The notes under the pieces are model-generated. The model was given only the letters and a program-made list of their open reading frames with translations. It searched no databases and was not told the DNA's origin. From Gammaproteobacteria bacterium (ex Lamellibrachia satsuma) (GTDB taxonomy: Bacteria; Pseudomonadota; Gammaproteobacteria; Chromatiales; Chromatiaceae): DNA of 64,000 bases. Shown here piece after piece: positions 1 to 64,000 of the stretch. The translations under genes and the position numbers were made by a program. Each line of letters begins with the position of its first letter. Position 1 is the stretch's first letter. Where the stretch lies: NCBI GenBank assembly GCA_019623805.1, contig CP053680.1, positions 1,776,001-1,840,000 of the forward strand, in the 5' to 3' direction.

Positions 1-507
1 TCCGGCCTTGTCGGTACGATAGCGCACCTGACCTGCTTTGGCGTTTTTCACTGCCTCTGCCACATTCGGCGTAACCGTGCCCACTTTCGGGTTTGGCATC
101 AGACCACGGGGGCCCAGGATCTGGCCCAACTGACCCACAACGCGCATTGCGTCCGGGCTGGCAATAACCACATCGAAGTCCATCTTGCCGGCTTTTACGT
201 CGGCAGCAAGATCCTCAAAACCCACGATATCGGCACCCGCTTCGGTTGCCGCATCTGCGTTCGCGCCTTGGGCGAAAACCGCCACACGAACAGTCTTGCC
301 GGTACCATGAGGCAATACGGAGGAACCACGTACAACCTGATCCGACTTACGGGGGTCAACGCCAAGGTTTATGCAGACATCAACCGCCTCGGAAAACTTC
401 ACCGAAGAGACCGCTTTCAGCAGACCGAAAGCCTCTTCCGCAGCATACAGCTTGCCGGCCTCAACCTTTTCACGAATCGCCTTCGCGCGTTTGCTCAACT
501 TAGCCAT
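1..507 (-). CDS. rplA: 50S ribosomal protein L1, N-terminal part (runs off the left edge)
   Basis: Minus-strand frame open from the ATG at 507 to the window edge, giving about 169 N-terminal residues of the usual ~230. The protein starts [19 protein letters not shown] and contains the [17 protein letters not shown] stretch typical of bacterial L1. L1 forms the L1 stalk on 23S rRNA, helps deacylated tRNA leave the E site, and in many bacteria represses its own rplKA message. Its start lies 3 bases after the rplK stop, so the two genes are very probably translated from one transcript. The 3' end is outside the window. Confidence 0.97.
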
Positions 508-510
508 GAC

Positions 511-945
511 TTACTCCACCCCTTCTACATCGAGACCCATCTGACGGGCACTACCGGCGATGGTCCGTACTGCCGCATCCATATCCGCCGCAGTCAGATC
601 GGCCATTTTGGTGGTGGCTATCTCTTCAAGCTGCGCACGGGTCACCGTACCCACCTTGACGGTATTCGGAGTGGGACTGCCTTTGCTCAAGCCCGCTGCC
701 TTTTTCAGCAACACGGATGCCGGCGGTGTTTTGGTGATAAAGGTGAAGGAACGATCCGCATAGACCGTGATCACCACAGGGATGGGCATCCCCTTCTCCA
801 TGCTCTGGGTCTTGGCGTTGAACGCCTTGCAGAACTCCATGATGTTCACACCATGTTGTCCCAGGGCGGGACCAACCGGCGGACTCGGGTTCGCTTCCCC
901 TGCGGGAACCTGAAGCTTGATAAAAGCCTCGATCTTCTTAGCCAT
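511..945 (-). CDS. rplK: 50S ribosomal protein L11
   Basis: 144 residues, the normal L11 length. It starts [20 protein letters not shown] and carries the proline-rich N-terminal domain ([20 protein letters not shown]) that contacts factors and RelA, followed by the C-terminal rRNA-binding domain ending in [11 protein letters not shown]11 organises the GTPase-associated centre of 23S rRNA and is needed for RelA activation during amino-acid starvation. It sits between nusG and rplA in the classic secE-nusG-rplKA order. A 130-base leader with strong repeats separates it from nusG. Confidence 0.99.
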
Positions 946-1008
946 GATTTACCTCACTGTGGGTGCAAACGTTTGGGACTGGTTACCCGAACTCCCCTTA
1001 AAACAAAT

Positions 1009-1070
1009 AGGGCCGAGGCGAAAGATTTCTTACCTCGGGCCCCGGACCTCGGCCCTGATTCCTCGGCCCT
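1009..1070 (-). terminator. Repeated-arm hairpin between nusG and rplK (terminator or attenuator candidate)
   Basis: Read on the minus strand, the spacer just after the nusG stop holds AGGGCCGAGG twice (1061-1070 and 1047-1056) and a near copy at 1033-1043. Then comes the complementary arm CCTCGGCCCT (1009-1018), followed directly by ATTTGTTTT. Either upstream arm can pair perfectly over 10 bp with the single downstream arm, which is followed by a U-rich stretch. This looks like a terminator with alternative 5' arms that would set the ratio of nusG to rplKA messages. The pairing is seen; the function is inferred. Confidence 0.6.
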
Positions 1071-1075
1071 TACTT

Positions 1076-1609
1076 TTATCCCTTCTCTACCTGCCCGAAC
1101 TCCAGATCCACCGGGGTGGAACGACCGAAGATCAGGACGGAAACTTTCAGACGACTCTTCTCGTAGTCGACTTCCTCGACCACGCCACTGAAATCGTTGA
1201 ATGGCCCGTCGACGACACGCACCACTTCGCCGGGCTCGAACAGAACCTTTGGACGCGGCTTCTCCACGCCTTCCTGCACACGCTGCAGAATGGCATCAGC
1301 CTCTTTGTCGGTGATTGGCGCAGGACGATCGCCGGTGCCACCGATGAAACCCAGCACTTTGGGACAATCCTTTACCAGATGCCAGGTCTCGTCGGTCATT
1401 TCCATCTGTACCAGGACGTAACCAGGGAAGAACTTACGCTCACTCTTCCTCTGTTGACCGGCGCGCATCTCAACGACCTCTTCGGTAGGCACCAAAACCT
1501 CACCGAACTTGTCTTCCATGCCAAAACGCTCAATGCGCTCCGCCAGTGAAGCCTGCACACGTGCCTCGAAGCCGGAATAGGCGTGTACTACATACCAACG
1601 CATGGACAT
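1076..1609 (-). CDS. nusG: Transcription termination/antitermination factor NusG
   Basis: 177 residues, the standard NusG length. The N-terminal NGN domain ([18 protein letters not shown] onward) binds the RNA polymerase clamp. The C-terminal KOW domain ([19 protein letters not shown], about residues 120-177) contacts S10 or Rho. It suppresses pausing, couples transcription to translation and assists Rho-dependent termination. It lies 12 bases downstream of secE and upstream of rplKA, the usual operon. Nothing unusual in length or key regions. Confidence 0.99.
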
Positions 1610-1621
1610 ATAACCCGCCTC

Positions 1622-1990
1622 TTATCCTGTCAGCGCGCGCAAAACCGCACCCAACATCATATCAAACAGCCAGAGTACGATGCCCATAATCAAGACCATC
1701 ACGAAGACGATCAAAGTTGTCTGCACCGTCTCCTGTCGACTCGGCCAGACCACCTTTCGCACTTCGATCTTGGCGTCTGACGCAAATTGCCAGACAGTAC
1801 GACCAACCACTGTTTGATAAGCGACAAAAGTCGCGACACCGATAACAAACAACAATCCCAGCACCCGTAGCAACTGGGAATAGTCATCGAAATAGTAAAA
1901 GCCGAGAATGGCAGCAACGATAAGCACAACTGCAGCTAGCAGCTTCACCGTATCCATGCTGGAGACTTCGACTTGTGACTTCGCGTTCAT
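1622..1990 (-). CDS. secE: Preprotein translocase subunit SecE
   Basis: 122 residues with three hydrophobic segments (about 15-35, 40-60 and 90-115), the long proteobacterial form. The conserved cytoplasmic segment EVRKVVWPSRQETVQTT before the last membrane helix is diagnostic for SecE. With SecY and SecG it forms the inner-membrane protein-conducting channel. The start at 1990 is the longest reading; an internal ATG at residue 12 (MDTVKLL) is possible. It is followed by nusG after 12 bases and preceded by tRNA-Trp. Confidence 0.97.
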   Translation of the reverse strand: MNAKSQVEVSSMDTVKLLAAVVLIVAAILGFYYFDDYSQLLRVLGLLFVIGVATFVAYQTVVGRTVWQFASDAKIEVRKVVWPSRQETVQTTLIVFVMVLIMGIVLWLFDMMLGAVLRALTG

Positions 1991-2024
1991 AGGTTCAAAT
2001 TGCCTGGATGCGCCAGATTGAAAA

Positions 2025-2100
2025 TGGCAGGCCAGGAGGGACTCGAACCCCCAACCTGCGGTTTTGGAGACCGCTGCTCTACCAATTGAGCCACTGGCCT
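2025..2100 (-). tRNA. tRNA-Trp (anticodon CCA)
   Basis: 76 bases on the minus strand including the encoded 3' CCA (2025-2027). The acceptor begins AGGCCAG, the D arm carries GCTCAATTGGTAGAGC, the anticodon loop reads CTCCAAA with CCA as anticodon, and the T arm contains GGTTCGAGTCC. It lies between tuf and secE, as in many gammaproteobacteria. Confidence 0.98.
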
Positions 2101-2115
2101 AGAAACGCTTAACAA

Positions 2116-2138
2116 CAGGGCCGGTCAAACCGGCCCTG
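2116..2138 (-). terminator. Perfect 10-bp hairpin between tuf and tRNA-Trp
   Basis: CAGGGCCGGT (2116-2125) and ACCGGCCCTG (2129-2138) form a perfect stem with a 3-base loop just after the tuf stop. The downstream minus-strand sequence TTGTTAAGC is only weakly U-rich. It may therefore act as a leaky terminator or as a 3' stabiliser/processing hairpin before the tRNA. Confidence 0.6.
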
Positions 2139-2154
2139 CACAACAATACATCGA

Positions 2155-3345
2155 TTACTCGATGACTTTGGATACAACGCCGGCACCTACGGTACGGCCA
2201 CCCTCACGGATAGCAAATCGCAGGCCTTCTTCCATCGCAATCGGCGCAATCAGTTTTACCGTCATTTTTACGTTATCCCCCGGCATTACCATCTCTACGC
2301 CCTCAGGCAGATCGCAAGCACCGGTCACGTCGGTCGTTCTAAAGTAGAACTGCGGACGATAGTTTGCAAAGAACGGGGTGTGACGTCCACCTTCGTCCTT
2401 GCTCAATACATAGACTTCGCACTCGAAGTGAGTGTGCGGGGTAATCGATCCCGGATGCGCCAGCACCTGTCCACGCTCAACCTCTTCACGCTTGGTGCCG
2501 CGCAGCAGCACACCCACGTTGTCGCCCGCTTCGCCCTGATCCAGCAGCTTGCGGAACATCTCGACACCGGTACAGGTGGTCTTCGCGGTCTCTTTGATTC
2601 CGACGATCTCGATCTCTTCACCCACCTTGACCACGCCGCGCTCTACTCGACCGGTTACCACAGTACCGCGACCGGAGATCGAGAAGACATCCTCGATCGG
2701 CATCAGGAAGGCACCGTCTACCGCACGCACCGGCTCAGGAATGTAGGTGTCCAGGGCCTCAACCAGCTTGGCAATGGAGCCGGCACCGATATCAGAATCG
2801 TCACCTTCCAGCGCCTTCAGCGCGGAACCGATGATTACGGGCGTGTCGTCGCCAGGGAAGTCGTAGCTGTCGAGCAGCTCACGAATCTCCATCTCAACCA
2901 GTTCCAGCAGCTCTTCGTCGTCCACCATGTCCGCTTTGTTCATGTAGACGATGATGTAGGGCACGCCTACCTGACGGGAGAGCAGGATGTGCTCACGCGT
3001 CTGAGGCATGGGGCCGTCTGCCGCGGATACCACCAGGATTGCGCCGTCCATCTGCGCCGCACCGGTGATCATGTTCTTTACGTAGTCAGCATGTCCGGGG
3101 CAGTCAACGTGTGCGTAGTGACGATTCTCAGTCTCATACTCGACGTGGGAGGTGGCGATGGTGATACCACGCTCACGCTCTTCCGGAGCATTGTCGATCT
3201 GATCGAAGGCCTTCTGCTCGCCGCCGAACTTCTTTGCCTGCACCAGCGTGATCGCTGCCGTCAAAGTGGTCTTGCCGTGATCAACGTGACCAATGGTTCC
3301 CACATTGACGTGCGGTTTTGTGCGTTCGAATTTTTCCTTAGACAT
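2155..3345 (-). CDS. tuf: Translation elongation factor Tu
   Basis: 396 residues, the expected length. The GTPase motifs are intact: GHVDHGKT at 19-26, DCPGH at 81-85 and NKAD at 136-139. The beta-barrel domains II and III follow and the protein ends VVSKVIE. EF-Tu delivers aminoacyl-tRNA to the ribosomal A site. The position behind tRNA-Tyr-Gly-Thr and ahead of tRNA-Trp-secE-nusG matches the tufB locus of other gammaproteobacteria. A second tuf copy may exist elsewhere but is not visible here. Confidence 0.99.
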
Positions 3346-3415
3346 TGGTTTTCTCTCCAGGTCTCTCTAACTATTTCAAAGATAAATTCGCGCGCTTACG
3401 CACGCCTTGACAAAC

Positions 3416-3491
3416 TGGAGCCCAGAAGCAGATTTGAACTGCCGACCTCACCCTTACCAAGGGTGTGCTCTACCAACTGAGCTATCTGGGC
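3416..3491 (-). tRNA. tRNA-Thr (anticodon GGT)
   Basis: 76 bases on the minus strand with encoded CCA at 3416-3418. The acceptor GCCCAGA pairs with TCTGGGC. The anticodon arm is CACCC-TTGGTAA-GGGTG, giving anticodon GGT. It is the last tRNA before tuf in the Tyr-Gly-Thr cluster. Confidence 0.97.
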
Positions 3492-3587
3492 AAAACTCTC
3501 TATTGCCGTCCCGCCGGGGGTACAACATAATTAAACGGCGGCACTGCCGTCGTGGCGACCACCGAGTTATGTGACCCCCAACTATAT

Positions 3588-3661
3588 TGGAGCGGGTGAT
3601 GGGAATCGAACCCACGTATTCAGCTTGGAAGGCTGAAGTTCTACCATTGAACTACACCCGC
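3588..3661 (-). tRNA. tRNA-Gly (anticodon TCC)
   Basis: 74 bases on the minus strand with encoded CCA at 3588-3590. The acceptor starts GCGGGTG, the D loop is the short form, the anticodon loop reads CTTCCAA with TCC as anticodon, and the T arm is GGTTCGATTCCC. It is the middle tRNA of the cluster. Confidence 0.97.
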
Positions 3662-3706
3662 GCAGCCAAGCGACGCTTCGTTCACCAAAACCGCTACAAC
3701 TTCAAA

Positions 3707-3752
3707 ATCTGGTGGAGGGGGGAGGATGATTCCGGGCATCCTGCCCTCCACC
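3707..3752 (-). pseudogene. Deleted relic of a second tRNA-Tyr unit
   Basis: 3707-3727 is identical to the 3' end of tRNA-Tyr plus its trailer (compare 3887-3907). 3731-3745 resembles the promoter -10/discriminator stretch upstream of that tRNA (compare 3985-3999; both contain CCGGGCAT.CTGCC). The tRNA body that should lie between them is gone. The fragment also forms a 9-bp inverted repeat (GGTGGAGGG / CCCTCCACC). It reads as a tandem copy of the promoter-tRNA-Tyr unit that suffered an internal deletion. Confidence 0.65.
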
Positions 3753-3891
3753 CCACCAGGGTCGGCCTGCGGCCGTTCAAATTCGTTCCCGACGAATTTG
3801 TCGAACCTTTTTCGGTCCTCATCCTCCCCTTTTCAGGGTAAGGAGCCTCATCGCGATATAAACCAAATTCCACCCACATCGCAATAACATC

Positions 3892-3976
3892 TGGTGGAGG
3901 GGGGAGGATTCGAACCTCCGAAGGCTGAGCCGTCAGATTTACAGTCTGATCCCTTTGGCCACTCGGGAACCCCTCC
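3892..3976 (-). tRNA. tRNA-Tyr (anticodon GTA)
   Basis: 85 bases on the minus strand with encoded CCA at 3892-3894. It is a class II tRNA with a long variable arm. The acceptor starts GGAGGGG, the anticodon arm is CAGA-CTGTAAA-TCTG with GTA as anticodon, and the T arm is GGTTCGAATCC. It is the first tRNA of the Tyr-Gly-Thr-tuf transcription unit, directly behind a good sigma-70 promoter. Confidence 0.97.
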
Positions 3977-3991
3977 AAGCGCGAGCCGGGC

Positions 3992-4020
3992 ATTCTGCCG
4001 CCTTGGAAACACAAAGTCAA
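3992..4020 (-). promoter_or_regulatory. Sigma-70 promoter of the tRNA-Tyr/Gly/Thr-tuf unit
   Basis: On the minus strand TTGACT (4015-4020) is followed after exactly 17 bases by CAGAAT (3992-3997), then GC-rich GCCCGGC. The tRNA begins about 15 bases further on. A GC-rich discriminator is the hallmark of promoters under stringent (ppGpp) control, so growth-rate control is a reasonable inference. Confidence 0.75.
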
Positions 4021-4195
4021 CACAAAGACCAAACAAAATCACCCGGCGCAGGGCGTCGCGAATTATACACAGACACAAGTCAACGCTCTCTCAAAACCCT
4101 TCGATTCATCCAATTCAAACGACCGGACTTGCAGGCAGGCCTGATTACCTTTTAACTACCCCACAGGGAAAAACCGACAGCCACAGCAGATCCAA

Positions 4196-5923
4196 ATGAA
4201 AAATCAGACCTTTGCTGCCTTTGCAGCCACCTCGTTTCTCATCATAACCGGCTGTACCGGGATACCGACAACAGATCCACAAACCGCCATCACGACCCCA
4301 CCAAAGACGCCGACACCAAACCCGGCAGCCCCGCTGGATGGCCGCATGTCGGACATTATCTACGACATCCTTGCAGCAGAAGTCGCGGCCCAGCGCGGCC
4401 AGCACGACACTGCCTATGAGCACGCCTCCAATGCCGCCCACATCAGCCGGGCGCCTGCCGCCGCTGAACGCGCCACGAGACTTGCCCTGCTTAGCCATCA
4501 GACAGATAAGGCGCTGCAGAGCGTAAACTTCTGGATTGAGATCGATCCAGAATCCCTTAAGGCCCATCAGATTGCCGCCATCCTCTATATTCGCGCTAAA
4601 AACCGGCAGGCGTCAGTCTTGCATTTGAGTAAGGTTGCAGCGATCGCCAATCAGGCAGGCCAATCCGGTTATATTCAGGCCGCCGCAATCGCTGAGAAAT
4701 CCACCAGTAAAGACAACGCCCTGCAACTGATGCAATTGGTCATTCCTCAGGATACGTCTGATCCGGATGCACTATACGCCCTCGCTCTGAGCGCCAGCCA
4801 CGCCAAGGAACATGCCGTTGCTGAAGACTACCTTCACCGCGCGCTTCAAACCCGGCCGGACTGGACAAAAGGCCTGTTACTGCTAAGTCGCTCATTGATG
4901 TTACAGGACCGCAAGGATGAGAGCATTGAGGTTCTTGCCAAGGCCGCCCTTCAATCACCCAAAGATATTCAACTCCGCATCACATACGCCCGCACACTGG
5001 TGGATCTGCATCGGCTTGACGATGCACACGACGAGTTCAGCAAACTCTACAAACTGGAACCCGATAACGCCGATATCGTCTACGCGCTCGGAGTGCTCTC
5101 CATTCAGCGCAAAGAACTCAAAGCTGCGAGAGGCTTTTTTCAGCACCTGCTGTCGATGGGAAAAATGGGGAGTCAGTCCACCCTGCATCTGGGACAGATC
5201 GAAGAGCTCGACAAACACCCTCAAAAGGCCTTCGAATGGTATGAAAAGGTCGACGGCAAAGAACGGGCTGAGGCACGCATCCGCATGGCGGGCATTCTGG
5301 TCTCTCTGGACAACCTGAACGGCGCCCGTGAAATATTGCAGCAATTGCGCTCATCCACACCCACAAACGCCCTCAAACTCTTTCTCGTTGAAGCCAATCT
5401 CATGCGCGATGCCGGTGAATACAAAATCGCGATGGAGATCTATGATTCTGCCCTGCAGAAATTCCCGGACAACATCGATTTGCGCTATGCCCGCGCCCTG
5501 AACGGTGCCGATATCGGCCGGATCGACATCCTTGAAGCAGACCTGAAACGCATATTGAAAGACAATCCGGATCACGCCGACTCTCTCAATGCCTTGGGTT
5601 ATACCCTGGCCGACCAGACTGATCGCCTGCAGGAGGCCCAGGCCTATATCCAGAGAGCACTCGACCTGAAACCCGGCAATGTCGCCATCCTCGACAGCAT
5701 GGGCTGGGTCGAGTACCGGCTCGGCAATCTGGAGCAGGCGCTGAAATTTCTGCAACAAGCCGCCGATAAAGAACCGGATGCCGAGATCGCCGCCCACCTT
5801 GGTGAGGTTCTCTGGATGATGGGGAGAAAGCAGGAGGCCCGTGCGGTTTGGGACGCAGCAATGAAGCGGGAACCGAAGAATCGATATATCGGCCCCACCA
5901 AACAGCGACTCTCCGGCAATTAA
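4196..5923 (+). CDS. TPR-repeat lipoprotein upstream of ispE
   Basis: 575 residues. An N-terminal lipoprotein signal (hydrophobic AAFAATSFLIITGC, modified Cys about residue 20) and a Thr/Pro-rich linker are followed by tetratricopeptide repeats over most of the length (for example ALGYTLADQTDRLQEAQAYI, AILDSMGWVEYRLGNLEQAL). It is probably anchored in the envelope as a protein-protein scaffold. In Pseudomonas a similar TPR protein precedes lolB and then ispE; here ispE follows after only 9 bases and no lolB is present. The exact partner cannot be told from sequence. Confidence 0.88.
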   Translation: MKNQTFAAFAATSFLIITGCTGIPTTDPQTAITTPPKTPTPNPAAPLDGRMSDIIYDILAAEVAAQRGQHDTAYEHASNAAHISRAPAAAERATRLALLSHQTDKALQSVNFWIEIDPESLKAHQIAAILYIRAKNRQASVLHLSKVAAIANQAGQSGYIQAAAIAEKSTSKDNALQLMQLVIPQDTSDPDALYALALSASHAKEHAVAEDYLHRALQTRPDWTKGLLLLSRSLMLQDRKDESIEVLAKAALQSPKDIQLRITYARTLVDLHRLDDAHDEFSKLYKLEPDNADIVYALGVLSIQRKELKAARGFFQHLLSMGKMGSQSTLHLGQIEELDKHPQKAFEWYEKVDGKERAEARIRMAGILVSLDNLNGAREILQQLRSSTPTNALKLFLVEANLMRDAGEYKIAMEIYDSALQKFPDNIDLRYARALNGADIGRIDILEADLKRILKDNPDHADSLNALGYTLADQTDRLQEAQAYIQRALDLKPGNVAILDSMGWVEYRLGNLEQALKFLQQAADKEPDAEIAAHLGEVLWMMGRKQEARAVWDAAMKREPKNRYIGPTKQRLSGN

Positions 5924-5932
5924 GCCAGCATC

Positions 5933-6772
5933 GTGCCTGAAAGCACTGCATGGCCCGCCCCCGCCAAATTGAATCTGACGTTGCGCATCGTTGGGCGCCG
6001 CCCCGATGGCTACCACGAAATACAGACAGTTTTTCAGTTTCTCGACCTGCAGGATGAACTCCACTTCCAGCCACGCAGTGATGGCCGCATCGTTCTCGCC
6101 ACACCACTACCTGGCGTCGCTGCGGAAACCGACCTCACGGTACGCGCAGCAAACCTGCTGAAACAGCGCACAAAGCCCATACAGGGCGTCACCATCTCTA
6201 TCGACAAGCGCCTGCCAATGGGTGGCGGCTTGGGCGGTGGCAGTTCCGATGCCGCCACCACGCTTGTAGCACTCAACCAAATCTGGGAGACGGGACTGGA
6301 CAATGCAACGCTGGCAAAGCTTGGCCTCGCCTTGGGAGCCGACGTACCAATCTTCATCCACGGACGGGCTGCCTGGGCGGAAGGCATCGGTGAGACACTC
6401 ACTGATCTGGATCTTCCCCAGCCCTGGTACCTTGTCCTTGCGCCGGACTGCCACGTCTCCACCGCAGAAACATTCTCAGCACCTGATTTGACACGCAACT
6501 CCCCCCGCATCAGAATACGCGACTTTCTGGAGGGCGACAGGAGAAACGACTGCCTATCCGTGGTGCGCCGACGTTATAATAAAGTCGCAGCAGCACTTGA
6601 TTGGCTGGATCAGTTTGCTCCGGCGCAGATGACCGGTTCCGGCGCCTGTGTATTTGCCGCATTTTCGGATGCATCAACAGCAGAGGCGATTCTTAATCGC
6701 CTGCCCGCTGACTTTGTGGGTTTTGTGGCGCGCGGAATCAACCGATCACCGCTGCTGACACGGGTCGTTTAA
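5933..6772 (+). CDS. ispE: 4-diphosphocytidyl-2-C-methyl-D-erythritol kinase
   Basis: 279 residues, normal for IspE, with a GTG start 9 bases after the TPR gene. It is a GHMP kinase: the N-terminal PAPAKLNLTLRIVGRRPDGYH motif region contacts substrate, the ATP loop PMGGGLGGGSSDAAT is at about 95-109, and the C-terminal MTGSGACVFAAF motif is present. It phosphorylates CDP-methylerythritol in the MEP isoprenoid pathway. It is followed by tRNA-Gln and prs, a conserved gammaproteobacterial neighbourhood. Confidence 0.97.
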   Translation: MPESTAWPAPAKLNLTLRIVGRRPDGYHEIQTVFQFLDLQDELHFQPRSDGRIVLATPLPGVAAETDLTVRAANLLKQRTKPIQGVTISIDKRLPMGGGLGGGSSDAATTLVALNQIWETGLDNATLAKLGLALGADVPIFIHGRAAWAEGIGETLTDLDLPQPWYLVLAPDCHVSTAETFSAPDLTRNSPRIRIRDFLEGDRRNDCLSVVRRRYNKVAAALDWLDQFAPAQMTGSGACVFAAFSDASTAEAILNRLPADFVGFVARGINRSPLLTRVV

Positions 6773-6800
6773 CGAGCTGTTGAGTGGCATAAAGAATTAT

Positions 6801-6875
6801 TGGGGTATAGCCAAGCGGTAAGGCAGCGGGTTTTGATCCCGTCACTCCCAGGTTCGAATCCTGGTACCCCAGCCA
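6801..6875 (+). tRNA. tRNA-Gln (anticodon TTG)
   Basis: 75 bases on the plus strand including encoded CCA (6873-6875). The acceptor TGGGGTA pairs with TACCCCA. The D arm is GCCAAGCGGTAAGGC, the anticodon loop TTTTGAT gives TTG, and the T arm is GGTTCGAATCC. It lies in the ispE-prs gap, where a tRNA-Gln is commonly found. Confidence 0.98.
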
Positions 6876-6902
6876 TTTTCCGTCAACCAAGGGGATGCCT
6901 CC

Positions 6903-7856
6903 GTGCCCGTCACTGCCATAACCGTATTTTCCGGTAATTCAAACCCGGAACTTACCAGCGAAATCGTCTCCCATCTCAACATCCCTTTGGGCAAGGCCCA
7001 GATTGGTCGCTTCAGTGACGGTGAGGTCATGGCCGAAATACAGGAAAACGTCCGCGGCCACGATGTCTTCATCGTTCAGCCCACTTCGGCGCCGACCAAT
7101 GAAAACCTGATGGAACTGCTGGTGATGATCGATGCCGTGCGCCTCTCCTCTGCCAAGCGCATCACCGCCGTCACCCCCTATTTTGGCTATGCGCGTCAGG
7201 ATCGCCGCCCCCGCTCCGCCCGTGTGCCGATCACCGCACGACTGGCCGCCAAGATGATCGCCACCGCTGGCGCCGACCGGGTTTTAACCATCGATCTGCA
7301 TGCCGACCAGATTCAGGGTTTCTTCGACATCCCGGTCGACAATGTCTACGCCTCGCCCCTGTTGCTTGGCGACGTCTGGCGCCAGAAACTCCCAAACCTG
7401 ATCGTTGTCTCTCCAGATGTCGGCGGCGTGGTACGGGCTCGTGCCCTGGCCAAACGGCTCGATGATGCCGACCTCGCGATCATCGACAAACGCCGCCCCC
7501 GTCCCAATGAGGCCAAGGTAATGAACATCATCGGCGAGGTTGAGGACCGCAGCTGTGTGCTGATCGACGACCTGGTGGACACTGCAGGCACCCTCTGCCA
7601 GGCGGCAAGCGCCCTGAAGGAACATGGCGCAGCCAGGGTCGTGGCTTACTGCACCCACCCGGTACTCTCCGGCCCCGCGGTTGATAACATCAACAATTCA
7701 GTGCTGGATGAGTTGGTCGTTACCAACACCATCCCTCTGTCACCCGCGGCCAGAGGCTGCCAAAAGATTCGCCAAGTCAGCATTGCTGAACTACTGGCGG
7801 AGACCATGCGCCGCATCAGCGCAGAGGAGTCGGTTAGTTCGTTGTTTATTGACTGA
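6903..7856 (+). CDS. prs: Ribose-phosphate pyrophosphokinase (PRPP synthetase)
   Basis: 317 residues, class I PRPP synthase length, GTG start. It begins with [20 protein letters not shown] and contains the flexible loop [19 protein letters not shown] and the PRPP-binding loop [14 protein letters not shown]. It converts ribose-5-phosphate and ATP to PRPP for nucleotide, histidine, tryptophan and NAD synthesis. The coding sequence ends 3 bases before a long heptamer satellite array. Confidence 0.98.
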
Positions 7857-7859
7857 CGA

Positions 7860-7951
<92 letters not shown>

Positions 7952-8013
7952 AAGTTTGCGTCGACCCGGAAACGCGTCAAACCCTATTTAACAATAATTT
8001 TGTAAACTCGACC

Positions 8014-8027
8014 TGTCACCTGTCACC
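8014..8027 (-). repeat. Opposed heptamer pair (GGTGACA type, minus strand)
   Basis: Two copies of TGTCACC, the reverse complement of GGTGACA, preceded by a partial third unit and followed by TTTGCCTTT. The same ACCTTTGCC junction follows the heptamer array at 39022-39042. With the array at 7860 it brackets a spacer of about 63 bases, and the two arrays face each other. Confidence 0.85.
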
Positions 8028-8147
8028 TTTGCCTTTCACCCATTTCCTGTTAGAATCGCGCGCTCGCCGCCAGTCGGCGTGTTATTTCCAGCCTCTGGTC
8101 GCAAGAGTCCGGAATCACCCAATCGATTAATTATTTAGGAGATTGAC

Positions 8148-8783
8148 ATGCCTGTCAGTTTTGAAATCAATGCGCAATCACGGACTGATGCAGGGAAAGG
8201 TGCGAGCCGCCGCCTGCGTCTCCAGGGTGCGGTTCCCGGCATCATCTATGGTGCCGATAAAGAGCCGTCCATGATCACCATGGTACACAATGAACTTGCA
8301 CATGCCCTCGAAAATGAGGCCTTCTACTCACATATTCTGGACCTGAAACTGGACGGAAAGAGTGAACAGGTCGTTATCAAGGATCTGCAGCGCCATCCGG
8401 CCAAGCCGTTCATCACACATGTCGATTTTCAGCGCGTTGATATGAATGAGAAGCTCCGCATGCACGCACCGTTGCACTTCCTCAACGAAGAGACCTCGCC
8501 CGGAATGAAGATGGGCGGCAACGTCTCCCACAGCCTCTCCGACGTGGAAATCATCTGCCTGCCCAAGGATCTGCCGGAGTTCATCGAGGTAGATATGGCT
8601 GACATGGATATCGGCGACAGTGTTCATCTCTCAGACCTGCAACTGCCTGACGGCGTTGAACTCACCCACACCGGCGGAGAAGACTCGCTGGTGGCAATGG
8701 TACACACCGGTCACACTGGTGAGGACGAAGACGAGGAAGATGGCGCTGAAGAGACAGTTGGCGAGATTCCACCTCCTGAGTAA
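8148..8783 (+). CDS. rplY: 50S ribosomal protein L25, long Ctc form
   Basis: 211 residues, the two-domain (Ctc/TL5) form rather than the ~95-residue E. coli protein. The N-terminal 5S-rRNA-binding domain (FEINAQSRTDAGKGASRRLR, about 1-95) is followed by the C-terminal beta domain (about 100-190) and an acidic tail (DEDEEDGAEE). The start is supported by the ribosome site TAGGAG eight bases upstream. It lies between prs and pth as in Pseudomonas. Confidence 0.96.
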   Translation: MPVSFEINAQSRTDAGKGASRRLRLQGAVPGIIYGADKEPSMITMVHNELAHALENEAFYSHILDLKLDGKSEQVVIKDLQRHPAKPFITHVDFQRVDMNEKLRMHAPLHFLNEETSPGMKMGGNVSHSLSDVEIICLPKDLPEFIEVDMADMDIGDSVHLSDLQLPDGVELTHTGGEDSLVAMVHTGHTGEDEDEEDGAEETVGEIPPPE

Positions 8784-8794
8784 ACATTGCACCA

Positions 8795-8820
8795 ACGGGA
8801 CAGGCGACGGCCTGTCCCGT
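8795..8820 (+). terminator. Perfect 11-bp hairpin between rplY and pth
   Basis: ACGGGACAGGC (8795-8805) pairs perfectly with GCCTGTCCCGT (8810-8820) around a 4-base loop, 12 bases after the rplY stop and 12 bases before the pth start. There is no U tract. It is more likely an mRNA-processing or stability hairpin, or a partial attenuator, than a classical terminator. Confidence 0.6.
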
Positions 8821-8832
8821 AACATCTCACCC

Positions 8833-9417
8833 ATGTCATCTCAACCCATCAAGCTCATCGTCGGACTCGGCAACCCAGGCAGTGACTATGAAGGAACCAG
8901 GCACAACACTGGCTTCTGGTTCGTCGACCTGCTGGTTCAACGTCATAACACCCCGCTAAAATCCGAATCCCGGCACCATTGCATGGCATGCCGAATCAAC
9001 GTCAACGGCCACGACTGCCGACTCTTAAAACCGACAACCTTCATGAATCGCAGTGGTCAGGCTGTCTCCAGTCTCGCTAACTATTTCAAGATCCAGCCCC
9101 AGGAGATCCTGGTCGCCCACGACGAACTCGACCTGCCTGCGGGCAAGATTCGTCTCAAAACGGGAGGGGGACACGCTGGACACAATGGACTTCGGGATAT
9201 CATGAGCGCCATCGGCAGCAAAGACTTCCATCGCCTGCGCATCGGCATCGATCACCCCAACGATCGGCGTGAAGTGGTCAACTATGTTCTGGGCCGGCCT
9301 TCAAAAGCTGACAGGGATGCCATCGACGACAGCCTCGACCAGGCGGCCGACTGCCTTACGGATATCCTGAATGGCGAACTGCAAAAAGCGATGAACCGGC
9401 TCCATTCCAGTCGATAA
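8833..9417 (+). CDS. pth: Peptidyl-tRNA hydrolase
   Basis: 194 residues, normal Pth length from the ATG at 8833. It carries the GLGNPGSDYEGTRHNTGFW signature with the catalytic His, the LLKPTTFMNRSGQAV motif, and DELDLPAGKIRLKTGGGHAGHNG. It frees peptides from tRNA that dropped off stalled ribosomes. A longer in-frame reading from 8620 overlaps rplY and lacks a conserved start. An insertion sequence follows 11 bases after the stop, where ychF would often be. Confidence 0.97.
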   Translation: MSSQPIKLIVGLGNPGSDYEGTRHNTGFWFVDLLVQRHNTPLKSESRHHCMACRINVNGHDCRLLKPTTFMNRSGQAVSSLANYFKIQPQEILVAHDELDLPAGKIRLKTGGGHAGHNGLRDIMSAIGSKDFHRLRIGIDHPNDRREVVNYVLGRPSKADRDAIDDSLDQAADCLTDILNGELQKAMNRLHSSR

Positions 9418-9428
9418 AATCCCTCTAG

Positions 9429-10991
9429 GAGTCTGTCGGATTTAACCAGTCCCATTTGATAAAATACTGTAAGCCAAAGAATAACGAACCGAAGTCAGTA
9501 TGTCAGATAAATTCCGCACGATTAATCGAGACACCCCCTATCTGTTGCCGCCCTCATTACAGGACTGGCTACCAGAGAACCATTTGGCGCGATTTATCGT
9601 GGACATCGTAGAACAGCTGGATCTGAAAGAGCTGGAATCTCAATACGGTGGCGGAGGAAAAGCGCCCTACCATCCAGCCATTTTGCTTTCACTGCTGTTC
9701 TACGGTTACGCAACCGGCGTATTCTCCAGCCGAAAGTTGGAGCAAGCCACCTACGACTCCGTGGCCTTCCGGTTCATTACGGCAGACAGCCATCCAGACC
9801 ATGACACCATCGCCACCTTTCGCAAACGCTTTCTCAAGGAGTTGAAGGGATTCTTTGTCCAGATATTAGTGATAGCCAAGGCGATGAGTCTTTTGAAGAT
9901 AGGCAATGTGAGTTTGGATGGGACAAAGGTCAAGGCCAATGCCAGCAAACACAAGGCGATGAGTTGGGGGTATGCCAACAAGCTTGAAGAGCAGCTTCAT
10001 CGTGAAGTCGAGCTGTTGCTGAAAAAGGCCGAACAGGCCGATGCAGAAGAAGAGCCGGAACTGGATATTCCAGAGGAACTCAAACGTCGTGAGGACCGGC
10101 TTGCTGCGATAGCCAAGGCTAAGAAAGAGATCGAACGAAGAGCGCGTGAGCGCTTTGAAAAAGAACGGGCGGAATACGAAGAGAAGGTGAAGCGGCGTAA
10201 GGAACGAGAGGAAAAGACAGGGAAGAAGGCCAGAGGTAGAGTGCCAAAGCCGCCAGAAGAAGGTCCACAGGAAAAAGACCAAGTCAATTTCACGGATGAG
10301 GAGTCACGCATCATGCCCTCATCGGAAGGGTTTGTTCAGGCCTATAACGCCCAAGCGGCAGTTGATACCGGTACCCACCTGATCGTGGAGAACCATATTA
10401 CCCAGCAACCCAATGACAAACAGGAAATAGAACCTGCACTTGCACAACTGAAGGCAGCAGAAGAGCAGCTGGGAAAACCACAAGGTCTGTTGGCGGATAC
10501 GGGTTACTTCAGTGAAGAGAATGTCAATCGTTGTGAAGCACAGGAGATCACCCCCTACCTCTCCGATAGCCGCGAACAGCACAACCTGCCGCTGGAAGAG
10601 CGGCTGAAACAGGTGCCGCCCTGCCCGGAAGATGCCGATATGTTAACCCGAATGAGGCATCGACTCAGTACACCGGAAGGCAAGGCCGTGTATGCCACAC
10701 GGAAATCGACAGTTGAGACCGTCTTCGGCATTATCAAAGAAGTAATGGGATTTCGGCAATTTCACCTTCGAGGGAGTGATTCAGCGCAAGGTGAATGGAA
10801 TCTGGTATGTACGGCATGGAACCTGAAGCGGATGCATGCGCTGGCAGGCTGAGATATCGACAAGGATAGGTCAGTCTTTCATAATTCACTGCCCTACATA
10901 GGGCTTATATTCCTACAGAGGCAGCGATTATGGGAAAAACACGGTGGGCCGGAAAATATCCCTGGCTCAATGGATCAAACCCGACAGACTC
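9429..10991 (+). mobile_element. IS1182-like insertion sequence, complete
   Basis: A 1563-base element. The left end GAGTCTGTCGGATTTAACC (9429 on) and the right end, read inward on the minus strand as GAGTCTGTCGGGTTTGATCC (from 10991), match over their first 11 bases and most of the rest. Each end is flanked by CTAG (9425-9428 and 10992-10995), consistent with a 4-base palindromic target duplication. It carries one intact transposase. It has landed just after pth without damaging a visible gene. Confidence 0.93.
9500..10852 (+). CDS. IS1182-family transposase
   Basis: 450 residues, uninterrupted. The N-terminal domain (NRDTPYLLPPSLQDWLPENH) is typical of IS1182/IS5-like transposases. DDE candidates are visible: Asp in SLDGTKVKANASKHK, Asp in LLADTGYFSEENV and Glu in KSTVETVFGIIKEVMGFRQF. 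A highly charged coiled-coil-like insert (about residues 170-260) separates the first and second Asp. No frameshift or internal stop is present, so the element may still be mobile. Confidence 0.95.
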   Translation: MSDKFRTINRDTPYLLPPSLQDWLPENHLARFIVDIVEQLDLKELESQYGGGGKAPYHPAILLSLLFYGYATGVFSSRKLEQATYDSVAFRFITADSHPDHDTIATFRKRFLKELKGFFVQILVIAKAMSLLKIGNVSLDGTKVKANASKHKAMSWGYANKLEEQLHREVELLLKKAEQADAEEEPELDIPEELKRREDRLAAIAKAKKEIERRARERFEKERAEYEEKVKRRKEREEKTGKKARGRVPKPPEEGPQEKDQVNFTDEESRIMPSSEGFVQAYNAQAAVDTGTHLIVENHITQQPNDKQEIEPALAQLKAAEEQLGKPQGLLADTGYFSEENVNRCEAQEITPYLSDSREQHNLPLEERLKQVPPCPEDADMLTRMRHRLSTPEGKAVYATRKSTVETVFGIIKEVMGFRQFHLRGSDSAQGEWNLVCTAWNLKRMHALAG

Positions 10992-11076
10992 CTAGGCCAA
11001 TAAACTAGACTTATATTACCAATCTCTTATAATCAAGGGATGGCTGGCAGCTGTGCTGCTTATAAGGTGGAAATCG

Positions 11077-11856
11077 ATGAAAAAACTACTCTTCCGCATC
11101 GCGGGGCTTCTGATGCTGGTGATTCTATGCCACTCTGCATCTGCCACAGAGAGCAACCCGGAGGCCGTTGCCCTTTTGCAAAAGAGCGAATCCCTGATGC
11201 GCTCGAAGGCCACGGAAGTCACATATCAAGTGGATATAGTTCGCCCCGACTGGAAACGCACCCTGGAATTTCTCAGTCACGACGACTATGAGAACAACCG
11301 CTTTCGCATGGAGATTCTTTCGCCACGCAAGACCAGAGGGACCGTGTTTCTGAAAGTCGACAATAAACTCTCCATGTACCTGCCGAAACTGCGGCGCCAG
11401 ATCGCCATCTCTCCTGCCATGATGCACGACGCCTGGATGGGTTCTGACTTTAACAATCAGGATCTTCTGGAGGCAGATTCATTGATCAGCGACTACACTC
11501 ACCTGATTGCACGGCGCGAAGGGGAGGGGCCGGAGGCAATTATCACCATAGAATCCTTTCCTAACGAAGATGCCACTGTCTCCTGGCATATGCTCGTACA
11601 GCGCATTCGCGGCGATGGTATGCCGCTGGAAATCAGGTACATCTGCAAAGACAAGGTTCCCGGGCGCCGCCTGCTGTTTGAAGCCCCCAAAGAGATGGAC
11701 GGACGGGTTATCCCCACCCGCCTGGTAATGGAACCACTAAAGAAACAAGGTAAAAAAACGACAATTACCGTCAAATCCGTCAAATTCGATGCAAACTTCA
11801 ATCCTGATCTGTTTGAGCCAATGAAGAAAAAGAAAACACAGGCGGACACACAGTAG
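11077..11856 (+). CDS. LolA-like outer-membrane lipoprotein-sorting family protein
   Basis: 259 residues from the ATG at 11077, chosen because AAGGTGG lies 6 bases upstream and the signal peptide (MKKLLFRIAGLLMLVILCHSASA) starts here. The mature part resembles the lipoprotein-sorting LolA-like family: repeated beta strands, a YQVDIVRPDWKRTLEF strand, and SPRKTRGTVFLKVDNKLSMYLPK. It ends in a Lys-rich tail. It is first in an operon with two FtsX-type permeases and an ATPase, so it is probably the periplasmic partner that receives a hydrophobic cargo. It is not the housekeeping LolA by length or context. Confidence 0.8.
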   Translation: MKKLLFRIAGLLMLVILCHSASATESNPEAVALLQKSESLMRSKATEVTYQVDIVRPDWKRTLEFLSHDDYENNRFRMEILSPRKTRGTVFLKVDNKLSMYLPKLRRQIAISPAMMHDAWMGSDFNNQDLLEADSLISDYTHLIARREGEGPEAIITIESFPNEDATVSWHMLVQRIRGDGMPLEIRYICKDKVPGRRLLFEAPKEMDGRVIPTRLVMEPLKKQGKKTTITVKSVKFDANFNPDLFEPMKKKKTQADTQ

Positions 11857-11880
11857 AAACAATCACAATACGGAGACCCT

Positions 11881-13107
11881 GTGATAAAACCGGTCATCTA
11901 CGCCGTTGCACTTCGCAACCTTCTGGGACATCTGCGCCGCACCATGCTCACGGTTGGCGCCATCGCGGTAGGACTCAGTGCATTGATCTTCCTCTGGAGT
12001 TTCAATGACGGCTTGCACCGCAACATGCTGCAGAACTTTCAGGACGCAATCATCGGCAGCATCCAGATCCATCACGAGGGTTTTTTCGAACGACCGGAAC
12101 TCTCCCGCCATCTTAGAAACCCCGACAAGATCATCACGACTGTTGAACAGGCTGGCGTCAAGCGTTGGAGCCGACGTCTCGAAGCCTTCGCCCTGGCCGC
12201 CTCCGATGAAACCACTGAAGGCGTCATGCTGATCGGCATGGAAGCAGACAGAGCGCCTGCCATCACCGATCTTGAGAAACGCATCTCCATCGGGCGTTTC
12301 CTGCGGGAAGACGATGCGTACGCCTGCATCCTCGGAGCCACAACCGCCCGCAACCTCAAACTTGGTCTCGGCGACCCTGTCGTGATGATTGGTTATGATC
12401 GTTTTGGCGCACTTGTGGCCGAAGAGTTCACACTGGTCGGCATCATCACCAGCGGCGAGATGGGGCTGGATCGGGGCATGGCCCTGACCAATATCAAATC
12501 CCTGCAGGAGATGCTCGATATGCCTGACGGAGTGACTGATATAGTGCTGCGCACCCCGGAAGAGAGGATTCAACAACTGACGGATGAATTGATTTTTGCG
12601 CTGTCGGATGAGAATGTCGAGGTCATGCCATGGAGCACCATGTTTCCCGTCATGAATGAGTGGATCATACTGCACGACGGCTTTCTCTACCTTTTTCTCG
12701 CTGTCGTACTCTTCATCGTTTTAGCCGGCGAACTCAATACAATGCTGCTCTCGATGCTGGAACGCACCCGTGAATTCGGCATCTTTATGGCCATTGGAAC
12801 CGAGCGGTATGAAATAGGCTTAATGCTTGTATTTGAAGCCTTGTTTATTGGTCTTGCCGGTACACTTTTAGGAATTGTCTTTGGTACCGGCATCGTTCTC
12901 GTGACGCACTCAACCGGTATCGATCTATCCATTCTGTTGGGTTCCACCTCACGGTTTTACGTCGACTCACTGGTCTATCCTCATCTCAATCTCGACCATC
13001 TGGGCACTACTGTGGGGGCAATCCTGATCGCCTCGATCATTGCCGGTCTCTATCCAGCCTGGAAGGCCAGTCGCCTGCAACCGGTTGAGGCGATGCGAAA
13101 TGTCTAA
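11881..13107 (+). CDS. ABC transporter permease, FtsX/MacB (LolC/E-like) family
   Basis: 408 residues, GTG start. One N-terminal membrane helix (about 20-45) is followed by a large periplasmic domain (about 50-260) and then three C-terminal helices containing the FtsX core (ELNTMLLSMLERTREFGIFMAIG). This is the topology of lipoprotein-releasing or MacB-type permeases. It overlaps the next permease by 8 bases, so the pair probably forms a heterodimer served by the ATPase at 14353. The cargo is unknown. Confidence 0.88.
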   Translation: MIKPVIYAVALRNLLGHLRRTMLTVGAIAVGLSALIFLWSFNDGLHRNMLQNFQDAIIGSIQIHHEGFFERPELSRHLRNPDKIITTVEQAGVKRWSRRLEAFALAASDETTEGVMLIGMEADRAPAITDLEKRISIGRFLREDDAYACILGATTARNLKLGLGDPVVMIGYDRFGALVAEEFTLVGIITSGEMGLDRGMALTNIKSLQEMLDMPDGVTDIVLRTPEERIQQLTDELIFALSDENVEVMPWSTMFPVMNEWIILHDGFLYLFLAVVLFIVLAGELNTMLLSMLERTREFGIFMAIGTERYEIGLMLVFEALFIGLAGTLLGIVFGTGIVLVTHSTGIDLSILLGSTSRFYVDSLVYPHLNLDHLGTTVGAILIASIIAGLYPAWKASRLQPVEAMRNV

Positions 13108-14350
13108 TGCCAAGCGCCTCTCACTGACAGCCTATCTCTCACTGGCCTTGCGAAACCTGCTACGGAACCCGCGCCGTACCGGCATCACACTGGCAACCAT
13201 GATTTTCGGTATCGCCACACTGACCCTGCTCAGTGCCCTCAATGATGGCTGGCTGGAGCAGATGAGGGACAACTTTATTCTCAGTTTCACCGGGCATGTG
13301 CAGATACATGCCAGCGGATTCGAGTCTTCACAGAACCTCAATGACCATATCAAAGCGCCCGGAAAGATAATCCTGCTGCTCCAGGACTCCCCGGAGATCC
13401 AGGGCTGGACACAGCGCATTCGCACCTCCGGGCTGGTCTCTCTTGGAGGCAGCAGTGCCGGCGTCCAGATCATGGCCACCGACCCTGAACAGGAGACTTG
13501 GGTAACACATATGCACCGGGGGCTTAAACAGGGCCGCTGGCTCAATCCCGGCACTTCCCACGACCTCCTGCTTGGTATAACTGTCGCCCAGAACATAGGC
13601 GCTGAGATCGGCGACAGGATCGTGCTCATGGCGCAACGCCCCAACGGCGAGATGGTCTCCGAGATTTTTTTTCTGCGCGGTATTCTCGAGACCGGCGCAC
13701 CTCAGATTGACCGTACGCTGGCACTGATACCCCTGAATGCCGCGCAGGCCTGGTTCGAGATGGGAGAATCCGTCACCGACATCGTCATAAGAGCCAGCAG
13801 CCATGAAAACACTGCCGGCCTTCAGCATCACTTCAATCAGGAACTCCGCGGTGATGGTTATGAAATTCTCGCCTGGCAGGATCTCGACCCGATGGTTCGC
13901 CAATGGCTGGAATTCAGCGATGCCTATGGCCTTATCATCATACTTGTTGTCGTGGCACTGGTACTCACCGAGATCCTTAATACCATGTTGATCTCCCTGC
14001 ATGAGCGACAGAAAGAGCTTGGCATAATGATCGCAATCGGCACCCGAAAGTCGCAGATATTCTTTATGCTGCTGATTGAAGCCGTGATGCTGATCCTGCT
14101 CGGCGGTGCCTTGGGCTACGGGGTGGGTGGACTACTTGTTTTGCACCTTTCCGATGGCGGCATTGATCTCTCCTACTTCGCCAATGCCTTCAAGTTCTTC
14201 TACATGGATCCTGTCATACTGCCGCTGCTGACCCTTGATTCAGCCACACGGATACTCGGCACCACCTTGGTCGCTGCCCTGATCGCTGGTCTCTATCCGG
14301 CCTGGAGGGCAACAAAAATTGAAATCAGCCAATCCCTGCGAACCTTCTGA
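13100..14350 (+). CDS. ABC transporter permease, FtsX/MacB family, second subunit
   Basis: 416 residues from the ATG at 13100, inside the 3' end of the preceding permease. It is paralogous to it: NLLRNPRRTGITLATMIFGIATL at the first helix, the conserved VQIHASGFESSQNLNDHI periplasmic start, and the FtsX core TEILNTMLISLHERQKELGIMIAIGT. The N-terminal extension available from 13040 only translates the neighbour's last codons in another frame and was not used. Probably partners with the first permease. Confidence 0.88.
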   Translation: MSNAKRLSLTAYLSLALRNLLRNPRRTGITLATMIFGIATLTLLSALNDGWLEQMRDNFILSFTGHVQIHASGFESSQNLNDHIKAPGKIILLLQDSPEIQGWTQRIRTSGLVSLGGSSAGVQIMATDPEQETWVTHMHRGLKQGRWLNPGTSHDLLLGITVAQNIGAEIGDRIVLMAQRPNGEMVSEIFFLRGILETGAPQIDRTLALIPLNAAQAWFEMGESVTDIVIRASSHENTAGLQHHFNQELRGDGYEILAWQDLDPMVRQWLEFSDAYGLIIILVVVALVLTEILNTMLISLHERQKELGIMIAIGTRKSQIFFMLLIEAVMLILLGGALGYGVGGLLVLHLSDGGIDLSYFANAFKFFYMDPVILPLLTLDSATRILGTTLVAALIAGLYPAWRATKIEISQSLRTF

Positions 14351-14352
14351 CC

Positions 14353-15198
14353 ATGATTCAGCCAGATAACAGTTCAGCTATCATCACCGTCAAGAAGCTG
14401 CATAAATGCTATTGGGTCGGCAGCATGCCTTTCCCTGCGCTCAACGGCGCCAACCTTTCAATAGACAGGGGAGAGTTTGCTGTTCTCGCCGGCCGCTCGG
14501 GCTCCGGAAAAAGCACGTTGCTGAACGTCATTGGCGCACTTGAATCTGCCGATAACGGCGAAGTCATCGTCAATGGCGAAAATATTCTCGGCATGAATCA
14601 CACCGAGCGCACCCTCTTTCGACTGCATAATATCGGTTTTGTTTTTCAATCATACAACCTGATCAGGGTGCTAAGTGCCAGAGAGAACATCGCCTATGTC
14701 TGCCAACTACAGGGAATGGATAAAAAAGAGAGTGAAGGGATCGCAGATCACTGGCTGAATGAAGTGGATATGGGACATCTCGGTTACCGCAGACCTGACC
14801 AGCTCTCCGGCGGCCAACAGCAGCGAGTCGCCGTAGCCAGGGCATTGGCAACCAATCCAAAGATCGTGCTGGCTGACGAGCCCACTGCAAACCTCGATAC
14901 ACTGACAGGTCAGCGACTGATGTGCCTGCTACAGCAGCTCAACGATAAATTCGGCACCACCTTTCTGATCTCATCCCATGACCCCGATGTCAAAAATGCT
15001 GCCAGCCGTCTCATCAAACTCGCCGATGGTCAGGTGGTGCGCAATTGGGAAAAGATCCCCCCTACCCCACCGCCAATCAGTAAGGCCTGTCCCATAAAGA
15101 ATCTGCCCTTGGCCGAAAAAGTACGGCAGTTCCTGCGCAACAAGCGCAAAGGGCCTTCAAAAACAGACAAAAAGGGACCGACGCCACGCCGTTCATAA
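14353..15198 (+). CDS. ABC transporter ATP-binding protein, LolD/MacB type
   Basis: 281 residues, 2 bases after the second permease. Walker [12 protein letters not shown] is at about 47-57, the signature is [15 protein letters not shown], Walker B is [12 protein letters not shown], and the H-loop His lies in ISSHDPD. The core of about 230 residues is extended by about 50 basic, Pro-rich residues at the C-terminus (ending [10 protein letters not shown]), not usual for LolD. It powers the two FtsX-type permeases. This closes the plus-strand operon, which faces the RND operon. Confidence 0.9.
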
Positions 15199-15228
15199 AA
15201 AAACCGATGGCGCATACACGGAAACAAA

Positions 15229-15256
15229 AAAGCCGGCCCTGAATCGGGCCGGCTTT
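15229..15256 (-). terminator. Rho-independent terminator of the RND operon
   Basis: AAAGCCGGCCC (15229-15239) and GGGCCGGCTTT (15246-15256) make a perfect 11-bp stem with a 6-base loop. On the minus strand the stem is followed by a run of T, giving a strong terminator for the RND/DUF1302/DUF1329 operon. On the plus strand the tail is only TTTCAC, so it may serve the converging ABC operon more weakly. Confidence 0.85.
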
Positions 15257-15281
15257 CACTTGCAGTCTGCAATACGCAAAC

Positions 15282-15311
15282 ACCCGATCCGCTGCGCTTA
15301 ATCAAGCCTAC
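15282..15311 (-). repeat. Single degenerate copy of the 30-bp palindromic repeat (type A)
   Basis: Matches the minus-orientation type A repeat seen at 32813 and 57382 (CCCGATCCGCTGCGCTT ... CCTAC). The second stem arm is changed to AATCAA, so the hairpin is broken. It lies in the gap between two converging operons. Confidence 0.65.
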
Positions 15312-15339
15312 AGCGGATCGAGAGTCATCTGTTCAATGG

Positions 15340-18108
15340 CTAATTATCCCCAAACACAAACTTCGGTTTGAGCCACTTCACCATCAGCGGTAGCAGCAAC
15401 AGCGCCGTCACCACGTCGATCAGAAGCGCCTCACTGATGTAGACACCCAATCCCCAGGTGTTTGCCAGATCGGTATTCAGCAACGGAATGAAACAGCCCA
15501 GCAATACCAGCACGGAGATAATAACCGCAGATCCGGTCGTGTTCAGGGTGTTCTCCAGAGACTTTGTCCAGTCCCCGGCAGTGGCCTGCATCTCCTCACG
15601 AAGCCTTGAGATCATATAGATACCGTAATCGATACCCAGTCCCATCGCGATACTCAAAGCAACTTGCAGATGGAAGGCGAGATTACCGGACCAGTTCTTC
15701 ACACTGGTGAAGTAGCCTCCAAGACCGTACTGGGCATACAGGGTGATGAACAGCAACACGACCAGGATTACCGAAACCGTCACCGAACGGAATATCAGTG
15801 CCGCAATGACGAAGATTGCCGCCGCCGTCAGCATGGGACCGGATAGCCAGTTGGCAACCGCCACTTCCCGGGTTGCTTCGGTCGCGCCAAGGAAACCGCC
15901 AACCGCAGGCCTGATGTAATCGGGACCCTCAACAGACAGCTCATTGGTATCACTCGACAGGTCATCTACCGGGCCCGAGCGCAGACCAAAATTGACCTTA
16001 CTGAAACCGGGATCATTCTTGTGTTCCTCGATATACTGCTGAATGTCCATGGTGACCTTATGGGTCTCTTTCGGATCCATGGTGTTGACAAACCCCATCA
16101 CCACCCCGTCGTTCCAATCCCGGGTGACGAAAGAGTCCATATCGCCATCGTCGGTCATGGTCTCCAGCAAGCCATTGAACAGCTGCACGATATCGTCACC
16201 GCTACGATCATCTTCCGGGTCGATAGAACGAAGTTTGGCGGAGGTCGGGATGTAGAGGTCCTTGATGTCCGGCTTGGTACCCGGCTCTGCGGTCAACAGC
16301 ATGTTGACGAGACGAATGTACTGCGCGTAGGAGCCGGTGAAACCGATAAACTCATGGGCGCGCATCCACTCTTCCATCGCCTCGATATCCGCCAGCACAT
16401 CAGCCTGGTTGAAGATACCCTGTGCCCCGCAGGGATCAGGGTCCCAACACCCAAGTTTTTCCTTGTACTTGTCGCACTGTACCAGGCGTTCGCCCATATC
16501 CTCGATATCGAAGAGTTCTTCGGGAAAGGGTTCGTCGACACAGGATTCCGCCACCGGCTCCTTGCCGCGAATCGGCACGGTCACGGAGATGACGCCGGGC
16601 ATAATCTCATTCAGACGTTCCAGCTGCTGAATGGTGATCGACTGCTCCTTGAACGCAGCCCGGGAGTAGTTGATACCCTTCTCCACACCAGGCATCAGAT
16701 CGTCGGAAGTGCCGTTTAGAATACCGCTATAGTAGGTCGACACACCTATGATCACCGCGACAAAACCAATCGGCAGCCATTTGCCCGGCCCTGCCAGCAG
16801 ACCAGAGATGAAACTCCCCACCTTGGTCTCCCACCCCCTTTCAAGTTCGGCCTCTTCCCTACTCGCTTCCGCCGTATTACAGGGAACGCTGACCATCAAC
16901 AACGGAATCAACGTAGTGGTTGTGAACAGCAGGGTAAGCATGCCGAACATGCCGAAATAGGCGTAGGCCTTGTAGAATGAGATATCCACCGTTGCCAGAG
17001 TGGCAAAACCCACCATATCGGTCACGATTGAGAGCGTGGCCGGCACGATAGTGTGGGAGATGGAAATTCTGGCGGCGGTCTCACACCCAACCCCCTTCGC
17101 CTGCTCCTGCATAAATCGGCGGGTCACCTGAACCGAGTGCCCTATTCCGATCGCCAACAACAGCATCGGGGTCAGCACCATCATGGTCGTCAGCTTGAAT
17201 GCAGTAAAACCCATCAGACCGAGGGTCAAAATGATGGTCGCGCCCACGCCCAGCATCGGAAAAAGCGCCCCGCGCCAGTTGCGGAACTCAAACCAGAGCG
17301 CCGCAACCACGATCGCCAACGAGATGACGAAGAGCCACCATTTGTTGACAAGATCCGCAAGCATCCAGGCCAGAAAGTAGGGTTCACCCGCTACCAGCAA
17401 TTCATAGCGGTCATCCGCACCATGCTCATCCATCATGGCCCGTACTTCACGCACCCAGGGCAGGTAGATCTCTTTTACGTCATCAGTGTAGTCACCGATG
17501 ATATAGAGTGATTTGGCGACACAGTTTTTTGTATAACGATCTTCGAATTCACATTTATTGCCATCCGCATCTTCAAATCCCACCAGCATCGGACCCATTA
17601 CAGGGTTGGTCTCGATACCCTCTTTAAGAAAGGCGAGCTGTTCTTTTGCCGTTGCAGGATCACTGCTGATGCCTTCGGTGGGAATCAGCCGTTTGAAAAC
17701 GAGCCCATTTTCATCCGCGCCCATGAACTTGATCTTCTTCGCCGCGATATCGATGAAGTTGGAGGGTCGGGAGGTCTCCAGGGAGACCAGTATTTCATGG
17801 ATCTCCTGTACCTTGTTGACGAACCAGCCCTGGTAGACATCACCCTCTTTGATCCGCAGCGTGGCAACCATCAGGTTACCCATGCCGTAGTTATGCTCCG
17901 CATAGAGGTTGGTGGCGACATAGCGGTTACTGGGCGGTAACAGCGTATCAGGATCGTTACGCATATCCAGATTCTTGACCTGTAATGCAGTAATGACCGT
18001 CATTATCAACAACAGAAACATCAGCGGTTTGCGGTGACGGACTACAAACGCCGCATAACGTTCGGCCAATGTATTATTTGATTTGTTATTGGTTGCAGCA
18101 TCGCTCAT
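15340..18108 (-). CDS. RND/MMPL-superfamily transporter
   Basis: 922 residues with two MMPL-like halves. Helix 1 (about 28-48) is followed by a large periplasmic loop, five helices (about 250-420), a second periplasmic domain (about 450-730) and six C-terminal helices (about 740-915). The core motifs GIGHSVQVTRRFMQEQ and AMGLGIDYGIYMISRLREE are RND-like. Proteins of this type usually stand with DUF1302 and DUF1329 genes, as here, and are thought to move hydrophobic molecules across the envelope. It is the last gene of the minus-strand operon, separated from DUF1302 by an attenuator-like hairpin. Confidence 0.9.
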   Translation of the reverse strand: MSDAATNNKSNNTLAERYAAFVVRHRKPLMFLLLIMTVITALQVKNLDMRNDPDTLLPPSNRYVATNLYAEHNYGMGNLMVATLRIKEGDVYQGWFVNKVQEIHEILVSLETSRPSNFIDIAAKKIKFMGADENGLVFKRLIPTEGISSDPATAKEQLAFLKEGIETNPVMGPMLVGFEDADGNKCEFEDRYTKNCVAKSLYIIGDYTDDVKEIYLPWVREVRAMMDEHGADDRYELLVAGEPYFLAWMLADLVNKWWLFVISLAIVVAALWFEFRNWRGALFPMLGVGATIILTLGLMGFTAFKLTTMMVLTPMLLLAIGIGHSVQVTRRFMQEQAKGVGCETAARISISHTIVPATLSIVTDMVGFATLATVDISFYKAYAYFGMFGMLTLLFTTTTLIPLLMVSVPCNTAEASREEAELERGWETKVGSFISGLLAGPGKWLPIGFVAVIIGVSTYYSGILNGTSDDLMPGVEKGINYSRAAFKEQSITIQQLERLNEIMPGVISVTVPIRGKEPVAESCVDEPFPEELFDIEDMGERLVQCDKYKEKLGCWDPDPCGAQGIFNQADVLADIEAMEEWMRAHEFIGFTGSYAQYIRLVNMLLTAEPGTKPDIKDLYIPTSAKLRSIDPEDDRSGDDIVQLFNGLLETMTDDGDMDSFVTRDWNDGVVMGFVNTMDPKETHKVTMDIQQYIEEHKNDPGFSKVNFGLRSGPVDDLSSDTNELSVEGPDYIRPAVGGFLGATEATREVAVANWLSGPMLTAAAIFVIAALIFRSVTVSVILVVLLFITLYAQYGLGGYFTSVKNWSGNLAFHLQVALSIAMGLGIDYGIYMISRLREEMQATAGDWTKSLENTLNTTGSAVIISVLVLLGCFIPLLNTDLANTWGLGVYISEALLIDVVTALLLLPLMVKWLKPKFVFGDN

Positions 18109-18141
18109 AGCGAAGACCTCTACCGGAAGGGTAAAAATGAA

Positions 18142-18175
18142 AAGGCAGACAGCGGTGTCTACCGCTGCCTGCCTT
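18142..18175 (-). terminator. Attenuator-like hairpin between DUF1302 and the RND gene
   Basis: Minus-strand stem AAGGCAG-G-CAGCGG / CCGCTG-T-CTGCCTT with one internal mismatch, followed by TTTTCATTTTT. It sits 34 bases after the DUF1302 stop and 34 bases before the RND start. It could reduce RND expression relative to the abundant outer-membrane partner. Confidence 0.65.
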
Positions 18176-18208
18176 AGTTTAGATCAAAATACAGATCTCA
18201 TAGGAAAC

Positions 18209-20302
18209 TTATTCGAAGATCCACTTGAGTCCCAGCTGTACATTTGATGAGTCGGCGAACTGACCGAAGGTCGTATTCTCTTCACCCCAATAGTTGTTCC
18301 ACTCGAAGGCGCCGATGATCTCGTCGGTGAAGCTGTACTCCACATCGAAACGATTCCACCAGCCGCCGTCCTCTTCGAACATAACGATGTTGTTCCAGCG
18401 GTGCTCCTGGGAACCACCGAAGGGCTTGGAGAAGAAGAGCGAATAGAACTCCTTGAACTCATGCGCCTTGTATAGGCCGTTGCTCATGTGCATGGTGGCC
18501 ATTTCACCGGTGTAAGTAGAGCAGTCGTAGCTGTTGCCTGCCTGCGTGGTACAGGTCCGACTATCATCGATAAAGTCCATGTTCCAGAACTGGATGAACT
18601 GGGCGCTCACCAGCATGTTGGTCGCTACAGTGATATCCGCGCCCAGCACATACTTGAACATATCCGCCTCTTGCATGCGCAGCGAACTGGTGAGATCGCC
18701 AATACCCAGCAGGCGCTTGTCAACCACAGGCTGCATCTCATCCTTGTTGTAGAGGGCCTCAGCACGAAACACGATGGAACCAAGCGCTGCGGTGTCCAGT
18801 GCATAGTCAAGGGAACCACCAAGACTGTGGATACGATTCAGCCTCTCCGTCATCACCATCTCCACCGTATGGGTGTTGGTGTTGGCTGCAAAGGTGGTTG
18901 GATCGATCGCACCATAGTACTCTCCCGCAGCGTTATGCAACAGGATGGATACCGAATTTGAACCATCCGGTGCAAAAGAGTTGGGGATCTGATCCGCAGT
19001 CAGATCGGTTGCCGGGTTGGGCGCCATTGCACCGCCTCCGATGTCCATCGACTGGGCGCGCTGCACAGTCAAAGTCTCCTTGGTGACCGCATCACGCCAG
19101 CTCATATCCACAAAGGGGTTGGCGTCATAATGATAGAAGTAGTTGAAGGAGAAGTTTAAGCCACCATCCGTACTGCCCTTATAACGAGTACCAAAGTTGG
19201 CATCCGCTGTGTCCGGATAGTCGCGCTCGTAGACTGCACCGGCGCTGCTGCCGGCCATGCCCGCCCCGGCAAAGGAGTTGAAGGTGGCGAAAGTGGCATT
19301 GCCCATATACTCGAAGGCGGAGGCGGCCTCAGTTACGCTCCAATTCACATCAGACGGTGCCGATCCGGTGACACTGGTCACATTGGTAACCCAGAAGTTG
19401 CCATTGGGATCAATGGCTACAGTCGGATCGCTCAGACCAAACTGGGCGATCTGGTTGAGCAGAATGCTACCTGGCGCGCCAGCGCCAATCGGATCGGGGT
19501 TGCTGGCAAAACCGTCCACGCTCAAGCCGGCGAAACCCACCAGACCGCTCGGAATCGGGGTGCCGCCGGTCAACATGCCGGCTTGTGCCGCATTGTTGAA
19601 GCTCTGTGCCACCGCTGCCAGGCGCGGGGTAACATTAAGAAAACCATTGACGCCGCCGGAAATGGAGTCAACGCCTTTCATCAGAAATGGCTGCTCGGGA
19701 TCACCGGATGCATTCAACCCCGGGATCTTGTTCTGCTCCACCTGTGAAACGATGAACTGGATATTGCCGCTCTCACCAATATTCTTTTCCGCATTGATCA
19801 TCCAAATTGGTATGCGTGCATCTTCCATTGCGTTCTGGTTGAGCTCACGATAGTCGGTGGGGTTGATGATATCGAGCAGCTTGATACCGTCTGCTGTTCC
19901 CCAAACCACCTGCTGTTTACCAAGACGGAAGTCCCAGCCAAATGCGGTGGTATCGAGATAGAGCTCCCGAAACCAGTCGTTCTGGGTATAGTTCTCGTGA
20001 CCTTTGTAGTCGTCGACACCTTCGGTGTCATAGATCAGGTTCAGCTCGCCGTGCCATGAACTCTCTTCACCAATATCGCCATTGAAGAAGATGCGCGCGG
20101 AGTTCTCAAACTTCAACAGGTCGCCGGCATTGTGTTCTGCGGTGTCCAGCATGGTCTTGGCTTGACCGGTCCGCTGACCCGACTTGGAAAAAACTGCAGT
20201 TTCATTTTTCAGATAACCACTGACTTCGACTTCAGCCAGTGCGGCACCAGGCAGCAGCATGGCAGCCAGCATGGACCGATAGAACACGGAGCGCTTATAC
20301 AT
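18209..20302 (-). CDS. DUF1302 family outer-membrane protein
   Basis: 697 residues from the ATG at 20302, supported by GGAGGAAAT just upstream; an in-frame start at 20347 lies ahead of this ribosome site and was rejected. A signal peptide (MYKRSVFYRSMLAAMLLPGAALA) is followed by beta-strand-rich sequence (VEVSGYLKNETAVF, DFRLGKQQVVWGTADG) and a C-terminal strand ending in Phe-Glu (QLGLKWIFE), as in outer-membrane barrels. DUF1302 proteins are of uncertain function. They co-occur with DUF1329 and RND genes, often in lipid, steroid or hydrocarbon contexts. Confidence 0.9.
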   Translation of the reverse strand: MYKRSVFYRSMLAAMLLPGAALAEVEVSGYLKNETAVFSKSGQRTGQAKTMLDTAEHNAGDLLKFENSARIFFNGDIGEESSWHGELNLIYDTEGVDDYKGHENYTQNDWFRELYLDTTAFGWDFRLGKQQVVWGTADGIKLLDIINPTDYRELNQNAMEDARIPIWMINAEKNIGESGNIQFIVSQVEQNKIPGLNASGDPEQPFLMKGVDSISGGVNGFLNVTPRLAAVAQSFNNAAQAGMLTGGTPIPSGLVGFAGLSVDGFASNPDPIGAGAPGSILLNQIAQFGLSDPTVAIDPNGNFWVTNVTSVTGSAPSDVNWSVTEAASAFEYMGNATFATFNSFAGAGMAGSSAGAVYERDYPDTADANFGTRYKGSTDGGLNFSFNYFYHYDANPFVDMSWRDAVTKETLTVQRAQSMDIGGGAMAPNPATDLTADQIPNSFAPDGSNSVSILLHNAAGEYYGAIDPTTFAANTNTHTVEMVMTERLNRIHSLGGSLDYALDTAALGSIVFRAEALYNKDEMQPVVDKRLLGIGDLTSSLRMQEADMFKYVLGADITVATNMLVSAQFIQFWNMDFIDDSRTCTTQAGNSYDCSTYTGEMATMHMSNGLYKAHEFKEFYSLFFSKPFGGSQEHRWNNIVMFEEDGGWWNRFDVEYSFTDEIIGAFEWNNYWGEENTTFGQFADSSNVQLGLKWIFE

Positions 20303-20371
20303 ATTTCCTCCCAAAATCTTGCAGGTAGCCAGCAGCAGGATCCCCATAGTGTGCCGACTAATTTTTTGATG

Positions 20372-20396
20372 CGGGCCGCCTCTGTTGGGCGGCCCG
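20372..20396 (-). other. Intercistronic hairpin between DUF1329 and DUF1302
   Basis: CGGGCCGCC (20372-20380) and GGCGGCCCG (20388-20396) form a 9-bp GC-only stem. On the coding strand no U tract follows, so it is more likely to protect the 3' end of the DUF1329 message or mark a processing site than to terminate. Confidence 0.55.
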
Positions 20397-20446
20397 TCTT
20401 TGTATTTGTGGCAGAAACACCGTCTTCGGCGCTTCTGCCTCAGTCA

Positions 20447-21385
20447 TTAACGCTTGATCTTACGCAGCGTCTTCTCCGACCATTTACTTTGCTTCCAATT
20501 CTGGTTGAATTTCACAACCTCATCGGGAATCACCGCCCAAGTCTCATGGCCGGAAGCGAAAGTCTTGCCGTACCAGTAGGCCCAGGACTGGGCACGCGGG
20601 TCATCCTGACCAAGGCTGACCCAGTTGCGATCGATCACCTTGATCTTCTCGCCACCCTTGAAGAATTCGGTACGGTAGTCGGCAAAGGTCTTGGTATCGA
20701 CGTAACTAACACGATGGTCGTACCACCAGTTTTGCTTCTTGGTAGTGCTCTTCAGCTTGTAGACCTCTTTGCCTTTATGCCCGCAAGCGGCATCCGGCGG
20801 ATTTTTCAGATTCTTGACCTTCACATCGGCAATGGCTCCCAAGCAATCATTGAACGTTTCGGTCCCCAGCAGTTCGTGGCTCTCATGCTTCGGCTTGCGC
20901 AGGGTGACATCACCAAAGGTGAAGTCGGTGCCGCCCCAGGCATCATCGTGGGCCGGCTCGGCAAAACGGCGGATCTTGCGCAGCGCAGGCAACCAGATGG
21001 CGTAGGCCTGGCTCTTGTTTTCATCGGTGTAGTCAGTGATCAACATACCGGTGCCTCTCAACTTACCGGAGCGGAAGATCGCCAGATCCATCGCGTTAAT
21101 CGCGCCATCGCCATAATCGTTGTTCAGATACCGCTCCAGTGCAATGGTGGTCGGCTTCTTGCCTTTCGACTTGTTGACCAGCACGGTTAACGTTCTACCC
21201 TTCTTGGTGATGCCGTAGTTCTTCAGCGCATAGAAGTGGTTGACGAAGTAGACCTGATCAGCGATGGCGTTGGCATCCGGTGTGCCTGTAGGCATGGGGA
21301 GAGTCTTGGATACGCCGGCAAAAGCCTCGGCGGACAAAAGTACCGGAACGACCGCGATTGCGGCGACAAGCTTGCGCAGTTGCAT
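20447..21385 (-). CDS. DUF1329 family protein, LolB-fold-like periplasmic/outer-membrane factor
   Basis: 312 residues from the ATG at 21385, with AGGAGG ten bases upstream. A signal peptide (MQLRKLVAAIAVVPVLLSAEAFA) is followed by a DUF1329-type body: a YGDGAINAMDLAIFRSGKLR region, WLPALRKIRRFAEPAHDDAW and a TDFTFGDVTLRK stretch. The family is regarded as structurally related to LolA/LolB, which points to binding of acyl chains. It is the first gene of the DUF1329-DUF1302-RND operon. Its real ligand is unknown. Confidence 0.88.
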   Translation of the reverse strand: MQLRKLVAAIAVVPVLLSAEAFAGVSKTLPMPTGTPDANAIADQVYFVNHFYALKNYGITKKGRTLTVLVNKSKGKKPTTIALERYLNNDYGDGAINAMDLAIFRSGKLRGTGMLITDYTDENKSQAYAIWLPALRKIRRFAEPAHDDAWGGTDFTFGDVTLRKPKHESHELLGTETFNDCLGAIADVKVKNLKNPPDAACGHKGKEVYKLKSTTKKQNWWYDHRVSYVDTKTFADYRTEFFKGGEKIKVIDRNWVSLGQDDPRAQSWAYWYGKTFASGHETWAVIPDEVVKFNQNWKQSKWSEKTLRKIKR

Positions 21386-21680
21386 TAATGCATCCTCCTG
21401 TTGGACGGCCTCCAAACTGAAAACCGCCTGAGTATTATTGAGTTAGCCACTTCTAATCGAGGGCTATTTATACCGTTACGCCGCATTAGACATGAATGAA
21501 TACGCTCCATGCAATAAGGGATTACCTTAACTCCCATAGAATTTGAAGCCACACCGTATCGTAAATACGACAGTGCGTTGTTTTGGATGGCTAAGAAGCA
21601 CCGGAGTCAAACCGGACAGAGCGGTGGGCAATGAGCATAGAGGATGGCGGTTTGATTTCAACCCCGACCGGACTGCAACC
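21386..21680. other. Non-coding spacer between two minus-strand operons
   Basis: About 295 bases that should hold the promoter of the DUF1329 operon and the end of the ECF-sigma operon. I see no tRNA, clear hairpin terminator or plausible coding frame; the plus-strand open frame here lacks any recognisable protein features. Confidence 0.5.
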
Positions 21681-22562
21681 TCAACCCAACTCGGCAAGCA
21701 GTCGCTCCATCATTCCGCTTGCCTGCCCCAGGTACCCGCCACCAAAAAGATTCAGGTGATTGAGGATATGATAAAGATTGTAGAGCGTCTTGCGGGTAGA
21801 GTAACCCGAATCCAAGGGCCAGGCCTCATGGTAAGCTGCATAGAAGTCACCGCCGAAACCACCGAACAGCTCAGTCATCGCCAGATCCGCTTCACGGTCT
21901 CCAAAATAGACCGCCGGATCGAAGATAACCGGATTCCCCTGCAGATCGTAGGCTAAATTCCCCCCCCAAAGATCTCCATGCAGCAGGGATGCCTTGGGAC
22001 TGTGGTCGAGCAACGCAGGACACGCCGACAGAAGCCGTTCCCCCATGCGCTGTAGTGCCCCGCCGTAGCCATTGCGCCCGGCAAGCTCAAGCTGGAACCC
22101 GAGGCGCCGGCGCTGCCAGAAGAGCGGCCAGCTTTCGTCTGGTGTGTTCGACTGAAACGTTGAACCGATAGTGTTGTCCCGCCACCAGCCAAACTCAGGC
22201 TGTACAGTCCGGTGCATCTCCGCCAACTGACGCCCGGCCAATACAGCGCCCTCAGAAGCACTGGACCCCAACTCCAGATACTCCATGGCAAGGTAGGCCT
22301 GACCATCGACCACACCGGAACAGTAGGGTTGTGGAATGCGAACGGTGCCGGTGGCCGCCATCTCATCCAGCCCTGCCGACTCGGCCTCGAACATGTCGAG
22401 TAGTGCCGCACGATTGAACTTCACGAAAACCGTACGTTCGGCATCCTGGAGTTTAACTGCGGAGTTGATACATCCTCCGCCGACGGAACGTGGGGTGGCC
22501 GGACAGAAAGGCTCACCGATGGACTCGCCGATATGATCAACAATGGACTGCCAGTTGGGCAT
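21681..22562 (-). CDS. Fructosamine-3-kinase-related protein (aminoglycoside-phosphotransferase fold)
   Basis: 293 residues, full length for the fructosamine kinase family. Kinase-like motifs are present: VFVKFN (ATP-contacting Lys), catalytic LLHGDLWGGN and metal-binding VIFDPAVYFGDREADLAM. Members phosphorylate ketoamine adducts on glycated proteins or low-molecular-weight amines so that these fall apart. Its ATG overlaps the DUF3106 stop as TGATG, so it is translationally coupled to the ECF-sigma operon. Whether it belongs functionally to that regulon is inference. Confidence 0.93.
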   Translation of the reverse strand: MPNWQSIVDHIGESIGEPFCPATPRSVGGGCINSAVKLQDAERTVFVKFNRAALLDMFEAESAGLDEMAATGTVRIPQPYCSGVVDGQAYLAMEYLELGSSASEGAVLAGRQLAEMHRTVQPEFGWWRDNTIGSTFQSNTPDESWPLFWQRRRLGFQLELAGRNGYGGALQRMGERLLSACPALLDHSPKASLLHGDLWGGNLAYDLQGNPVIFDPAVYFGDREADLAMTELFGGFGGDFYAAYHEAWPLDSGYSTRKTLYNLYHILNHLNLFGGGYLGQASGMMERLLAELG

Positions 22563-23026
22563 CAGGGCTGCCGATCCAGCCAGCGTTTGACCTTCTGTTC
22601 CGCTTGCGGGTCATGTTTTAGCTTTTGCCATCGCTGCCGCAACTTACGTTTCTTTTCCAGCGGCAGGTTTTTGAACCACTCCCGGCGTTTGCGCAGCTTT
22701 TTTTTCTGCTCCGGACTCAGCTTTTGGAACAACTCATATTTGTTGGTCAGCTGCTGCTTCTCTCCCTCGGACAACATTTTCCAGCGTGCCAGGTTTTTCC
22801 TCGCCTTCGCCTTCTGTTCAGGCGTCATCTTGTGCCAGCGGTTAGCGCCTTTGCGCAACAGATTCTTTTTCTCTTCCGGCAGCGCCTCCCAATTCGGCTC
22901 CACCGCTTTCAGCAGCCTCTGCTCTTTAGGCGACAGATCTTCCCAATCTACACCTTCAGCCAGCAGCGGCCCAGCCAACAGAGAGAGGCAGCAAAACAAC
23001 ACCACGAGACTAAAGCGTCCCTTCAT
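22562..23026 (-). CDS. DUF3106 domain protein, exported, highly basic
   Basis: 154 residues from the ATG at 23026 (the stop of the upstream small gene overlaps it as ATGA). A signal peptide (MKGRFSLVVLFCCLSLLAGPLLA) precedes repeated segments of the form W..L...E+..L (LSPKEQRLLKAVEPNWEALP, LPEEKKNLLRKGANRWHKMT, MTPEQKAKARKNLARWKMLS), each about 20 residues. This is the DUF3106 pattern. Probably periplasmic; function unknown. It often follows ECF sigma and DUF3619 genes. Confidence 0.88.
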   Translation of the reverse strand: MKGRFSLVVLFCCLSLLAGPLLAEGVDWEDLSPKEQRLLKAVEPNWEALPEEKKNLLRKGANRWHKMTPEQKAKARKNLARWKMLSEGEKQQLTNKYELFQKLSPEQKKKLRKRREWFKNLPLEKKRKLRQRWQKLKHDPQAEQKVKRWLDRQP

Positions 23027-23250
23027 CTTCGCTCCCCCTCCGGCGGCTGTGCGCCCTCCGGCATAAACAGCTCCATCTCCGGCGATGATTCCAGCAACTC
23101 CACCGGATCCACCAATTCGCCGCCTTCCTGCTCCCCCCATGCAGCCAGGTACTCCAACATCTCCATGGACAACGCCTCTTCCGCCACGGCGCTCTGTGTC
23201 AGGATTCCAAAGCAGATGAGTGCCATCGGCATACGCCTTTTCGAATTCAT
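23023..23250 (-). CDS. Small exported acidic protein of the sigma operon
   Basis: 75 residues from the ATG at 23250, which overlaps the upstream stop as ATGA. A hydrophobic N-terminus (RRMPMALICFGILTQSAVA) looks like a signal peptide. The mature part is short and acidic (MEMLEYLAAWGEQEGGEL, SSPEMELFMPEGAQPPEGE). I do not recognise a named family. The overlaps with both neighbours argue that it is a real, co-translated gene. Its acidic charge contrasts with the strongly basic DUF3106 protein encoded next, so an interaction is conceivable. Confidence 0.7.
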   Translation of the reverse strand: MNSKRRMPMALICFGILTQSAVAEEALSMEMLEYLAAWGEQEGGELVDPVELLESSPEMELFMPEGAQPPEGERR

Positions 23251-23642
23251 GCAGAACCATCCGTTGCACCCGCCTCCAGCCAACGATAGAAATCCAGGTT
23301 CTCATAGAGCTCTATCTCATCCTCCGCGGCAATGATCTCCATGACAGGCAAAATATCCGGAGAGATACCATCACCCGACCACTGCATGAACAACACGGAA
23401 ACGACCAAAAGCATCGCCAAGCCGCCAGCAGGCACCCAAGATGTGCCATTGACCCCGCCATCCACACCGGCAAAGGCCAAACCCCGACTCCACAGCGTGC
23501 GTCTCTGCAGCTGGGCCTCCTGCACCGCATTGGCTCGTATCTGCCGCAGACGGGAGAGCGTGTCTCCATCGAGCGTCTCCATCTGCTCATCGAGCCTGGA
23601 TTTCGCCCAGTCTGAAAATGCCTTGTCCTGCTCTCTGTTCAT
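23247..23642 (-). CDS. DUF3619-like membrane protein, putative anti-sigma factor
   Basis: 131 residues from the ATG at 23642, overlapping the sigma stop as ATGA. A cytoplasmic N-terminal segment (FSDWAKSRLDEQMETLDGDTLSRLRQIR) is followed by one membrane helix (about 69-88, WVPAGGLAMLLVVSVLFMQW) and an acidic periplasmic end. The layout fits small anti-sigma proteins encoded right after ECF sigma genes. The role is inferred from topology and position, not from a conserved anti-sigma motif. Confidence 0.78.
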   Translation of the reverse strand: MNREQDKAFSDWAKSRLDEQMETLDGDTLSRLRQIRANAVQEAQLQRRTLWSRGLAFAGVDGGVNGTSWVPAGGLAMLLVVSVLFMQWSGDGISPDILPVMEIIAAEDEIELYENLDFYRWLEAGATDGSA

Positions 23643-24199
23643 GGCCAATGATCTTTCAGTTTTTTTCGTAACGCCTGCATGGCGCGGGAAAGATGGGTCT
23701 TGACACTGCCTGCGGAACAACCCATCGCTGCCGCAGTCTGCGCAACATCAAGGCCCTCAAGGGTGCGCAGAATAAATGCCTGCTGCTGCCTTAGCGGCAG
23801 GGCTTCAACCGCCTCTATCAAGGCATCCCCCACATCGCTGCTTTCCAGTGTACGGGCTGGATCCGGCATCGCCGGGTCCGGTGCAATCTGGATCGGGTCT
23901 TCCCGCCGATCATCCGCCGCTTCGCCGCCGAACCAGACCCGCCAGCGGCTGCGGACTTTATGGCGGCGATACCAGTCGCGGATGCGATTCTGCATCACAC
24001 GGTGAAACAGCGCCCCCCACTCCTCTTCCGGCCGTTTTCCATAGCCACGGACAAAGGCAAGCATGGCATCTTGCACCAGATCCAACGCTTCCTCTGGCTG
24101 CCCGGTTGCGGTCCGTGCCATGAGAAAAGCCCGACGTTCGACCCCGGCAAGAAATGCATCCAACGCCTGCTGATTTTGTTCCGTTCGGTCCCGCCTCAA
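23639..24199 (-). CDS. ECF-type RNA polymerase sigma factor
   Basis: 186 residues. Region 2 is visible (LVQDAMLAFVRGYGKRP, then RVMQNRIRDWYRRHKVRSRW), then a linker, then region 4 with a helix-turn-helix (LPLRQQQAFILRTLEGLDVAQTAAAMGCSAGSVKTHLSRAMQALR). It heads a five-gene minus-strand operon with ATGA or TGATG overlaps: sigma, DUF3619, small exported protein, DUF3106, fructosamine kinase. This layout suggests an envelope-sensing sigma/anti-sigma pair. The signal is unknown. Confidence 0.93.
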   Translation of the reverse strand: MRRDRTEQNQQALDAFLAGVERRAFLMARTATGQPEEALDLVQDAMLAFVRGYGKRPEEEWGALFHRVMQNRIRDWYRRHKVRSRWRVWFGGEAADDRREDPIQIAPDPAMPDPARTLESSDVGDALIEAVEALPLRQQQAFILRTLEGLDVAQTAAAMGCSAGSVKTHLSRAMQALRKKLKDHWP

Positions 24200-24740
24200 A
24201 GCAGAGTCTCCACTCTGGCCTCCCCACGCTCACTTCACACTGTGATTATGCACGGACGTGGAAACCGCCACCAGAAGCCGCAGATGCCCTATCCCTATAC
24301 CTTCTAACGCTTTAGCCAGAAAAGGGTTGACAACCTGCCAAAATAACCATCCCGCGCTGTCAAATAGATTTGCTTATTCACAACTAACTGTTTCTCTACA
24401 GAAATTTCCTCCCACTCGACACACTTTGCAAATAAGAAACAGATAATATTATGTAAGCCATTGTTTTACTTGTAATTTACAAAATAGTGTAAATATTGCA
24501 CAGATTAACAAATCCCCACTACTTTCAAGGCCTGGAAGCAAACACCCGAAATTCCCCCACAGAGTTATCCACAGGTTCTGTGGAAAAACCTCGCAACCCC
24601 TAAAGTTCACCTCTAAGTCGGTGATTTTTCTGGCAGAGACTCAGTTTTTCATCTCGTTCAAAAAACTGATTTGGTTCATCCCCGGTAATTTTCGCAGTAA
24701 ACGGTTAAACCCGACAGCCACCTAGTGTTAGAGTCCCGGC
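24200..24740. other. AT-rich intergenic region with DnaA-box-like sites
   Basis: About 540 bases between divergent genes, much richer in A+T than its surroundings, especially 24400-24520. It has two 9-mers matching TTATNCACA: TTATTCACA (24374-24382) and TTATCCACA (24565-24573). A reversed TTTTCCACA lies at 24579-24587 and a one-mismatch TTATGCACG at 24246-24254. It also must hold promoters for the sigma operon and priA. A replication-origin or DnaA-titration role is possible; dnaA, dnaN, gyrB, rpmH and mnmG are not nearby. Confidence 0.45.
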
Positions 24741-26954
24741 ATGACGAGTCACCGCATTCTCCGCGTCGCCCTGCCGGGACCCCTGCGCACCTTGTTCGAT
24801 TACCTTCCAACAGTGGAGATTGGGACAGATCTCACTCCCGGCATACGTCTCAAAGTGCCCTTTGGCCGAGGCAGCCGTTGCGGCATACTCTGGGATACCC
24901 CCTCCCACAGTGAAGTGGCAATCGACCGTCTGAAAGTGATTGAGACGGTCATCGACCAGGAGGCCCTGCTCCGCGCAGCGGACATCTCCCTGCTGCACTG
25001 GAGCGCAGACTACTATCAACACCCCCTTGGGGACGTGCTTTTCCATGCCCTGCCGGTCAAACTGCGCAAGTGCGCGTTACCCACCGGCAGCGGCCAAAAA
25101 GGATGGCGGCAGACGCAGGCGGGCCAGGCCGTCGAACCCGCCAGTCTAAAGCGCGCCCCGAGACAGCGGAGCCTCATGCAGGCCCTGTCGACCTCAAGAG
25201 AAGGACTCGCCACAAGCCACCTAGTACAACAGTGCGGAGACTGCAGTGCCGTACTGCGAACCTTGCGGCAAAAGGGCTGGATCGAACCCGTTTTGCTTGA
25301 GACCCAAGCTGCTGATCATCTGGACAAAGTCACACCCGCCAGCCTCACTCTGACAAAGACACAGAATGCGGTGATCGGGGAGGTCGTTTCCCACTTCGGC
25401 GGTTTTGCCCCCTTTCTGCTGGAAGGCGTTACCGGTAGCGGCAAAACCGAAGTCTACCTCTCGCTCATCGAGACGGCCCTGCAGCGTGGGGAGCAGGCTC
25501 TCGTACTGGTGCCTGAAATCGGCCTCACCCCGCAACTGATTCGCCGTTTCGAACGGCGACTCGGTGGCAATGTTTCACTACTCCACTCGGGCCTCGCGGA
25601 TGGAGAACGTGAACGCAACTGGCTCTCAGTCCGCGATGGGACGGCCAGGGTGTTGGTGGGCACCCGCTCCGCCGTATTTACTCCCATGCCGGAATTGGGA
25701 CTGATCATCGTCGACGAAGAGCACGATATCTCCTTCAAACAGCAGGAGGGGTTTCGTTACTCCGCCCGGGATCTCGCGGTGGTGCGGGCCAGTCGCGCAG
25801 GGTGTCCGGTGCTGCTCGGCTCTGCAACACCTTCCCTCGAAAGTCTGCGCAATGTGGAACTGCAACGTTACCGGCACATCGAACTGCCGGAACGGGTAGG
25901 AGGGGCCAGCCTGCCGAAGATGGACCTGCTGGATATCCGGAATGTCAGGCTCGATGGCGGACTATCCCCTGCACTGTTGAATAACATCGGCAAAACCCTG
26001 CAACGCGGAGAGCAGGCGATGCTCTTTCTCAACCGACGTGGATTTGCCCCGGTCATCACCTGCCACGCCTGCGGCTGGCTCTCGGACTGCCCCCGCTGTG
26101 ATGCGCGTATGACCCTACACCTCAGCGGCAAACTGCTCTGGTGTCACCACTGTGGCTTTCAACGACGCCAACCGGCGCACTGCCCGGAATGCGGCAGCCC
26201 TGAACTGCGCCCGCTGGGACAAGGCACCGAGCGACTCGAAACCGCGCTACAGCAGCACTTTCCCGGTACGCCCATCGCCCGCATCGACCGGGACTCCACC
26301 CGGCGCAAGGGCAGCCTGGAACAATTGCTGAAAGGGATTCGTGCCGGACATTTTCCACTGCTCATCGGCACCCAGATGCTGGCCAAAGGTCACCACTTTC
26401 CTGACGTCACACTGGTGGGCATTATCGATATCGACCAGGGACTCTTCGGCACCGACTACCGCGCCCCGGAACGTATGGCGCAACTGCTCATGCAGGTGGC
26501 GGGCCGCGCCGGCCGGGCCGACAAACCGGGGCGGGTGCTGATCCAGACCCGCCATCCGGACCATCCACTACTGCACACCCTGATCAGCCGGGGCTACGGG
26601 GCCTTTGCGCAAGAGGCGTTAGCCGAACGGCGCCTGGCAGAACTTCCTCCCTTCAGCTACCAGGTGCTACTACGTGCGGAAGCGACAGGAAAAACCGATC
26701 CGAACGATTTTCTGGAGATGGCGGCAACTGCCGGGAAACAGATTCCCAGGGCTGACAAGCTGAGTTTCTGGGGACCCGTTCCTGCACCCATGGAACGACG
26801 AGCGGGCAAAGTACGCGCTCATCTGCTGATCCAGGCCAACGACCGCGGCAATCTGCAGCAGTGGCTCAGGCTGTGGATCGCCCAGCTGGAGAAACTGCCC
26901 AACGGGCGCAAGGTACGCTGGTCGGTGGATGTCGATCCTCAGGAGATGTTCTAG
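24741..26954 (+). CDS. priA: Primosomal protein N', replication-restart DNA helicase PriA
   Basis: 737 residues, normal PriA length. The N-terminal DNA-binding domain starts MTSHRILRVALPGPLRTLFDY. The helicase core has Walker A GVTGSGKTE at about 229-237 and the DEEH box at 325-328. Eight zinc-binding cysteines (CHACGWLSDCPRC and CHHCGFQRRQPAHCPEC) lie between about 440 and 485, and QVAGRAGRA (motif VI) follows. PriA reloads the replisome at collapsed forks. Close proximity to argS is typical of Pseudomonas-like genomes; here pst remnants and a large lipoprotein have come between them. Confidence 0.97.
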   Translation: MTSHRILRVALPGPLRTLFDYLPTVEIGTDLTPGIRLKVPFGRGSRCGILWDTPSHSEVAIDRLKVIETVIDQEALLRAADISLLHWSADYYQHPLGDVLFHALPVKLRKCALPTGSGQKGWRQTQAGQAVEPASLKRAPRQRSLMQALSTSREGLATSHLVQQCGDCSAVLRTLRQKGWIEPVLLETQAADHLDKVTPASLTLTKTQNAVIGEVVSHFGGFAPFLLEGVTGSGKTEVYLSLIETALQRGEQALVLVPEIGLTPQLIRRFERRLGGNVSLLHSGLADGERERNWLSVRDGTARVLVGTRSAVFTPMPELGLIIVDEEHDISFKQQEGFRYSARDLAVVRASRAGCPVLLGSATPSLESLRNVELQRYRHIELPERVGGASLPKMDLLDIRNVRLDGGLSPALLNNIGKTLQRGEQAMLFLNRRGFAPVITCHACGWLSDCPRCDARMTLHLSGKLLWCHHCGFQRRQPAHCPECGSPELRPLGQGTERLETALQQHFPGTPIARIDRDSTRRKGSLEQLLKGIRAGHFPLLIGTQMLAKGHHFPDVTLVGIIDIDQGLFGTDYRAPERMAQLLMQVAGRAGRADKPGRVLIQTRHPDHPLLHTLISRGYGAFAQEALAERRLAELPPFSYQVLLRAEATGKTDPNDFLEMAATAGKQIPRADKLSFWGPVPAPMERRAGKVRAHLLIQANDRGNLQQWLRLWIAQLEKLPNGRKVRWSVDVDPQEMF

Positions 26955-26966
26955 GGCCTGATAACC

Positions 26967-27405
26967 CTATTTGCCCGAGACAATCTCCCTCATCACACGT
27001 TCCAGGTTTTCATGGCGCACATCCACCCCTTTCACCAGAAAGACCATATAGCCTGCGATATTCTTGGCCTGCCCGCCGATACGTTCCAGCGCCCGCAGGC
27101 CAAGCACGATGTCCACCACATGGCCGACATTGCGCGCATCCTCCATGAGGAAGGTTGAGAGACGGCGCAGGGCGGAGCGAAACTCATCGTCCAGCTCCTC
27201 ATCCTGGCGGATCACCCGAGCAGCCTTCTCCAGGTCCAGGCTTTCAAATGAGTCGATGGCGGTGACCAGCATCTCGTCCACGAACGAAGACATGAATATG
27301 ATGTCGTGCAGCAGCTGGGCATTGGGCGGGCTGCCGTCATTGTCGAAAAAATGAATCGTCAAACCGGCGATCTTACGCGCATCAGGTCGATCTCCAATCA
27401 GCCGA
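26967..27405 (-). pseudogene. phoU: phoU remnant, N-terminal half missing
   Basis: The frame encodes ARKIAGLTIHFFDNDGSP onward to MREIVSGK, matching the second part of PhoU (normally ~235 residues) including the metal-binding-type LRALERIGGQAKNIAGYMVF helix. Only about 140 residues remain. The fragment begins directly at the pstB stop, with no ribosome site or ATG; the first usable start is a TTG at 27362. PhoU normally links the Pst transporter to PhoR. The N-terminal half was removed, apparently by the same kind of deletion that hit pstB and pstA. Confidence 0.85.
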
Positions 27406-27712
27406 ACCGGCCGGTAATATAGTCTTCGGTCAGTTTGCGCCGTGGCTGGGTAAATATCTGATCGGTATCCCCCACCTCAATCAACTTGCCGAGATGGAAA
27501 TAGGCGGTGCGCTGGCTGACCCATGCTGCCTGCTGCATGGAGTGGGTCACGATGGCGATGGTGAAGTTCTCCTTCAGCTCATCGATCAACGCCTCCACCT
27601 TGGCGGTGGCGATGGGATCCAGTGCTGAACAGGGCTCGTCCATCAGGACCACCTCCGGACCCACGGCGATCGCCCGCGCGATACAGAGACGCTGCTGCTG
27701 ATCGCCGGGAAA
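27398..27712 (-). pseudogene. pstB: pstB remnant, C-terminal third only
   Basis: The frame reads [20 protein letters not shown], Walker [14 protein letters not shown], then the H-loop [19 protein letters not shown] and the C-terminus EDYITGRFG. That is roughly the last 100 residues of the phosphate ABC ATPase (normally ~255). Walker A and the first half of the signature motif are gone. The upstream boundary runs straight into pstA sequence at about 27706-27712, so an ATPase cannot be made from this locus. Confidence 0.88.
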
Positions 27713-28388
27713 GAGATCGCCAGGCAGACCAGCAGAGTGAAGATTGACCCGAACATAGCGCCCTTGATCCCGGCCAGCTCCGGCTCACGGGAGTCGCCTG
27801 CACTGAAAAGGTGGTATTGAAACGTTTTTCGATCCGTCCCGCCTCCTGCAGCTTGGCAAGCCAGGCAAGTTGATTGTCCTTGATGCGCCGGTCGGCCTGA
27901 TCACCACTGCCATCGATATGCCCCTTGATGAACATATCCACATCGTCATCGGCGGGCACCCAGATCGATTGGCTCGTACCGACCAGTGCCGGGTCGGCCA
28001 TCACCATTTCACGCAGCTGAAAAGCGGCACCGGTGCTGACCATGCTGTAGAGGCGTTTCTTCTCGCGGCGGTTTTTCACCTCCTGAAACATCTCGCGCAG
28101 GGTCGCTTTGACCAGCCCACCGTAATCGGCCGCAGAAAGCACCTCCGGATCGGTCTCACCAGCCTTGGCGATATATTCCGGATCAAACGTCACATCCTGT
28201 TGGACAAAGGTCTGCTGGAAGGCCGTATAGCCATTGAAAAAGATACTGACAAAAAGAAAAGAGACGAAAAGCAGGCCAAGCAGCACTGCCCCCAATCCCA
28301 ATCGACGGAAGTTTCGCTCTTTTCGATAGCGCCGTTCGAGTCCTTTCTGGACCCGCGCCATAGTCTTTGCGTGTTCAGGACTATTCAT
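27706..28388 (-). pseudogene. pstA: pstA remnant, N-terminal part with a frameshift
   Basis: About 195 residues in one frame (MNSPEHAKTMARVQKGLERR onward) show the long-form PstA N-terminus: one membrane helix (33-55) and a DUF3333-like periplasmic domain. At the T tract near 27806-27810 the frame shifts by one base. The next frame continues with [20 protein letters not shown] and a membrane helix ending AISFP, then the sequence switches to pstB. The permease core is missing. The apparent 269-residue open frame at 27579-28388 is a pstA start followed by out-of-frame pstA and pstB sequence, not a real fusion. Confidence 0.85.
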
Positions 28389-28497
28389 ACTGTTCCCGGT
28401 ATTTGCGCACGATATGCAGTGCGATCATGTTCAACGCCAGCGTGACCACGAAGAGCACCAGGCAGAGAGCGAATGCCGCCGGGATTTGTCTCTTCAT
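28381..28497 (-). pseudogene. pstC: pstC remnant, last membrane helix and tail only
   Basis: 38 residues starting with ATG at 28497 (RBS-like AAGGAG upstream). They read QIPAAFALCLVLFVVTLALN then MIALHIVRKYREQYE, which matches the last transmembrane helix and C-terminus of PstC-type phosphate permeases. It overlaps the pstA start by 8 bases, as intact pstC-pstA genes do. Everything upstream of this helix, including pstS, is absent. The fragment cannot transport by itself. Confidence 0.75.
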
Positions 28498-28646
28498 CGA
28501 AGCAAACTCCTTTAAGAATTTAATAGATACTTAAATAACTGGGAGCAGTATGACGAAGAGGTATGAAAATATTATTTCTCAAATATGATGAATAAGTGAT
28601 TCTTTTAAGACAGAATTATTACAGCCAAAAATGGGGCAGTGCCATA

Positions 28647-29339
28647 TCAGGATTGAGGAGAAAAACGGTAACCGACACCACGCACCGTCTGCACCATCAT
28701 TTCCAACGAAAAAGGCTCCAATGCCTTGCGCAGGCGGCGGATATGCACATCGACTGTGCGCTCTTCAATATCAACATTGGTGCCCCAAACCCGATCGAGC
28801 AGCTGTGAGCGGGAGTAGACCCGCTCTCGATGTATCATGAAGAAATGCAGCAAACGAAACTCCGTGGGCCCCAGTTCAACGGTCTTACCCCGCACTGACA
28901 CACGATGACTTACCGGATCGAGACAGAGTTCACTGCACTCAACCTTGTCCTCATTGAATTGCGGGGAGATACGCCGCAGCACGGATCGGGTTCGCGCCAT
29001 TAGCTCGCGGGCGGAGAAAGGTTTGGTTACATAATCTTCGACACCGCTATCAAGACCTTTGACCTTATCATCGTCCTCACCTTTGGCGGTGAGCATAATG
29101 ATCGGGATCGATGTGGTCTTTTGATCCGACTTCAGGCGGGAGGCCAAATCGATACCGCTCATGCCCGGCAGCATCCAGTCAAGCAGGATCAGATCCGGTC
29201 GCGAATGCCGTATCTGTCTTATGGCACCGGTAGCATCCTCCGCCACCACGGCATAAAACCCCTCCTGCTCCAGAACGAAACGAAGCATCTCCAGCACTGC
29301 GGGTTCGTCATCAACAGCTAATATCTTTGGGGCAACCAT
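28647..29339 (-). CDS. phoB: PhoB-type OmpR-family response regulator
   Basis: 230 residues from the ATG at 29339 (the longer frame to 29480 adds 47 non-conserved residues). The receiver domain has phospho-acceptor Asp54 in ILLDWMLPG and conserved Lys106 in VTKPFS. The winged-helix domain is [20 protein letters not shown] and [17 protein letters not shown]. It activates phosphate-starvation genes in other bacteria. No phoR follows; downstream are only pst fragments. The symbol is based on similarity of the receiver/DNA-binding layout and locus, so a close paralogue remains possible. Confidence 0.85.
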
Positions 29340-29385
29340 CTCAGGTTCCAGAAAATGAGTCAGAACCCAATTAAAGCGGGGATTT

Positions 29386-29403
29386 ATTACACCACGATGA
29401 CAA
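29386..29403 (-). promoter_or_regulatory. Weak Pho-box-like site upstream of phoB
   Basis: On the minus strand TTGTCAT, four bases, then GTGTAAT. The first half matches the CTGTCAT half-site at six of seven positions, the second only partly. The site lies about 45 bases upstream of the phoB start, where autoregulation would occur. Low confidence. Confidence 0.3.
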
Positions 29404-29620
29404 TCTGACGGAATCCATGAAACCAGGCCAGGATTAAGGGCTGCCGCCAGATGACCCCTGCAAAAGGCCAACTGGCGCACAGACCAAATGTGAAAAAGGT
29501 CGTATTTTGCATGACTGGGAGGCTTCCCCCGTTGTTTCTGGAAGCTGCTCCCTAAATTTTCTGGCGGATCTGGCGTTAAATATGGACATCAACCCAGTTT
29601 TTTATAAAAGATGTGCAGTC

Positions 29621-32600
29621 ATGTTAAACAATACTTTTTCCAAGACCTTCCTCACCACGCTACTGGTTCTCCTGCTTGCCGCCTGTGGCGGCGGTACTAC
29701 CGACGAAGGAATAGATCAAACCGCCACCAAAACCACTTTTGTCGGTAGCGTGGGCGACGGCCCGGTAGTCAACGCTCAGGTCACACTGCGCAATGCTGCC
29801 GGCCAGGTACTGGCTACCACCAGCTCCGACTCCCTGGCAGATTACCACTTCTCTGTTGAGGTTCTGCCTGAAGATTACCCCCTCACAGTCGAAGCAACTG
29901 GCGGCACCGACCTGGTCACAGGAAGCGCACCTGAGTTCAATCTTCGCAGCACCATCCTGGCGCATGGAGAAACCAGGGCAAACATGACGCCTCACTCCAG
30001 CCTGATCGTGGCGTTGGCGGAAAAATTACCCGGCGGGCTCACTACTGCCAACATGCAGACTGCACAGAACACCGTCCTCACTCGATTCGCCTTCGGCCTG
30101 GACACACAGCAGGTCAACGATCTGCTGCACAACGAGATTAGGGAGAGCAATGTCGCCCAGATCATCAAGGCATCGGAAGCGATGGGAGAGTGGCTGCGCC
30201 GCACCCGCGATGCCATCCTCGATGCAGGCACAAATCCCGGTATCGATGTCGATGTGTTGATCGGCCACCTGTCGGATGATCTTGTCGACGGCCAACTGGA
30301 TGGCAGCAACAGCCAACCTCATATCGCAGACATGGCCCAAGTCATCTCCGGTGCGGTACTGCTGGAGACCTTGATCAACCAACTTCAAGTCAACGGACTG
30401 GCTGTCACCCAGTTCATGGACAACGCCATTGCGACCATTCTGCCCGGCTCTCAGGCAGGCACTGATCAAGTGATTATCACCGGCGACCTGATACAGCAGA
30501 CCCGCCTTGCGCTGGCAACAGCAGGCAATTTCGATCCTACAGCAACACTCGACGACATCGACAGCGATCTTGCTGCCCTCACTGCCGGCAGTGACGTCAT
30601 CACCGTCCGTAACGGACTTCCTGCGGACAGCGCCACCCGCCTCGACAACGCCATCCAAAATGGACTGCAGGCAATCAACGATGGAGGCGGCACTACCAAC
30701 CAGGCACCAGCGATCTCCGGATCACCTGCCGGTAATATTGCTGAAGGCTCGATCTACAGCTTTACACCCAACGCATCCGATGCGGACGGCGATGCGCTGG
30801 TCTTCAGTATCAGCAACCCGCCATCTTGGGCCAGTTTCAACACTGCGACTGGAAATCTATCCGGCACGCCCGGCACCGGCACGGCAGGCAGCTATGGCAA
30901 TATCATCATCAGCGTGACCGACGGCGCGGAGAGTGCCTCACTGGCAGTTTTTTCCATCACCGTCAGCAAAACAAACCAGGCACCTGTCATCAGTGGGTCT
31001 CCTGCCAGTAGTGTCGCTGAAGGCTCGGCCTACAGCTTCACTCCCAGCGCCTCTGATCCGGACGGCGATAACCTGACCTTCAGTATCGTTAACAAGCCGG
31101 CCTGGGCCAGCTTCAACACTGCCAGCGGGCAGCTCTCCGGCACGCCTGGTACAGGCACGGCAGGCAGCTATAGCAATATCGGCATCTCTGTCTCCGACGG
31201 TGCCGAGCGCGCAACACTGAACGCCTTCCAGATCACTGTCACCGCACCCGAACCGGGCGGGGGTAACAACCTCTATGTCGACCCACTCATCGGCGCGTCA
31301 AGCTGCAACGATTACGATGTCGGCAGCCGCGCCTGCGGTACAGGTTCCGAAACGGCCTTTCGCAACCTAAGCGGGGCCGCCGCGGCCGCGGTCGCCGGTG
31401 AAACCGTTTTGATTCGTGAGGGTAACTACAATGAGGCGCTGATTCCTCAGAACTCCGGCACGCCCGACAACTACATAACCTATCGCAATTACGAATCCGA
31501 GCAGGCGACGATCACCGGTACCGACCTCACGCCGGCGATCAATATCTCCAATCGCCAGTATATTATTCTGCAGGGACTGCGAGTACACAATGTCCGACGC
31601 TGGATGTATGCCGTCAATGCCCATCACAATATCCTGCAACACAACACCTTCCAGCGTGCCCTGGATCCCAGCGGCAGCGCCAAAACCGGTCTCTTTTTCC
31701 AGGAGGCGACCTACAACAAGATCCTCAACAACACCATCGAAGACTCAAATGAGGACAATCTCGGTTTGATCAAATCGGATTACAACTTGGTCGAGGGCAA
31801 TACCTTCATACGTGGCAGCCATGTGCTCTGGACAATCAAGTGCGGCAACTTCAACGTAATCCGCAACAACTATCTCCACAATGAGATCCAGAAGATCGGT
31901 GAGATCTACGACTGTGACGGCGTGGGTTTCGACCACGAGTTCACTGAACATGATGCGACCAAATACAACCTGGTCGAAGGCAACATCTTTGCCAAGGGCG
32001 AGTCCTACTACAGCCCCGCAAACGGCAATGGTATTCAGTACGCCGGGCAGAACGGCATCATTCGTCAAAACGTCTTCTATGAAATGAACGCTGGACTGAA
32101 CTTGCAGCACTACAGTCCCGAGGCGCTTTACGTCAAGCACAACCGGGTCTACAACAACGTCTTCCACGATAACGCCTGTGGTGGCATCAGTACAATAGAC
32201 AGGTCATATGGCAACTACGAGGACAACCTCTTCGTCAACAACATTCTCAATAAGAACCACGAGTGCGACGAACCCAACACCCCATACCAGCACGTCTATC
32301 GTGAAGGCATGTCGGGTTATCAGTTCGATAACAACAACTTTTTCTCCGGCAACCTGGGAGATGATGTGATCGGATACTGGGGCGGCTCCGGCATCACACT
32401 CGCCGAAGCGCAGCACAACAATCCGAACTTCTACGTCAACAACATAGAACAGGACCCTCAATTCGTGAACGAAGTCAACCGCGACTTTACCCTCGAATCC
32501 ACAAGCCCGATGATCGATGCCGGACGTTTCCTCACCGCCACCGTGGGCAGCGGCAGCGGCACCACCCTGGTGGTCGATGATGCCGGATACTTCTACGACG

Positions 32601-32785
32601 GTTTCGGGATTGCCGGTGAGACCGGCGATGAGATCCAGTTACAGGGCAGCAACGAGACCGCCCGTATCGTTGAGATCAACTATGCCAACCACACCATCAC
32701 CCTCGATCGTGCGTTGAGCTGGAATGCCGGTCAGGGCGTTGCCCTGAAATACAACGGTACAGCACCGGATATGGGGGGCATTTGA
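29621..32785 (+). CDS. Large surface lipoprotein: two Ig-like (He_PIG) domains and a right-handed beta-helix
   Basis: 1054 residues from the ATG at 29621, chosen because a lipoprotein signal (TTLLVLLLAACGGG) follows; starts at 29582 or 29507 would put extra sequence before it. After a carboxypeptidase-regulatory-like region (VGDGPVVNAQVTLRNAAGQV) and a helical domain come two tandem ~90-residue putative Ig domains (about 365-545), each with a Y-F-TP core and LSGTPGTGTAGSY. The C-terminal half is a parallel beta-helix with many N-rich turns (NKILNNTIEDSNEDNL, NLVEGNIFAKGE), as in polysaccharide lyases and NosD-like proteins. Substrate unknown; a polysaccharide is likely. Confidence 0.85.
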   Translation: MLNNTFSKTFLTTLLVLLLAACGGGTTDEGIDQTATKTTFVGSVGDGPVVNAQVTLRNAAGQVLATTSSDSLADYHFSVEVLPEDYPLTVEATGGTDLVTGSAPEFNLRSTILAHGETRANMTPHSSLIVALAEKLPGGLTTANMQTAQNTVLTRFAFGLDTQQVNDLLHNEIRESNVAQIIKASEAMGEWLRRTRDAILDAGTNPGIDVDVLIGHLSDDLVDGQLDGSNSQPHIADMAQVISGAVLLETLINQLQVNGLAVTQFMDNAIATILPGSQAGTDQVIITGDLIQQTRLALATAGNFDPTATLDDIDSDLAALTAGSDVITVRNGLPADSATRLDNAIQNGLQAINDGGGTTNQAPAISGSPAGNIAEGSIYSFTPNASDADGDALVFSISNPPSWASFNTATGNLSGTPGTGTAGSYGNIIISVTDGAESASLAVFSITVSKTNQAPVISGSPASSVAEGSAYSFTPSASDPDGDNLTFSIVNKPAWASFNTASGQLSGTPGTGTAGSYSNIGISVSDGAERATLNAFQITVTAPEPGGGNNLYVDPLIGASSCNDYDVGSRACGTGSETAFRNLSGAAAAAVAGETVLIREGNYNEALIPQNSGTPDNYITYRNYESEQATITGTDLTPAINISNRQYIILQGLRVHNVRRWMYAVNAHHNILQHNTFQRALDPSGSAKTGLFFQEATYNKILNNTIEDSNEDNLGLIKSDYNLVEGNTFIRGSHVLWTIKCGNFNVIRNNYLHNEIQKIGEIYDCDGVGFDHEFTEHDATKYNLVEGNIFAKGESYYSPANGNGIQYAGQNGIIRQNVFYEMNAGLNLQHYSPEALYVKHNRVYNNVFHDNACGGISTIDRSYGNYEDNLFVNNILNKNHECDEPNTPYQHVYREGMSGYQFDNNNFFSGNLGDDVIGYWGGSGITLAEAQHNNPNFYVNNIEQDPQFVNEVNRDFTLESTSPMIDAGRFLTATVGSGSGTTLVVDDAGYFYDGFGIAGETGDEIQLQGSNETARIVEINYANHTITLDRALSWNAGQGVALKYNGTAPDMGGI

Positions 32786-32812
32786 AAACCCTTAGTTTAA
32801 TCGAACGTCCTT

Positions 32813-32890
32813 GCCCGATCCGCTACGCTTGACCGGACCTACAAAGCGATCCCCGCACATGTAGGCAGGTTCAAGCGCAGCGGAACCGGC
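32813..32890. repeat. Palindromic repeat pair (type A minus, type B plus)
   Basis: A 30-bp type A unit in minus orientation (32813-32842) and a 30-bp type B unit in plus orientation (32861-32890), with their GTAGG ends facing each other across 18 bases. Both contain the loop AAGCGYAGCG (or its complement). The pair lies between the beta-helix gene and argS. Family members are at 15282, 45960 and 57324. Confidence 0.85.
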
Positions 32891-33000
32891 GCGCAATTTA
32901 AATATAATACCTGACCCCATAGGCCCGCACCGGCGCAGACTGATTCCCTCAATCCTGTTATTCTTAGTCGTTTTCCGTAGTCCAAAATCGAACAAAAACG

Positions 33001-34761
33001 ATGAAAACTCAGATCCAGGCCCTGGTCACCAGGGCGCTTGAACGCCTTGCCGATGAAGGCGTTTTCCCCGCCGACGCCATCCCCGTTCCCAATATCGACC
33101 GTGCCCGCGACAGCAAGCACGGAGACTTTGCCACCAATGTGGCGATGGTGTTGGCAAAGATCGCGCGATGCAAACCCCGGGATCTGGCGGAGAAATTGGT
33201 TGCCGCCCTGCCGGATTCCGCTCAGGTGGAACGCACCGAGATCGCCGGCCCCGGCTTCATCAACTTCTACCTGGCACCAGCCGCCTATCATCAGCTGATA
33301 CCTGTGATCATGGAACAGGGTTCCGCATTCGGCCGCAGCAATTTAGGCACAGGCAAACGGGTGCAGGTGGAGTTCGTCTCCGCCAACCCCACCGGCCCGC
33401 TTCACGTGGGACATGGACGTGGCGCGGCCTACGGCTCCGCCGTGGCCGACCTGCTAGAGGCAGTGGGCTACGAGGTGCATCGCGAATATTACGTCAATGA
33501 TGCCGGACGGCAGATGGATATCCTTGGCACCTCGGTCTGGCTGCGTTACCTGGAGCTGTGCGACGAGACGCTGACCTTCCCAGCCAACGGCTACAAGGGC
33601 GACTATGTATGGGACATCGCCGCCACCCTGCACCGGGATCACGGCGACAGCTACCGGCACAGCACGGAGGAGGTTTTCAACAGCATTCCTGCCGACGAGC
33701 CAGCGGGCGGCGACAAGGAAAAACACATCGATGCGCTGATCCAACGCGCCAAGGAACTGCTCGGCGACAACCGCTACCGTTTCGTGTTCGAGCTTGGACT
33801 CAATACCATTCTCGATGATATCCGTGATGACCTCTCCCTGTTCGGCGTCGACTTTGAGGAGTGGTACTCGGAGCGCACCCTGATGGAGAGCGGCGAGGTC
33901 AACAAGATGGTCGAGCGCCTGCGCAAGTCGGACTACGTCTACGAAGATGGCGGCGCCCTCTGGTTTCGCTCCACCGCCTTCGGCGACGAGAAGGACCGGG
34001 TGGTAGTGCGTGACAACGGCCAGACCACCTATTTTGCTTCCGACATCGCCTATCATATGGACAAGCTGGAACGCGGCTTCGACCGGGTTATCGATATCTG
34101 GGGCGCGGACCATCACGGCTATGTGCCCCGTGTGCGTGCCGCGCTGAAAGCCCTGGGCGATGACGACAGCAAGCTCGACGTGCTGTTGGTGCAGTTCGCC
34201 ATCCTCTTCCGGAGCGGCGAGAAGGTACCTATGTCGACCCGCTCAGGCTCCTTCGTCACCCTGCGCGAATTGCGCAAAGAGGTTGGGGCCGATGCCGCAC
34301 GCTTTTTCTACGTGATGCGCAAGTGTGAACAGCATCTCGACTTCGACCTGGATCTGGCAAAATCCCAGTCCAGCGACAACCCGGTCTACTATGTGCAGTA
34401 TGCCCACGCGCGTATCTGCAGCGTGCTGCGCCAGGCCGCAGACAAGGGGATCGACGTTCAGCCCAGTAGTGGCATGGAGAACCTGGAGCGTCTCACCGAG
34501 ACCCACGAACAGGCACTGCTGGTCACCCTGGCCAAGTATCCTGAAGTGGTGGAAACCGCCGCCACCCACGAGGAACCACATCAACTCACTCACTATGTGC
34601 GCGACCTTGCCAACGATTTCCACACCTACTACAACGCACACAAATTCCTGATTGATGATACTGCCCTGCGTGACGCCCGTTTGAAACTGATCCTGGCCAC
34701 CCGTCAGGTATTACGCAATGGCCTGCAGCTGCTCGGTGTCTCCGCCCCGGAGAGCATGTAA
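33001..34761 (+). CDS. argS: Arginyl-tRNA synthetase
   Basis: 586 residues, standard length. It is a class I synthetase: the N-terminal Add-1 domain is followed by the HIGH-type motif [13 protein letters not shown], an ADHHGYVPR stretch, an [11 protein letters not shown] loop in place of a canonical KMSKS (usual for many ArgRS), and the C-terminal anticodon-binding DALR domain. It charges tRNA-Arg. Together with priA and the SPOR gene it preserves the Pseudomonas-type priA-argS-SPOR order. Confidence 0.97.
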
Positions 34762-34764
34762 CCC

Positions 34765-35367
34765 ATGGTCGACTACAAGCGACGTGCCGCCCCAAAACGC
34801 AAAAACAAAAAACAGAGTGGCAACTGCAGCCTCTGGTTCTTTTCCGGATTCATCGTCGGGGCATTTATCATGGGCCTGGTATGGCTGAAGCTGGGCCAGG
34901 ATCTGGCAGAGGGACACATCCCGGGGGTTACGCCGCCAAAACCCACGGCAACACATTCCAGGCAGATCGAACCGGAACAGCATGAGGCACCTCAGCCACG
35001 CTTTGATTTCTATTCCATCCTGCCGGAAATGGAAGTGGTGATCCCGGAGGATGAGATCATCGAGAGCGAGACACCTGCAAAACCCGCCACCCCGCCCCGG
35101 CCCGACGAGAAGCCTGCTGCGATACAGGGGGTCTCCTACATCCTGCAGATGGGCTCGTTCCGTAAACATGCAGACGCCGACCGCATGAAGGCGAGGCTCG
35201 CCCTGATAGGCATCGAAGCGGAGATCCAAAAGGTCAGCATCAATAACCGGGACACCTACCACCGGGTTCGCAGCGGCCCCTACAACAACCATCAGCGGCT
35301 TAACGGAGCACTCAAACTGGCCAAAGAGAACCGTATCAGCACACTGGTGATAAAACTAAAAAAATAG
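34765..35367 (+). CDS. SPOR-domain membrane protein (FtsN-like)
   Basis: 200 residues, 3 bases after argS. A short basic cytoplasmic segment (YKRRAAPKRKNKKQ) is followed by one membrane helix (about 24-44), a Pro/Glu-rich periplasmic linker, and a C-terminal SPOR domain (about 125-200, SYILQMGSFRKHADADRMKA). SPOR domains bind denuded peptidoglycan at the septum. The position after argS matches the FtsN-like gene of Pseudomonas. Whether it is the essential FtsN or a paralogue cannot be decided here. Confidence 0.9.
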   Translation: MVDYKRRAAPKRKNKKQSGNCSLWFFSGFIVGAFIMGLVWLKLGQDLAEGHIPGVTPPKPTATHSRQIEPEQHEAPQPRFDFYSILPEMEVVIPEDEIIESETPAKPATPPRPDEKPAAIQGVSYILQMGSFRKHADADRMKARLALIGIEAEIQKVSINNRDTYHRVRSGPYNNHQRLNGALKLAKENRISTLVIKLKK

Positions 35368-35503
35368 CCCATAATCTTTCCGGGTACACCTTGATCACCG
35401 ACACGAATCCGGCACAAGAACGAAAGCCCTAATGTTTCGGCGATTTGAGCCGATAAAAGCTGTACCCTTGTTCAACAATCTATGTCTAATCTGGGCTTGC
35501 ACC

Positions 35504-36646
35504 ATGGAACTTGAAACCTACCGTTTCACTCCCGGCAACGGCTGGGACAGGGAACCTGACCACAATCTAGACTCCCCGAATACCCTCGTGCTTTTTTTCG
35601 GGGCGCCTGATTATTCGCTGATCGAAGATGCCGTGTCGTGGCTGGAGGGGCACTTCGCCAAAGGCGTCATACTCGGCTGCTCATCCGCCGGAGAGATATT
35701 CGGGGATGAACTCTCCCTCGACTGTCTGGTAGTGGCGGTACTCCGATTTCTGGAGACCCGCCTCAGGGTTACCTGCACCGAGCTGGCGCAAACCGACGAT
35801 TCATCTCGCGTGGGACATCAGATCTCATCCGAGCTGTTGGACAACGATCTACAGGGCATACTGATATTATCCGAAGGCCTCGGCGTCAACGGCAGCCAGC
35901 TGATCGAAGGTATCAATAGCGCACTGCCGAAACACATCACTGTCACCGGCGGCTTGGCTGGGGACGACGACCGGTTCGAGCGAACCTGGGTCTGGCATGA
36001 CGGGCTTCGCAGCACCAAACTGATCTGCGCATTGGGCCTGTACGGCTCCAAGATTTCTATCGGGTACGGCTCGAAAGGGGGATGGGATCTACTGGGACAT
36101 GAACGGGAGGTTACCCGTTCAGTCGACAACATACTCTACGAACTGGACGGGCAACCCGCACTTGATATCTACAAGCGTTATCTTGGAGAGCGTGCATCCG
36201 GTCTGCCGGCCACTGGACTGTTGTTTCCACTCTCCATGCGAGACCAGGAGAACTCAGATGATCCCAAGGTGCGCACTATCCTGGCTGTCGACGAGACCGA
36301 ACAATCGATCACCTTCGCCGGTGATATTCCACAGGGCAGCTTCGTCCGCCTCATGCGCGCCAATTTCGACCGCCTGATCGACGGCGCGGCCACAGCTGTC
36401 GAAGAGATCAACCTCAGCCGTTATCACGGAGGCCCGGTCCTCTGCATCGCCATCAGCTGTGTCGGACGCAGGCTGGTGCTCGGTGAGCGCACCGAAGAGG
36501 AGATAGAGGCAACCCTGGAGGGATTGCCCGGCGAGACCAGGCAGATCGGTTTCTACTCCTACGGCGAACTCTCCCCTTTAAGCAGCGGACGCTGCGACCT
36601 GCACAATCAGACCATGACCCTGACCCTGATCTGGGAAGATGAATAA
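35504..36646 (+). CDS. FIST sensory domain protein
   Basis: 380 residues from the ATG at 35504; an upstream start at 35432 would add 24 weakly conserved residues. The FIST N domain (LVLFFGAPDYSLIEDAVSWL, VILGCSSAGEIFGDEL) and FIST C domain (LDIYKRYLGERASGLPATGL, ALCIAISC-like and GFYSYGELSP strands) are both complete. FIST domains are thought to sense small ligands, perhaps amino acids. The stop overlaps the next start as TAATG, coupling it to a PAS-GGDEF-EAL protein, so it is probably its signal input. Confidence 0.92.
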   Translation: MELETYRFTPGNGWDREPDHNLDSPNTLVLFFGAPDYSLIEDAVSWLEGHFAKGVILGCSSAGEIFGDELSLDCLVVAVLRFLETRLRVTCTELAQTDDSSRVGHQISSELLDNDLQGILILSEGLGVNGSQLIEGINSALPKHITVTGGLAGDDDRFERTWVWHDGLRSTKLICALGLYGSKISIGYGSKGGWDLLGHEREVTRSVDNILYELDGQPALDIYKRYLGERASGLPATGLLFPLSMRDQENSDDPKVRTILAVDETEQSITFAGDIPQGSFVRLMRANFDRLIDGAATAVEEINLSRYHGGPVLCIAISCVGRRLVLGERTEEEIEATLEGLPGETRQIGFYSYGELSPLSSGRCDLHNQTMTLTLIWEDE

Positions 36647-38886
36647 TGCACCGCCTGTTGCGCCGGCAGCTTAAAAAGATCGGCCTCAACCCTGCTTCAG
36701 AGTCCCCCCCCACCCTGGATCAGTGGCGTAAATTACTACAGCACATCAACCGTGCCTATGGGCAGTCGGACCAGGATCGCTATACCCTAGAGCGCTCCCT
36801 GACCATCTCCTCCGACGAGATGCATGAACTCTATAAGCGACTCAAAGACTCGACCGAGGCACGATGGGGAGCGATCGCCAACGCACTGCCGGATCTGCTT
36901 TTTCTGCAGGATGCGCAGGGCATCTATCATGAGATCTTCTCAGAGGCCAGGGACGACCAACTCTTCCGTCCCGAGAATGAGATCATCAACAAACATCCTA
37001 AAGAGATCTTCCCCCCAAAGATTGCATACACCTTCATGACATTGCTGCAGAAAGCGCTGGATACCCAGGAGGTGCAGATCATCGAATATGAGTTGGATGT
37101 ACCGGCAGGCAGACGCTGGTTCGAGGCTCGCATGACGCCGACCATGTTGCGGCTCAATGGCGAAAAAACGGTGATCAGCCTGGTCAGGGACATCACCGAC
37201 AGGAAACAGGCGGAGGTTCGTCGGCGGCTTTCATCCACCGTATTCGAGGCCGTCACCGAAGGCATGGCGATCCTCGACCGGGGTCACCAGGTTACATTCG
37301 TCAACAGTGCATTCACCTATATTACCGGCCGCTCGGAAGCAGAAGCTGTCGGGCAAGAACCGCGCTTTCTGCAAAGCGGCGCAAGCGAAGAAAAGCTTCG
37401 CATCATCTGGTCTATCGTCGACGCCAAGGGCAGTTGGCGCGGGGAGCTACAGAGCCGCCGCGCCAATGGTCAGAACTACCACCTTTGGCTCAGCATCAAT
37501 GCAGTTAAAGACAGCAATGAGAGAATAACCCACTACGCCCTCGTTCTGAGCGATATATCGGAACTCAAGCGTTCCCAGGAAGAGCTGGAATATATTGCCA
37601 CCCACGATCCTTTGACTCACCTGCCGAATCGCACGCTGTTTCACGAGCAGTTGGAACAGGCGATACACCGCTCGAAACGAATCAACCGCAAAGGCGCAGT
37701 TTTCTTCCTTGATCTGGACCGCTTCAAGAACATCAACGACACATTGGGGCACCATGTTGGCGACGACCTCCTCTTCCAAGTTGCTGAGAGACTGCGCCAG
37801 ACAGCCCGCGAAGAGGATATGATCGCCCGGATCGGCGGCGATGAGTTCACCCTGGTCATCGAAAATCTGCATCGACCGGAGGATGCAGCCAAGGTTGCAC
37901 AAAACCTGTTGAATACCTTTTCGGCACCCTTCCCGCTAAAAGGCTATGAACTGGAGATCTCCGCCAGCATAGGCATCAGCATCTTTCCCGATGACGGCGA
38001 TGAAATCAGCCAATTGACCAAACAGGCAGATTCCGCCATGTACAGCGCCAAGGAACAAGGTCGAAACACCTTCCGCTTTTTTACCCAAAAGTTGACTGAA
38101 ACCGCCCTCGAGTATTTTGATTTGGAGATCAGCCTGCGCAGGGCGCTGGAACTCAATCAGTTCTTTCTGCTCTACCAGCCGCAATACGATCTGATCAGCG
38201 GCGAACTTCTCGGTGTCGAAGCCCTGATACGGTGGAACCATCCCGGTATGGGGATGATCTCCCCCAACCGCTTCATCCCCATTGCAGAGGTCAGCGGCCT
38301 TATCGAACCCATCGGAGAATGGGTGCTGCAAACCGCTGCCACTCAGGCGACCCAGTGGGACAAGGCGGGACTGAAGCCCTTTCCCGTCAGCGTGAACCTC
38401 TCCCGGCGCCAGCTTAACAACCCCGGACTGGTCGATATCGTGAGCCGGATTATTGAAACTACCGGTCTGCCGGGTGAACGCCTGGAACTGGAGATCACCG
38501 AGAGCGCCCTGTTGGAGACAGAAGAGCAGGCCTGCAGCAGCCTGGAAAAACTGCGCGCGCTGGGATGCAGCATCGCCATAGACGATTTCGGGACAGGTTA
38601 CTCATCACTCGCCAACCTGAAGCTCTTCCCGCTGGACAGACTCAAGATCGACAAGTCCTTCGTTCGCGACGTGACCAAAGACCCAAACGACGAGGCGATC
38701 ATTCGTGCCACCATTGCACTCGGCAACAGTCTGCAACTCAGCGTAATCGCTGAAGGGGTGGAGACCGAGGCCCAACGCGACTTCCTGCTAAAAGAGGGAT
38801 GCCGGGAGGTACAGGGATTTCTGTTCAGTCAGCCGGTGGAAGCGAAGAGGATTGAGGAGATGATGAAGGTGACAGGTGACAGGTGA
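36646..38886 (+). CDS. PAS-PAS-GGDEF-EAL cyclic-di-GMP signalling protein
   Basis: 746 residues. Two PAS domains (about 75-190 and 195-310) are followed by a diguanylate cyclase with intact GGDEF at 397-401 and an RxxD inhibitory site at 388-391. A phosphodiesterase with EAL at 525-527 and the loop DDFGTGYSSLANLKLFPLDR comes last. Both catalytic domains look active. No membrane helix is seen, so it is probably cytosolic. It is translationally coupled to the FIST gene. The last residues (KVTGDR) and the stop codon are supplied by a GGTGACA heptamer array. Confidence 0.95.
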   Translation: MHRLLRRQLKKIGLNPASESPPTLDQWRKLLQHINRAYGQSDQDRYTLERSLTISSDEMHELYKRLKDSTEARWGAIANALPDLLFLQDAQGIYHEIFSEARDDQLFRPENEIINKHPKEIFPPKIAYTFMTLLQKALDTQEVQIIEYELDVPAGRRWFEARMTPTMLRLNGEKTVISLVRDITDRKQAEVRRRLSSTVFEAVTEGMAILDRGHQVTFVNSAFTYITGRSEAEAVGQEPRFLQSGASEEKLRIIWSIVDAKGSWRGELQSRRANGQNYHLWLSINAVKDSNERITHYALVLSDISELKRSQEELEYIATHDPLTHLPNRTLFHEQLEQAIHRSKRINRKGAVFFLDLDRFKNINDTLGHHVGDDLLFQVAERLRQTAREEDMIARIGGDEFTLVIENLHRPEDAAKVAQNLLNTFSAPFPLKGYELEISASIGISIFPDDGDEISQLTKQADSAMYSAKEQGRNTFRFFTQKLTETALEYFDLEISLRRALELNQFFLLYQPQYDLISGELLGVEALIRWNHPGMGMISPNRFIPIAEVSGLIEPIGEWVLQTAATQATQWDKAGLKPFPVSVNLSRRQLNNPGLVDIVSRIIETTGLPGERLELEITESALLETEEQACSSLEKLRALGCSIAIDDFGTGYSSLANLKLFPLDRLKIDKSFVRDVTKDPNDEAIIRATIALGNSLQLSVIAEGVETEAQRDFLLKEGCREVQGFLFSQPVEAKRIEEMMKVTGDR

Positions 38887-38907
38887 CAGGTGACAGGTGA
38901 CAGGTGA
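38868..38907 (+). repeat. Heptamer array, five copies of GGTGACA plus a partial unit
   Basis: Units begin at 38868, 38875, 38882, 38889 and 38896, with GGTGA left at 38903. The array straddles the stop codon of the preceding gene (38884-38886). It is the same heptamer as the pair at 8014-8027, in the opposite orientation. Confidence 0.95.
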
Positions 38908-38962
38908 ATTATTGCGGGAGCATTTTTCGAGTCAAGTAGAAATTATCATACTTTTCACTCAG

Positions 38963-39005
38963 CCCTTCCCTGTTCCCTCCTCGACGGGGAGGGAACAGGG
39001 AAGGG
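38963..39005. terminator. Long perfect hairpin between converging genes
   Basis: CCCTTCCCTGTTCCCTCC (38963-38980) and its exact complement (38988-39005) form an 18-bp stem with a 7-base loop. It lies midway between two opposed heptamer arrays and between converging genes. There is no clear T tract, so a bidirectional transcription block or a mobile palindrome are both possible. Confidence 0.7.
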
Positions 39006-39021
39006 GGAATCAAAACGATCC

Positions 39022-39042
39022 TGAAACCTGAAACCTGAAACC
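39022..39042 (-). repeat. Heptamer array, three copies of GGTTTCA (minus strand)
   Basis: Three TGAAACC units on the plus strand, that is GGTTTCA on the minus strand, starting 7 bases beyond the feoC stop codon. The junction ACCTTTGCC matches that after the array at 8014-8027. The unit differs by one base from the GGTTTCC satellite after prs. Confidence 0.93.
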
Positions 39043-39049
39043 TTTGCCC

Positions 39050-39328
39050 TTAATCCCCCGGACAACCCGCATTGAACTCAACCGGCACAACCTGAACAGC
39101 TTCACCGGACCCGCCCCAACTGTAGACCTCGGTGGTCGCGGGATCGCATTTATCGCAGCTTGAACCACAGGAGGCATAGACGCTGTGCTTCTGTACCCGG
39201 CCCTTGCGAATCCAGTGTTCGAGCATACCGCGTACCGCATCCGGGTCAGCATCGAAGTGCACGGCGATATCAGCCAGGCTCGCCTGCTTACGCGCCATCA
39301 GGTAACGTTTGATATCTGCAAGAATCAT
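39050..39328 (-). CDS. feoC: FeoC-like transcriptional/assembly factor
   Basis: 92 residues from the ATG at 39328, overlapping the feoB stop as ATGA. The N-terminal winged helix (MILADIKRYLMARKQASLAD) is followed by a Cys-rich stretch with four cysteines in CGSSCDKC plus one near the end, suited to an Fe-S cluster. FeoC accompanies FeoB and is thought to regulate its stability or activity. It is the last gene of feoABC. Confidence 0.88.
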   Translation of the reverse strand: MILADIKRYLMARKQASLADIAVHFDADPDAVRGMLEHWIRKGRVQKHSVYASCGSSCDKCDPATTEVYSWGGSGEAVQVVPVEFNAGCPGD

Positions 39329-41679
39329 ATCTCCACCCCCTGCATCTCCCGCTGCTCTCGCTGTGACCAGAAACGCAATCCTATGACGACCATCACCAAC
39401 AGGGTCAACAGCCCAACGATCCATGCCATGGCGCTCTCCGGATGTCGGGAGTAGGTAGCAGCCTGATAGAAGATACTCGACGCCATGAATGCGACACCAG
39501 TGGTCCAGGCTGCCACAAAGGCGGCCCAAGCGCCGCCCGCCTCTCGCTTGATCGCGCCGATTGTGGCAACACAGGGAAAATAGAGCAGGATAAAGAGCAG
39601 ATAGGCGAAGGCACCCGCCTGTCCGTCGAAACGCGCTGCCATGGCGCCGAAGATACCGACATCGACTGCCTGGGCCTCTGCGGCCGCCTCTGCTGAACTG
39701 ACATCACCTACGTTGAGAGCCAAAGGATCGCCCACCAGATCTTTCACCCCCACAAGGTTCTCGGGTACCGTGGCTGAAGCCTCGATCAGCGCTTGCCAAA
39801 AGTCGAATGGCGCCTCCTCCGTCACGCCGCTCTCTGCTGCGGCCAACCCGGTATAGATGGAGTTCAGGGTGCCGACCACCGCCTCTTTGGCCAAAATACC
39901 GGTAAAGATACCCACCGTCGCAGGCCAGTTGTCCTCTTTGATACCCAGTGGTGCAAAAAGGGGTGTCAGCAGTTTACTGGCCGCACTGAGTACCGATTTC
40001 TCTGAATCCTCATTACCGAAAGAGCCGTCCGTACCGATGGAGTTAAGCACATTGATCGCCAACACCATGAGGATAATCACCCGCCCGGCCTCCTTGATGA
40101 AGAGTCGAACCCGATCCCAGGTGCGCAGGGCGACCCCCTTTGCCGTCGGCATGTGGTAAGGCGGAAGTTCCATCATGAAACCGGTACTTTCGCCCGAGAG
40201 CAGTGTCCGCTTCATGATCATTCCGGTGAGAATCGCCACCGTGATACCGATCATGTAGAGCCCAAAAACCAGGTTCTGGCCATTGGTGGGAAAGAATGCT
40301 GCGGCAAAGAGCGCATAAACAGGCAGTCGCGCCCCACAGGACATGAAAGGATTCATCAGGATCGTCAGCTTGCGCTCACGAACACTCTCCAGGGTACGGG
40401 TTGCAAGCACCGCCGGCACATTGCAGCCAAAGCCCACGATCATCGGCACGAACGCCTTGCCCGGCAGACCTATGGAACGCATGAAGCGATCCATCACAAA
40501 GGCCGCACGGGCCATGTAGCCGGTATCCTCCACCACCGAGAGAAAGAGATAGAGAGCGGTGATGATAGGGATAAAGGTTGCCACCACCTGAACGCCGCCT
40601 CCCACACCATTGGCGAGCATCACCACCGCCCAGTCTGGGAAGCCGATATCAGAGAGCAGCAGACCAAAGCCGTCGACAAAGATAGCCCCGGCCACACCGT
40701 CGAAAAAGTCAATGAAGGCGCCGCCGATATTGATGGCGAACATGAACATCAGGTACATCACCGCCAGAAAGACCGGAATACCGAAGATACGATTCAATAC
40801 CACTTTGTCAATGCGGTCACTGAGAGTTTTGCCCACCTTGCCGCGCTCATGCACCACGGTCTGCGCCAAGGCGTGGGCATGACCGTACCTGGCATCTGCG
40901 ATGTGGATATCCGCCTCTTCGCCTGCACGATTCTCTATGGCTTGCTGCCACTCACTCACTTTCGTCTCGAGAACTGCATTGGCATGGCTCAATGCAAAGG
41001 CATCCTCCTCCAGCATTTTCAGCAGCAGCCAACGACGTTTGGCCCGCTCCGGTTCCTCTTGCAGCAGCGGCTCCATCTCTGTAATCGCTTGCTCCACCAC
41101 CTCTTCCTGTGCCAGAGCAAAGCCACCGCTGGCAAAACCGGAGGCAAGATCCTGAATCGCCCCTTTTAGTTTGATGATGCCCTCACCGGTCACCGCCACG
41201 ATGGGCAGTACGGGACAACCCACTTCACTACTGAGCTTTGCAAAATCGATATCGATGCCGCGCTTGCGCGCCACATCCATCATATTGACGGCGATCAGCA
41301 GGGGCACCCCCATCTCCAGCATCTGCACCGTGAGATAGAGATTACGCTCCAGATTGCCTGCATCGACGATATTGATGATCAGATCCGCATCCCGCGATAG
41401 CAGATAGTCGCGGGTCACCTGCTCGTCCAGGGAGGCGGCATCGAGGGAGTAGATACCGGGCAGGTCGATGACGGTGACATCGTCACCTTCAAGATCGAAA
41501 TGGCCCTCTTTCCGGTCCACCGTGACACCGGGCCAATTGCCGGTTCGCTGTCGGATGCCGGTCAGGGCATTGAAGAGTGCTGACTTGCCACAGTTGGGAT
41601 TTCCCGCCAGGGCGATCGTCGGGGGTTTGTCGCCCGACGACCGGACAGGCGTCTGCTCGTCGTTTTCACAACAGCCCAT
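39325..41679 (-). CDS. feoB: Ferrous iron transporter B
   Basis: 784 residues, full length. The cytoplasmic G domain has G1 GNPNCGKS at 26-33 and G3 DLPGIYS. It is followed by a helical GDI region and a membrane domain with Gate motifs (FVPMIVGFGCNVPAVLATRT and the second half around FTGILAKEAVVGTLNSIY). It moves Fe(II) across the inner membrane. It lies between feoA (23 bases upstream) and feoC, with a Fur-box-like site ahead of feoA. Confidence 0.97.
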   Translation of the reverse strand: MGCCENDEQTPVRSSGDKPPTIALAGNPNCGKSALFNALTGIRQRTGNWPGVTVDRKEGHFDLEGDDVTVIDLPGIYSLDAASLDEQVTRDYLLSRDADLIINIVDAGNLERNLYLTVQMLEMGVPLLIAVNMMDVARKRGIDIDFAKLSSEVGCPVLPIVAVTGEGIIKLKGAIQDLASGFASGGFALAQEEVVEQAITEMEPLLQEEPERAKRRWLLLKMLEEDAFALSHANAVLETKVSEWQQAIENRAGEEADIHIADARYGHAHALAQTVVHERGKVGKTLSDRIDKVVLNRIFGIPVFLAVMYLMFMFAINIGGAFIDFFDGVAGAIFVDGFGLLLSDIGFPDWAVVMLANGVGGGVQVVATFIPIITALYLFLSVVEDTGYMARAAFVMDRFMRSIGLPGKAFVPMIVGFGCNVPAVLATRTLESVRERKLTILMNPFMSCGARLPVYALFAAAFFPTNGQNLVFGLYMIGITVAILTGMIMKRTLLSGESTGFMMELPPYHMPTAKGVALRTWDRVRLFIKEAGRVIILMVLAINVLNSIGTDGSFGNEDSEKSVLSAASKLLTPLFAPLGIKEDNWPATVGIFTGILAKEAVVGTLNSIYTGLAAAESGVTEEAPFDFWQALIEASATVPENLVGVKDLVGDPLALNVGDVSSAEAAAEAQAVDVGIFGAMAARFDGQAGAFAYLLFILLYFPCVATIGAIKREAGGAWAAFVAAWTTGVAFMASSIFYQAATYSRHPESAMAWIVGLLTLLVMVVIGLRFWSQREQREMQGVEI

Positions 41680-41702
41680 GATTACCTTTCGAATCTATGT
41701 GT

Positions 41703-41969
41703 CTACGTCGTGCCGTTGTCCAGAGGTGACATCAGCAGCTTCTCGGCCACGCCGCCCCCAAGGGCCACGCGCACGCCGCCATTTGCCACCACGACCCCGC
41801 GGCCCCGGTGCTGAAGCACATCCACCTCCGAGCCGACACGCAGGCCGAGGCTAAGCAGACGCCGCGTCATCTGACGCCCTCCCTTCACCTCAAGGATGCG
41901 GGCATGCGCGCCTACCGGCAGGGTAGCCAGTGATACGGTTTCGGTGACAAATTCAGATCTCAGACTCAT
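41703..41969 (-). CDS. feoA: Ferrous iron transport protein A
   Basis: 88 residues from the ATG at 41969; a GTG at 41978 would add three residues. It has an SH3-like FeoA fold: SLATLPVGAHARILEVKGG, LLSLGLRVGSEVDVLQHRG, VRVALGGGVAEKLLMSPL. This small cytosolic partner of FeoB heads the feoABC operon on the minus strand. Confidence 0.94.
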   Translation of the reverse strand: MSLRSEFVTETVSLATLPVGAHARILEVKGGRQMTRRLLSLGLRVGSEVDVLQHRGRGVVVANGGVRVALGGGVAEKLLMSPLDNGTT

Positions 41970-41992
41970 CGCAGACACTATGAAAACACCTA

Positions 41993-42011
41993 AATAATTA
42001 TGATTCTCATT
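41993..42011 (-). promoter_or_regulatory. Fur-box-like site upstream of feoABC
   Basis: The 19-mer AATAATTATGATTCTCATT matches 12 of 19 positions of the GATAATGATAATCATTATC consensus and lies 24 bases ahead of the feoA start. Location and AT-rich repeated hexamers support iron-dependent repression. Confidence 0.6.
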
Positions 42012-42120
42012 TAAACAGATTTATCCCTGTCTAACAAGAGGAAAGAATTACATAATTTAACCAAAAACTGATATGACAACAATCAACTTGCCACTCACCA
42101 CAGGCTATATTGAAGATTTG

Positions 42121-42196
42121 CAGGGTGCGCCATGCGCACCAAAACAAGCCGGAATCATAGTATGTACGCTAATCATGGTGCGCACAGCACACCCTA
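42121..42196. repeat. Inverted repeat with 20-bp arms
   Basis: Left arm 42121-42140 (CAGGGTGCGCCATGCGCACC) and right arm 42177-42196, read in reverse as TAGGGTGTGCTGTGCGCACC, match at about 16 of 20 positions across a 36-base spacer. The left arm is itself a 7-bp stem with a CAT loop. It lies in the non-coding gap between feoA and the methyltransferase gene and looks like another dispersed palindromic element. Confidence 0.65.
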
Positions 42197-42235
42197 CCTC
42201 CTGGCCGCATCTGCAATTATCGCATTGGTAGCGCA

Positions 42236-42940
42236 CTATATAGGCTTAATCAACAGATCAACCCGATGGGGCTTCAGAAAATGCGCCTCATCCGCGCTCA
42301 TGTGGGCCATGAACGCACTGCGGATCTGCTCATGTCGTGCCTCATCGATATCCAGCTTGGTATGAGTCACTTTGAGAAAGCGCGATTCGAACTCATCCCA
42401 GGTATAGGTGCCGGGCACTTCGAAGAAGAGTTCCTGCCGCAACTCGAATGCACCGGATGACACCTCGGTCTCGATGGCGCTGAAGGCCATCTGACGCACA
42501 TTTTTCTCATCGTGGATGAGCGACATCAAGGCATTGAACGGGCCGGTATAGACCGGCTCAGAAAAGTAGGCCAGCCCCCCTGGCTTCAATACCCGGTGGA
42601 TCTCCCGCATCGCGGCCGGCATCAGCTCGGCAGGTACGTGATGCAGCGACTTCAGCATCCACACAATATCTATGCTGTTTTCCGCTTCACTGATCGCCTG
42701 CGCCCCTTCCATACGAAAATCCACGTTTCGCAAGTTCAACTGCAGGTTTTTCTCATGCTGCACCCGATCGACCTCCGTGGCGACAAAGCGGGATGCCGGA
42801 TAGCGCGCCGCCAGCTGCCGGGTAGTCCAGGCAGCACCGCATCCCAATTCCAGGATACGGGCGTTATCCAAAGGCAGGAGCCGCTCCATCAGCGCCTGTT
42901 CTGTAGTGGTTTCATAGGCATTCGGCTTGTGAAGTTGCAT
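42236..42940 (-). CDS. Class I SAM-dependent methyltransferase
   Basis: 234 residues from the ATG at 42940 (a TTG at 42955 would add five). The Rossmann motif I is ARILELGCGAAWTTRQLA, followed by VATEVD (motif II), IDIVWMLKSLHHVP (motif IV) and VLKPGGLAYFSEP (post-motif). This is the UbiE/ArsM-like small-molecule methyltransferase pattern. Substrate cannot be assigned. It stands alone, divergent from the chloride channel gene. Confidence 0.88.
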   Translation of the reverse strand: MQLHKPNAYETTTEQALMERLLPLDNARILELGCGAAWTTRQLAARYPASRFVATEVDRVQHEKNLQLNLRNVDFRMEGAQAISEAENSIDIVWMLKSLHHVPAELMPAAMREIHRVLKPGGLAYFSEPVYTGPFNALMSLIHDEKNVRQMAFSAIETEVSSGAFELRQELFFEVPGTYTWDEFESRFLKVTHTKLDIDEARHEQIRSAFMAHMSADEAHFLKPHRVDLLIKPI

Positions 42941-42991
42941 GGTTTCGGCTGACAAGAGTCACGGGCTCCGTTAAGGTTTAGGTCTGATTAA

Positions 42992-44815
42992 ATGCGATTT
43001 CATTTCGCGGACGTATCATTTTACTACAGATGGAGCAGAGCGGTTCGCGCCCCCTCTCCGTCTCAAGCCTGGGATCTCAAAAACTTGCTGTCCGAACAAC
43101 TGGCAAACTGGATGCACCGCATTCGCATTCACCTCTCCAGACCGGATGCGCTGTTACAGCTCTCGGGCCTGGGTCTGATCACCGGCCTTCTGGCAGGCGG
43201 CGTAATCGTGGCCTTCAGATTGGCGGTGGAAGGCAGCCAGGCCGGACTGCTGCCTGCTGGTCTGCCGGAAAATTACGAGGCGCTGCCGCCATTATTGCGT
43301 TTCCTGTTACCGGTTTTCGGCAGTCTTTTGTTGGGATTCATTTTTCACAATTGGTCTCAGGGTCTTTATGTTCTCGGCATTGCCCGGGTAATGGAACGAC
43401 TCGCCTACCACCAGGGCTACCTCACACTACGCGAATTCATCCTGCAGTTTGTCGGTGCGGCGATCGCCATCATCAGCGGGCATTCAGTCGGCCGGGAGGG
43501 GCCCCACGTTTTTCTTGGCGCAGCCAGCGGCTCACTGCTCGGTCAGCAACTCTCACTCCCCAACAACACCATCCGCACGCTGGTCGGCTGCGGCACGGCC
43601 GCAGGTATCGCCGCCTCTTTCGACACCCCACTTGCCGGGGTGATCTTCGCCCTGGAGGTGATAATGATGGAATACACCCTGGCCAGCTTCATGCCCATCA
43701 TCCTCGCGGCCGTCAGTGCCAACAGCATCTCCATCTACATTCTTGGTGACGAACGCGCTTTCGATATGTCGGTGCTGACCTTGGGATCGATGCAGGAGCT
43801 GCCGATTCTGCTGCTGCTCGGACTCGTTGTAGGTGCCGCAGCAGCTGGCTTCAACCAGCTTATCCAGATTACATCCACCTACAGCAAGCCCCTGGCATTC
43901 TGGCAACGCACCCTGCTGGGGGGCATTATCGTCGGTCTTTTGGGGGTCATAGTTCCCCAAGTACTGGGCATTGGCTACGACACAGTCAACGATATCCTGC
44001 TTGGAGAGCTTGCTATTGAACTGCTGTTGGTCCTGGTTTTTGCCAAGGTGCTCGCCACCTCTGCAAGTATCGGCCTGGGCATACCTGGCGGCATGATCGG
44101 ACCGGCGCTCTTCATCGGCGCAGCCATCGGCGGTTTTTTTGCACCGCTCTCCGGGCTCCTGATCGATGGGGAGGTTTCAGACCCGGGTCTCTACGCACTG
44201 ATCGGCATGGGCGCCATGATGGGCGCCAGTCTGCAGGCGCCGCTTGCCGCCCTGACCGCCATCGTCGAACTTACCTTCAGCCCGCAGATAGTGATGCCCG
44301 GTATGCTGGTAATCGTCGTCGCCAGTCTCACCAGCAGCGAACTCTTCCGCAAACAGTCCCTCTTTATCACCATTCTCAAATCGAGCGGCCTCGATTATCG
44401 TACCGACCCGGTGATGCAGTCACTGCGGCGTGTCGGCGTTGCCAGCGTGATGAATAACAACTTCCTGCGCTGTGAGAGGGAGATGGATCACAACTCCGCC
44501 AACCATATTATAAAGCTGGCGACTGAGTGGTTGGTTATCAACAAAGAGGATGAACCCGCCATCCTGATGCGGGGCCTCGATCTTGCGCGGTATCTGGAGG
44601 AGTCCGGGGAGCAGAATATCGACCTGCTCTCTATTCCTGCCCGGCGTTATCAACTTGCCGGCGTGACGATGCAGGCCAGTCTGCAGGAAGCCCTCGAAAA
44701 ACTTCAGGAGAGCGGCGCGGAAGCACTCTTCGTGGAGCGGCAAAAACATCGTGGCGCATATCGTATTTTGGGTATCCTGACCCGGGAACAGATTGACTCG
44801 GCCTACCGTTTTTGA
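42992..44815 (+). CDS. ClC-type chloride channel/transporter with C-terminal CBS-like region
   Basis: 607 residues; the start is uncertain and ATG at 43112 (MHRIRIHLSR) is an alternative closer to the first helix. About 10-12 membrane helices span about 60-460. The filter/gate segment GHSVGREGPHVFLGAASG retains the gating Glu and GIPGGMIGPALFIGAAIGG is the second conserved loop. The last 130 residues (about 470-600) resemble a CBS-like cytoplasmic region. It exchanges or conducts chloride; acid resistance and osmotic roles are known in the family. Confidence 0.92.
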   Translation: MRFHFADVSFYYRWSRAVRAPSPSQAWDLKNLLSEQLANWMHRIRIHLSRPDALLQLSGLGLITGLLAGGVIVAFRLAVEGSQAGLLPAGLPENYEALPPLLRFLLPVFGSLLLGFIFHNWSQGLYVLGIARVMERLAYHQGYLTLREFILQFVGAAIAIISGHSVGREGPHVFLGAASGSLLGQQLSLPNNTIRTLVGCGTAAGIAASFDTPLAGVIFALEVIMMEYTLASFMPIILAAVSANSISIYILGDERAFDMSVLTLGSMQELPILLLLGLVVGAAAAGFNQLIQITSTYSKPLAFWQRTLLGGIIVGLLGVIVPQVLGIGYDTVNDILLGELAIELLLVLVFAKVLATSASIGLGIPGGMIGPALFIGAAIGGFFAPLSGLLIDGEVSDPGLYALIGMGAMMGASLQAPLAALTAIVELTFSPQIVMPGMLVIVVASLTSSELFRKQSLFITILKSSGLDYRTDPVMQSLRRVGVASVMNNNFLRCEREMDHNSANHIIKLATEWLVINKEDEPAILMRGLDLARYLEESGEQNIDLLSIPARRYQLAGVTMQASLQEALEKLQESGAEALFVERQKHRGAYRILGILTREQIDSAYRF

Positions 44816-44911
44816 CCCTGGTCATCTACGATGCCGATAGTACGGCAAGCCGCTGCGAAAAGGCATATTATAGTCGTCTTGTTTGGACACGACGACTATA
44901 GGACAACGATC

Positions 44912-45823
44912 ATGAGCGACGGCCAGAATCCTGAAAACATCATCTACAATGACCAGTCTATCCGCCTGGATGAACTACTGCAGGAGCATGATCGTCTAGT
45001 ATCAGAAAACACGAATTTAAAGAAGAGAAATAAGAAGGCCATCCGCCGCTTTAACCGGGAAGAGCAGCTAAAGCCCTATCAGGCAGAACTGATCAAGATG
45101 CAGCAGTATCTTGAGTCCACCGGCACGCGTTTTGTCATTCTGTTCGAGGGAAGAGACGCCGCTGGCAAGGGCGGCACCATTCGTCGTGTTGCCCGCTACA
45201 TGAACGAGAAACACTACCGTATCGTCGCCCTCGGAAAACCGACTGATGAACAGAAGACCCAGTGGTTTTTCCAGAAATATGTAACCCAATGCCCCCGTGG
45301 AGGTGAGGTCGTACTCTTCGACCGCAGCTGGTACAACCGCGCCATCGTTGAACCCATCTTCGGGTTCTGTACACCTGACGAGTACGAAAATTTTATGATC
45401 GGCGTAACCGGTTTTGAGAAGGATTTGGTGCGTCAGGGCACAATTCTGGTGAAACTCTACTTTTCCGTTACCAAAGAAGAGCAAGCTCGCCGTTTCGAAC
45501 GCCGCAAGACCGACTCTCTGCGGCAGTGGAAACTATCCGAGATCGACGTCCAGGCCCAGGATCGATGGGACGAGTTCACAAACCAAAAATATGAGATGTT
45601 AAAACGCACCAATACAACCCACTCACCCTGGACCATTATTCGCTCCATCAACAAACACCAGGCCAGGCTCAATGCCATGAAAGTGATCCTGAACGCCGTG
45701 CCTTACGAGCGGCTGGATCCAACGCTCGACTTCGTACCGAGCCACGACGTCGTCATCTCCGGCTCCCGTGAACTGGAACTGATGGAAGCCCAGCGCCTCC
45801 AGAGCGGAAAGTTCGTGGGGTGA
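44912..45823 (+). CDS. ppk2: Polyphosphate kinase 2
   Basis: 303 residues from the ATG at 44912; the upstream frame to 44831 lacks conserved sequence. Walker A FEGRDAAGKGGTIRR is at about 78-92 and Walker B FDRSWYNRA at about 136-144, with a lid segment rich in Arg (ARRFERRKTDSLRQWK). The single-domain length and motifs match PPK2 class I, which uses polyphosphate to make nucleoside triphosphates or the reverse. It is the only polyphosphate gene in the window; the phosphate-uptake genes are broken. Confidence 0.95.
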   Translation: MSDGQNPENIIYNDQSIRLDELLQEHDRLVSENTNLKKRNKKAIRRFNREEQLKPYQAELIKMQQYLESTGTRFVILFEGRDAAGKGGTIRRVARYMNEKHYRIVALGKPTDEQKTQWFFQKYVTQCPRGGEVVLFDRSWYNRAIVEPIFGFCTPDEYENFMIGVTGFEKDLVRQGTILVKLYFSVTKEEQARRFERRKTDSLRQWKLSEIDVQAQDRWDEFTNQKYEMLKRTNTTHSPWTIIRSINKHQARLNAMKVILNAVPYERLDPTLDFVPSHDVVISGSRELELMEAQRLQSGKFVG

Positions 45824-45959
45824 GCCACGACCGTTTGTCCAGTGGACAAACGCAGCGTGGCGAACGGCCGGACAGGAGGTCCGGACCGGGGGTTGAAAAG
45901 AGCCGCCCATGCCTCGCCAGTGATGGCAACTCACATCTTCCTTACGAAGCCTGTCGTTT

Positions 45960-46026
45960 GTAGGCCCGATCAAGCGCAGCGGATCGGGCATTTGGTGCCG
46001 GTTCCGCTACGCTTGAACCCGCTTAC
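45960..46026. repeat. Palindromic repeat pair (type A plus, type B minus)
   Basis: Type A unit at 45960-45989 (GTAGGCCCGATC-AAGCGCAGCG-GATCGGGC) and type B unit in minus orientation at 45997-46026, with their GTAGG-type ends facing outward. It lies in the 230-base gap between ppk2 and the small membrane protein. Confidence 0.88.
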
Positions 46027-46056
46027 TATGGCCACCTTAAAAAGTTTCAAGCCGTC

Positions 46057-46290
46057 TCAACCGGCCGCATCCGATCCCCGCGTCCTTCGAATCAGCTTCA
46101 GCACCACAATCAGTAACGGCGTACCATGCATCAGCAGATCGAAGATATCGATGGGACGGGAGAGCGTGCCATCAACCAGCATCTTGAGCTTTTCCCATAA
46201 ATGGGGTTCAGGATAGAAGGGGGCCAGCGCCAGCAAGACCGCAGGCAATACGATCATCTCGAGTGGTATCTTATCTAACCAGGACATCAT
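46057..46290 (-). CDS. Small two-helix membrane protein
   Basis: 77 residues from the double ATG at 46290. Two hydrophobic segments (about 8-24 and 56-70) flank a conserved-looking middle PEPHLWEKLKMLVDGTLSRP and DLLMHGTPLL. Small proteins like this are common in Proteobacteria and are often mislabelled as RND transporters; the function is unknown. The longer frame to 46386 overlaps the macro-domain gene and was not used. Confidence 0.75.
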   Translation of the reverse strand: MMSWLDKIPLEMIVLPAVLLALAPFYPEPHLWEKLKMLVDGTLSRPIDIFDLLMHGTPLLIVVLKLIRRTRGSDAAG

Positions 46291-46303
46291 AAACGGCTCT
46301 CTT

Positions 46304-46807
46304 TTAAATACATTCTCGGCAAAGCTCACGGTATCGATCTGCATCTGCCTCACTGAAACAACAGACGATGATCTTTTCAAAATCATCCACCCACTCTCTC
46401 ATGGCTGCAAGGGCAATCTCGGCAGCCTGCTGCTTGGGGTAGCCATAGACACCCGTACTGATCGCAGGAAAAGCAATCGAGGCAACACCATGTGCCTTTG
46501 CCACAGAAAATGATTTACGGTAGCAGGATGCCAGCAGCGCTGACTCTCCCCTCTCGCCACCCTGCCAGACCGGCCCAACTGTGTGGACCACCCACTTTAC
46601 AGGCAATTGAAACCCGGGCGTAATACGCGCCTCACCTGCCGGACAACCGCCGAGAGGCCGACATGCGGCAAGCAGATCGGGGCCAGCCGCCCTGTGAATT
46701 GCACCATCCACACCCCCACCGCCCATCAGGGTTGAGTTTGCCGCATTGACCACGGCATCCACTTCAAGTCGGGTGATATCTCCCTGTACAATCTCTATCT
46801 GGCCCAT
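46304..46807 (-). CDS. Macro-domain protein (O-acetyl-ADP-ribose deacetylase-like, YmdB type)
   Basis: 167 residues from the ATG at 46807. It is a complete single macro domain: [20 protein letters not shown] (ADP-ribose-binding loop 1), [12 protein letters not shown], and [20 protein letters not shown] (loop 2). YmdB-type proteins remove O-acetyl groups from ADP-ribose and in E. coli also affect RNase III. It is followed 13 bases downstream by the small membrane protein on the same strand. Confidence 0.93.
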
Positions 46808-46824
46808 CGTAATAATCCCCAGGT

Positions 46825-47145
46825 ATGTCGACGTCCACACTCAATTTGCTACTGGTTGTCATGCTGCTGATCTGGTTCTGGCGTGACAGTCTCAAGGTCA
46901 GAGAGAAAGCCACCCGCATCAGCCGTGCCGCCTGCGATGCTCAAGGTGTGCAATTTCTCGATCAAACCGTCGCCCGACGCCGAATCGGAGTGAGATGGAT
47001 ACGCGCAGGTTTGAAATTCCGCCGACTCTATGAGTTCGACTACAGCCAGGAGGGGAGCGGCAGACAGACAGGTTACATCATAATGCTGGGCAACCAGCTT
47101 GAGCTACTGCATATCGAGACCGAGGAGAGTGGCGAGTTGCACTAG
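46825..47145 (+). CDS. DUF3301 small membrane-anchored protein
   Basis: 106 residues. One N-terminal membrane helix (about 5-21, [18 protein letters not shown]) is followed by a cytoplasmic domain with the DUF3301 features: [20 protein letters not shown], a [12 protein letters not shown] strand and [16 protein letters not shown]. Function unknown. It diverges from the macro-domain gene with only 17 bases between start codons, so the two share a compact promoter region. Confidence 0.85.
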
Positions 47146-47190
47146 CCAGGACAGGCTCGTCATCCAGATTAGAAATAGAGGCTGCTTAGG

Positions 47191-47580
47191 TTATTTCACC
47201 ACTCTGAGAGCCGGCCGGCTACCCGGACCCGGCGGATCAGGCTCGTCATCAGGGTGTTCGGCAGCAGTTTCCATATCGCTGGGAAACAACATACCCTGGT
47301 TGCTCTCCTTGCCGTAAATCCCCAGCACTGCCGCCGGCGGCACATGGACATCCTCCGGGCTACCGTTGAAACGGGCGCTGAAACTGATCCACTCATTTCC
47401 CAGTTCAAGCCCAACCACTGCGGACGGACTCAGATTCAGCACGATGCGCCCCTCATCCACAAAATCCTGAGGAACTATCACCTGCGGAGAATCGGCATTG
47501 ACCAATAGATAGGGCGTCTCTCCATTATCCACCAGCCAATCGTAGAGAGCCCGGATCATATAGGGCTTATTCGAAGTCAT
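47191..47580 (-). CDS. sspB: Stringent starvation protein B, ClpXP adaptor
   Basis: 129 residues. The substrate-binding domain (KPYMIRALYDWLVDNGETPY, IVLNLSPSAVVGLELGNEWI, FSARFNGSPEDVHVP) is complete. A short flexible linker and the C-terminal XB peptide (RPALRVVK) that docks on ClpX follow. SspB delivers ssrA-tagged peptides to ClpXP. It is 21 bases downstream of sspA. Confidence 0.96.
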   Translation of the reverse strand: MTSNKPYMIRALYDWLVDNGETPYLLVNADSPQVIVPQDFVDEGRIVLNLSPSAVVGLELGNEWISFSARFNGSPEDVHVPPAAVLGIYGKESNQGMLFPSDMETAAEHPDDEPDPPGPGSRPALRVVK

Positions 47581-47601
47581 TGGCAGTAATGCTGAACGAT
47601 G

Positions 47602-48225
47602 TTAACCGCGCATCTCCCGCTCTGCTTCAGAGAGACACTGGACGAAGGACTCACGCTCGAACAATCTTGCTGCATACTCGTGCAGGCCCTTGGCGGATGG
47701 GGGAATCTCAATTCCCAACACCGGCAGACGCCAAAGCAATGGGGCAATAGAGCAGTCGACCAGGGTAAAGTCATCGCTCATAAAGAACGGCTTGGCGCCA
47801 AACACCGGCGCGGTCGAAATCAGGCTCTCCCGCAACTCCTTACGCGCCTTTGCTGCATCCTTCTTGCCTGCCATGATGATATCCAACTGACTGTACCAAT
47901 CGTTATCGACCCGATACATCAGCAGTCGCGAGGTCGACCTGGAGACCGGATCCACCGGCAGCAAGGGCGGATGTGGAAAACGCTCGTCCAGATACTCCAT
48001 GATAATACGCGACTCATAAAGCTTTAGGTCCCGGTCCACCAGGGTTGGCAATGTGCCATAGGGATTAAGCTCCATCAAAGCTTCAGGCATATTGAGTGGA
48101 TCGATGTCGTTTACCTCGAACGTGATGTTCTTCTCGGCCAACACCATCCTTACTCTGTGGCAGTAGGGATTCTGCGGGTCCGAATAGAGGGTCATTACTG
48201 AACGCTTGTTAGCAACCGCCGCCAT
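47602..48225 (-). CDS. sspA: Stringent starvation protein A (GST-fold, RNA polymerase-associated)
   Basis: 207 residues from the ATG at 48225, with GGAGAGGT upstream; a longer frame to 48327 crosses the petC terminator and is rejected. The thioredoxin-like half (MTLYSDPQNPYCHRVRMVLA) is followed by a helical half with PHPPLLPVDPVSR, the surface SspA motif. SspA binds sigma-70 RNA polymerase during starvation. It follows petABC behind a strong terminator. Confidence 0.96.
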   Translation of the reverse strand: MAAVANKRSVMTLYSDPQNPYCHRVRMVLAEKNITFEVNDIDPLNMPEALMELNPYGTLPTLVDRDLKLYESRIIMEYLDERFPHPPLLPVDPVSRSTSRLLMYRVDNDWYSQLDIIMAGKKDAAKARKELRESLISTAPVFGAKPFFMSDDFTLVDCSIAPLLWRLPVLGIEIPPSAKGLHEYAARLFERESFVQCLSEAEREMRG

Positions 48226-48302
48226 TGATACCTCTCCAAACTTGACCGGTGAAGCCGCCCCGTCAGGACTTGAATCAACCGGAAACAAAAAAATAACGAA
48301 CG

Positions 48303-48336
48303 AAAAAAGGCGCACAGTATACATCAACTGTGCGCC
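48303..48336 (-). terminator. Strong rho-independent terminator after petABC
   Basis: On the minus strand GGCGCACAGT (48327-48336) and ACTGTGCGCC (48309-48318) make a perfect 10-bp stem, followed by TTTTTT (48303-48308). It separates petABC from sspAB, which must then have its own promoter or read-through. Confidence 0.9.
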
Positions 48337-48365
48337 CTGTGTTTCAGATATTGGCTATCGCCGTA

Positions 48366-49106
48366 TCAATGGACGTCTTTCCAGTACTCTTTCTTGAGCA
48401 TGTAAGCGATCACGAAGAATACCGCAATAAAGAGCAGTACCCACTTACCCAAACGTTGGCGCTCCATCTGAATCGGCTCACCGACATAGCTCAGAAAAGC
48501 CGTCAGGTCACGGGCAGTGCCATCGTACTCTTCTGGACTCATCGTTCCCGGAGTAATCTGTTCGAAGTGGTCGAACACATGGACATCATTGCCGGCAGCA
48601 TCCTTCTCAGTCTTGAACACGGCCTTCTGAGGGCCTTGCAGCTCCCACAATACATGAGGCATGCCGACGTCAGGAAAGACAATGTTGTTTACGCCGAAGG
48701 GGCGTGACTCATCAATATAGAAGCTGCGAAAGTAGGTGTAGAGCCAGTCCACGCCACGAGCCCGGGAGATCACACTCAGATCGGGCGGCACGGTACCGAA
48801 CCAGTCACCGCCCTGATCGGCAGACATTGCGATGTTCATGGTGTCACCGATCTTGTCGGTGGTGAACATCAGGTTATCCTTCACCTCCTGCTCGGTCAGA
48901 CCCAGGTCTTTCGCCATCCGGTTGAAGCGCTGGTACTTGGCCGAGTGACAGCTCAGGCAGTAGTTCATGAAGACCTTGGCACCCCGCTGCAGCGAAGCCT
49001 GATCGGACATGTCGACGTCGGCGTGGTCCAGGTGGGCTCCACCACCGGCGGCCATTCCCAGCGCAGGCACCAGGGCCAACAAAAATGCAGAAATCAGCTT
49101 TTTCAT
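48366..49106 (-). CDS. petC: Cytochrome c1 of the bc1 complex
   Basis: 246 residues. A signal peptide (MKKLISAFLLALVPALGMAA) is followed by the single c-type haem motif CLSCH at 50-54, a periplasmic domain, and a C-terminal membrane anchor (VLLFIAVFFVIAYMLKKEYW). It passes electrons from the Rieske protein to cytochrome c. Its start overlaps the cytochrome b stop by 4 bases (ATGA). Sequence is complete. Confidence 0.97.
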   Translation of the reverse strand: MKKLISAFLLALVPALGMAAGGGAHLDHADVDMSDQASLQRGAKVFMNYCLSCHSAKYQRFNRMAKDLGLTEQEVKDNLMFTTDKIGDTMNIAMSADQGGDWFGTVPPDLSVISRARGVDWLYTYFRSFYIDESRPFGVNNIVFPDVGMPHVLWELQGPQKAVFKTEKDAAGNDVHVFDHFEQITPGTMSPEEYDGTARDLTAFLSYVGEPIQMERQRLGKWVLLFIAVFFVIAYMLKKEYWKDVH

Positions 49107-50344
49107 TCGGTCACCCTCTCAGGAACAGGCTTGGTCTTGTCCATCTTGCTGTAGATCGGCATCAACAGGAAGAACGCGAAGTAGTAGAACGTGCCGATCT
49201 GCGCCATCAGCTTGTACAGATCAGTGGTCGGCTGCACACCCAGGTAACCCAGGACGATGAAATCGACCACGAACAGCCCAAGAATCACCTTGTAGAGGGT
49301 TCCCTTGTAGCGGATCGACTTGACCGGGCTCTTGTCCAGCCAAGGCAGGAAGAACATGATCAGGATCGAGGCAAACATGGCAACAACACCTGGAAAGGCG
49401 GAGCCCGCAATGGAGGGCACCGCGCGCAGAATCGCGTAGAAGGGAGTGAAATACCAGACCGGCGCAATGTGGTCAGGCGTCTTCAGCGGATTGGCCGGCT
49501 CAAAGTTGGGGTGCTCGATGAAGTAGCCCCCCATCTCCGGCGCGAAGAAGACAACTGCCGCGAACAGAAAGAGGAAGCCCGCAATGCCGGCAATATCCTT
49601 CACACTGTAATAGGGGTGAAAGGGAATGCCATCAGCTGGCGCGGTATCGCTCCACCTGTTGCCTTTGGGTCCCTTTTTGATCTCGATACCATCAGGATTG
49701 TTGGAACCCACCTTATGCAGGGCAACGATATGCACGAAGACCAGGGCGGCCAATATGAACGGCAGCAGGAAGTGCAAGGCAAAGAAGCGGTTCAGGGTGG
49801 CGTCCGAGATGACGTAGTCACCACGGATCCAGACACCCAGATCAGGCCCGATCACCGGCACTGCCGAAAACAGATTGACGATAACCTGCGCCCCCCAGTA
49901 GGACATCTGTCCCCAGGGAAGCAGATAACCCATGAAGGCTGTGGCCATCATCGCCAGATAGATGATTACACCGATGATCCACAATAACTCACGCGGCTTC
50001 CGGTGAGAACCGTACATCAACCCGCGGAACATGTGCAGGTAGATAACGATAAAGAATGCCGATGCGCCGGTAGAGTGCATGTAGCGAATCAGCCAGCCCC
50101 AGTCCACGTCGCGCATGATGTACTCGACCGAACCGAAGGCCATCTCTGCATCGGGTTTGTAGCTCATCGCCAGCCAGACACCGGTGAAGATCTGCAGCAC
50201 CAGCACCAGCATCGCCAGTGAACCCATGAAGTACCAGAAGTTGAAGTTCTTCGGGGCGTAGTATTGTGCCAGGTGCTCGTTCCACACCTTGGTCATCGGA
50301 AAGCGATCGTCGATCCAGCCGACGAAGTTCTGCATCATGCTCAT
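49103..50344 (-). CDS. petB: Cytochrome b of the bc1 complex
   Basis: 413 residues with eight expected membrane helices. The paired haem-ligand regions (RYMHSTGASAFFIVIYLHMF and LHFLLPFILAALVFVHIVAL) and the Qo-site PEWY-type loop (PVWYFTPFYAIL variant) are visible. It is the membrane quinol-oxidising core. It overlaps the petA stop by one base and the petC start by four. The Trp in PVWY replaces the more common Glu-Trp pair order, a variant also known in other gammaproteobacteria. Confidence 0.96.
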   Translation of the reverse strand: MSMMQNFVGWIDDRFPMTKVWNEHLAQYYAPKNFNFWYFMGSLAMLVLVLQIFTGVWLAMSYKPDAEMAFGSVEYIMRDVDWGWLIRYMHSTGASAFFIVIYLHMFRGLMYGSHRKPRELLWIIGVIIYLAMMATAFMGYLLPWGQMSYWGAQVIVNLFSAVPVIGPDLGVWIRGDYVISDATLNRFFALHFLLPFILAALVFVHIVALHKVGSNNPDGIEIKKGPKGNRWSDTAPADGIPFHPYYSVKDIAGIAGFLFLFAAVVFFAPEMGGYFIEHPNFEPANPLKTPDHIAPVWYFTPFYAILRAVPSIAGSAFPGVVAMFASILIMFFLPWLDKSPVKSIRYKGTLYKVILGLFVVDFIVLGYLGVQPTTDLYKLMAQIGTFYYFAFFLLMPIYSKMDKTKPVPERVTE

Positions 50345-50937
50345 CAGGAAGCACCTCCATCAGTACCAATCAGTATCCTGGTATCGGAAAGATATTGGTA
50401 GGGGGGAATCTCCAGATTCGTCGGTGCCGGCACGCCTGCGTAGACGCGACCGGCAAGATCGAATCGGGAACCGTGACAGGGGCAGAAAAAACCGCCCTTC
50501 CAGTCGGCGCCCAAGTCGGCGGGAGCGACCTCCGGACGGTAGGTCGGAGAGCAACCCAGGTGGGTGCAGATTCCAACCGCCACCAGGTATTTCTCCTTGA
50601 TGGCCCGGGTGGGATTCTTGCAGTAGGTCGGCTGCTGGGGCACGTCTGAAGCGGGATCCGCGAGAATGCTATCCAGCGCGGACAGATCCTTGAGATTCTG
50701 CTCCGTGCGATGCACGATCCAGACCGGCTTGCCGCGCCATTTGACGCGCATCATCTGCCCCGGTTCCAGCTTGCCGATGTCGGCCTCGACCGGCGCACCT
50801 GCTGCCTTGGCTTTTTCACTGGGGGCCCAAGCCGCCAGGAAAGGGTACACAACGAATCCGGCGCCAACCGCACCGACCGCACTGGTGGCTAGCGTTAAAG
50901 TACGCCGCCTTTTCAAATCAACGCCATCTGCGCTCAT
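50344..50937 (-). CDS. petA: Rieske iron-sulfur subunit of the bc1 complex
   Basis: 197 residues. The N-terminal Tat-like signal-anchor ([20 protein letters not shown]) is followed by the 2Fe-2S domain with CTHLGC at 124-129 and CPCHGS at 152-157, both intact. It takes electrons from quinol at the Qo site. It is the first gene of petABC; the 194-base gap upstream to the NIF3 gene should carry its promoter. Confidence 0.97.
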
Positions 50938-51131
50938 ATCTTTCAGACTCCCCGATTTTCTGGACAGATCGACACATTCTATCCATGTGCAACGACCCTA
51001 GCCGTTCAGGACATTAGAATATACTTAAAAACCCCTAAATTGACCGCGCATTCTCCCCCAAGCTCATCAACAGGTCAAGACTGGCAGGGGTTTTTCTCCT
51101 CATTATCCCATTAGATCAAAAGTAACCGTCT

Positions 51132-51884
51132 CTAAGCAGGATTATCGATATCGACAAAACGACAATCCAGTGAGAATCTTTCCGCCAGGTGCTCAGCCAA
51201 TGCCTGTACGCCATAACGCTCTGTGGCATGATGTCCAGCAGCAAAATAGTGTATGCCCCGCTCTCTGGCAACATGCACTGTGGCTTCCGATATTTCACCT
51301 GAGATATAGGCATCGAGATTAAGATCTGCCGCCTCTTCGATGAAACCCTGGGCGCCTCCGGTACACCAACCTACGCTTTGAATTGCACCACCACCTGAGT
51401 CGATATGCAACGGAGCCCGGCCCAGTACCTCCTGCAAACGCCGCTGTAACTCTACCGCATGTAGAGGAGCCTTCAGGTCGCAACGCCATAGCAGGCCATT
51501 CCCCGCTTCAGTCACCCTTGGGCTTGGAAAGGCCAACCGCTCCGCCAACTGTCGATTGTTTCCCCATTCTGGATGCGCATCCAACGGCAGGTGATAAACC
51601 AGCAGGTTGACCCCGCCCTTGATCAGGGCGCTGATTCGACGTCCCTTCATGCCCCTGATCGATGCAGCCTCTCCTTTCCAGAAAAAACCATGATGCACCA
51701 ACAACGCATCAGCCCCCCAATCGACAGCTGCATCGATCAGGGCCTGACTTGCCGTAACACCCACCATCAAACGTTCCACCTCCGAAACTGCCTCCACCTG
51801 CAAACCATTGGGACAGTAGTCATCGAAGCCGTCGGCATTCAGGCAGTCATTGCAGTAGGTTTCGAGCGAGTGGATGTTGATCAT
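51132..51884 (-). CDS. NIF3/YbgI-type dinuclear metal-centre protein
   Basis: 250 residues from the ATG at 51884. It has the NIF3 pattern: CPNGLQVEAVSEVERLMVGV, DALLVHHGFFWKGEA with metal-binding His residues, and a C-terminal YISGEISEATVHVARERGIH plus YFAAGHHATERYGV. Family members carry two metal ions; the physiological reaction is unsettled. It is divergent from the DegS-type protease, an arrangement also seen in Pseudomonas near petABC. Confidence 0.93.
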   Translation of the reverse strand: MINIHSLETYCNDCLNADGFDDYCPNGLQVEAVSEVERLMVGVTASQALIDAAVDWGADALLVHHGFFWKGEAASIRGMKGRRISALIKGGVNLLVYHLPLDAHPEWGNNRQLAERLAFPSPRVTEAGNGLLWRCDLKAPLHAVELQRRLQEVLGRAPLHIDSGGGAIQSVGWCTGGAQGFIEEAADLNLDAYISGEISEATVHVARERGIHYFAAGHHATERYGVQALAEHLAERFSLDCRFVDIDNPA

Positions 51885-51935
51885 GATTATTCTGTCCTGA
51901 CAGTGGAACTGGTGGCATGTTAGGTTACCCTCACT

Positions 51936-53099
<1,164 letters not shown>

Positions 53100-53209
53100 T
53101 TGAGATAACACCCAATATCTGTTTTCTCGAAGCTATAGGGAGGACTCCGCAACAGCTAACTTATACATAGCCGAGAAAAAAGCCACATTGCCCAAACCAT
53201 CCATGGACA

Positions 53210-54484
53210 TTAGAAACTGGTAGCCCAACCCACCTCTATCTCCCACTGACTCATCCATATCTCACCGGTTTGGGGGCCGGTCATCGGGTTCGTACCGCCC
53301 ACACTCTCTTCCGGCACGTACATGAAGGCAACATTGATCTCGCTCTCGTTCTCCAGCCGCCAGCCAAAACCAGCGGTGTAGTGCTGTCGAACCACGGCGG
53401 GCGCCAGGATGTTGAAGAGCGCCTGTTGGTTCTCGAATGGCTTGGATGCCTGGCTGAACCCGGCCCGGAGCGTCAGATCCTGGCTGTAGAGCCATTGCAG
53501 GCCAAATTTGTAGACGTTCATGTCATCCCAGCCGAATCCGTAGCCCTCATCTGACCCCATCAGCGGCGGAACCGGACCAACCGAGGAGTTGCCGATCGCG
53601 TTGACGTCAGAGAAGAGGATGCGCTGAAAATCGAAGGAGAAGGTCCAGTCCGGTAAAAATATATAGGAGAATCCCAGATCAAAATTAGCGGGAATATCAA
53701 AGTTGCCCTGTTCTGCAAACAGACCTTCGTATTTGTCGAAATCGCTCATCCACAGCTTGGTCTGGTAGGAGGCGCCAATCTTCAGCTGTTCGTCGAATTG
53801 CCACAGCCAGCCCACTCGCAACCCGCCGCCGTAAGAGACATCGGTGCCATTACCGGTAACGCTATCAGGCGATTCAGACATCAGCTTAAAAGGTTCCAGA
53901 CCGGTAGCCGAAAACGACTGGACTGAAAGAATAGGCGTGATACCGATGGAGTGTTGCTCATTCAGCAAGCGTGAATAGGTGATGCCGATAAACATCTGCT
54001 TCAGATCGATGCCGGTCGGACTCGATGCATCAAACTGGGGATCACCCGTCGGGTTGAAACGCGCAAACACCGCTCTGTCATACTCGGTATTCATTCCGCC
54101 ATTGCCACCGATGGCAATACCGATGGAGCTGACTTCATCCAACATATAATTGGCCGCGAAATGGGGAATAAGAAAGAGATCATTTTCACTTTCAACCTTG
54201 CCCGGCTCAATGGGGGCCATTCCCGGCGGGAGATTGTCGTCAGCGGTATAACCCCGTTTGGGGGCAAACAGTGAGGCACCAACTTCGATGCGGTTACCGA
54301 CTACCGCCAGGGAGGCCGGATTGCTTGCCGCGCACATGGCACCAAAGGCCATTGCGACGCAGGCACCGGCCATCGATTTTGATTTTGGCCCATAACCGTG
54401 GGTCCAGTAACCGTTGGTCGCTTCGACAGGTACTGAGAGAGAAACACTTACCAATAGAGCAAGCGATAGGACATATTTTTTCAT
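53210..54484 (-). CDS. OmpP1/FadL-family outer-membrane transporter
   Basis: 424 residues from the ATG at 54484, with GGAG ten bases upstream. A signal peptide (MKKYVLSLALLVSVSLSVPVEA) precedes the FadL start TNGYWTHGYGPKSKSMAGAC and NPASLAVVG hatch region. Beta-barrel strands follow and the last residue is Phe (VGWATSF), typical of Bam-inserted barrels. The family imports long-chain fatty acids or other hydrophobic compounds. The ligand is not determinable here. Confidence 0.93.
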   Translation of the reverse strand: MKKYVLSLALLVSVSLSVPVEATNGYWTHGYGPKSKSMAGACVAMAFGAMCAASNPASLAVVGNRIEVGASLFAPKRGYTADDNLPPGMAPIEPGKVESENDLFLIPHFAANYMLDEVSSIGIAIGGNGGMNTEYDRAVFARFNPTGDPQFDASSPTGIDLKQMFIGITYSRLLNEQHSIGITPILSVQSFSATGLEPFKLMSESPDSVTGNGTDVSYGGGLRVGWLWQFDEQLKIGASYQTKLWMSDFDKYEGLFAEQGNFDIPANFDLGFSYIFLPDWTFSFDFQRILFSDVNAIGNSSVGPVPPLMGSDEGYGFGWDDMNVYKFGLQWLYSQDLTLRAGFSQASKPFENQQALFNILAPAVVRQHYTAGFGWRLENESEINVAFMYVPEESVGGTNPMTGPQTGEIWMSQWEIEVGWATSF

Positions 54485-54624
54485 TTGAGGCTCCTCCAAA
54501 CTACGGACTTCAGGAGTTATTGTTTTTTGCCGACGATAGAGCCGGTCCAATCCGGACTGGAGTAATTTCCCTTAGACGACCAAGGGAAACTACGCCGAAC
54601 CAATGAAGACTCAAATGATGTGAA

Positions 54625-55707
54625 TCAAAGTAAATCGGAAAGCGCAGAGATGAAAGTCGAATTTTCCATTGGCGTACCTACAGTGACGCGCAGGCAATCC
54701 TCCAACAAGGGGTGGGCACCATGCAGATTCTTAACCAACACGCCTTTCCCCTTCAGATCCTCAAACAAGGAGAGCGCTCTGCCCTGCGGAACGCGTAGCA
54801 GGATGAAGTTGGCGTCGGATGGATAGGGGGTCACATCCACCACTCTTTCGAGTTCGGCAAACAGCTGCCCACGCGCCTCACGGACGGCATAGGTCTGCGC
54901 ATCGAACACCGGCTGGTGGGCCAAGGCAAAGTCAGCACTAACCTGGGTCAGCACATTGATATTGTAGGGCAGACGAGTCTTTTCCACCTCTCCTAACCAG
55001 TCTGCCGGACCCGCCAACAGTCCCAACCGCAGACCCGCCAACCCCATCTTGGAGACAGTACGCATTACCAGAAGATTGTCGAACTCGCCCAAGCGATCCA
55101 TGAAACTCTCATCGGTAAAAGGTGCGTAGGCTTCGTCGATCACCACCAGACCGGGGGCCGCCTCGATAACATCCTGGATGGCGTCTTTGTCAAACAGGTT
55201 GCCTGTAGGATTGTTCGGATAGGCAAGAAAGATCAGCGCCGGCTGCTCTTTTTCGATAGCCGCCAGCAGGGTTTCCAGACCAAGGCTGAAGTCATCCCCG
55301 TTGAGTGGCACCCCCGCATAACGCATACCACAGAAGGCGGCGATCATGCGGTACATGACAAAACCGGGATCCACCGACAACACTGTCCGGCCGGGGGCCG
55401 CAACACTCATCGCCAGCATCTGGATCAGCTCATCGGAACCGTTGCCGAGGATGATCTCCGCGCCCTCGGGAACCGACATCGAGACCCGCAACCGCGCCTT
55501 CAGGTCGGTGGCCTGAGGGTCGGGGTATCGATTTACATCCACCGCCGCCAGCAAGTCGAGCCATTCACGGCGCAACTCATCCGGCCAGGTGTAGGGATTC
55601 TCCATGGCATCGAGCTTGATCATGTCACCAGGGTCCGGCACATGATAGGCGGAGAGAGCACGGATCTCGGGGCGCACCCACTGGTTCAGTTTTTCGTTAT
55701 CGCTCAT
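54625..55707 (-). CDS. hisC: Histidinol-phosphate aminotransferase
   Basis: 360 residues, class II-type fold I PLP enzyme. PLP-binding features: NGSDELIQ, YPNNPTGNLF, VVIDEAYAPF and the catalytic Lys220 in TVSKMGLAGLRLG. It converts imidazole-acetol phosphate to histidinol phosphate. It is the last gene of the murA-hisG-hisD-(zinc ribbon)-hisC run; 54 bases separate it from the zinc-ribbon stop. Confidence 0.96.
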   Translation of the reverse strand: MSDNEKLNQWVRPEIRALSAYHVPDPGDMIKLDAMENPYTWPDELRREWLDLLAAVDVNRYPDPQATDLKARLRVSMSVPEGAEIILGNGSDELIQMLAMSVAAPGRTVLSVDPGFVMYRMIAAFCGMRYAGVPLNGDDFSLGLETLLAAIEKEQPALIFLAYPNNPTGNLFDKDAIQDVIEAAPGLVVIDEAYAPFTDESFMDRLGEFDNLLVMRTVSKMGLAGLRLGLLAGPADWLGEVEKTRLPYNINVLTQVSADFALAHQPVFDAQTYAVREARGQLFAELERVVDVTPYPSDANFILLRVPQGRALSLFEDLKGKGVLVKNLHGAHPLLEDCLRVTVGTPMENSTFISALSDLL

Positions 55708-55761
55708 CGCTTACCCTGTCGAGATGTTCAGCAGTAGTGGATTTTCTCCGGCCCAGGTCCT

Positions 55762-55983
55762 CTAGGATCCGGCTCCACAGCAACCGCCCTCTTGCTGAAC
55801 CGGCGGACAGGGCACGCTGCCATAGGAGCAGAAGACACAGCAATCCCCCGGCTTTGGCCGCAGCAGTTCACCGCAACCAGTACATTCGTAGTACCACTGA
55901 CAGGCGTCAGTCGGCATCTCCTCTTCGGCACGATGCCCGCACTGTGGACAGGTAATCACCGAACGAGTGAGCACCGATAGCAT
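55762..55983 (-). CDS. Small zinc-ribbon protein inserted between hisD and hisC
   Basis: 73 residues whose ATG overlaps the hisD stop as TGATG, so it is translationally coupled. Two CxxC pairs (CPQCGHRAEEEM; CTGCGELLRPK) are followed by CCVFCSYGSVPCPP and a CCGAGS end: eleven cysteines in all. The GDCCVFCSYG..PCPP tail recurs in small proteins of many bacteria, often near metal-related genes. Function unknown; a metal-binding role is likely. It is not part of standard histidine operons. Confidence 0.85.
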   Translation of the reverse strand: MLSVLTRSVITCPQCGHRAEEEMPTDACQWYYECTGCGELLRPKPGDCCVFCSYGSVPCPPVQQEGGCCGAGS

Positions 55984-57284
55984 CAGGTTTTCCCGCGATA
56001 CTCTGCGGAGCGCGCATGGGCCGTGAGACCTTCTCCACGGGCCAGCACCGAGGCGGTCTCCGCCATGGTATCCGCCCCTGCAGCCGAGGCAAAAATCAGG
56101 CTGGAGCGCTTCTGAAAGTCATACACTCCCAAAGGAGAAGAGAAGCGCGCCGTGCGGGAAGTGGGAAGCACATGGTTGGGACCGGCGCAGTAGTCACCCA
56201 TCGCCTCGGCAGTATAGCGCCCCATGAAGATTGCCCCGGCATGGCGTATCCGCTTTGCCATCGCTTCCGGATCCTCCACCGACAACTCAAGATGTTCAGG
56301 TGCGATGAAATTCGCCACCTCCACTGCCTCATCCATATCACGGGTCTGGATCAGCGCACCACGCACCCGCAGTGCGGTGGCGATGATCTCCCGGCGCTCC
56401 ATGGTGGGCAAAAGCTTGTCGATACTCGCCGCCACTTGGGCGATATAGTCGGCATCCGGGCAGACCAGGATCGACTGTGCATCCTCATCGTGTTCCGCCT
56501 GGGAGAAGAGATCCATGGCGATCCAGTCAGGATCGGTCTTGCCGTCGCAGACCACCAGAATTTCAGAAGGCCCGGCCACCATATCGATGCCGACCTGGCC
56601 GAATACCGCCCGTTTGGCGGTAGCGACATAGATGTTGCCTGGGCCGACAATCTTGTCCACCGGCGGCACTGACTCCGTACCGAAGGCCAGGGCAGCCACT
56701 GCCTGGGCGCCGCCGACGGCGAAGACCCTGTCCACACCGGAGACGTGGGCCGCCGCCAACACCAGCTCATTCAGCTCGCCACCCGGCGTCGGCACCACCA
56801 TGATCAACTCCGGCACACCGGCCACCTTGGCGGGGATGGCGTTCATCAGCACCGAGGAGGGATAAGCCGCCTTGCCACCGGGCACATAGAGCCCGACCCG
56901 ATCCAGCGAAGTCACCTGCTGACCCAACAGTGTGCCGTCCGCCTCGGTATAGGACCAAGACTCCATCTTCTGATGTTCGGCGTAGGCGCGCACCCGGCCT
57001 GCGGCAACATTCAGCGCCTGCTGCTGCGACTGCGGGATCCGTTGCCAGGCCTGTTCAAGCCGTTCCAGCGGGATCTCCAGGTCTACCGCGCGCTCAGCCT
57101 GCCAGCGGTCGAAGCGATTGGTAAAATCGACTAGCGCCGCATCACCCCGCCCACGAATCTCGTCGATAATATTATTAACGGTGTCGTTCACAGCCTTGTC
57201 GGATACCGACTCCCAGGCCAGCAGCGCATCCAGCTGCGACTGGAAACCCTCATCGGCGGTGTTCAGTATGCGAATGTCGGTCAT
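55983..57284 (-). CDS. hisD: Histidinol dehydrogenase
   Basis: 433 residues from the ATG at 57284 ([14 protein letters not shown]). The 28-residue extension in the longer frame merely translates the palindromic repeat at 57324 and is rejected. Motifs: [22 protein letters not shown] (NAD region), [14 protein letters not shown], and the Zn/substrate region [11 protein letters not shown] and [19 protein letters not shown]. It oxidises histidinol to histidine in two NAD-dependent steps. Coupled to the zinc-ribbon gene. Confidence 0.97.
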
Positions 57285-57323
57285 GGATTTGATCCCCACA
57301 TATTTATTCGGATCACTAAAGAA

Positions 57324-57411
57324 GTAGGCCGGTTCAAGCGTAGCGGAACCGGCAACGCAGTACGACATATCTTTCAGATACGCCCGATCCGTTGCGCTTG
57401 ATCGGACCTAC
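57324..57411. repeat. Palindromic repeat pair (type B plus, type A minus) between hisG and hisD
   Basis: Type B unit at 57324-57353 (GTAGGCCGGTTC-AAGCGTAGCG-GAACCGGC) and type A unit in minus orientation at 57382-57411, with GTAGG ends outward. The pair sits inside the murA-his run, so the transcript will carry two hairpins ahead of hisD. Confidence 0.9.
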
Positions 57412-57433
57412 GTCCTGATACAGGAGATTGGAA

Positions 57434-58093
57434 TCACCCCTGATTCTGCTCCACCACCTCAGCCATCGCCTCTTTCAACGACGTCATCGTGGCGTGTTTC
57501 ATCTTCCAGGCAGCCTTGTTGATAATCAAGCGGGAACTGATATCGGCGATATGTTCCAGCGGCACCAGGCCATTGGCCTTCAATGTATTGCCGCTCTCAA
57601 CCAGGTCGACGATCAGGTCCGCCAACCCGACGATGGGCGCAAGCTCCATGGAGCCATAGAGTTTGATGATCTCCACCTGCTGCCCCAGAGAGGCGTAGTA
57701 GCGCTGGGCACTCTTCACATATTTGGTGGCGACTCGCAGGCGTCCCGGCCTGTCGGCCACTGCGTCCTTGAAACCGGCAGTCATCATGCGGCAGCGGGCG
57801 ATCTTCAGATCGAGGGGTTCATATAGCCCCTCACCACCATGCTCCAGCAGGACATCCTTGCCGGCCACACCCAAGTCAGCCGCACCGTACTGGACATAGG
57901 TCGGCACGTCGGTGGCGCGGATAATCACCAGTTTCACCTTTTCGTGATTGGTGTCCAGGATCAGTTTGCGGCTGGTCTCAGGGTCGTCCAGCGGCTCAAT
58001 ACCGGCATACGCCAACAAGGGCAGGCTCTGTTTGAAGATACGTCCCTTGGAGAGCGCGATAGTGACAGGTACGTCAAATTTCATGTTTTTCAT
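57434..58093 (-). CDS. hisG: ATP phosphoribosyltransferase, short form
   Basis: 219 residues from the ATG at 58093 (an ATG at 58084 is equally placed). Catalytic-core motifs: [42 protein letters not shown], and the PRPP loop [18 protein letters not shown]. The protein lacks the C-terminal regulatory domain, so it is the short form that needs HisZ, which is not in the window. It makes the first committed step of histidine synthesis. It lies 19 bases after murA. Confidence 0.95.
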
Positions 58094-58112
58094 CGTTTTT
58101 CGCCTGACGCTG

Positions 58113-59396
<1,284 letters not shown>

Positions 59397-59514
59397 TTAT
59401 GCGGAAAAACCGTGCATGATAACGAAATTCACAGCAAAACGGGAGATCGGGGCATTTCAGTTCAGAAATCAGTTCCCTCTCCATCCTGAAAGTCTCCGGA
59501 CAATGTCGCTTCCA

Positions 59515-60372
59515 TCATCCCGACTGAGTCGACCCAAGCAGCTGCAGAAAACTGTTTTTATCCTCTTCATCCCAGACGGGCAGGCTTTTGATCTTCGGCA
59601 GGAGGCTTTCAAGCTCTCTTCTTAACAGATCGATATGTTGTTGTTCAACAAAATGCAGAGGCTGTTTTTCATTGCCACCAATATTTACCCCTGTGCTGAG
59701 TGACTTGAAGTGTTTCAGCGTACTGAGTCCATCCAGCGTACTGGGGTAGACAAATATCCCCTTCACATTCAGCCGGGTCAGGAGAAAAAGAACAAATTCC
59801 GCGAGGTCACCCAACACCTTACTGGAATTTCGATGGTCCTCATCATGCCGCTTTTCACCCTTCGGCGGAACCGCAACACCGATGATATAGAGATAGACAT
59901 TGTCCCGATCAATTGATTTCCAGCTCAGCGCGTCCCGGGTCAGAATCTCTTCATGGGTGATCTGATTGTCGAGAAAGCTGCGGTAGGTCTTCTCTGTCAC
60001 CGGCACCAAACCCCAATACCCTATTGGTGTCCCGGTGAAATCGAAAACGATTTTCATGGCATAGGCATTAAGACGCTGGCAAGCCCAATAGGCATCGTCT
60101 GACACAATCACCTTACCGTTGAAAGAGGCAAGTCTTAACTTCAGAACCCTATCCATGTCGCTTTCATTCACAGCCATCCTTGATCTGTATCTGTCATTAA
60201 AACAGTCCGGCACGGAAAGCCCTATCTGACCTTTTCTGGTATCTGTCTCCACATAGCCACGGTTCTTCTTGTTCCGCCAGTCGGCAGATTTTTTTCTGGA
60301 CCAAAATATCAGGCTCAGGGCCACTGCGATCAGGCCTAATATGATGTCGATCTGTTCGACGATCTCCCACAT
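59515..60372 (-). CDS. Membrane-anchored hypothetical protein with a possible GNAT-like domain
   Basis: 285 residues. One N-terminal membrane helix (about 8-25, IILGLIAVALSLIFWSRKK), then a soluble region with a pattern reminiscent of acetyltransferases: a substrate-side strand (GTPIGYWGLVPVTEKTY), a long loop, strand YLYIIGVAVP, then helix VLGDLAEFVLFLLTRL and strand VKGIFVYPSTLDGLSTLKHF. I cannot name a family. The GNAT call is a weak fold guess. It lies between the antiporter and murA, where BolA is common in relatives, and runs with both on the minus strand. Confidence 0.6.
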   Translation of the reverse strand: MWEIVEQIDIILGLIAVALSLIFWSRKKSADWRNKKNRGYVETDTRKGQIGLSVPDCFNDRYRSRMAVNESDMDRVLKLRLASFNGKVIVSDDAYWACQRLNAYAMKIVFDFTGTPIGYWGLVPVTEKTYRSFLDNQITHEEILTRDALSWKSIDRDNVYLYIIGVAVPPKGEKRHDEDHRNSSKVLGDLAEFVLFLLTRLNVKGIFVYPSTLDGLSTLKHFKSLSTGVNIGGNEKQPLHFVEQQHIDLLRRELESLLPKIKSLPVWDEEDKNSFLQLLGSTQSG

Positions 60373-60398
60373 TCAATTTCCCATCCCTATCAAATTCA

Positions 60399-61580
60399 TC
60401 AATCCCGCCGCAAGCGGTCTGAAATGGCCATCGGTGTATAAAATCGCAGCACGATAAAATAGGTCGACACCAGAAAAGTAAACAGGGTGCTGAGCTGAAT
60501 CAGGTATGAAGCCTCTGCCCCGATCTCCCCCAGATCATAAGCCAGAACCGCGACCAGAAGGGAGAATTCACTAAGTTGCCCCAGGCGGAAGCCCACTTCG
60601 CGACTACGCTCGTTATCCTCGCCGGCATGATAGAGCAGACGACGAAAGACCCAGGGTTTGATCAACAACAGCAGCCCCGCCAACAGTAGCGCAGGCAACA
60701 CCACTGCAGGCAACATCTCCAGATTGAAACCGGCCCCAAGAGAGAAAAAGAAGAGAATCAGAAAAAAATCCCGGAGCGGTTTCAGACTTTCGGCAATGAA
60801 GATCGCAATCGGACTGGTCGCCAGAGAGATACCTGCAATGAAGGCACCTATTTCATGGGACAGTCCCAACGCCCCCGCCAACTCGGCCATGCCCAGGCAC
60901 CAGCCTATCGCCATCAGGAAGATATACTCTTTGATCTTGCTAAAACGCCGAATCAGCGGTATGAGCAGAAAGCGGGCAGCCAACCAGCCACCACCGACCA
61001 TCAAGGGCAATGCCAGCAACAGCAGGACGATATGCAGCACAGGGTTCAACTCACTGCTACCACCCTGCAACATTAGCAGCATAGCAATCGCCAGCAGATC
61101 CTGCAGCAACAGGATGCTGACGATAATCTCACCGGAACGCTGATGGTGCAGTACGGTGGTCGGCAGCAGCTTCAAACCAATAATGGTGCTGGAGAAGGTT
61201 ACCGCGCCGCCGATCACCAGGCATTCGATCAGATTAAAACCGAATACAAAGGCCACAGCAGCCCCAATGAAGGCAAAGACGAGGGAGCTGAGCAAGGTAA
61301 CCAGGGTAGTCTTGCGCACCATGCCCAACAGCTCTTTCGGCTGCAGGTCCAGGCCCAGCAGAAATAGCAGGAAGATGATGCCGATATGGGCTATCTCCTT
61401 CACTACTTCCGGGTCACTGACCAGATGCAGCCCCCAGGGACCAAGCAGCGCACCCAGCACGAGGTAGGAGATCAACAGCGCCTGACGCACCAGCAGGGCG
61501 ATAGTGGCGAGCACTGCTGCGCCAGAAAAGATGAGAAAGAGGGTAAGGAGGAGCGGGTCCTGATCCACGTCGGGCAACAT
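60399..61580 (-). CDS. CPA2-type cation/proton antiporter membrane protein
   Basis: 393 residues, about 12 membrane helices, no TrkA/RCK tail. The CPA2 core is visible: GIIFLLFLLGLDLQPKEL, GAVTFSSTIIGLKLLP, ILLLQDLLAIAMLL, and GALGLSHEIGAFIAGISLAT. KefB/KefC relatives have a long cytosolic regulatory domain, absent here. It sits inside the mla-murA neighbourhood, 4 bases downstream of mlaB, an unusual location. Ion specificity (K+ or Na+) cannot be told. Confidence 0.9.
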   Translation of the reverse strand: MLPDVDQDPLLLTLFLIFSGAAVLATIALLVRQALLISYLVLGALLGPWGLHLVSDPEVVKEIAHIGIIFLLFLLGLDLQPKELLGMVRKTTLVTLLSSLVFAFIGAAVAFVFGFNLIECLVIGGAVTFSSTIIGLKLLPTTVLHHQRSGEIIVSILLLQDLLAIAMLLMLQGGSSELNPVLHIVLLLLALPLMVGGGWLAARFLLIPLIRRFSKIKEYIFLMAIGWCLGMAELAGALGLSHEIGAFIAGISLATSPIAIFIAESLKPLRDFFLILFFFSLGAGFNLEMLPAVVLPALLLAGLLLLIKPWVFRRLLYHAGEDNERSREVGFRLGQLSEFSLLVAVLAYDLGEIGAEASYLIQLSTLFTFLVSTYFIVLRFYTPMAISDRLRRD

Positions 61581-61584
61581 TCCA

Positions 61585-61905
61585 TCAAGGGGTCTTGGTC
61601 ACCGTCAGCAGCAGATCTTCAAGATTACACAGTCCTGCGATAGCAATCAGCGCCTGCGGCATGCCGGAGACCTCCAGGCTCGCTCCATGATCCTGCGCAC
61701 ACTTCATCCACTCCAGCAATAGCGCCAGACCTGCGCTATCGGTACGCTTGGTATGCGAAAGATCAATGGAGATCCCCTGAGAGGGGTTAAACAACTCTTG
61801 CGACTGGGCAAGCAGACTCCGCGCAGTGGAAAAGGTCAAATCCCCCTCCACCCGAAAGTGGAAAGCGCCCTCACGAAAAATGGTCGCCTCGCTCACAGAT
61901 CCCAT
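61585..61905 (-). CDS. mlaB: MlaB-type STAS domain protein
   Basis: 106 residues from the ATG at 61905, one base beyond the mlaD stop. It is a single STAS domain: FHFRVEGDLTFSTARSLLAQ, ISIDLSHTKRTDSAGLALLLEWM with the conserved Ser, and SLEVSGMPQALIAIAGL. MlaB binds the MlaF ATPase and supports MlaFEDB assembly. In other genomes mlaC lies between mlaD and mlaB; here there is no room for it. Confidence 0.9.
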   Translation of the reverse strand: MGSVSEATIFREGAFHFRVEGDLTFSTARSLLAQSQELFNPSQGISIDLSHTKRTDSAGLALLLEWMKCAQDHGASLEVSGMPQALIAIAGLCNLEDLLLTVTKTP

Positions 61906-61906
61906 C

Positions 61907-62380
61907 CTATTCAAGACCCTTCTCTTCCGCCTTGCTAAAAAGAAACTGACCAACAATCTCCTCCAGCACCAAGGCGGACTGGGTCATGTTGATCTCGCCG
62001 CCGTCCGCCAACATCTCTTCGCTGCCGCCGGGGTCAAGTCCGATATATTGCTCACCCAATAAACCTGAAGTATAGATCTTGGCGAAGGTATCGTCAGGAA
62101 TTTGATCGTATTGGGATTCAATACGCATGGTCACCAACGCTTCGTAACTGCTCTGGTCATAACGAATTTCCACCACCCGGCCGAGACGAACCCCCGCCAT
62201 CGCCACCGGCGAACGCACCTTCAGGCCGCCGATATTGTCGAAACGCGCACTGACTTCGTAACCCTCACCCGTGGTGAAGGCACTCAGATTGCTCACCTGC
62301 ATGGCCAGAAAAAAGAGCGCAATCAGCCCCGCCACCATAAAGGCGCCGACGGCGATCTCGACCTGTCTAATTTTCATCAT
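61907..62380 (-). CDS. mlaD: MlaD-type MCE domain lipid-binding protein
   Basis: 157 residues, typical MlaD length. One N-terminal membrane helix (about 8-28) is followed by a single MCE domain (EGYEVSARFDNIGGLKVRSP, VAMAGVRLGRVVEIRYD, IYTSGLLGEQYIGLDPGG). MlaD hexamers form the periplasmic ring of the MlaFEDB phospholipid transporter. The start directly abuts the mlaE stop. Its usual soluble partner MlaC is not encoded in this operon. Confidence 0.95.
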   Translation of the reverse strand: MMKIRQVEIAVGAFMVAGLIALFFLAMQVSNLSAFTTGEGYEVSARFDNIGGLKVRSPVAMAGVRLGRVVEIRYDQSSYEALVTMRIESQYDQIPDDTFAKIYTSGLLGEQYIGLDPGGSEEMLADGGEINMTQSALVLEEIVGQFLFSKAEEKGLE

Positions 62381-63160
62381 TCACTCTCCAAACATCATCG
62401 CCGTTAAAACAAAATCGAGCACCAGCACCGCCAGTGCCGAATGGACCACGGTACGGGTGGTGGCCCGGCTCACACCTTCCGAGGTCGGTACCGAATCGTA
62501 ACCCTGAAACAGGGCAATCCAGGTGCAGACCAGGCCGAAAACCAGGCTCTTGATCACCCCGTTGATCACATCCTCATTCCAGTCGATCTTGGCCTGCATC
62601 TGACTCCAGAAGGCACCGTCATCCACACCCAGCAGTCCCACCCCGACAAAATAGCCGCCCAGAGCACCGATGGCGCTGAACAGGGCCGCCAACACAGGCA
62701 TGGAGATGAAACCGGCAACGAAGCGCGGCGTGAGGATACGGCGCACCGGGTCCACCGCCATCATCTCCAGCCCGGAGAGTTGCTCAGTGGCCTTCATCAG
62801 ACCGATCTCGGCGGTCAGCGCGGAACCGGCCCGACCGGCGAACAGCAGCGCGGTCACCACCGGTCCCAGCTCCCGCACCAGCGAGGCCGCAACCATCACC
62901 CCGAGACTGTCCTCGGCTGCGAACTGGGAGAGCACGTAGTAGCCCTGCAGACCCAGCACCATGCCCACAAACAGGCCTGAAACGGTGACGATAACGAGGG
63001 TGCGCACCCCGACGGAATAGGTCTGCGTGACCAGCAATCCTGGTCGCGGCAGCAGGCTGGTAATACCGGCAACAATCTGCAGGAACAGCAGATGAGCACG
63101 TCCGAAGCGCTCCAGCGCCGCCATCCCATGGCGCCCAAACCGGGCCAGCGCGTCCAGCAT
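62381..63160 (-). CDS. mlaE: MlaE-type phospholipid transporter permease
   Basis: 259 residues, five to six membrane helices, permease of the MlaE/DUF140 family. Conserved stretches: [51 protein letters not shown] (the family signature), and [19 protein letters not shown]. Start overlaps the mlaF stop by one base (TGATG). It forms the inner-membrane core of MlaFEDB, which keeps outer-membrane lipid asymmetry. Confidence 0.96.
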
Positions 63161-63990
63161 CAGGGCTTCCTCCCGGATCCAAGCAGCTCCTCCACCAGAG
63201 GCGGAGCCTCATAATGGAATCTCATGGGTCCGTCCGGCAACCCCCGCATGAACTGGCGCACCTGATCGGATGTGGATATCGACAGTTGATCCGGCGTACC
63301 CTGTTCCACCACCTTACCCCCTGAGATCACATAGATCAGATCGGCGATGGCCGACGTCTCCTCCACATCGTGGGAGACCAGGACGCTGGTGATCTGCACC
63401 GCGTCGTTGAGACGCCGGATCAGCTTTGCCAGCACCCCCATGGAGATCGGATCCTGACCGGTGAAGGGCTCGTCATACATCACCATCATCGGGTCCAGCG
63501 CAATAGCCCGTGCCAGCGCCACCCGCCGCGCCATGCCGCCGGAGAGTTCCGCCGGCATCAGACCGTGAGCGCCCCGCAGCCCCACGGCTTCGAGTTTCAT
63601 CAGCACAAGGACGCGGATCATCGACTCCGGCAGATCCGTATGCTCCCGCAGGGGATAGGCGACATTCTCAAAGACATCGATATCGGTGAGCAACGCGCCA
63701 CTCTGAAATAGCATGCCCATGCGCATGCGCAGCTGGAAAAGCGCCCTCCGGGAGAGACGGTGCACGTCGACGCCATCCACCTCGATGGAACCGGCATCGG
63801 GCCGCAATTGACCACCGATCAGTTTCAGCAGCGTGGTTTTGCCCGTACCGCTCGGCCCCATGATCGCCGTTACCCGGCCGCGGGGGATGTCGATATCGAT
63901 GCCATCGAAGATCACCCGACTGCCATGAGCGAAATGGAGCCCGCGTATTTTGACGATCGGCGTTTCAGCGCTGCCGGAGTGGCCTGACAT
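63160..63990 (-). CDS. mlaF: MlaF-type phospholipid transporter ATPase
   Basis: 276 residues, complete in the window. Walker [12 protein letters not shown], signature [14 protein letters not shown] (the MlaF-typical GGMARR variant), Walker [14 protein letters not shown] and H-loop VSHDVEE. It powers MlaE. It is the first gene of the mlaFED-mlaB run; a start further left in the frame is not needed. Confidence 0.96.
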
Positions 63991-64000
63991 TTCCAGATAC

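Follow-up and report, generated by a model that had tools for sequence, protein, structure and literature searches.

The AmeABCD system of Castellaniella defragrans brings together an HAE3-type RND transporter, a LolA-superfamily periplasmic protein and a DUF1302 outer-membrane protein, as set out in the accessible part of its description (PMC6394551). In P. putida, PP_0765/PP_0766 (DUF1302 and DUF1329) and PP_2018/PP_2019 (a periplasmic protein and an efflux transporter) share a Tween20 phenotype, and substrate transport is proposed in that study (PMC10866462). These P. putida genes occupy two loci and are tied to Tween20 use, whereas the genes described below form one locus. In Thalassolituus oleivorans, TOL_3187/TOL_3188 contribute MMPL and LolA-like parts beside a porin-like protein and are raised on C28 alkane, according to the accessible sections of that report (PMC6304351); the LolA-like domain is reported there inside the MMPL protein, and the likeness to our locus is one of description rather than of compared sequences. 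Literature searches on the Riftia symbiont with MMPL returned nothing, and those on sulfur globules with RND and on LolA-like proteins with RND gave nothing recognisable as the gene set studied here among the entries listed; one on DUF1302 with sulfur listed a single paper. Likewise, the accessible part of one Riftia symbiont paper (PMC7787665) contains no match for 'lipoprotein' or 'RND'.

The bacterium from which our sequence comes is kin of deep-sea tubeworm symbionts. The window, i.e., the whole 64,000-nucleotide stretch of its DNA that was analysed, contains two envelope transport gene sets lying tail to tail, a left set at 11077-15198 (+) and a right set at 15340-21385 (-), as seen from open reading frames and Pfam matches. 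The features are as follows:

11077..11856, + strand: left LolA-like periplasmic carrier (Pfam PF17131 LolA_like, E 2.1e-35)
11881..13107, + strand: LolC/E-like permease 1 (Pfam MacB_PCD and FtsX)
13040..14350, + strand: LolC/E-like permease 2 (Pfam MacB_PCD and FtsX)
14353..15198, + strand: ABC ATPase of LolD/MacB type (Pfam ABC_tran, E 1.6e-33)
15228..15257, no strand assigned: terminator-like inverted repeat in the gap between the convergent sets (12-pair stem, T tail; pattern scan)
15340..18108, - strand: RND transporter of MMPL type, nearest HAE3 (Pfam MMPL, E 1.5e-25)
18142..18175, - strand: hairpin between the barrel and RND genes (15-pair, T-rich tail; pattern scan)
18209..20347, - strand: predicted outer-membrane beta-barrel of DUF1302 kind, 712 aa (AlphaFold model and family alignment)
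20447..21385 (ORF to 21415), - strand: right LolA-like periplasmic carrier (Pfam PF17131, E 8.6e-17)

The left set reads carrier, permease 1, permease 2, ATPase, and the right set is transcribed towards it in the order carrier, barrel, RND; upstream of the right set, the next genes encode a fructosamine kinase and a DUF3106 protein by Pfam. The terminator-like repeat is a consensus match only, one of 14 such sites in the region against 9.5 (sd 3.3) in shuffled sequence, and the hairpin at 18142..18175 is a possible candidate attenuator. A sequence-only reading of this DNA had already placed the two sets face to face within 11077-21385, and ORFs, Pfam and NCBIfam bear out gene order, strands and coordinates. 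Its view of each half as a separately recognisable envelope transport set holds, with a LolA-like protein, two FtsX-type permeases and an ATPase on the left and an RND/MMPL pump on the right. It had further assigned a LolA/LolB-like component to each half. Both carriers do belong to PF17131, with 122.5 bits (left) and 61.8 bits (right) against a gathering cut-off of 30; by eye each protein starts with a signal-like sequence and shows no lipobox, so neither carrier looks membrane-anchored in the LolB manner.

The left set shares with LolCDE-LolA an ATPase, two FtsX-type permeases and a LolA-type carrier. However, its permeases score 119.5 bits (permease 1) and 119.1 bits (permease 2) on the lolCE model TIGR02212, whose cut-off is 362.45 bits. 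A gene elsewhere in the genome (C1:4178948-4180183) exceeds that cut-off with 516.7 bits, and the left set was accordingly rejected as the cell's main Lol system. Permease 2, whose start is probably the ATG at 13100, matches LolE structures (phmmer E 1.8e-15). The Walker A, signature and Walker B motifs are visible by eye in the ATPase translation, for which DevA and LolD are the top-scoring NCBIfam models, yet both stay under their cut-offs. Unlike MacB of MacAB-TolC, in which ATPase and permease are fused, the left ATPase and permeases are separate ORFs. The carrier gene was taken to start at the ATG at 11077, a longer ORF running with GTG from 11053, and a profile of eight left-carrier sequences matches the solved LolA-superfamily proteins 9tp6, 3bk5, 4z48 and 3buu.

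The right carrier had been read as a DUF1329 protein. Its Pfam family is instead PF17131, and no DUF1329 match appears at E 0.1; the sole match to the DUF1329 model in this genome lies outside the window (C1:475963-476226). By fold, the AlphaFold model (pLDDT 84.7) is close to 4z48, the structure of a DUF1329 protein (Z 23.0; 229 residues aligned at rmsd 2.5). The model also resembles 3bk5 (Z 22.5), and its nearest solved fold is LolA3 of Porphyromonas gingivalis (9tp6; Z 25.1), with 23% identity over the aligned part. LolA3 is likewise the top PDB sequence match for both carrier profiles; its own role is not settled according to the part of the source seen (PMC13103446).

The DUF1302 assignment of the barrel needs qualifying. 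The window barrel has no Pfam or NCBIfam match of its own, but 5/37 aligned family sequences match DUF1302 (best E 2.4e-18; L149 was omitted from the alignment owing to an internal stop), and the AlphaFold model is a confident barrel of porin type (pLDDT 84.2, pTM 0.84). The model aligns with OpdQ (Z 22.1, rmsd 3.3 over 304 residues) and AlgE (Z 21.0), with many porins close behind, a likeness in fold only; Foldseek TM-scores are modest (0.25-0.36 by query length), and the barrel profile finds no relative by sequence among PDB entries. The most conserved stretch (residues ~141-180) is poorly modelled from ~151 on, and thus a through-channel is not established by the model.

The RND transporter scores 90.3 bits on Pfam MMPL (cut-off 20.5). 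TIGR00921 (HAE3) is its top NCBIfam model, with 103.9 bits and below the cut-off of 351.9, and its sequence matches MmpL and HpnN structures weakly. It falls far under the models for the hopanoid transporter HpnN (TIGR03480, 37.7 bits vs. 751.85) and the sterol transporter BstA (18 bits vs. an NCBIfam cut-off of 1400). A TM4 motif, GxGHxVQ, is present in all seven right-set RND sequences aligned. Its HxxQ core also occurs in two RND proteins of relatives, both taken as Ame-type from their gene order, and is lacking in the generic RND paralogue of this genome.

Set against AmeABCD, the right set has the same kinds of part, an RND protein, a LolA-superfamily carrier and a barrel, although the sequences were not directly compared. 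We note several differences. First, AmeABCD includes AmeC (COG4447), whereas the right cassette at this locus, with spaces of ~100 bp between its three genes, has no such gene. Second, the AmeABCD carrier is a DUF1329 protein, and the carrier here fits PF17131 rather than the DUF1329 model. Third, the barrel has 712 aa here against 605 there, and the order carrier-barrel-RND differs. Fourth, no catabolic genes were recognised beside the right set, unlike AmeABCD. By analogy, the right-set layout would be that of AmeABCD minus AmeC.

Beyond this genome, loci were sought with two peptide patterns, and the best 80 of 106 were kept. Among these, the right set occurs in loci titled tubeworm and lucinid symbionts, Sedimenticola, Thiosymbion, Thioalkalivibrio and Magnetococcales. 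The gene immediately upstream of the barrel is the carrier in 67/70 loci, and that immediately downstream is the RND gene in 57/67; carrier, barrel and RND form a conserved unit. In the other 10/67 the RND gene does not directly adjoin the barrel, so it may sit elsewhere or be non-obligatory. The unit often lies amid housekeeping genes (named by look), with hemA-prfA-prmC on one side and pth, rplY, prs and ispE on the other, and clustering of ORFs over 82 loci returned mostly such neighbours as the commonest clusters.

The unit usually occurs without the left set. Of the 45 named loci that extend 2 kb or more past RND, 13 have the left ATPase gene convergent to the RND gene within 700 bp. In 27 loci rplY is convergent beyond RND, at a spacing of 0.7-1.4 kb (14 loci) or 5.0-5.4 kb (13 loci), and all 13 of the latter carry the left set. 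The left set is a later block of ~4 kb at a site beside the right set; the right set is the older one, common to other sulfur-oxidising bacteria, and the left was inserted next to it afterwards. The coexistence of empty and filled sites favours a reading in which the block landed there by chance and was carried along, the two sets having unrelated cargoes (a lipoprotein or lipid subset on the left, efflux of apolar toxins on the right); the housekeeping neighbours of many loci fit it too, as they say nothing on cargo. We regard this as a real possibility, at rather worse than even odds. Against it, the adjacency has outlasted a divergence of the left proteins to ~55-72% identity across these two symbiont groups, those of tubeworms and those of lucinids.

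In a scan of 96 genomes of the family, 31 had a barrel match and 28 a left-carrier match at E 0.001; close forms numbered 19 barrels (E ~1e-21 or better, G086 and G016 being fragments) and eight left carriers (E < 1e-60). The two sets are neither strangers as neighbours nor unrelated in distribution: seven of these eight left-carrier genomes also have the right barrel (one-sided Fisher p = 3e-5, kinship uncorrected), and direct adjacency occurs in three genus groups. The eighth comes from a bin of 69% completeness; a left carrier apart from the right barrel is thus seen in just one, incomplete genome, which speaks against chance insertion. The same co-occurrence, the tail-to-tail adjacency and the confinement of the close left permease (at least 69% identity) to this family (2/369 genomes of a class scan, E 1e-60) speak for the route proposed in the sequence-only reading, in which an ABC arm and an RND arm supply the same barrel with a single hydrophobic cargo, exchanged via the two carriers. 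So does Magnetococcales locus L154, where by Pfam two PqiA proteins, an MlaD-domain protein and an ABC_trans_aux lipoprotein are encoded convergent to the same RND gene; L159 resembles it by its ORFs, making 2/11 loci titled Magnetococcales, several of which are too short to show such a neighbourhood. These genes, of the PqiABC (MCE) lipid-transport kind, hold the position that the left set holds here, but their protein families are unrelated to it.

We nevertheless consider one joint route unlikely. The 77 named loci comprise 13 with the left set adjacent, 50 searched by genome and 14 outside that search, and in 39 of the 50 further barrel genomes no close left permease was found. The L. barhami symbiont has the two sets ~1 Mb from each other, and in G055 they lie on separate contigs. 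Outside the family the class scan found distant left-permease relatives only (41% identity in one genome, 29-34% in four), and G221 (96% complete, 7% contamination) carries a left-like set at 38-54% identity, with no barrel found at E 1e-30. Left-set and right-set trees show the same major groups; however, over the 10 of 17 taxa that entered the comparison, left-right distances correlate at 0.88, no better than each set does with housekeeping genes (prs, rplY and a few ispE sequences; 0.95 and 0.94). Vertical descent thus suffices for both sets and, as chance insertion would have it, explains their co-occurrence; tree agreement was discarded as proof of cooperation. The two units are, moreover, convergent with a hairpin between them. 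A single route with an ABC-driven and a proton-driven arm stays an inference.

A sulfur link of the right set is suggestive only. Of 50 barrel-bearing genomes, 46 carry dsrA; the four with no match include one titled Magnetococcales. In the class scan (barrel, dsrA and control barrel at E 1e-30), dsrA occurs in 9/10 barrel genomes, one again lacking a match, vs. 110/359 others (Fisher p 2e-4). The presence of Magnetococcales titles among the best 80 of 106 loci points the same way, namely to sulfur oxidisers using the set to handle hydrophobic sulfur, either elemental or as long polysulfanes. So do two genomes from a single genus outside the family, in which the carrier gene is at most ~7 kb away from a DsrN-like gene that belongs to a dsr-type cluster. 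However, a paralogous control barrel is also enriched with dsrA (69/123 genomes vs. 50/246); part of the signal is therefore due to kinship, and the association alone was rejected as proof. Furthermore, 110/119 dsrA genomes lack the barrel, and the dsr linkage was seen in one genus only and is absent from the fetched stretches of two sister-genus genomes. We judge this sulfur role quite improbable. A paralogous RND/LolA-like/barrel set lies near dsrAB in this genome (C1:473.5-485.3 kb); its closeness was not taken as evidence, with putA and a transposase lying between. Very doubtful, in our view, is the more specific idea that dsr-type sulfur oxidisers possess in the long-barrel set an outer-membrane route dedicated to passing apolar sulfur, or a lipid for sulfur storage, between the periplasm and the exterior, with an ABC-driven LolA-type arm added beside it in symbionts.

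Our preferred reading, to which we give a probability of roughly 60%, is that of two separate units, an envelope-spanning, AmeABCD-like transporter of an apolar molecule and an accessory LolCDE-like ABC set. For the former, gene content, the conserved order and the predicted folds of barrel and right carrier are observed. The RND pump, in the inner membrane and presumably proton-driven, would hand cargo to the soluble right carrier or take it from it, and this carrier may dock on the DUF1302-type outer-membrane barrel. By analogy with AmeABCD the direction would be export, and the cargo presumably an apolar molecule. The left set would be an ABC extractor of LolCDE kind, paired with a LolA-like carrier of its own and transcribed separately; it would have entered next to the right unit as a single block, in an ancestor from which the tubeworm and lucinid symbionts and their near relatives descend. 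It is likely to work in the same envelope-lipid economy as the right unit and not to form one complex with it. This reading and its rivals are not mutually exclusive.

To our knowledge, little is established about the ways in which apolar molecules traverse the periplasm other than by the Lol, Lpt and Mla routes. Pump, LolA-like carrier and barrel, in near-constant order in gammaproteobacteria and in loci titled Magnetococcales, make up a three-gene unit that offers a clean test object, and the presence of dsrA in nearly all checked right-set genomes, including those of uncultured animal symbionts, gives it a testable physiological setting.

The source genome is one contig (C1) of 4,323,754 bases, of which the window is positions 1776001-1840000, and the finding consists of seven genes within it, four on the + strand (left set) and three converging on them from the - strand (right set):

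11077-11856, + strand, LolA-like carrier (left)
11881-13107, + strand, FtsX/MacB-type permease (left)
13040-14350, + strand, FtsX/MacB-type permease (left)
14353-15198, + strand, ABC ATPase (left)
15340-18108, - strand, RND pump (right)
18209-20347, - strand, barrel of 712 aa (right)
20447-21385, - strand, LolA-like carrier (right)

Gene order and strands bear out the two face-to-face modules described by the sequence-only reading. Both carriers match PF17131, and their translations read as beginning with signal-like N-terminal sequence. An IS1182-family transposase gene (9500-10852) lies immediately upstream of the left carrier. Towards the left end of the window lie tRNA-Trp, -Thr, -Gly, -Tyr and -Gln genes (2025-6875) as well as TPR-like and ispE-like genes, named by look (4196-6772), with a gap of ~10 bp. 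In many gammaproteobacteria lolB sits between a TPR-like gene and ispE; at this one site, 4196-6772, lolB is absent between the two.

The right set is a unit. A scan with two peptide patterns gave 77 named barrel loci (the best 80 of 106 found). In these, the barrel gene is immediately preceded by the carrier gene in 67 of the 70 loci whose stretch is long enough, and immediately followed by the RND gene in 57 of 67. Among these best 80, the closest named relatives at the barrel are the endosymbionts of two tubeworms, Escarpia spicata and Lamellibrachia anaximandri (97-99% identity), and the record titles comprise tubeworm and lucinid symbionts, Sedimenticola, Thiosymbion, Thiomargarita, Thioalkalivibrio, Thiotrichales, Chromatiaceae, Chromatiales, an Ectothiorhodospiraceae bin, unplaced Gammaproteobacteria, Magnetococcales, and one bin titled Dichelobacter nodosus. 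The barrel occurs in 10 of 369 genomes, from 8 families, in the class scan, and its close form in 19 of 96, two as fragments, in the family scan. In 11 named loci of the best 80 of 106, mostly titled Sedimenticola (L122, L125, L126, L127, L130, L131, L136, L139, L140, L141 and L143), the right carrier gene is duplicated in tandem. A strong hairpin with a T-rich tail, possibly an attenuator, is read at 18142-18175 between the barrel and RND genes.

Structures were predicted for the barrel and the right carrier. The barrel is modelled with confidence (pLDDT 84.2, pTM 0.84), and its best alignments are to OprD/Occ-type porins and AlgE, e.g., OpdQ (Z 22.1, rmsd 3.3 over 304 residues) and AlgE entry 5iyu (Z 21.0, rmsd 4.7 over 329). 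Since numerous porins score close behind and the Foldseek TM-scores are modest (0.25-0.36 by query length), the model shows a predicted porin-type barrel in fold, which does not imply function. The DUF1302 assignment made from sequence holds for 5 of the 37 sequences in the barrel's alignment, whereas the window protein itself matches no family. The best-conserved stretch, around residues 141-180, may be a putative plug; model confidence is low from ~151 on. The right carrier (pLDDT 84.7) aligns best with P. gingivalis LolA3 (Z 25.1); next come 4z48, a DUF1329 protein (Z 23.0), and 3bk5 (Z 22.5), and classical LolA scores about Z 11. The Pfam DUF1329 model does not uphold the reading of this carrier as DUF1329, although its closest folds include that solved DUF1329 protein. 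In sequence-profile searches of solved structures, LolA3 is the top match for both carriers.

The left genes were inserted as a block beside the right set. In the named loci (best 80 of 106), rplY lies convergent beyond the RND gene in 27 of the 45 with at least 2 kb there, at 0.7-1.4 kb in 14 and 5.0-5.4 kb in 13, the latter being exactly the 13 loci with the left set; in the shorter form the intervening gene, where seen, is pth (named by look). The adjacent left set belongs to tubeworm symbionts, Thiodiazotropha and other lucinid symbionts, and the gammaproteobacterial bin MO_103.B15. Among 50 further barrel genomes from the best 80 of 106 loci, a close left permease turns up in 11, though in the fetched stretch it does not directly adjoin the right set, and is missing from 39; a twelfth match, in genome G134, reaches 30% identity only. 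Non-adjacent left sets lie 5.8 kb off in locus L175 and ~8 kb off in genome G007, and in the L. barhami symbiont the two sets are ~1 Mb apart, the left set remaining by the TPR-ispE-prs-rplY genes. The left set is ruled out as the main Lol system by a lolCE gene above the curated cut-off at C1:4178948-4180183 (516.7 bits); both left permeases reach about 119 bits, and another paralogue, at C1:1709186, 122. At L111 (C1:1708-1711 kb) the source genome holds a second ABC/FtsX/PF17131 set, whose ABC and FtsX genes share 26-43% identity with their left-set counterparts.

The sequence-only reading proposed that the left ABC set and the right RND set serve one cargo by a joint route. Of the 96 genomes in the family scan, 8 carry the left carrier (E below 1e-60), and the right barrel is present in 7 of these 8, which favours such a route. 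The left and right trees share their major groups (tubeworm symbionts; lucinid symbionts; MO_103.B15 and genome G055 apart) and disagree within them, with a distance correlation of 0.90 over 17 taxa. Among the 10 taxa that have housekeeping sequence, the two sets correlate at 0.88 with each other and at 0.95 (left) and 0.94 (right) with housekeeping genes, and therefore co-descent explains the tree match. Furthermore, the sets converge on a 141-bp gap containing a hairpin and so cannot share one operon. We consider the joint route unlikely.

As to cargo, dsrA is present in 46 of the 50 barrel genomes (from the best 80 of 106 loci), and in the class scan in 9 of 10 barrel genomes vs. 110 of 359 others (p 2e-4). 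A control, the barrel from a paralogous set of the source genome, present in 123 of 369 genomes, is likewise enriched (dsrA in 69 of those 123 vs. 50 of the 246 lacking this barrel); part of the signal is therefore attributable to kinship. The right set lies near a dsr-type cluster in genomes G391 and G511, of one genus in a family other than that of the source genome. In G391 (L206-L207) dsrA is ~19 kb from the barrel, with a sensor kinase, a rhodanese and what we take, from Pfam domains, to be DsrL-, DsrO-, DsrP- and DsrN-like genes between them; G511 (L220-L222) keeps this order from the DsrL-like gene to the carrier and barrel start, where its contig ends. Such neighbours are not seen within the stretches fetched from the sister genus (G279, G512). 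The source genome has two dsrA copies (C1:484081-485286 and C1:1002196-1003398), as G007 and ten lucinid and tubeworm symbiont genomes among the 50 have two matches. At L110 (C1:473.5-485.3 kb) a paralogous MMPL pump, a PF17131/DUF1329 carrier and a 444-aa barrel-like gene are followed by putA, a transposase gene and dsrAB. Locus L154, from Magnetococcales, has a PqiABC-like set in place of the left set as convergent neighbour of the RND gene:

L154, 10791-14582, convergent to RND, PqiA, PqiA, MlaD-domain and ABC_trans_aux genes (Pfam)
L159 (Magnetococcales), 12453-16214, convergent to RND, PqiA, PqiA, MlaD-domain and ABC_trans_aux genes (by look)

The L154 neighbour favours an envelope-lipid setting for the right set; the hints from the dsr genes and from the PqiABC-like set do not point to one cargo.

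A pairing similar to that in the RND/LolA-like comparison systems is found in aryl polyene clusters. The closest described system to the right set is AmeABCD, which has parts of the same kinds and, in addition, AmeC, and whose deletion reduces monoterpene tolerance (PMC6394551). Two further papers report a Tween20 phenotype common to a DUF1302 protein, a DUF1329 protein, a periplasmic protein and an efflux transporter of P. putida (PMC10866462), and a LolA/MMPL protein and an adjoining porin-like protein up on long alkane in Thalassolituus (PMC6304351). Based on this likeness to described systems, we class the right set with the RND/LolA-like/DUF1302 systems, as a variant, and regard the left set as a LolCDE-like paralogue.
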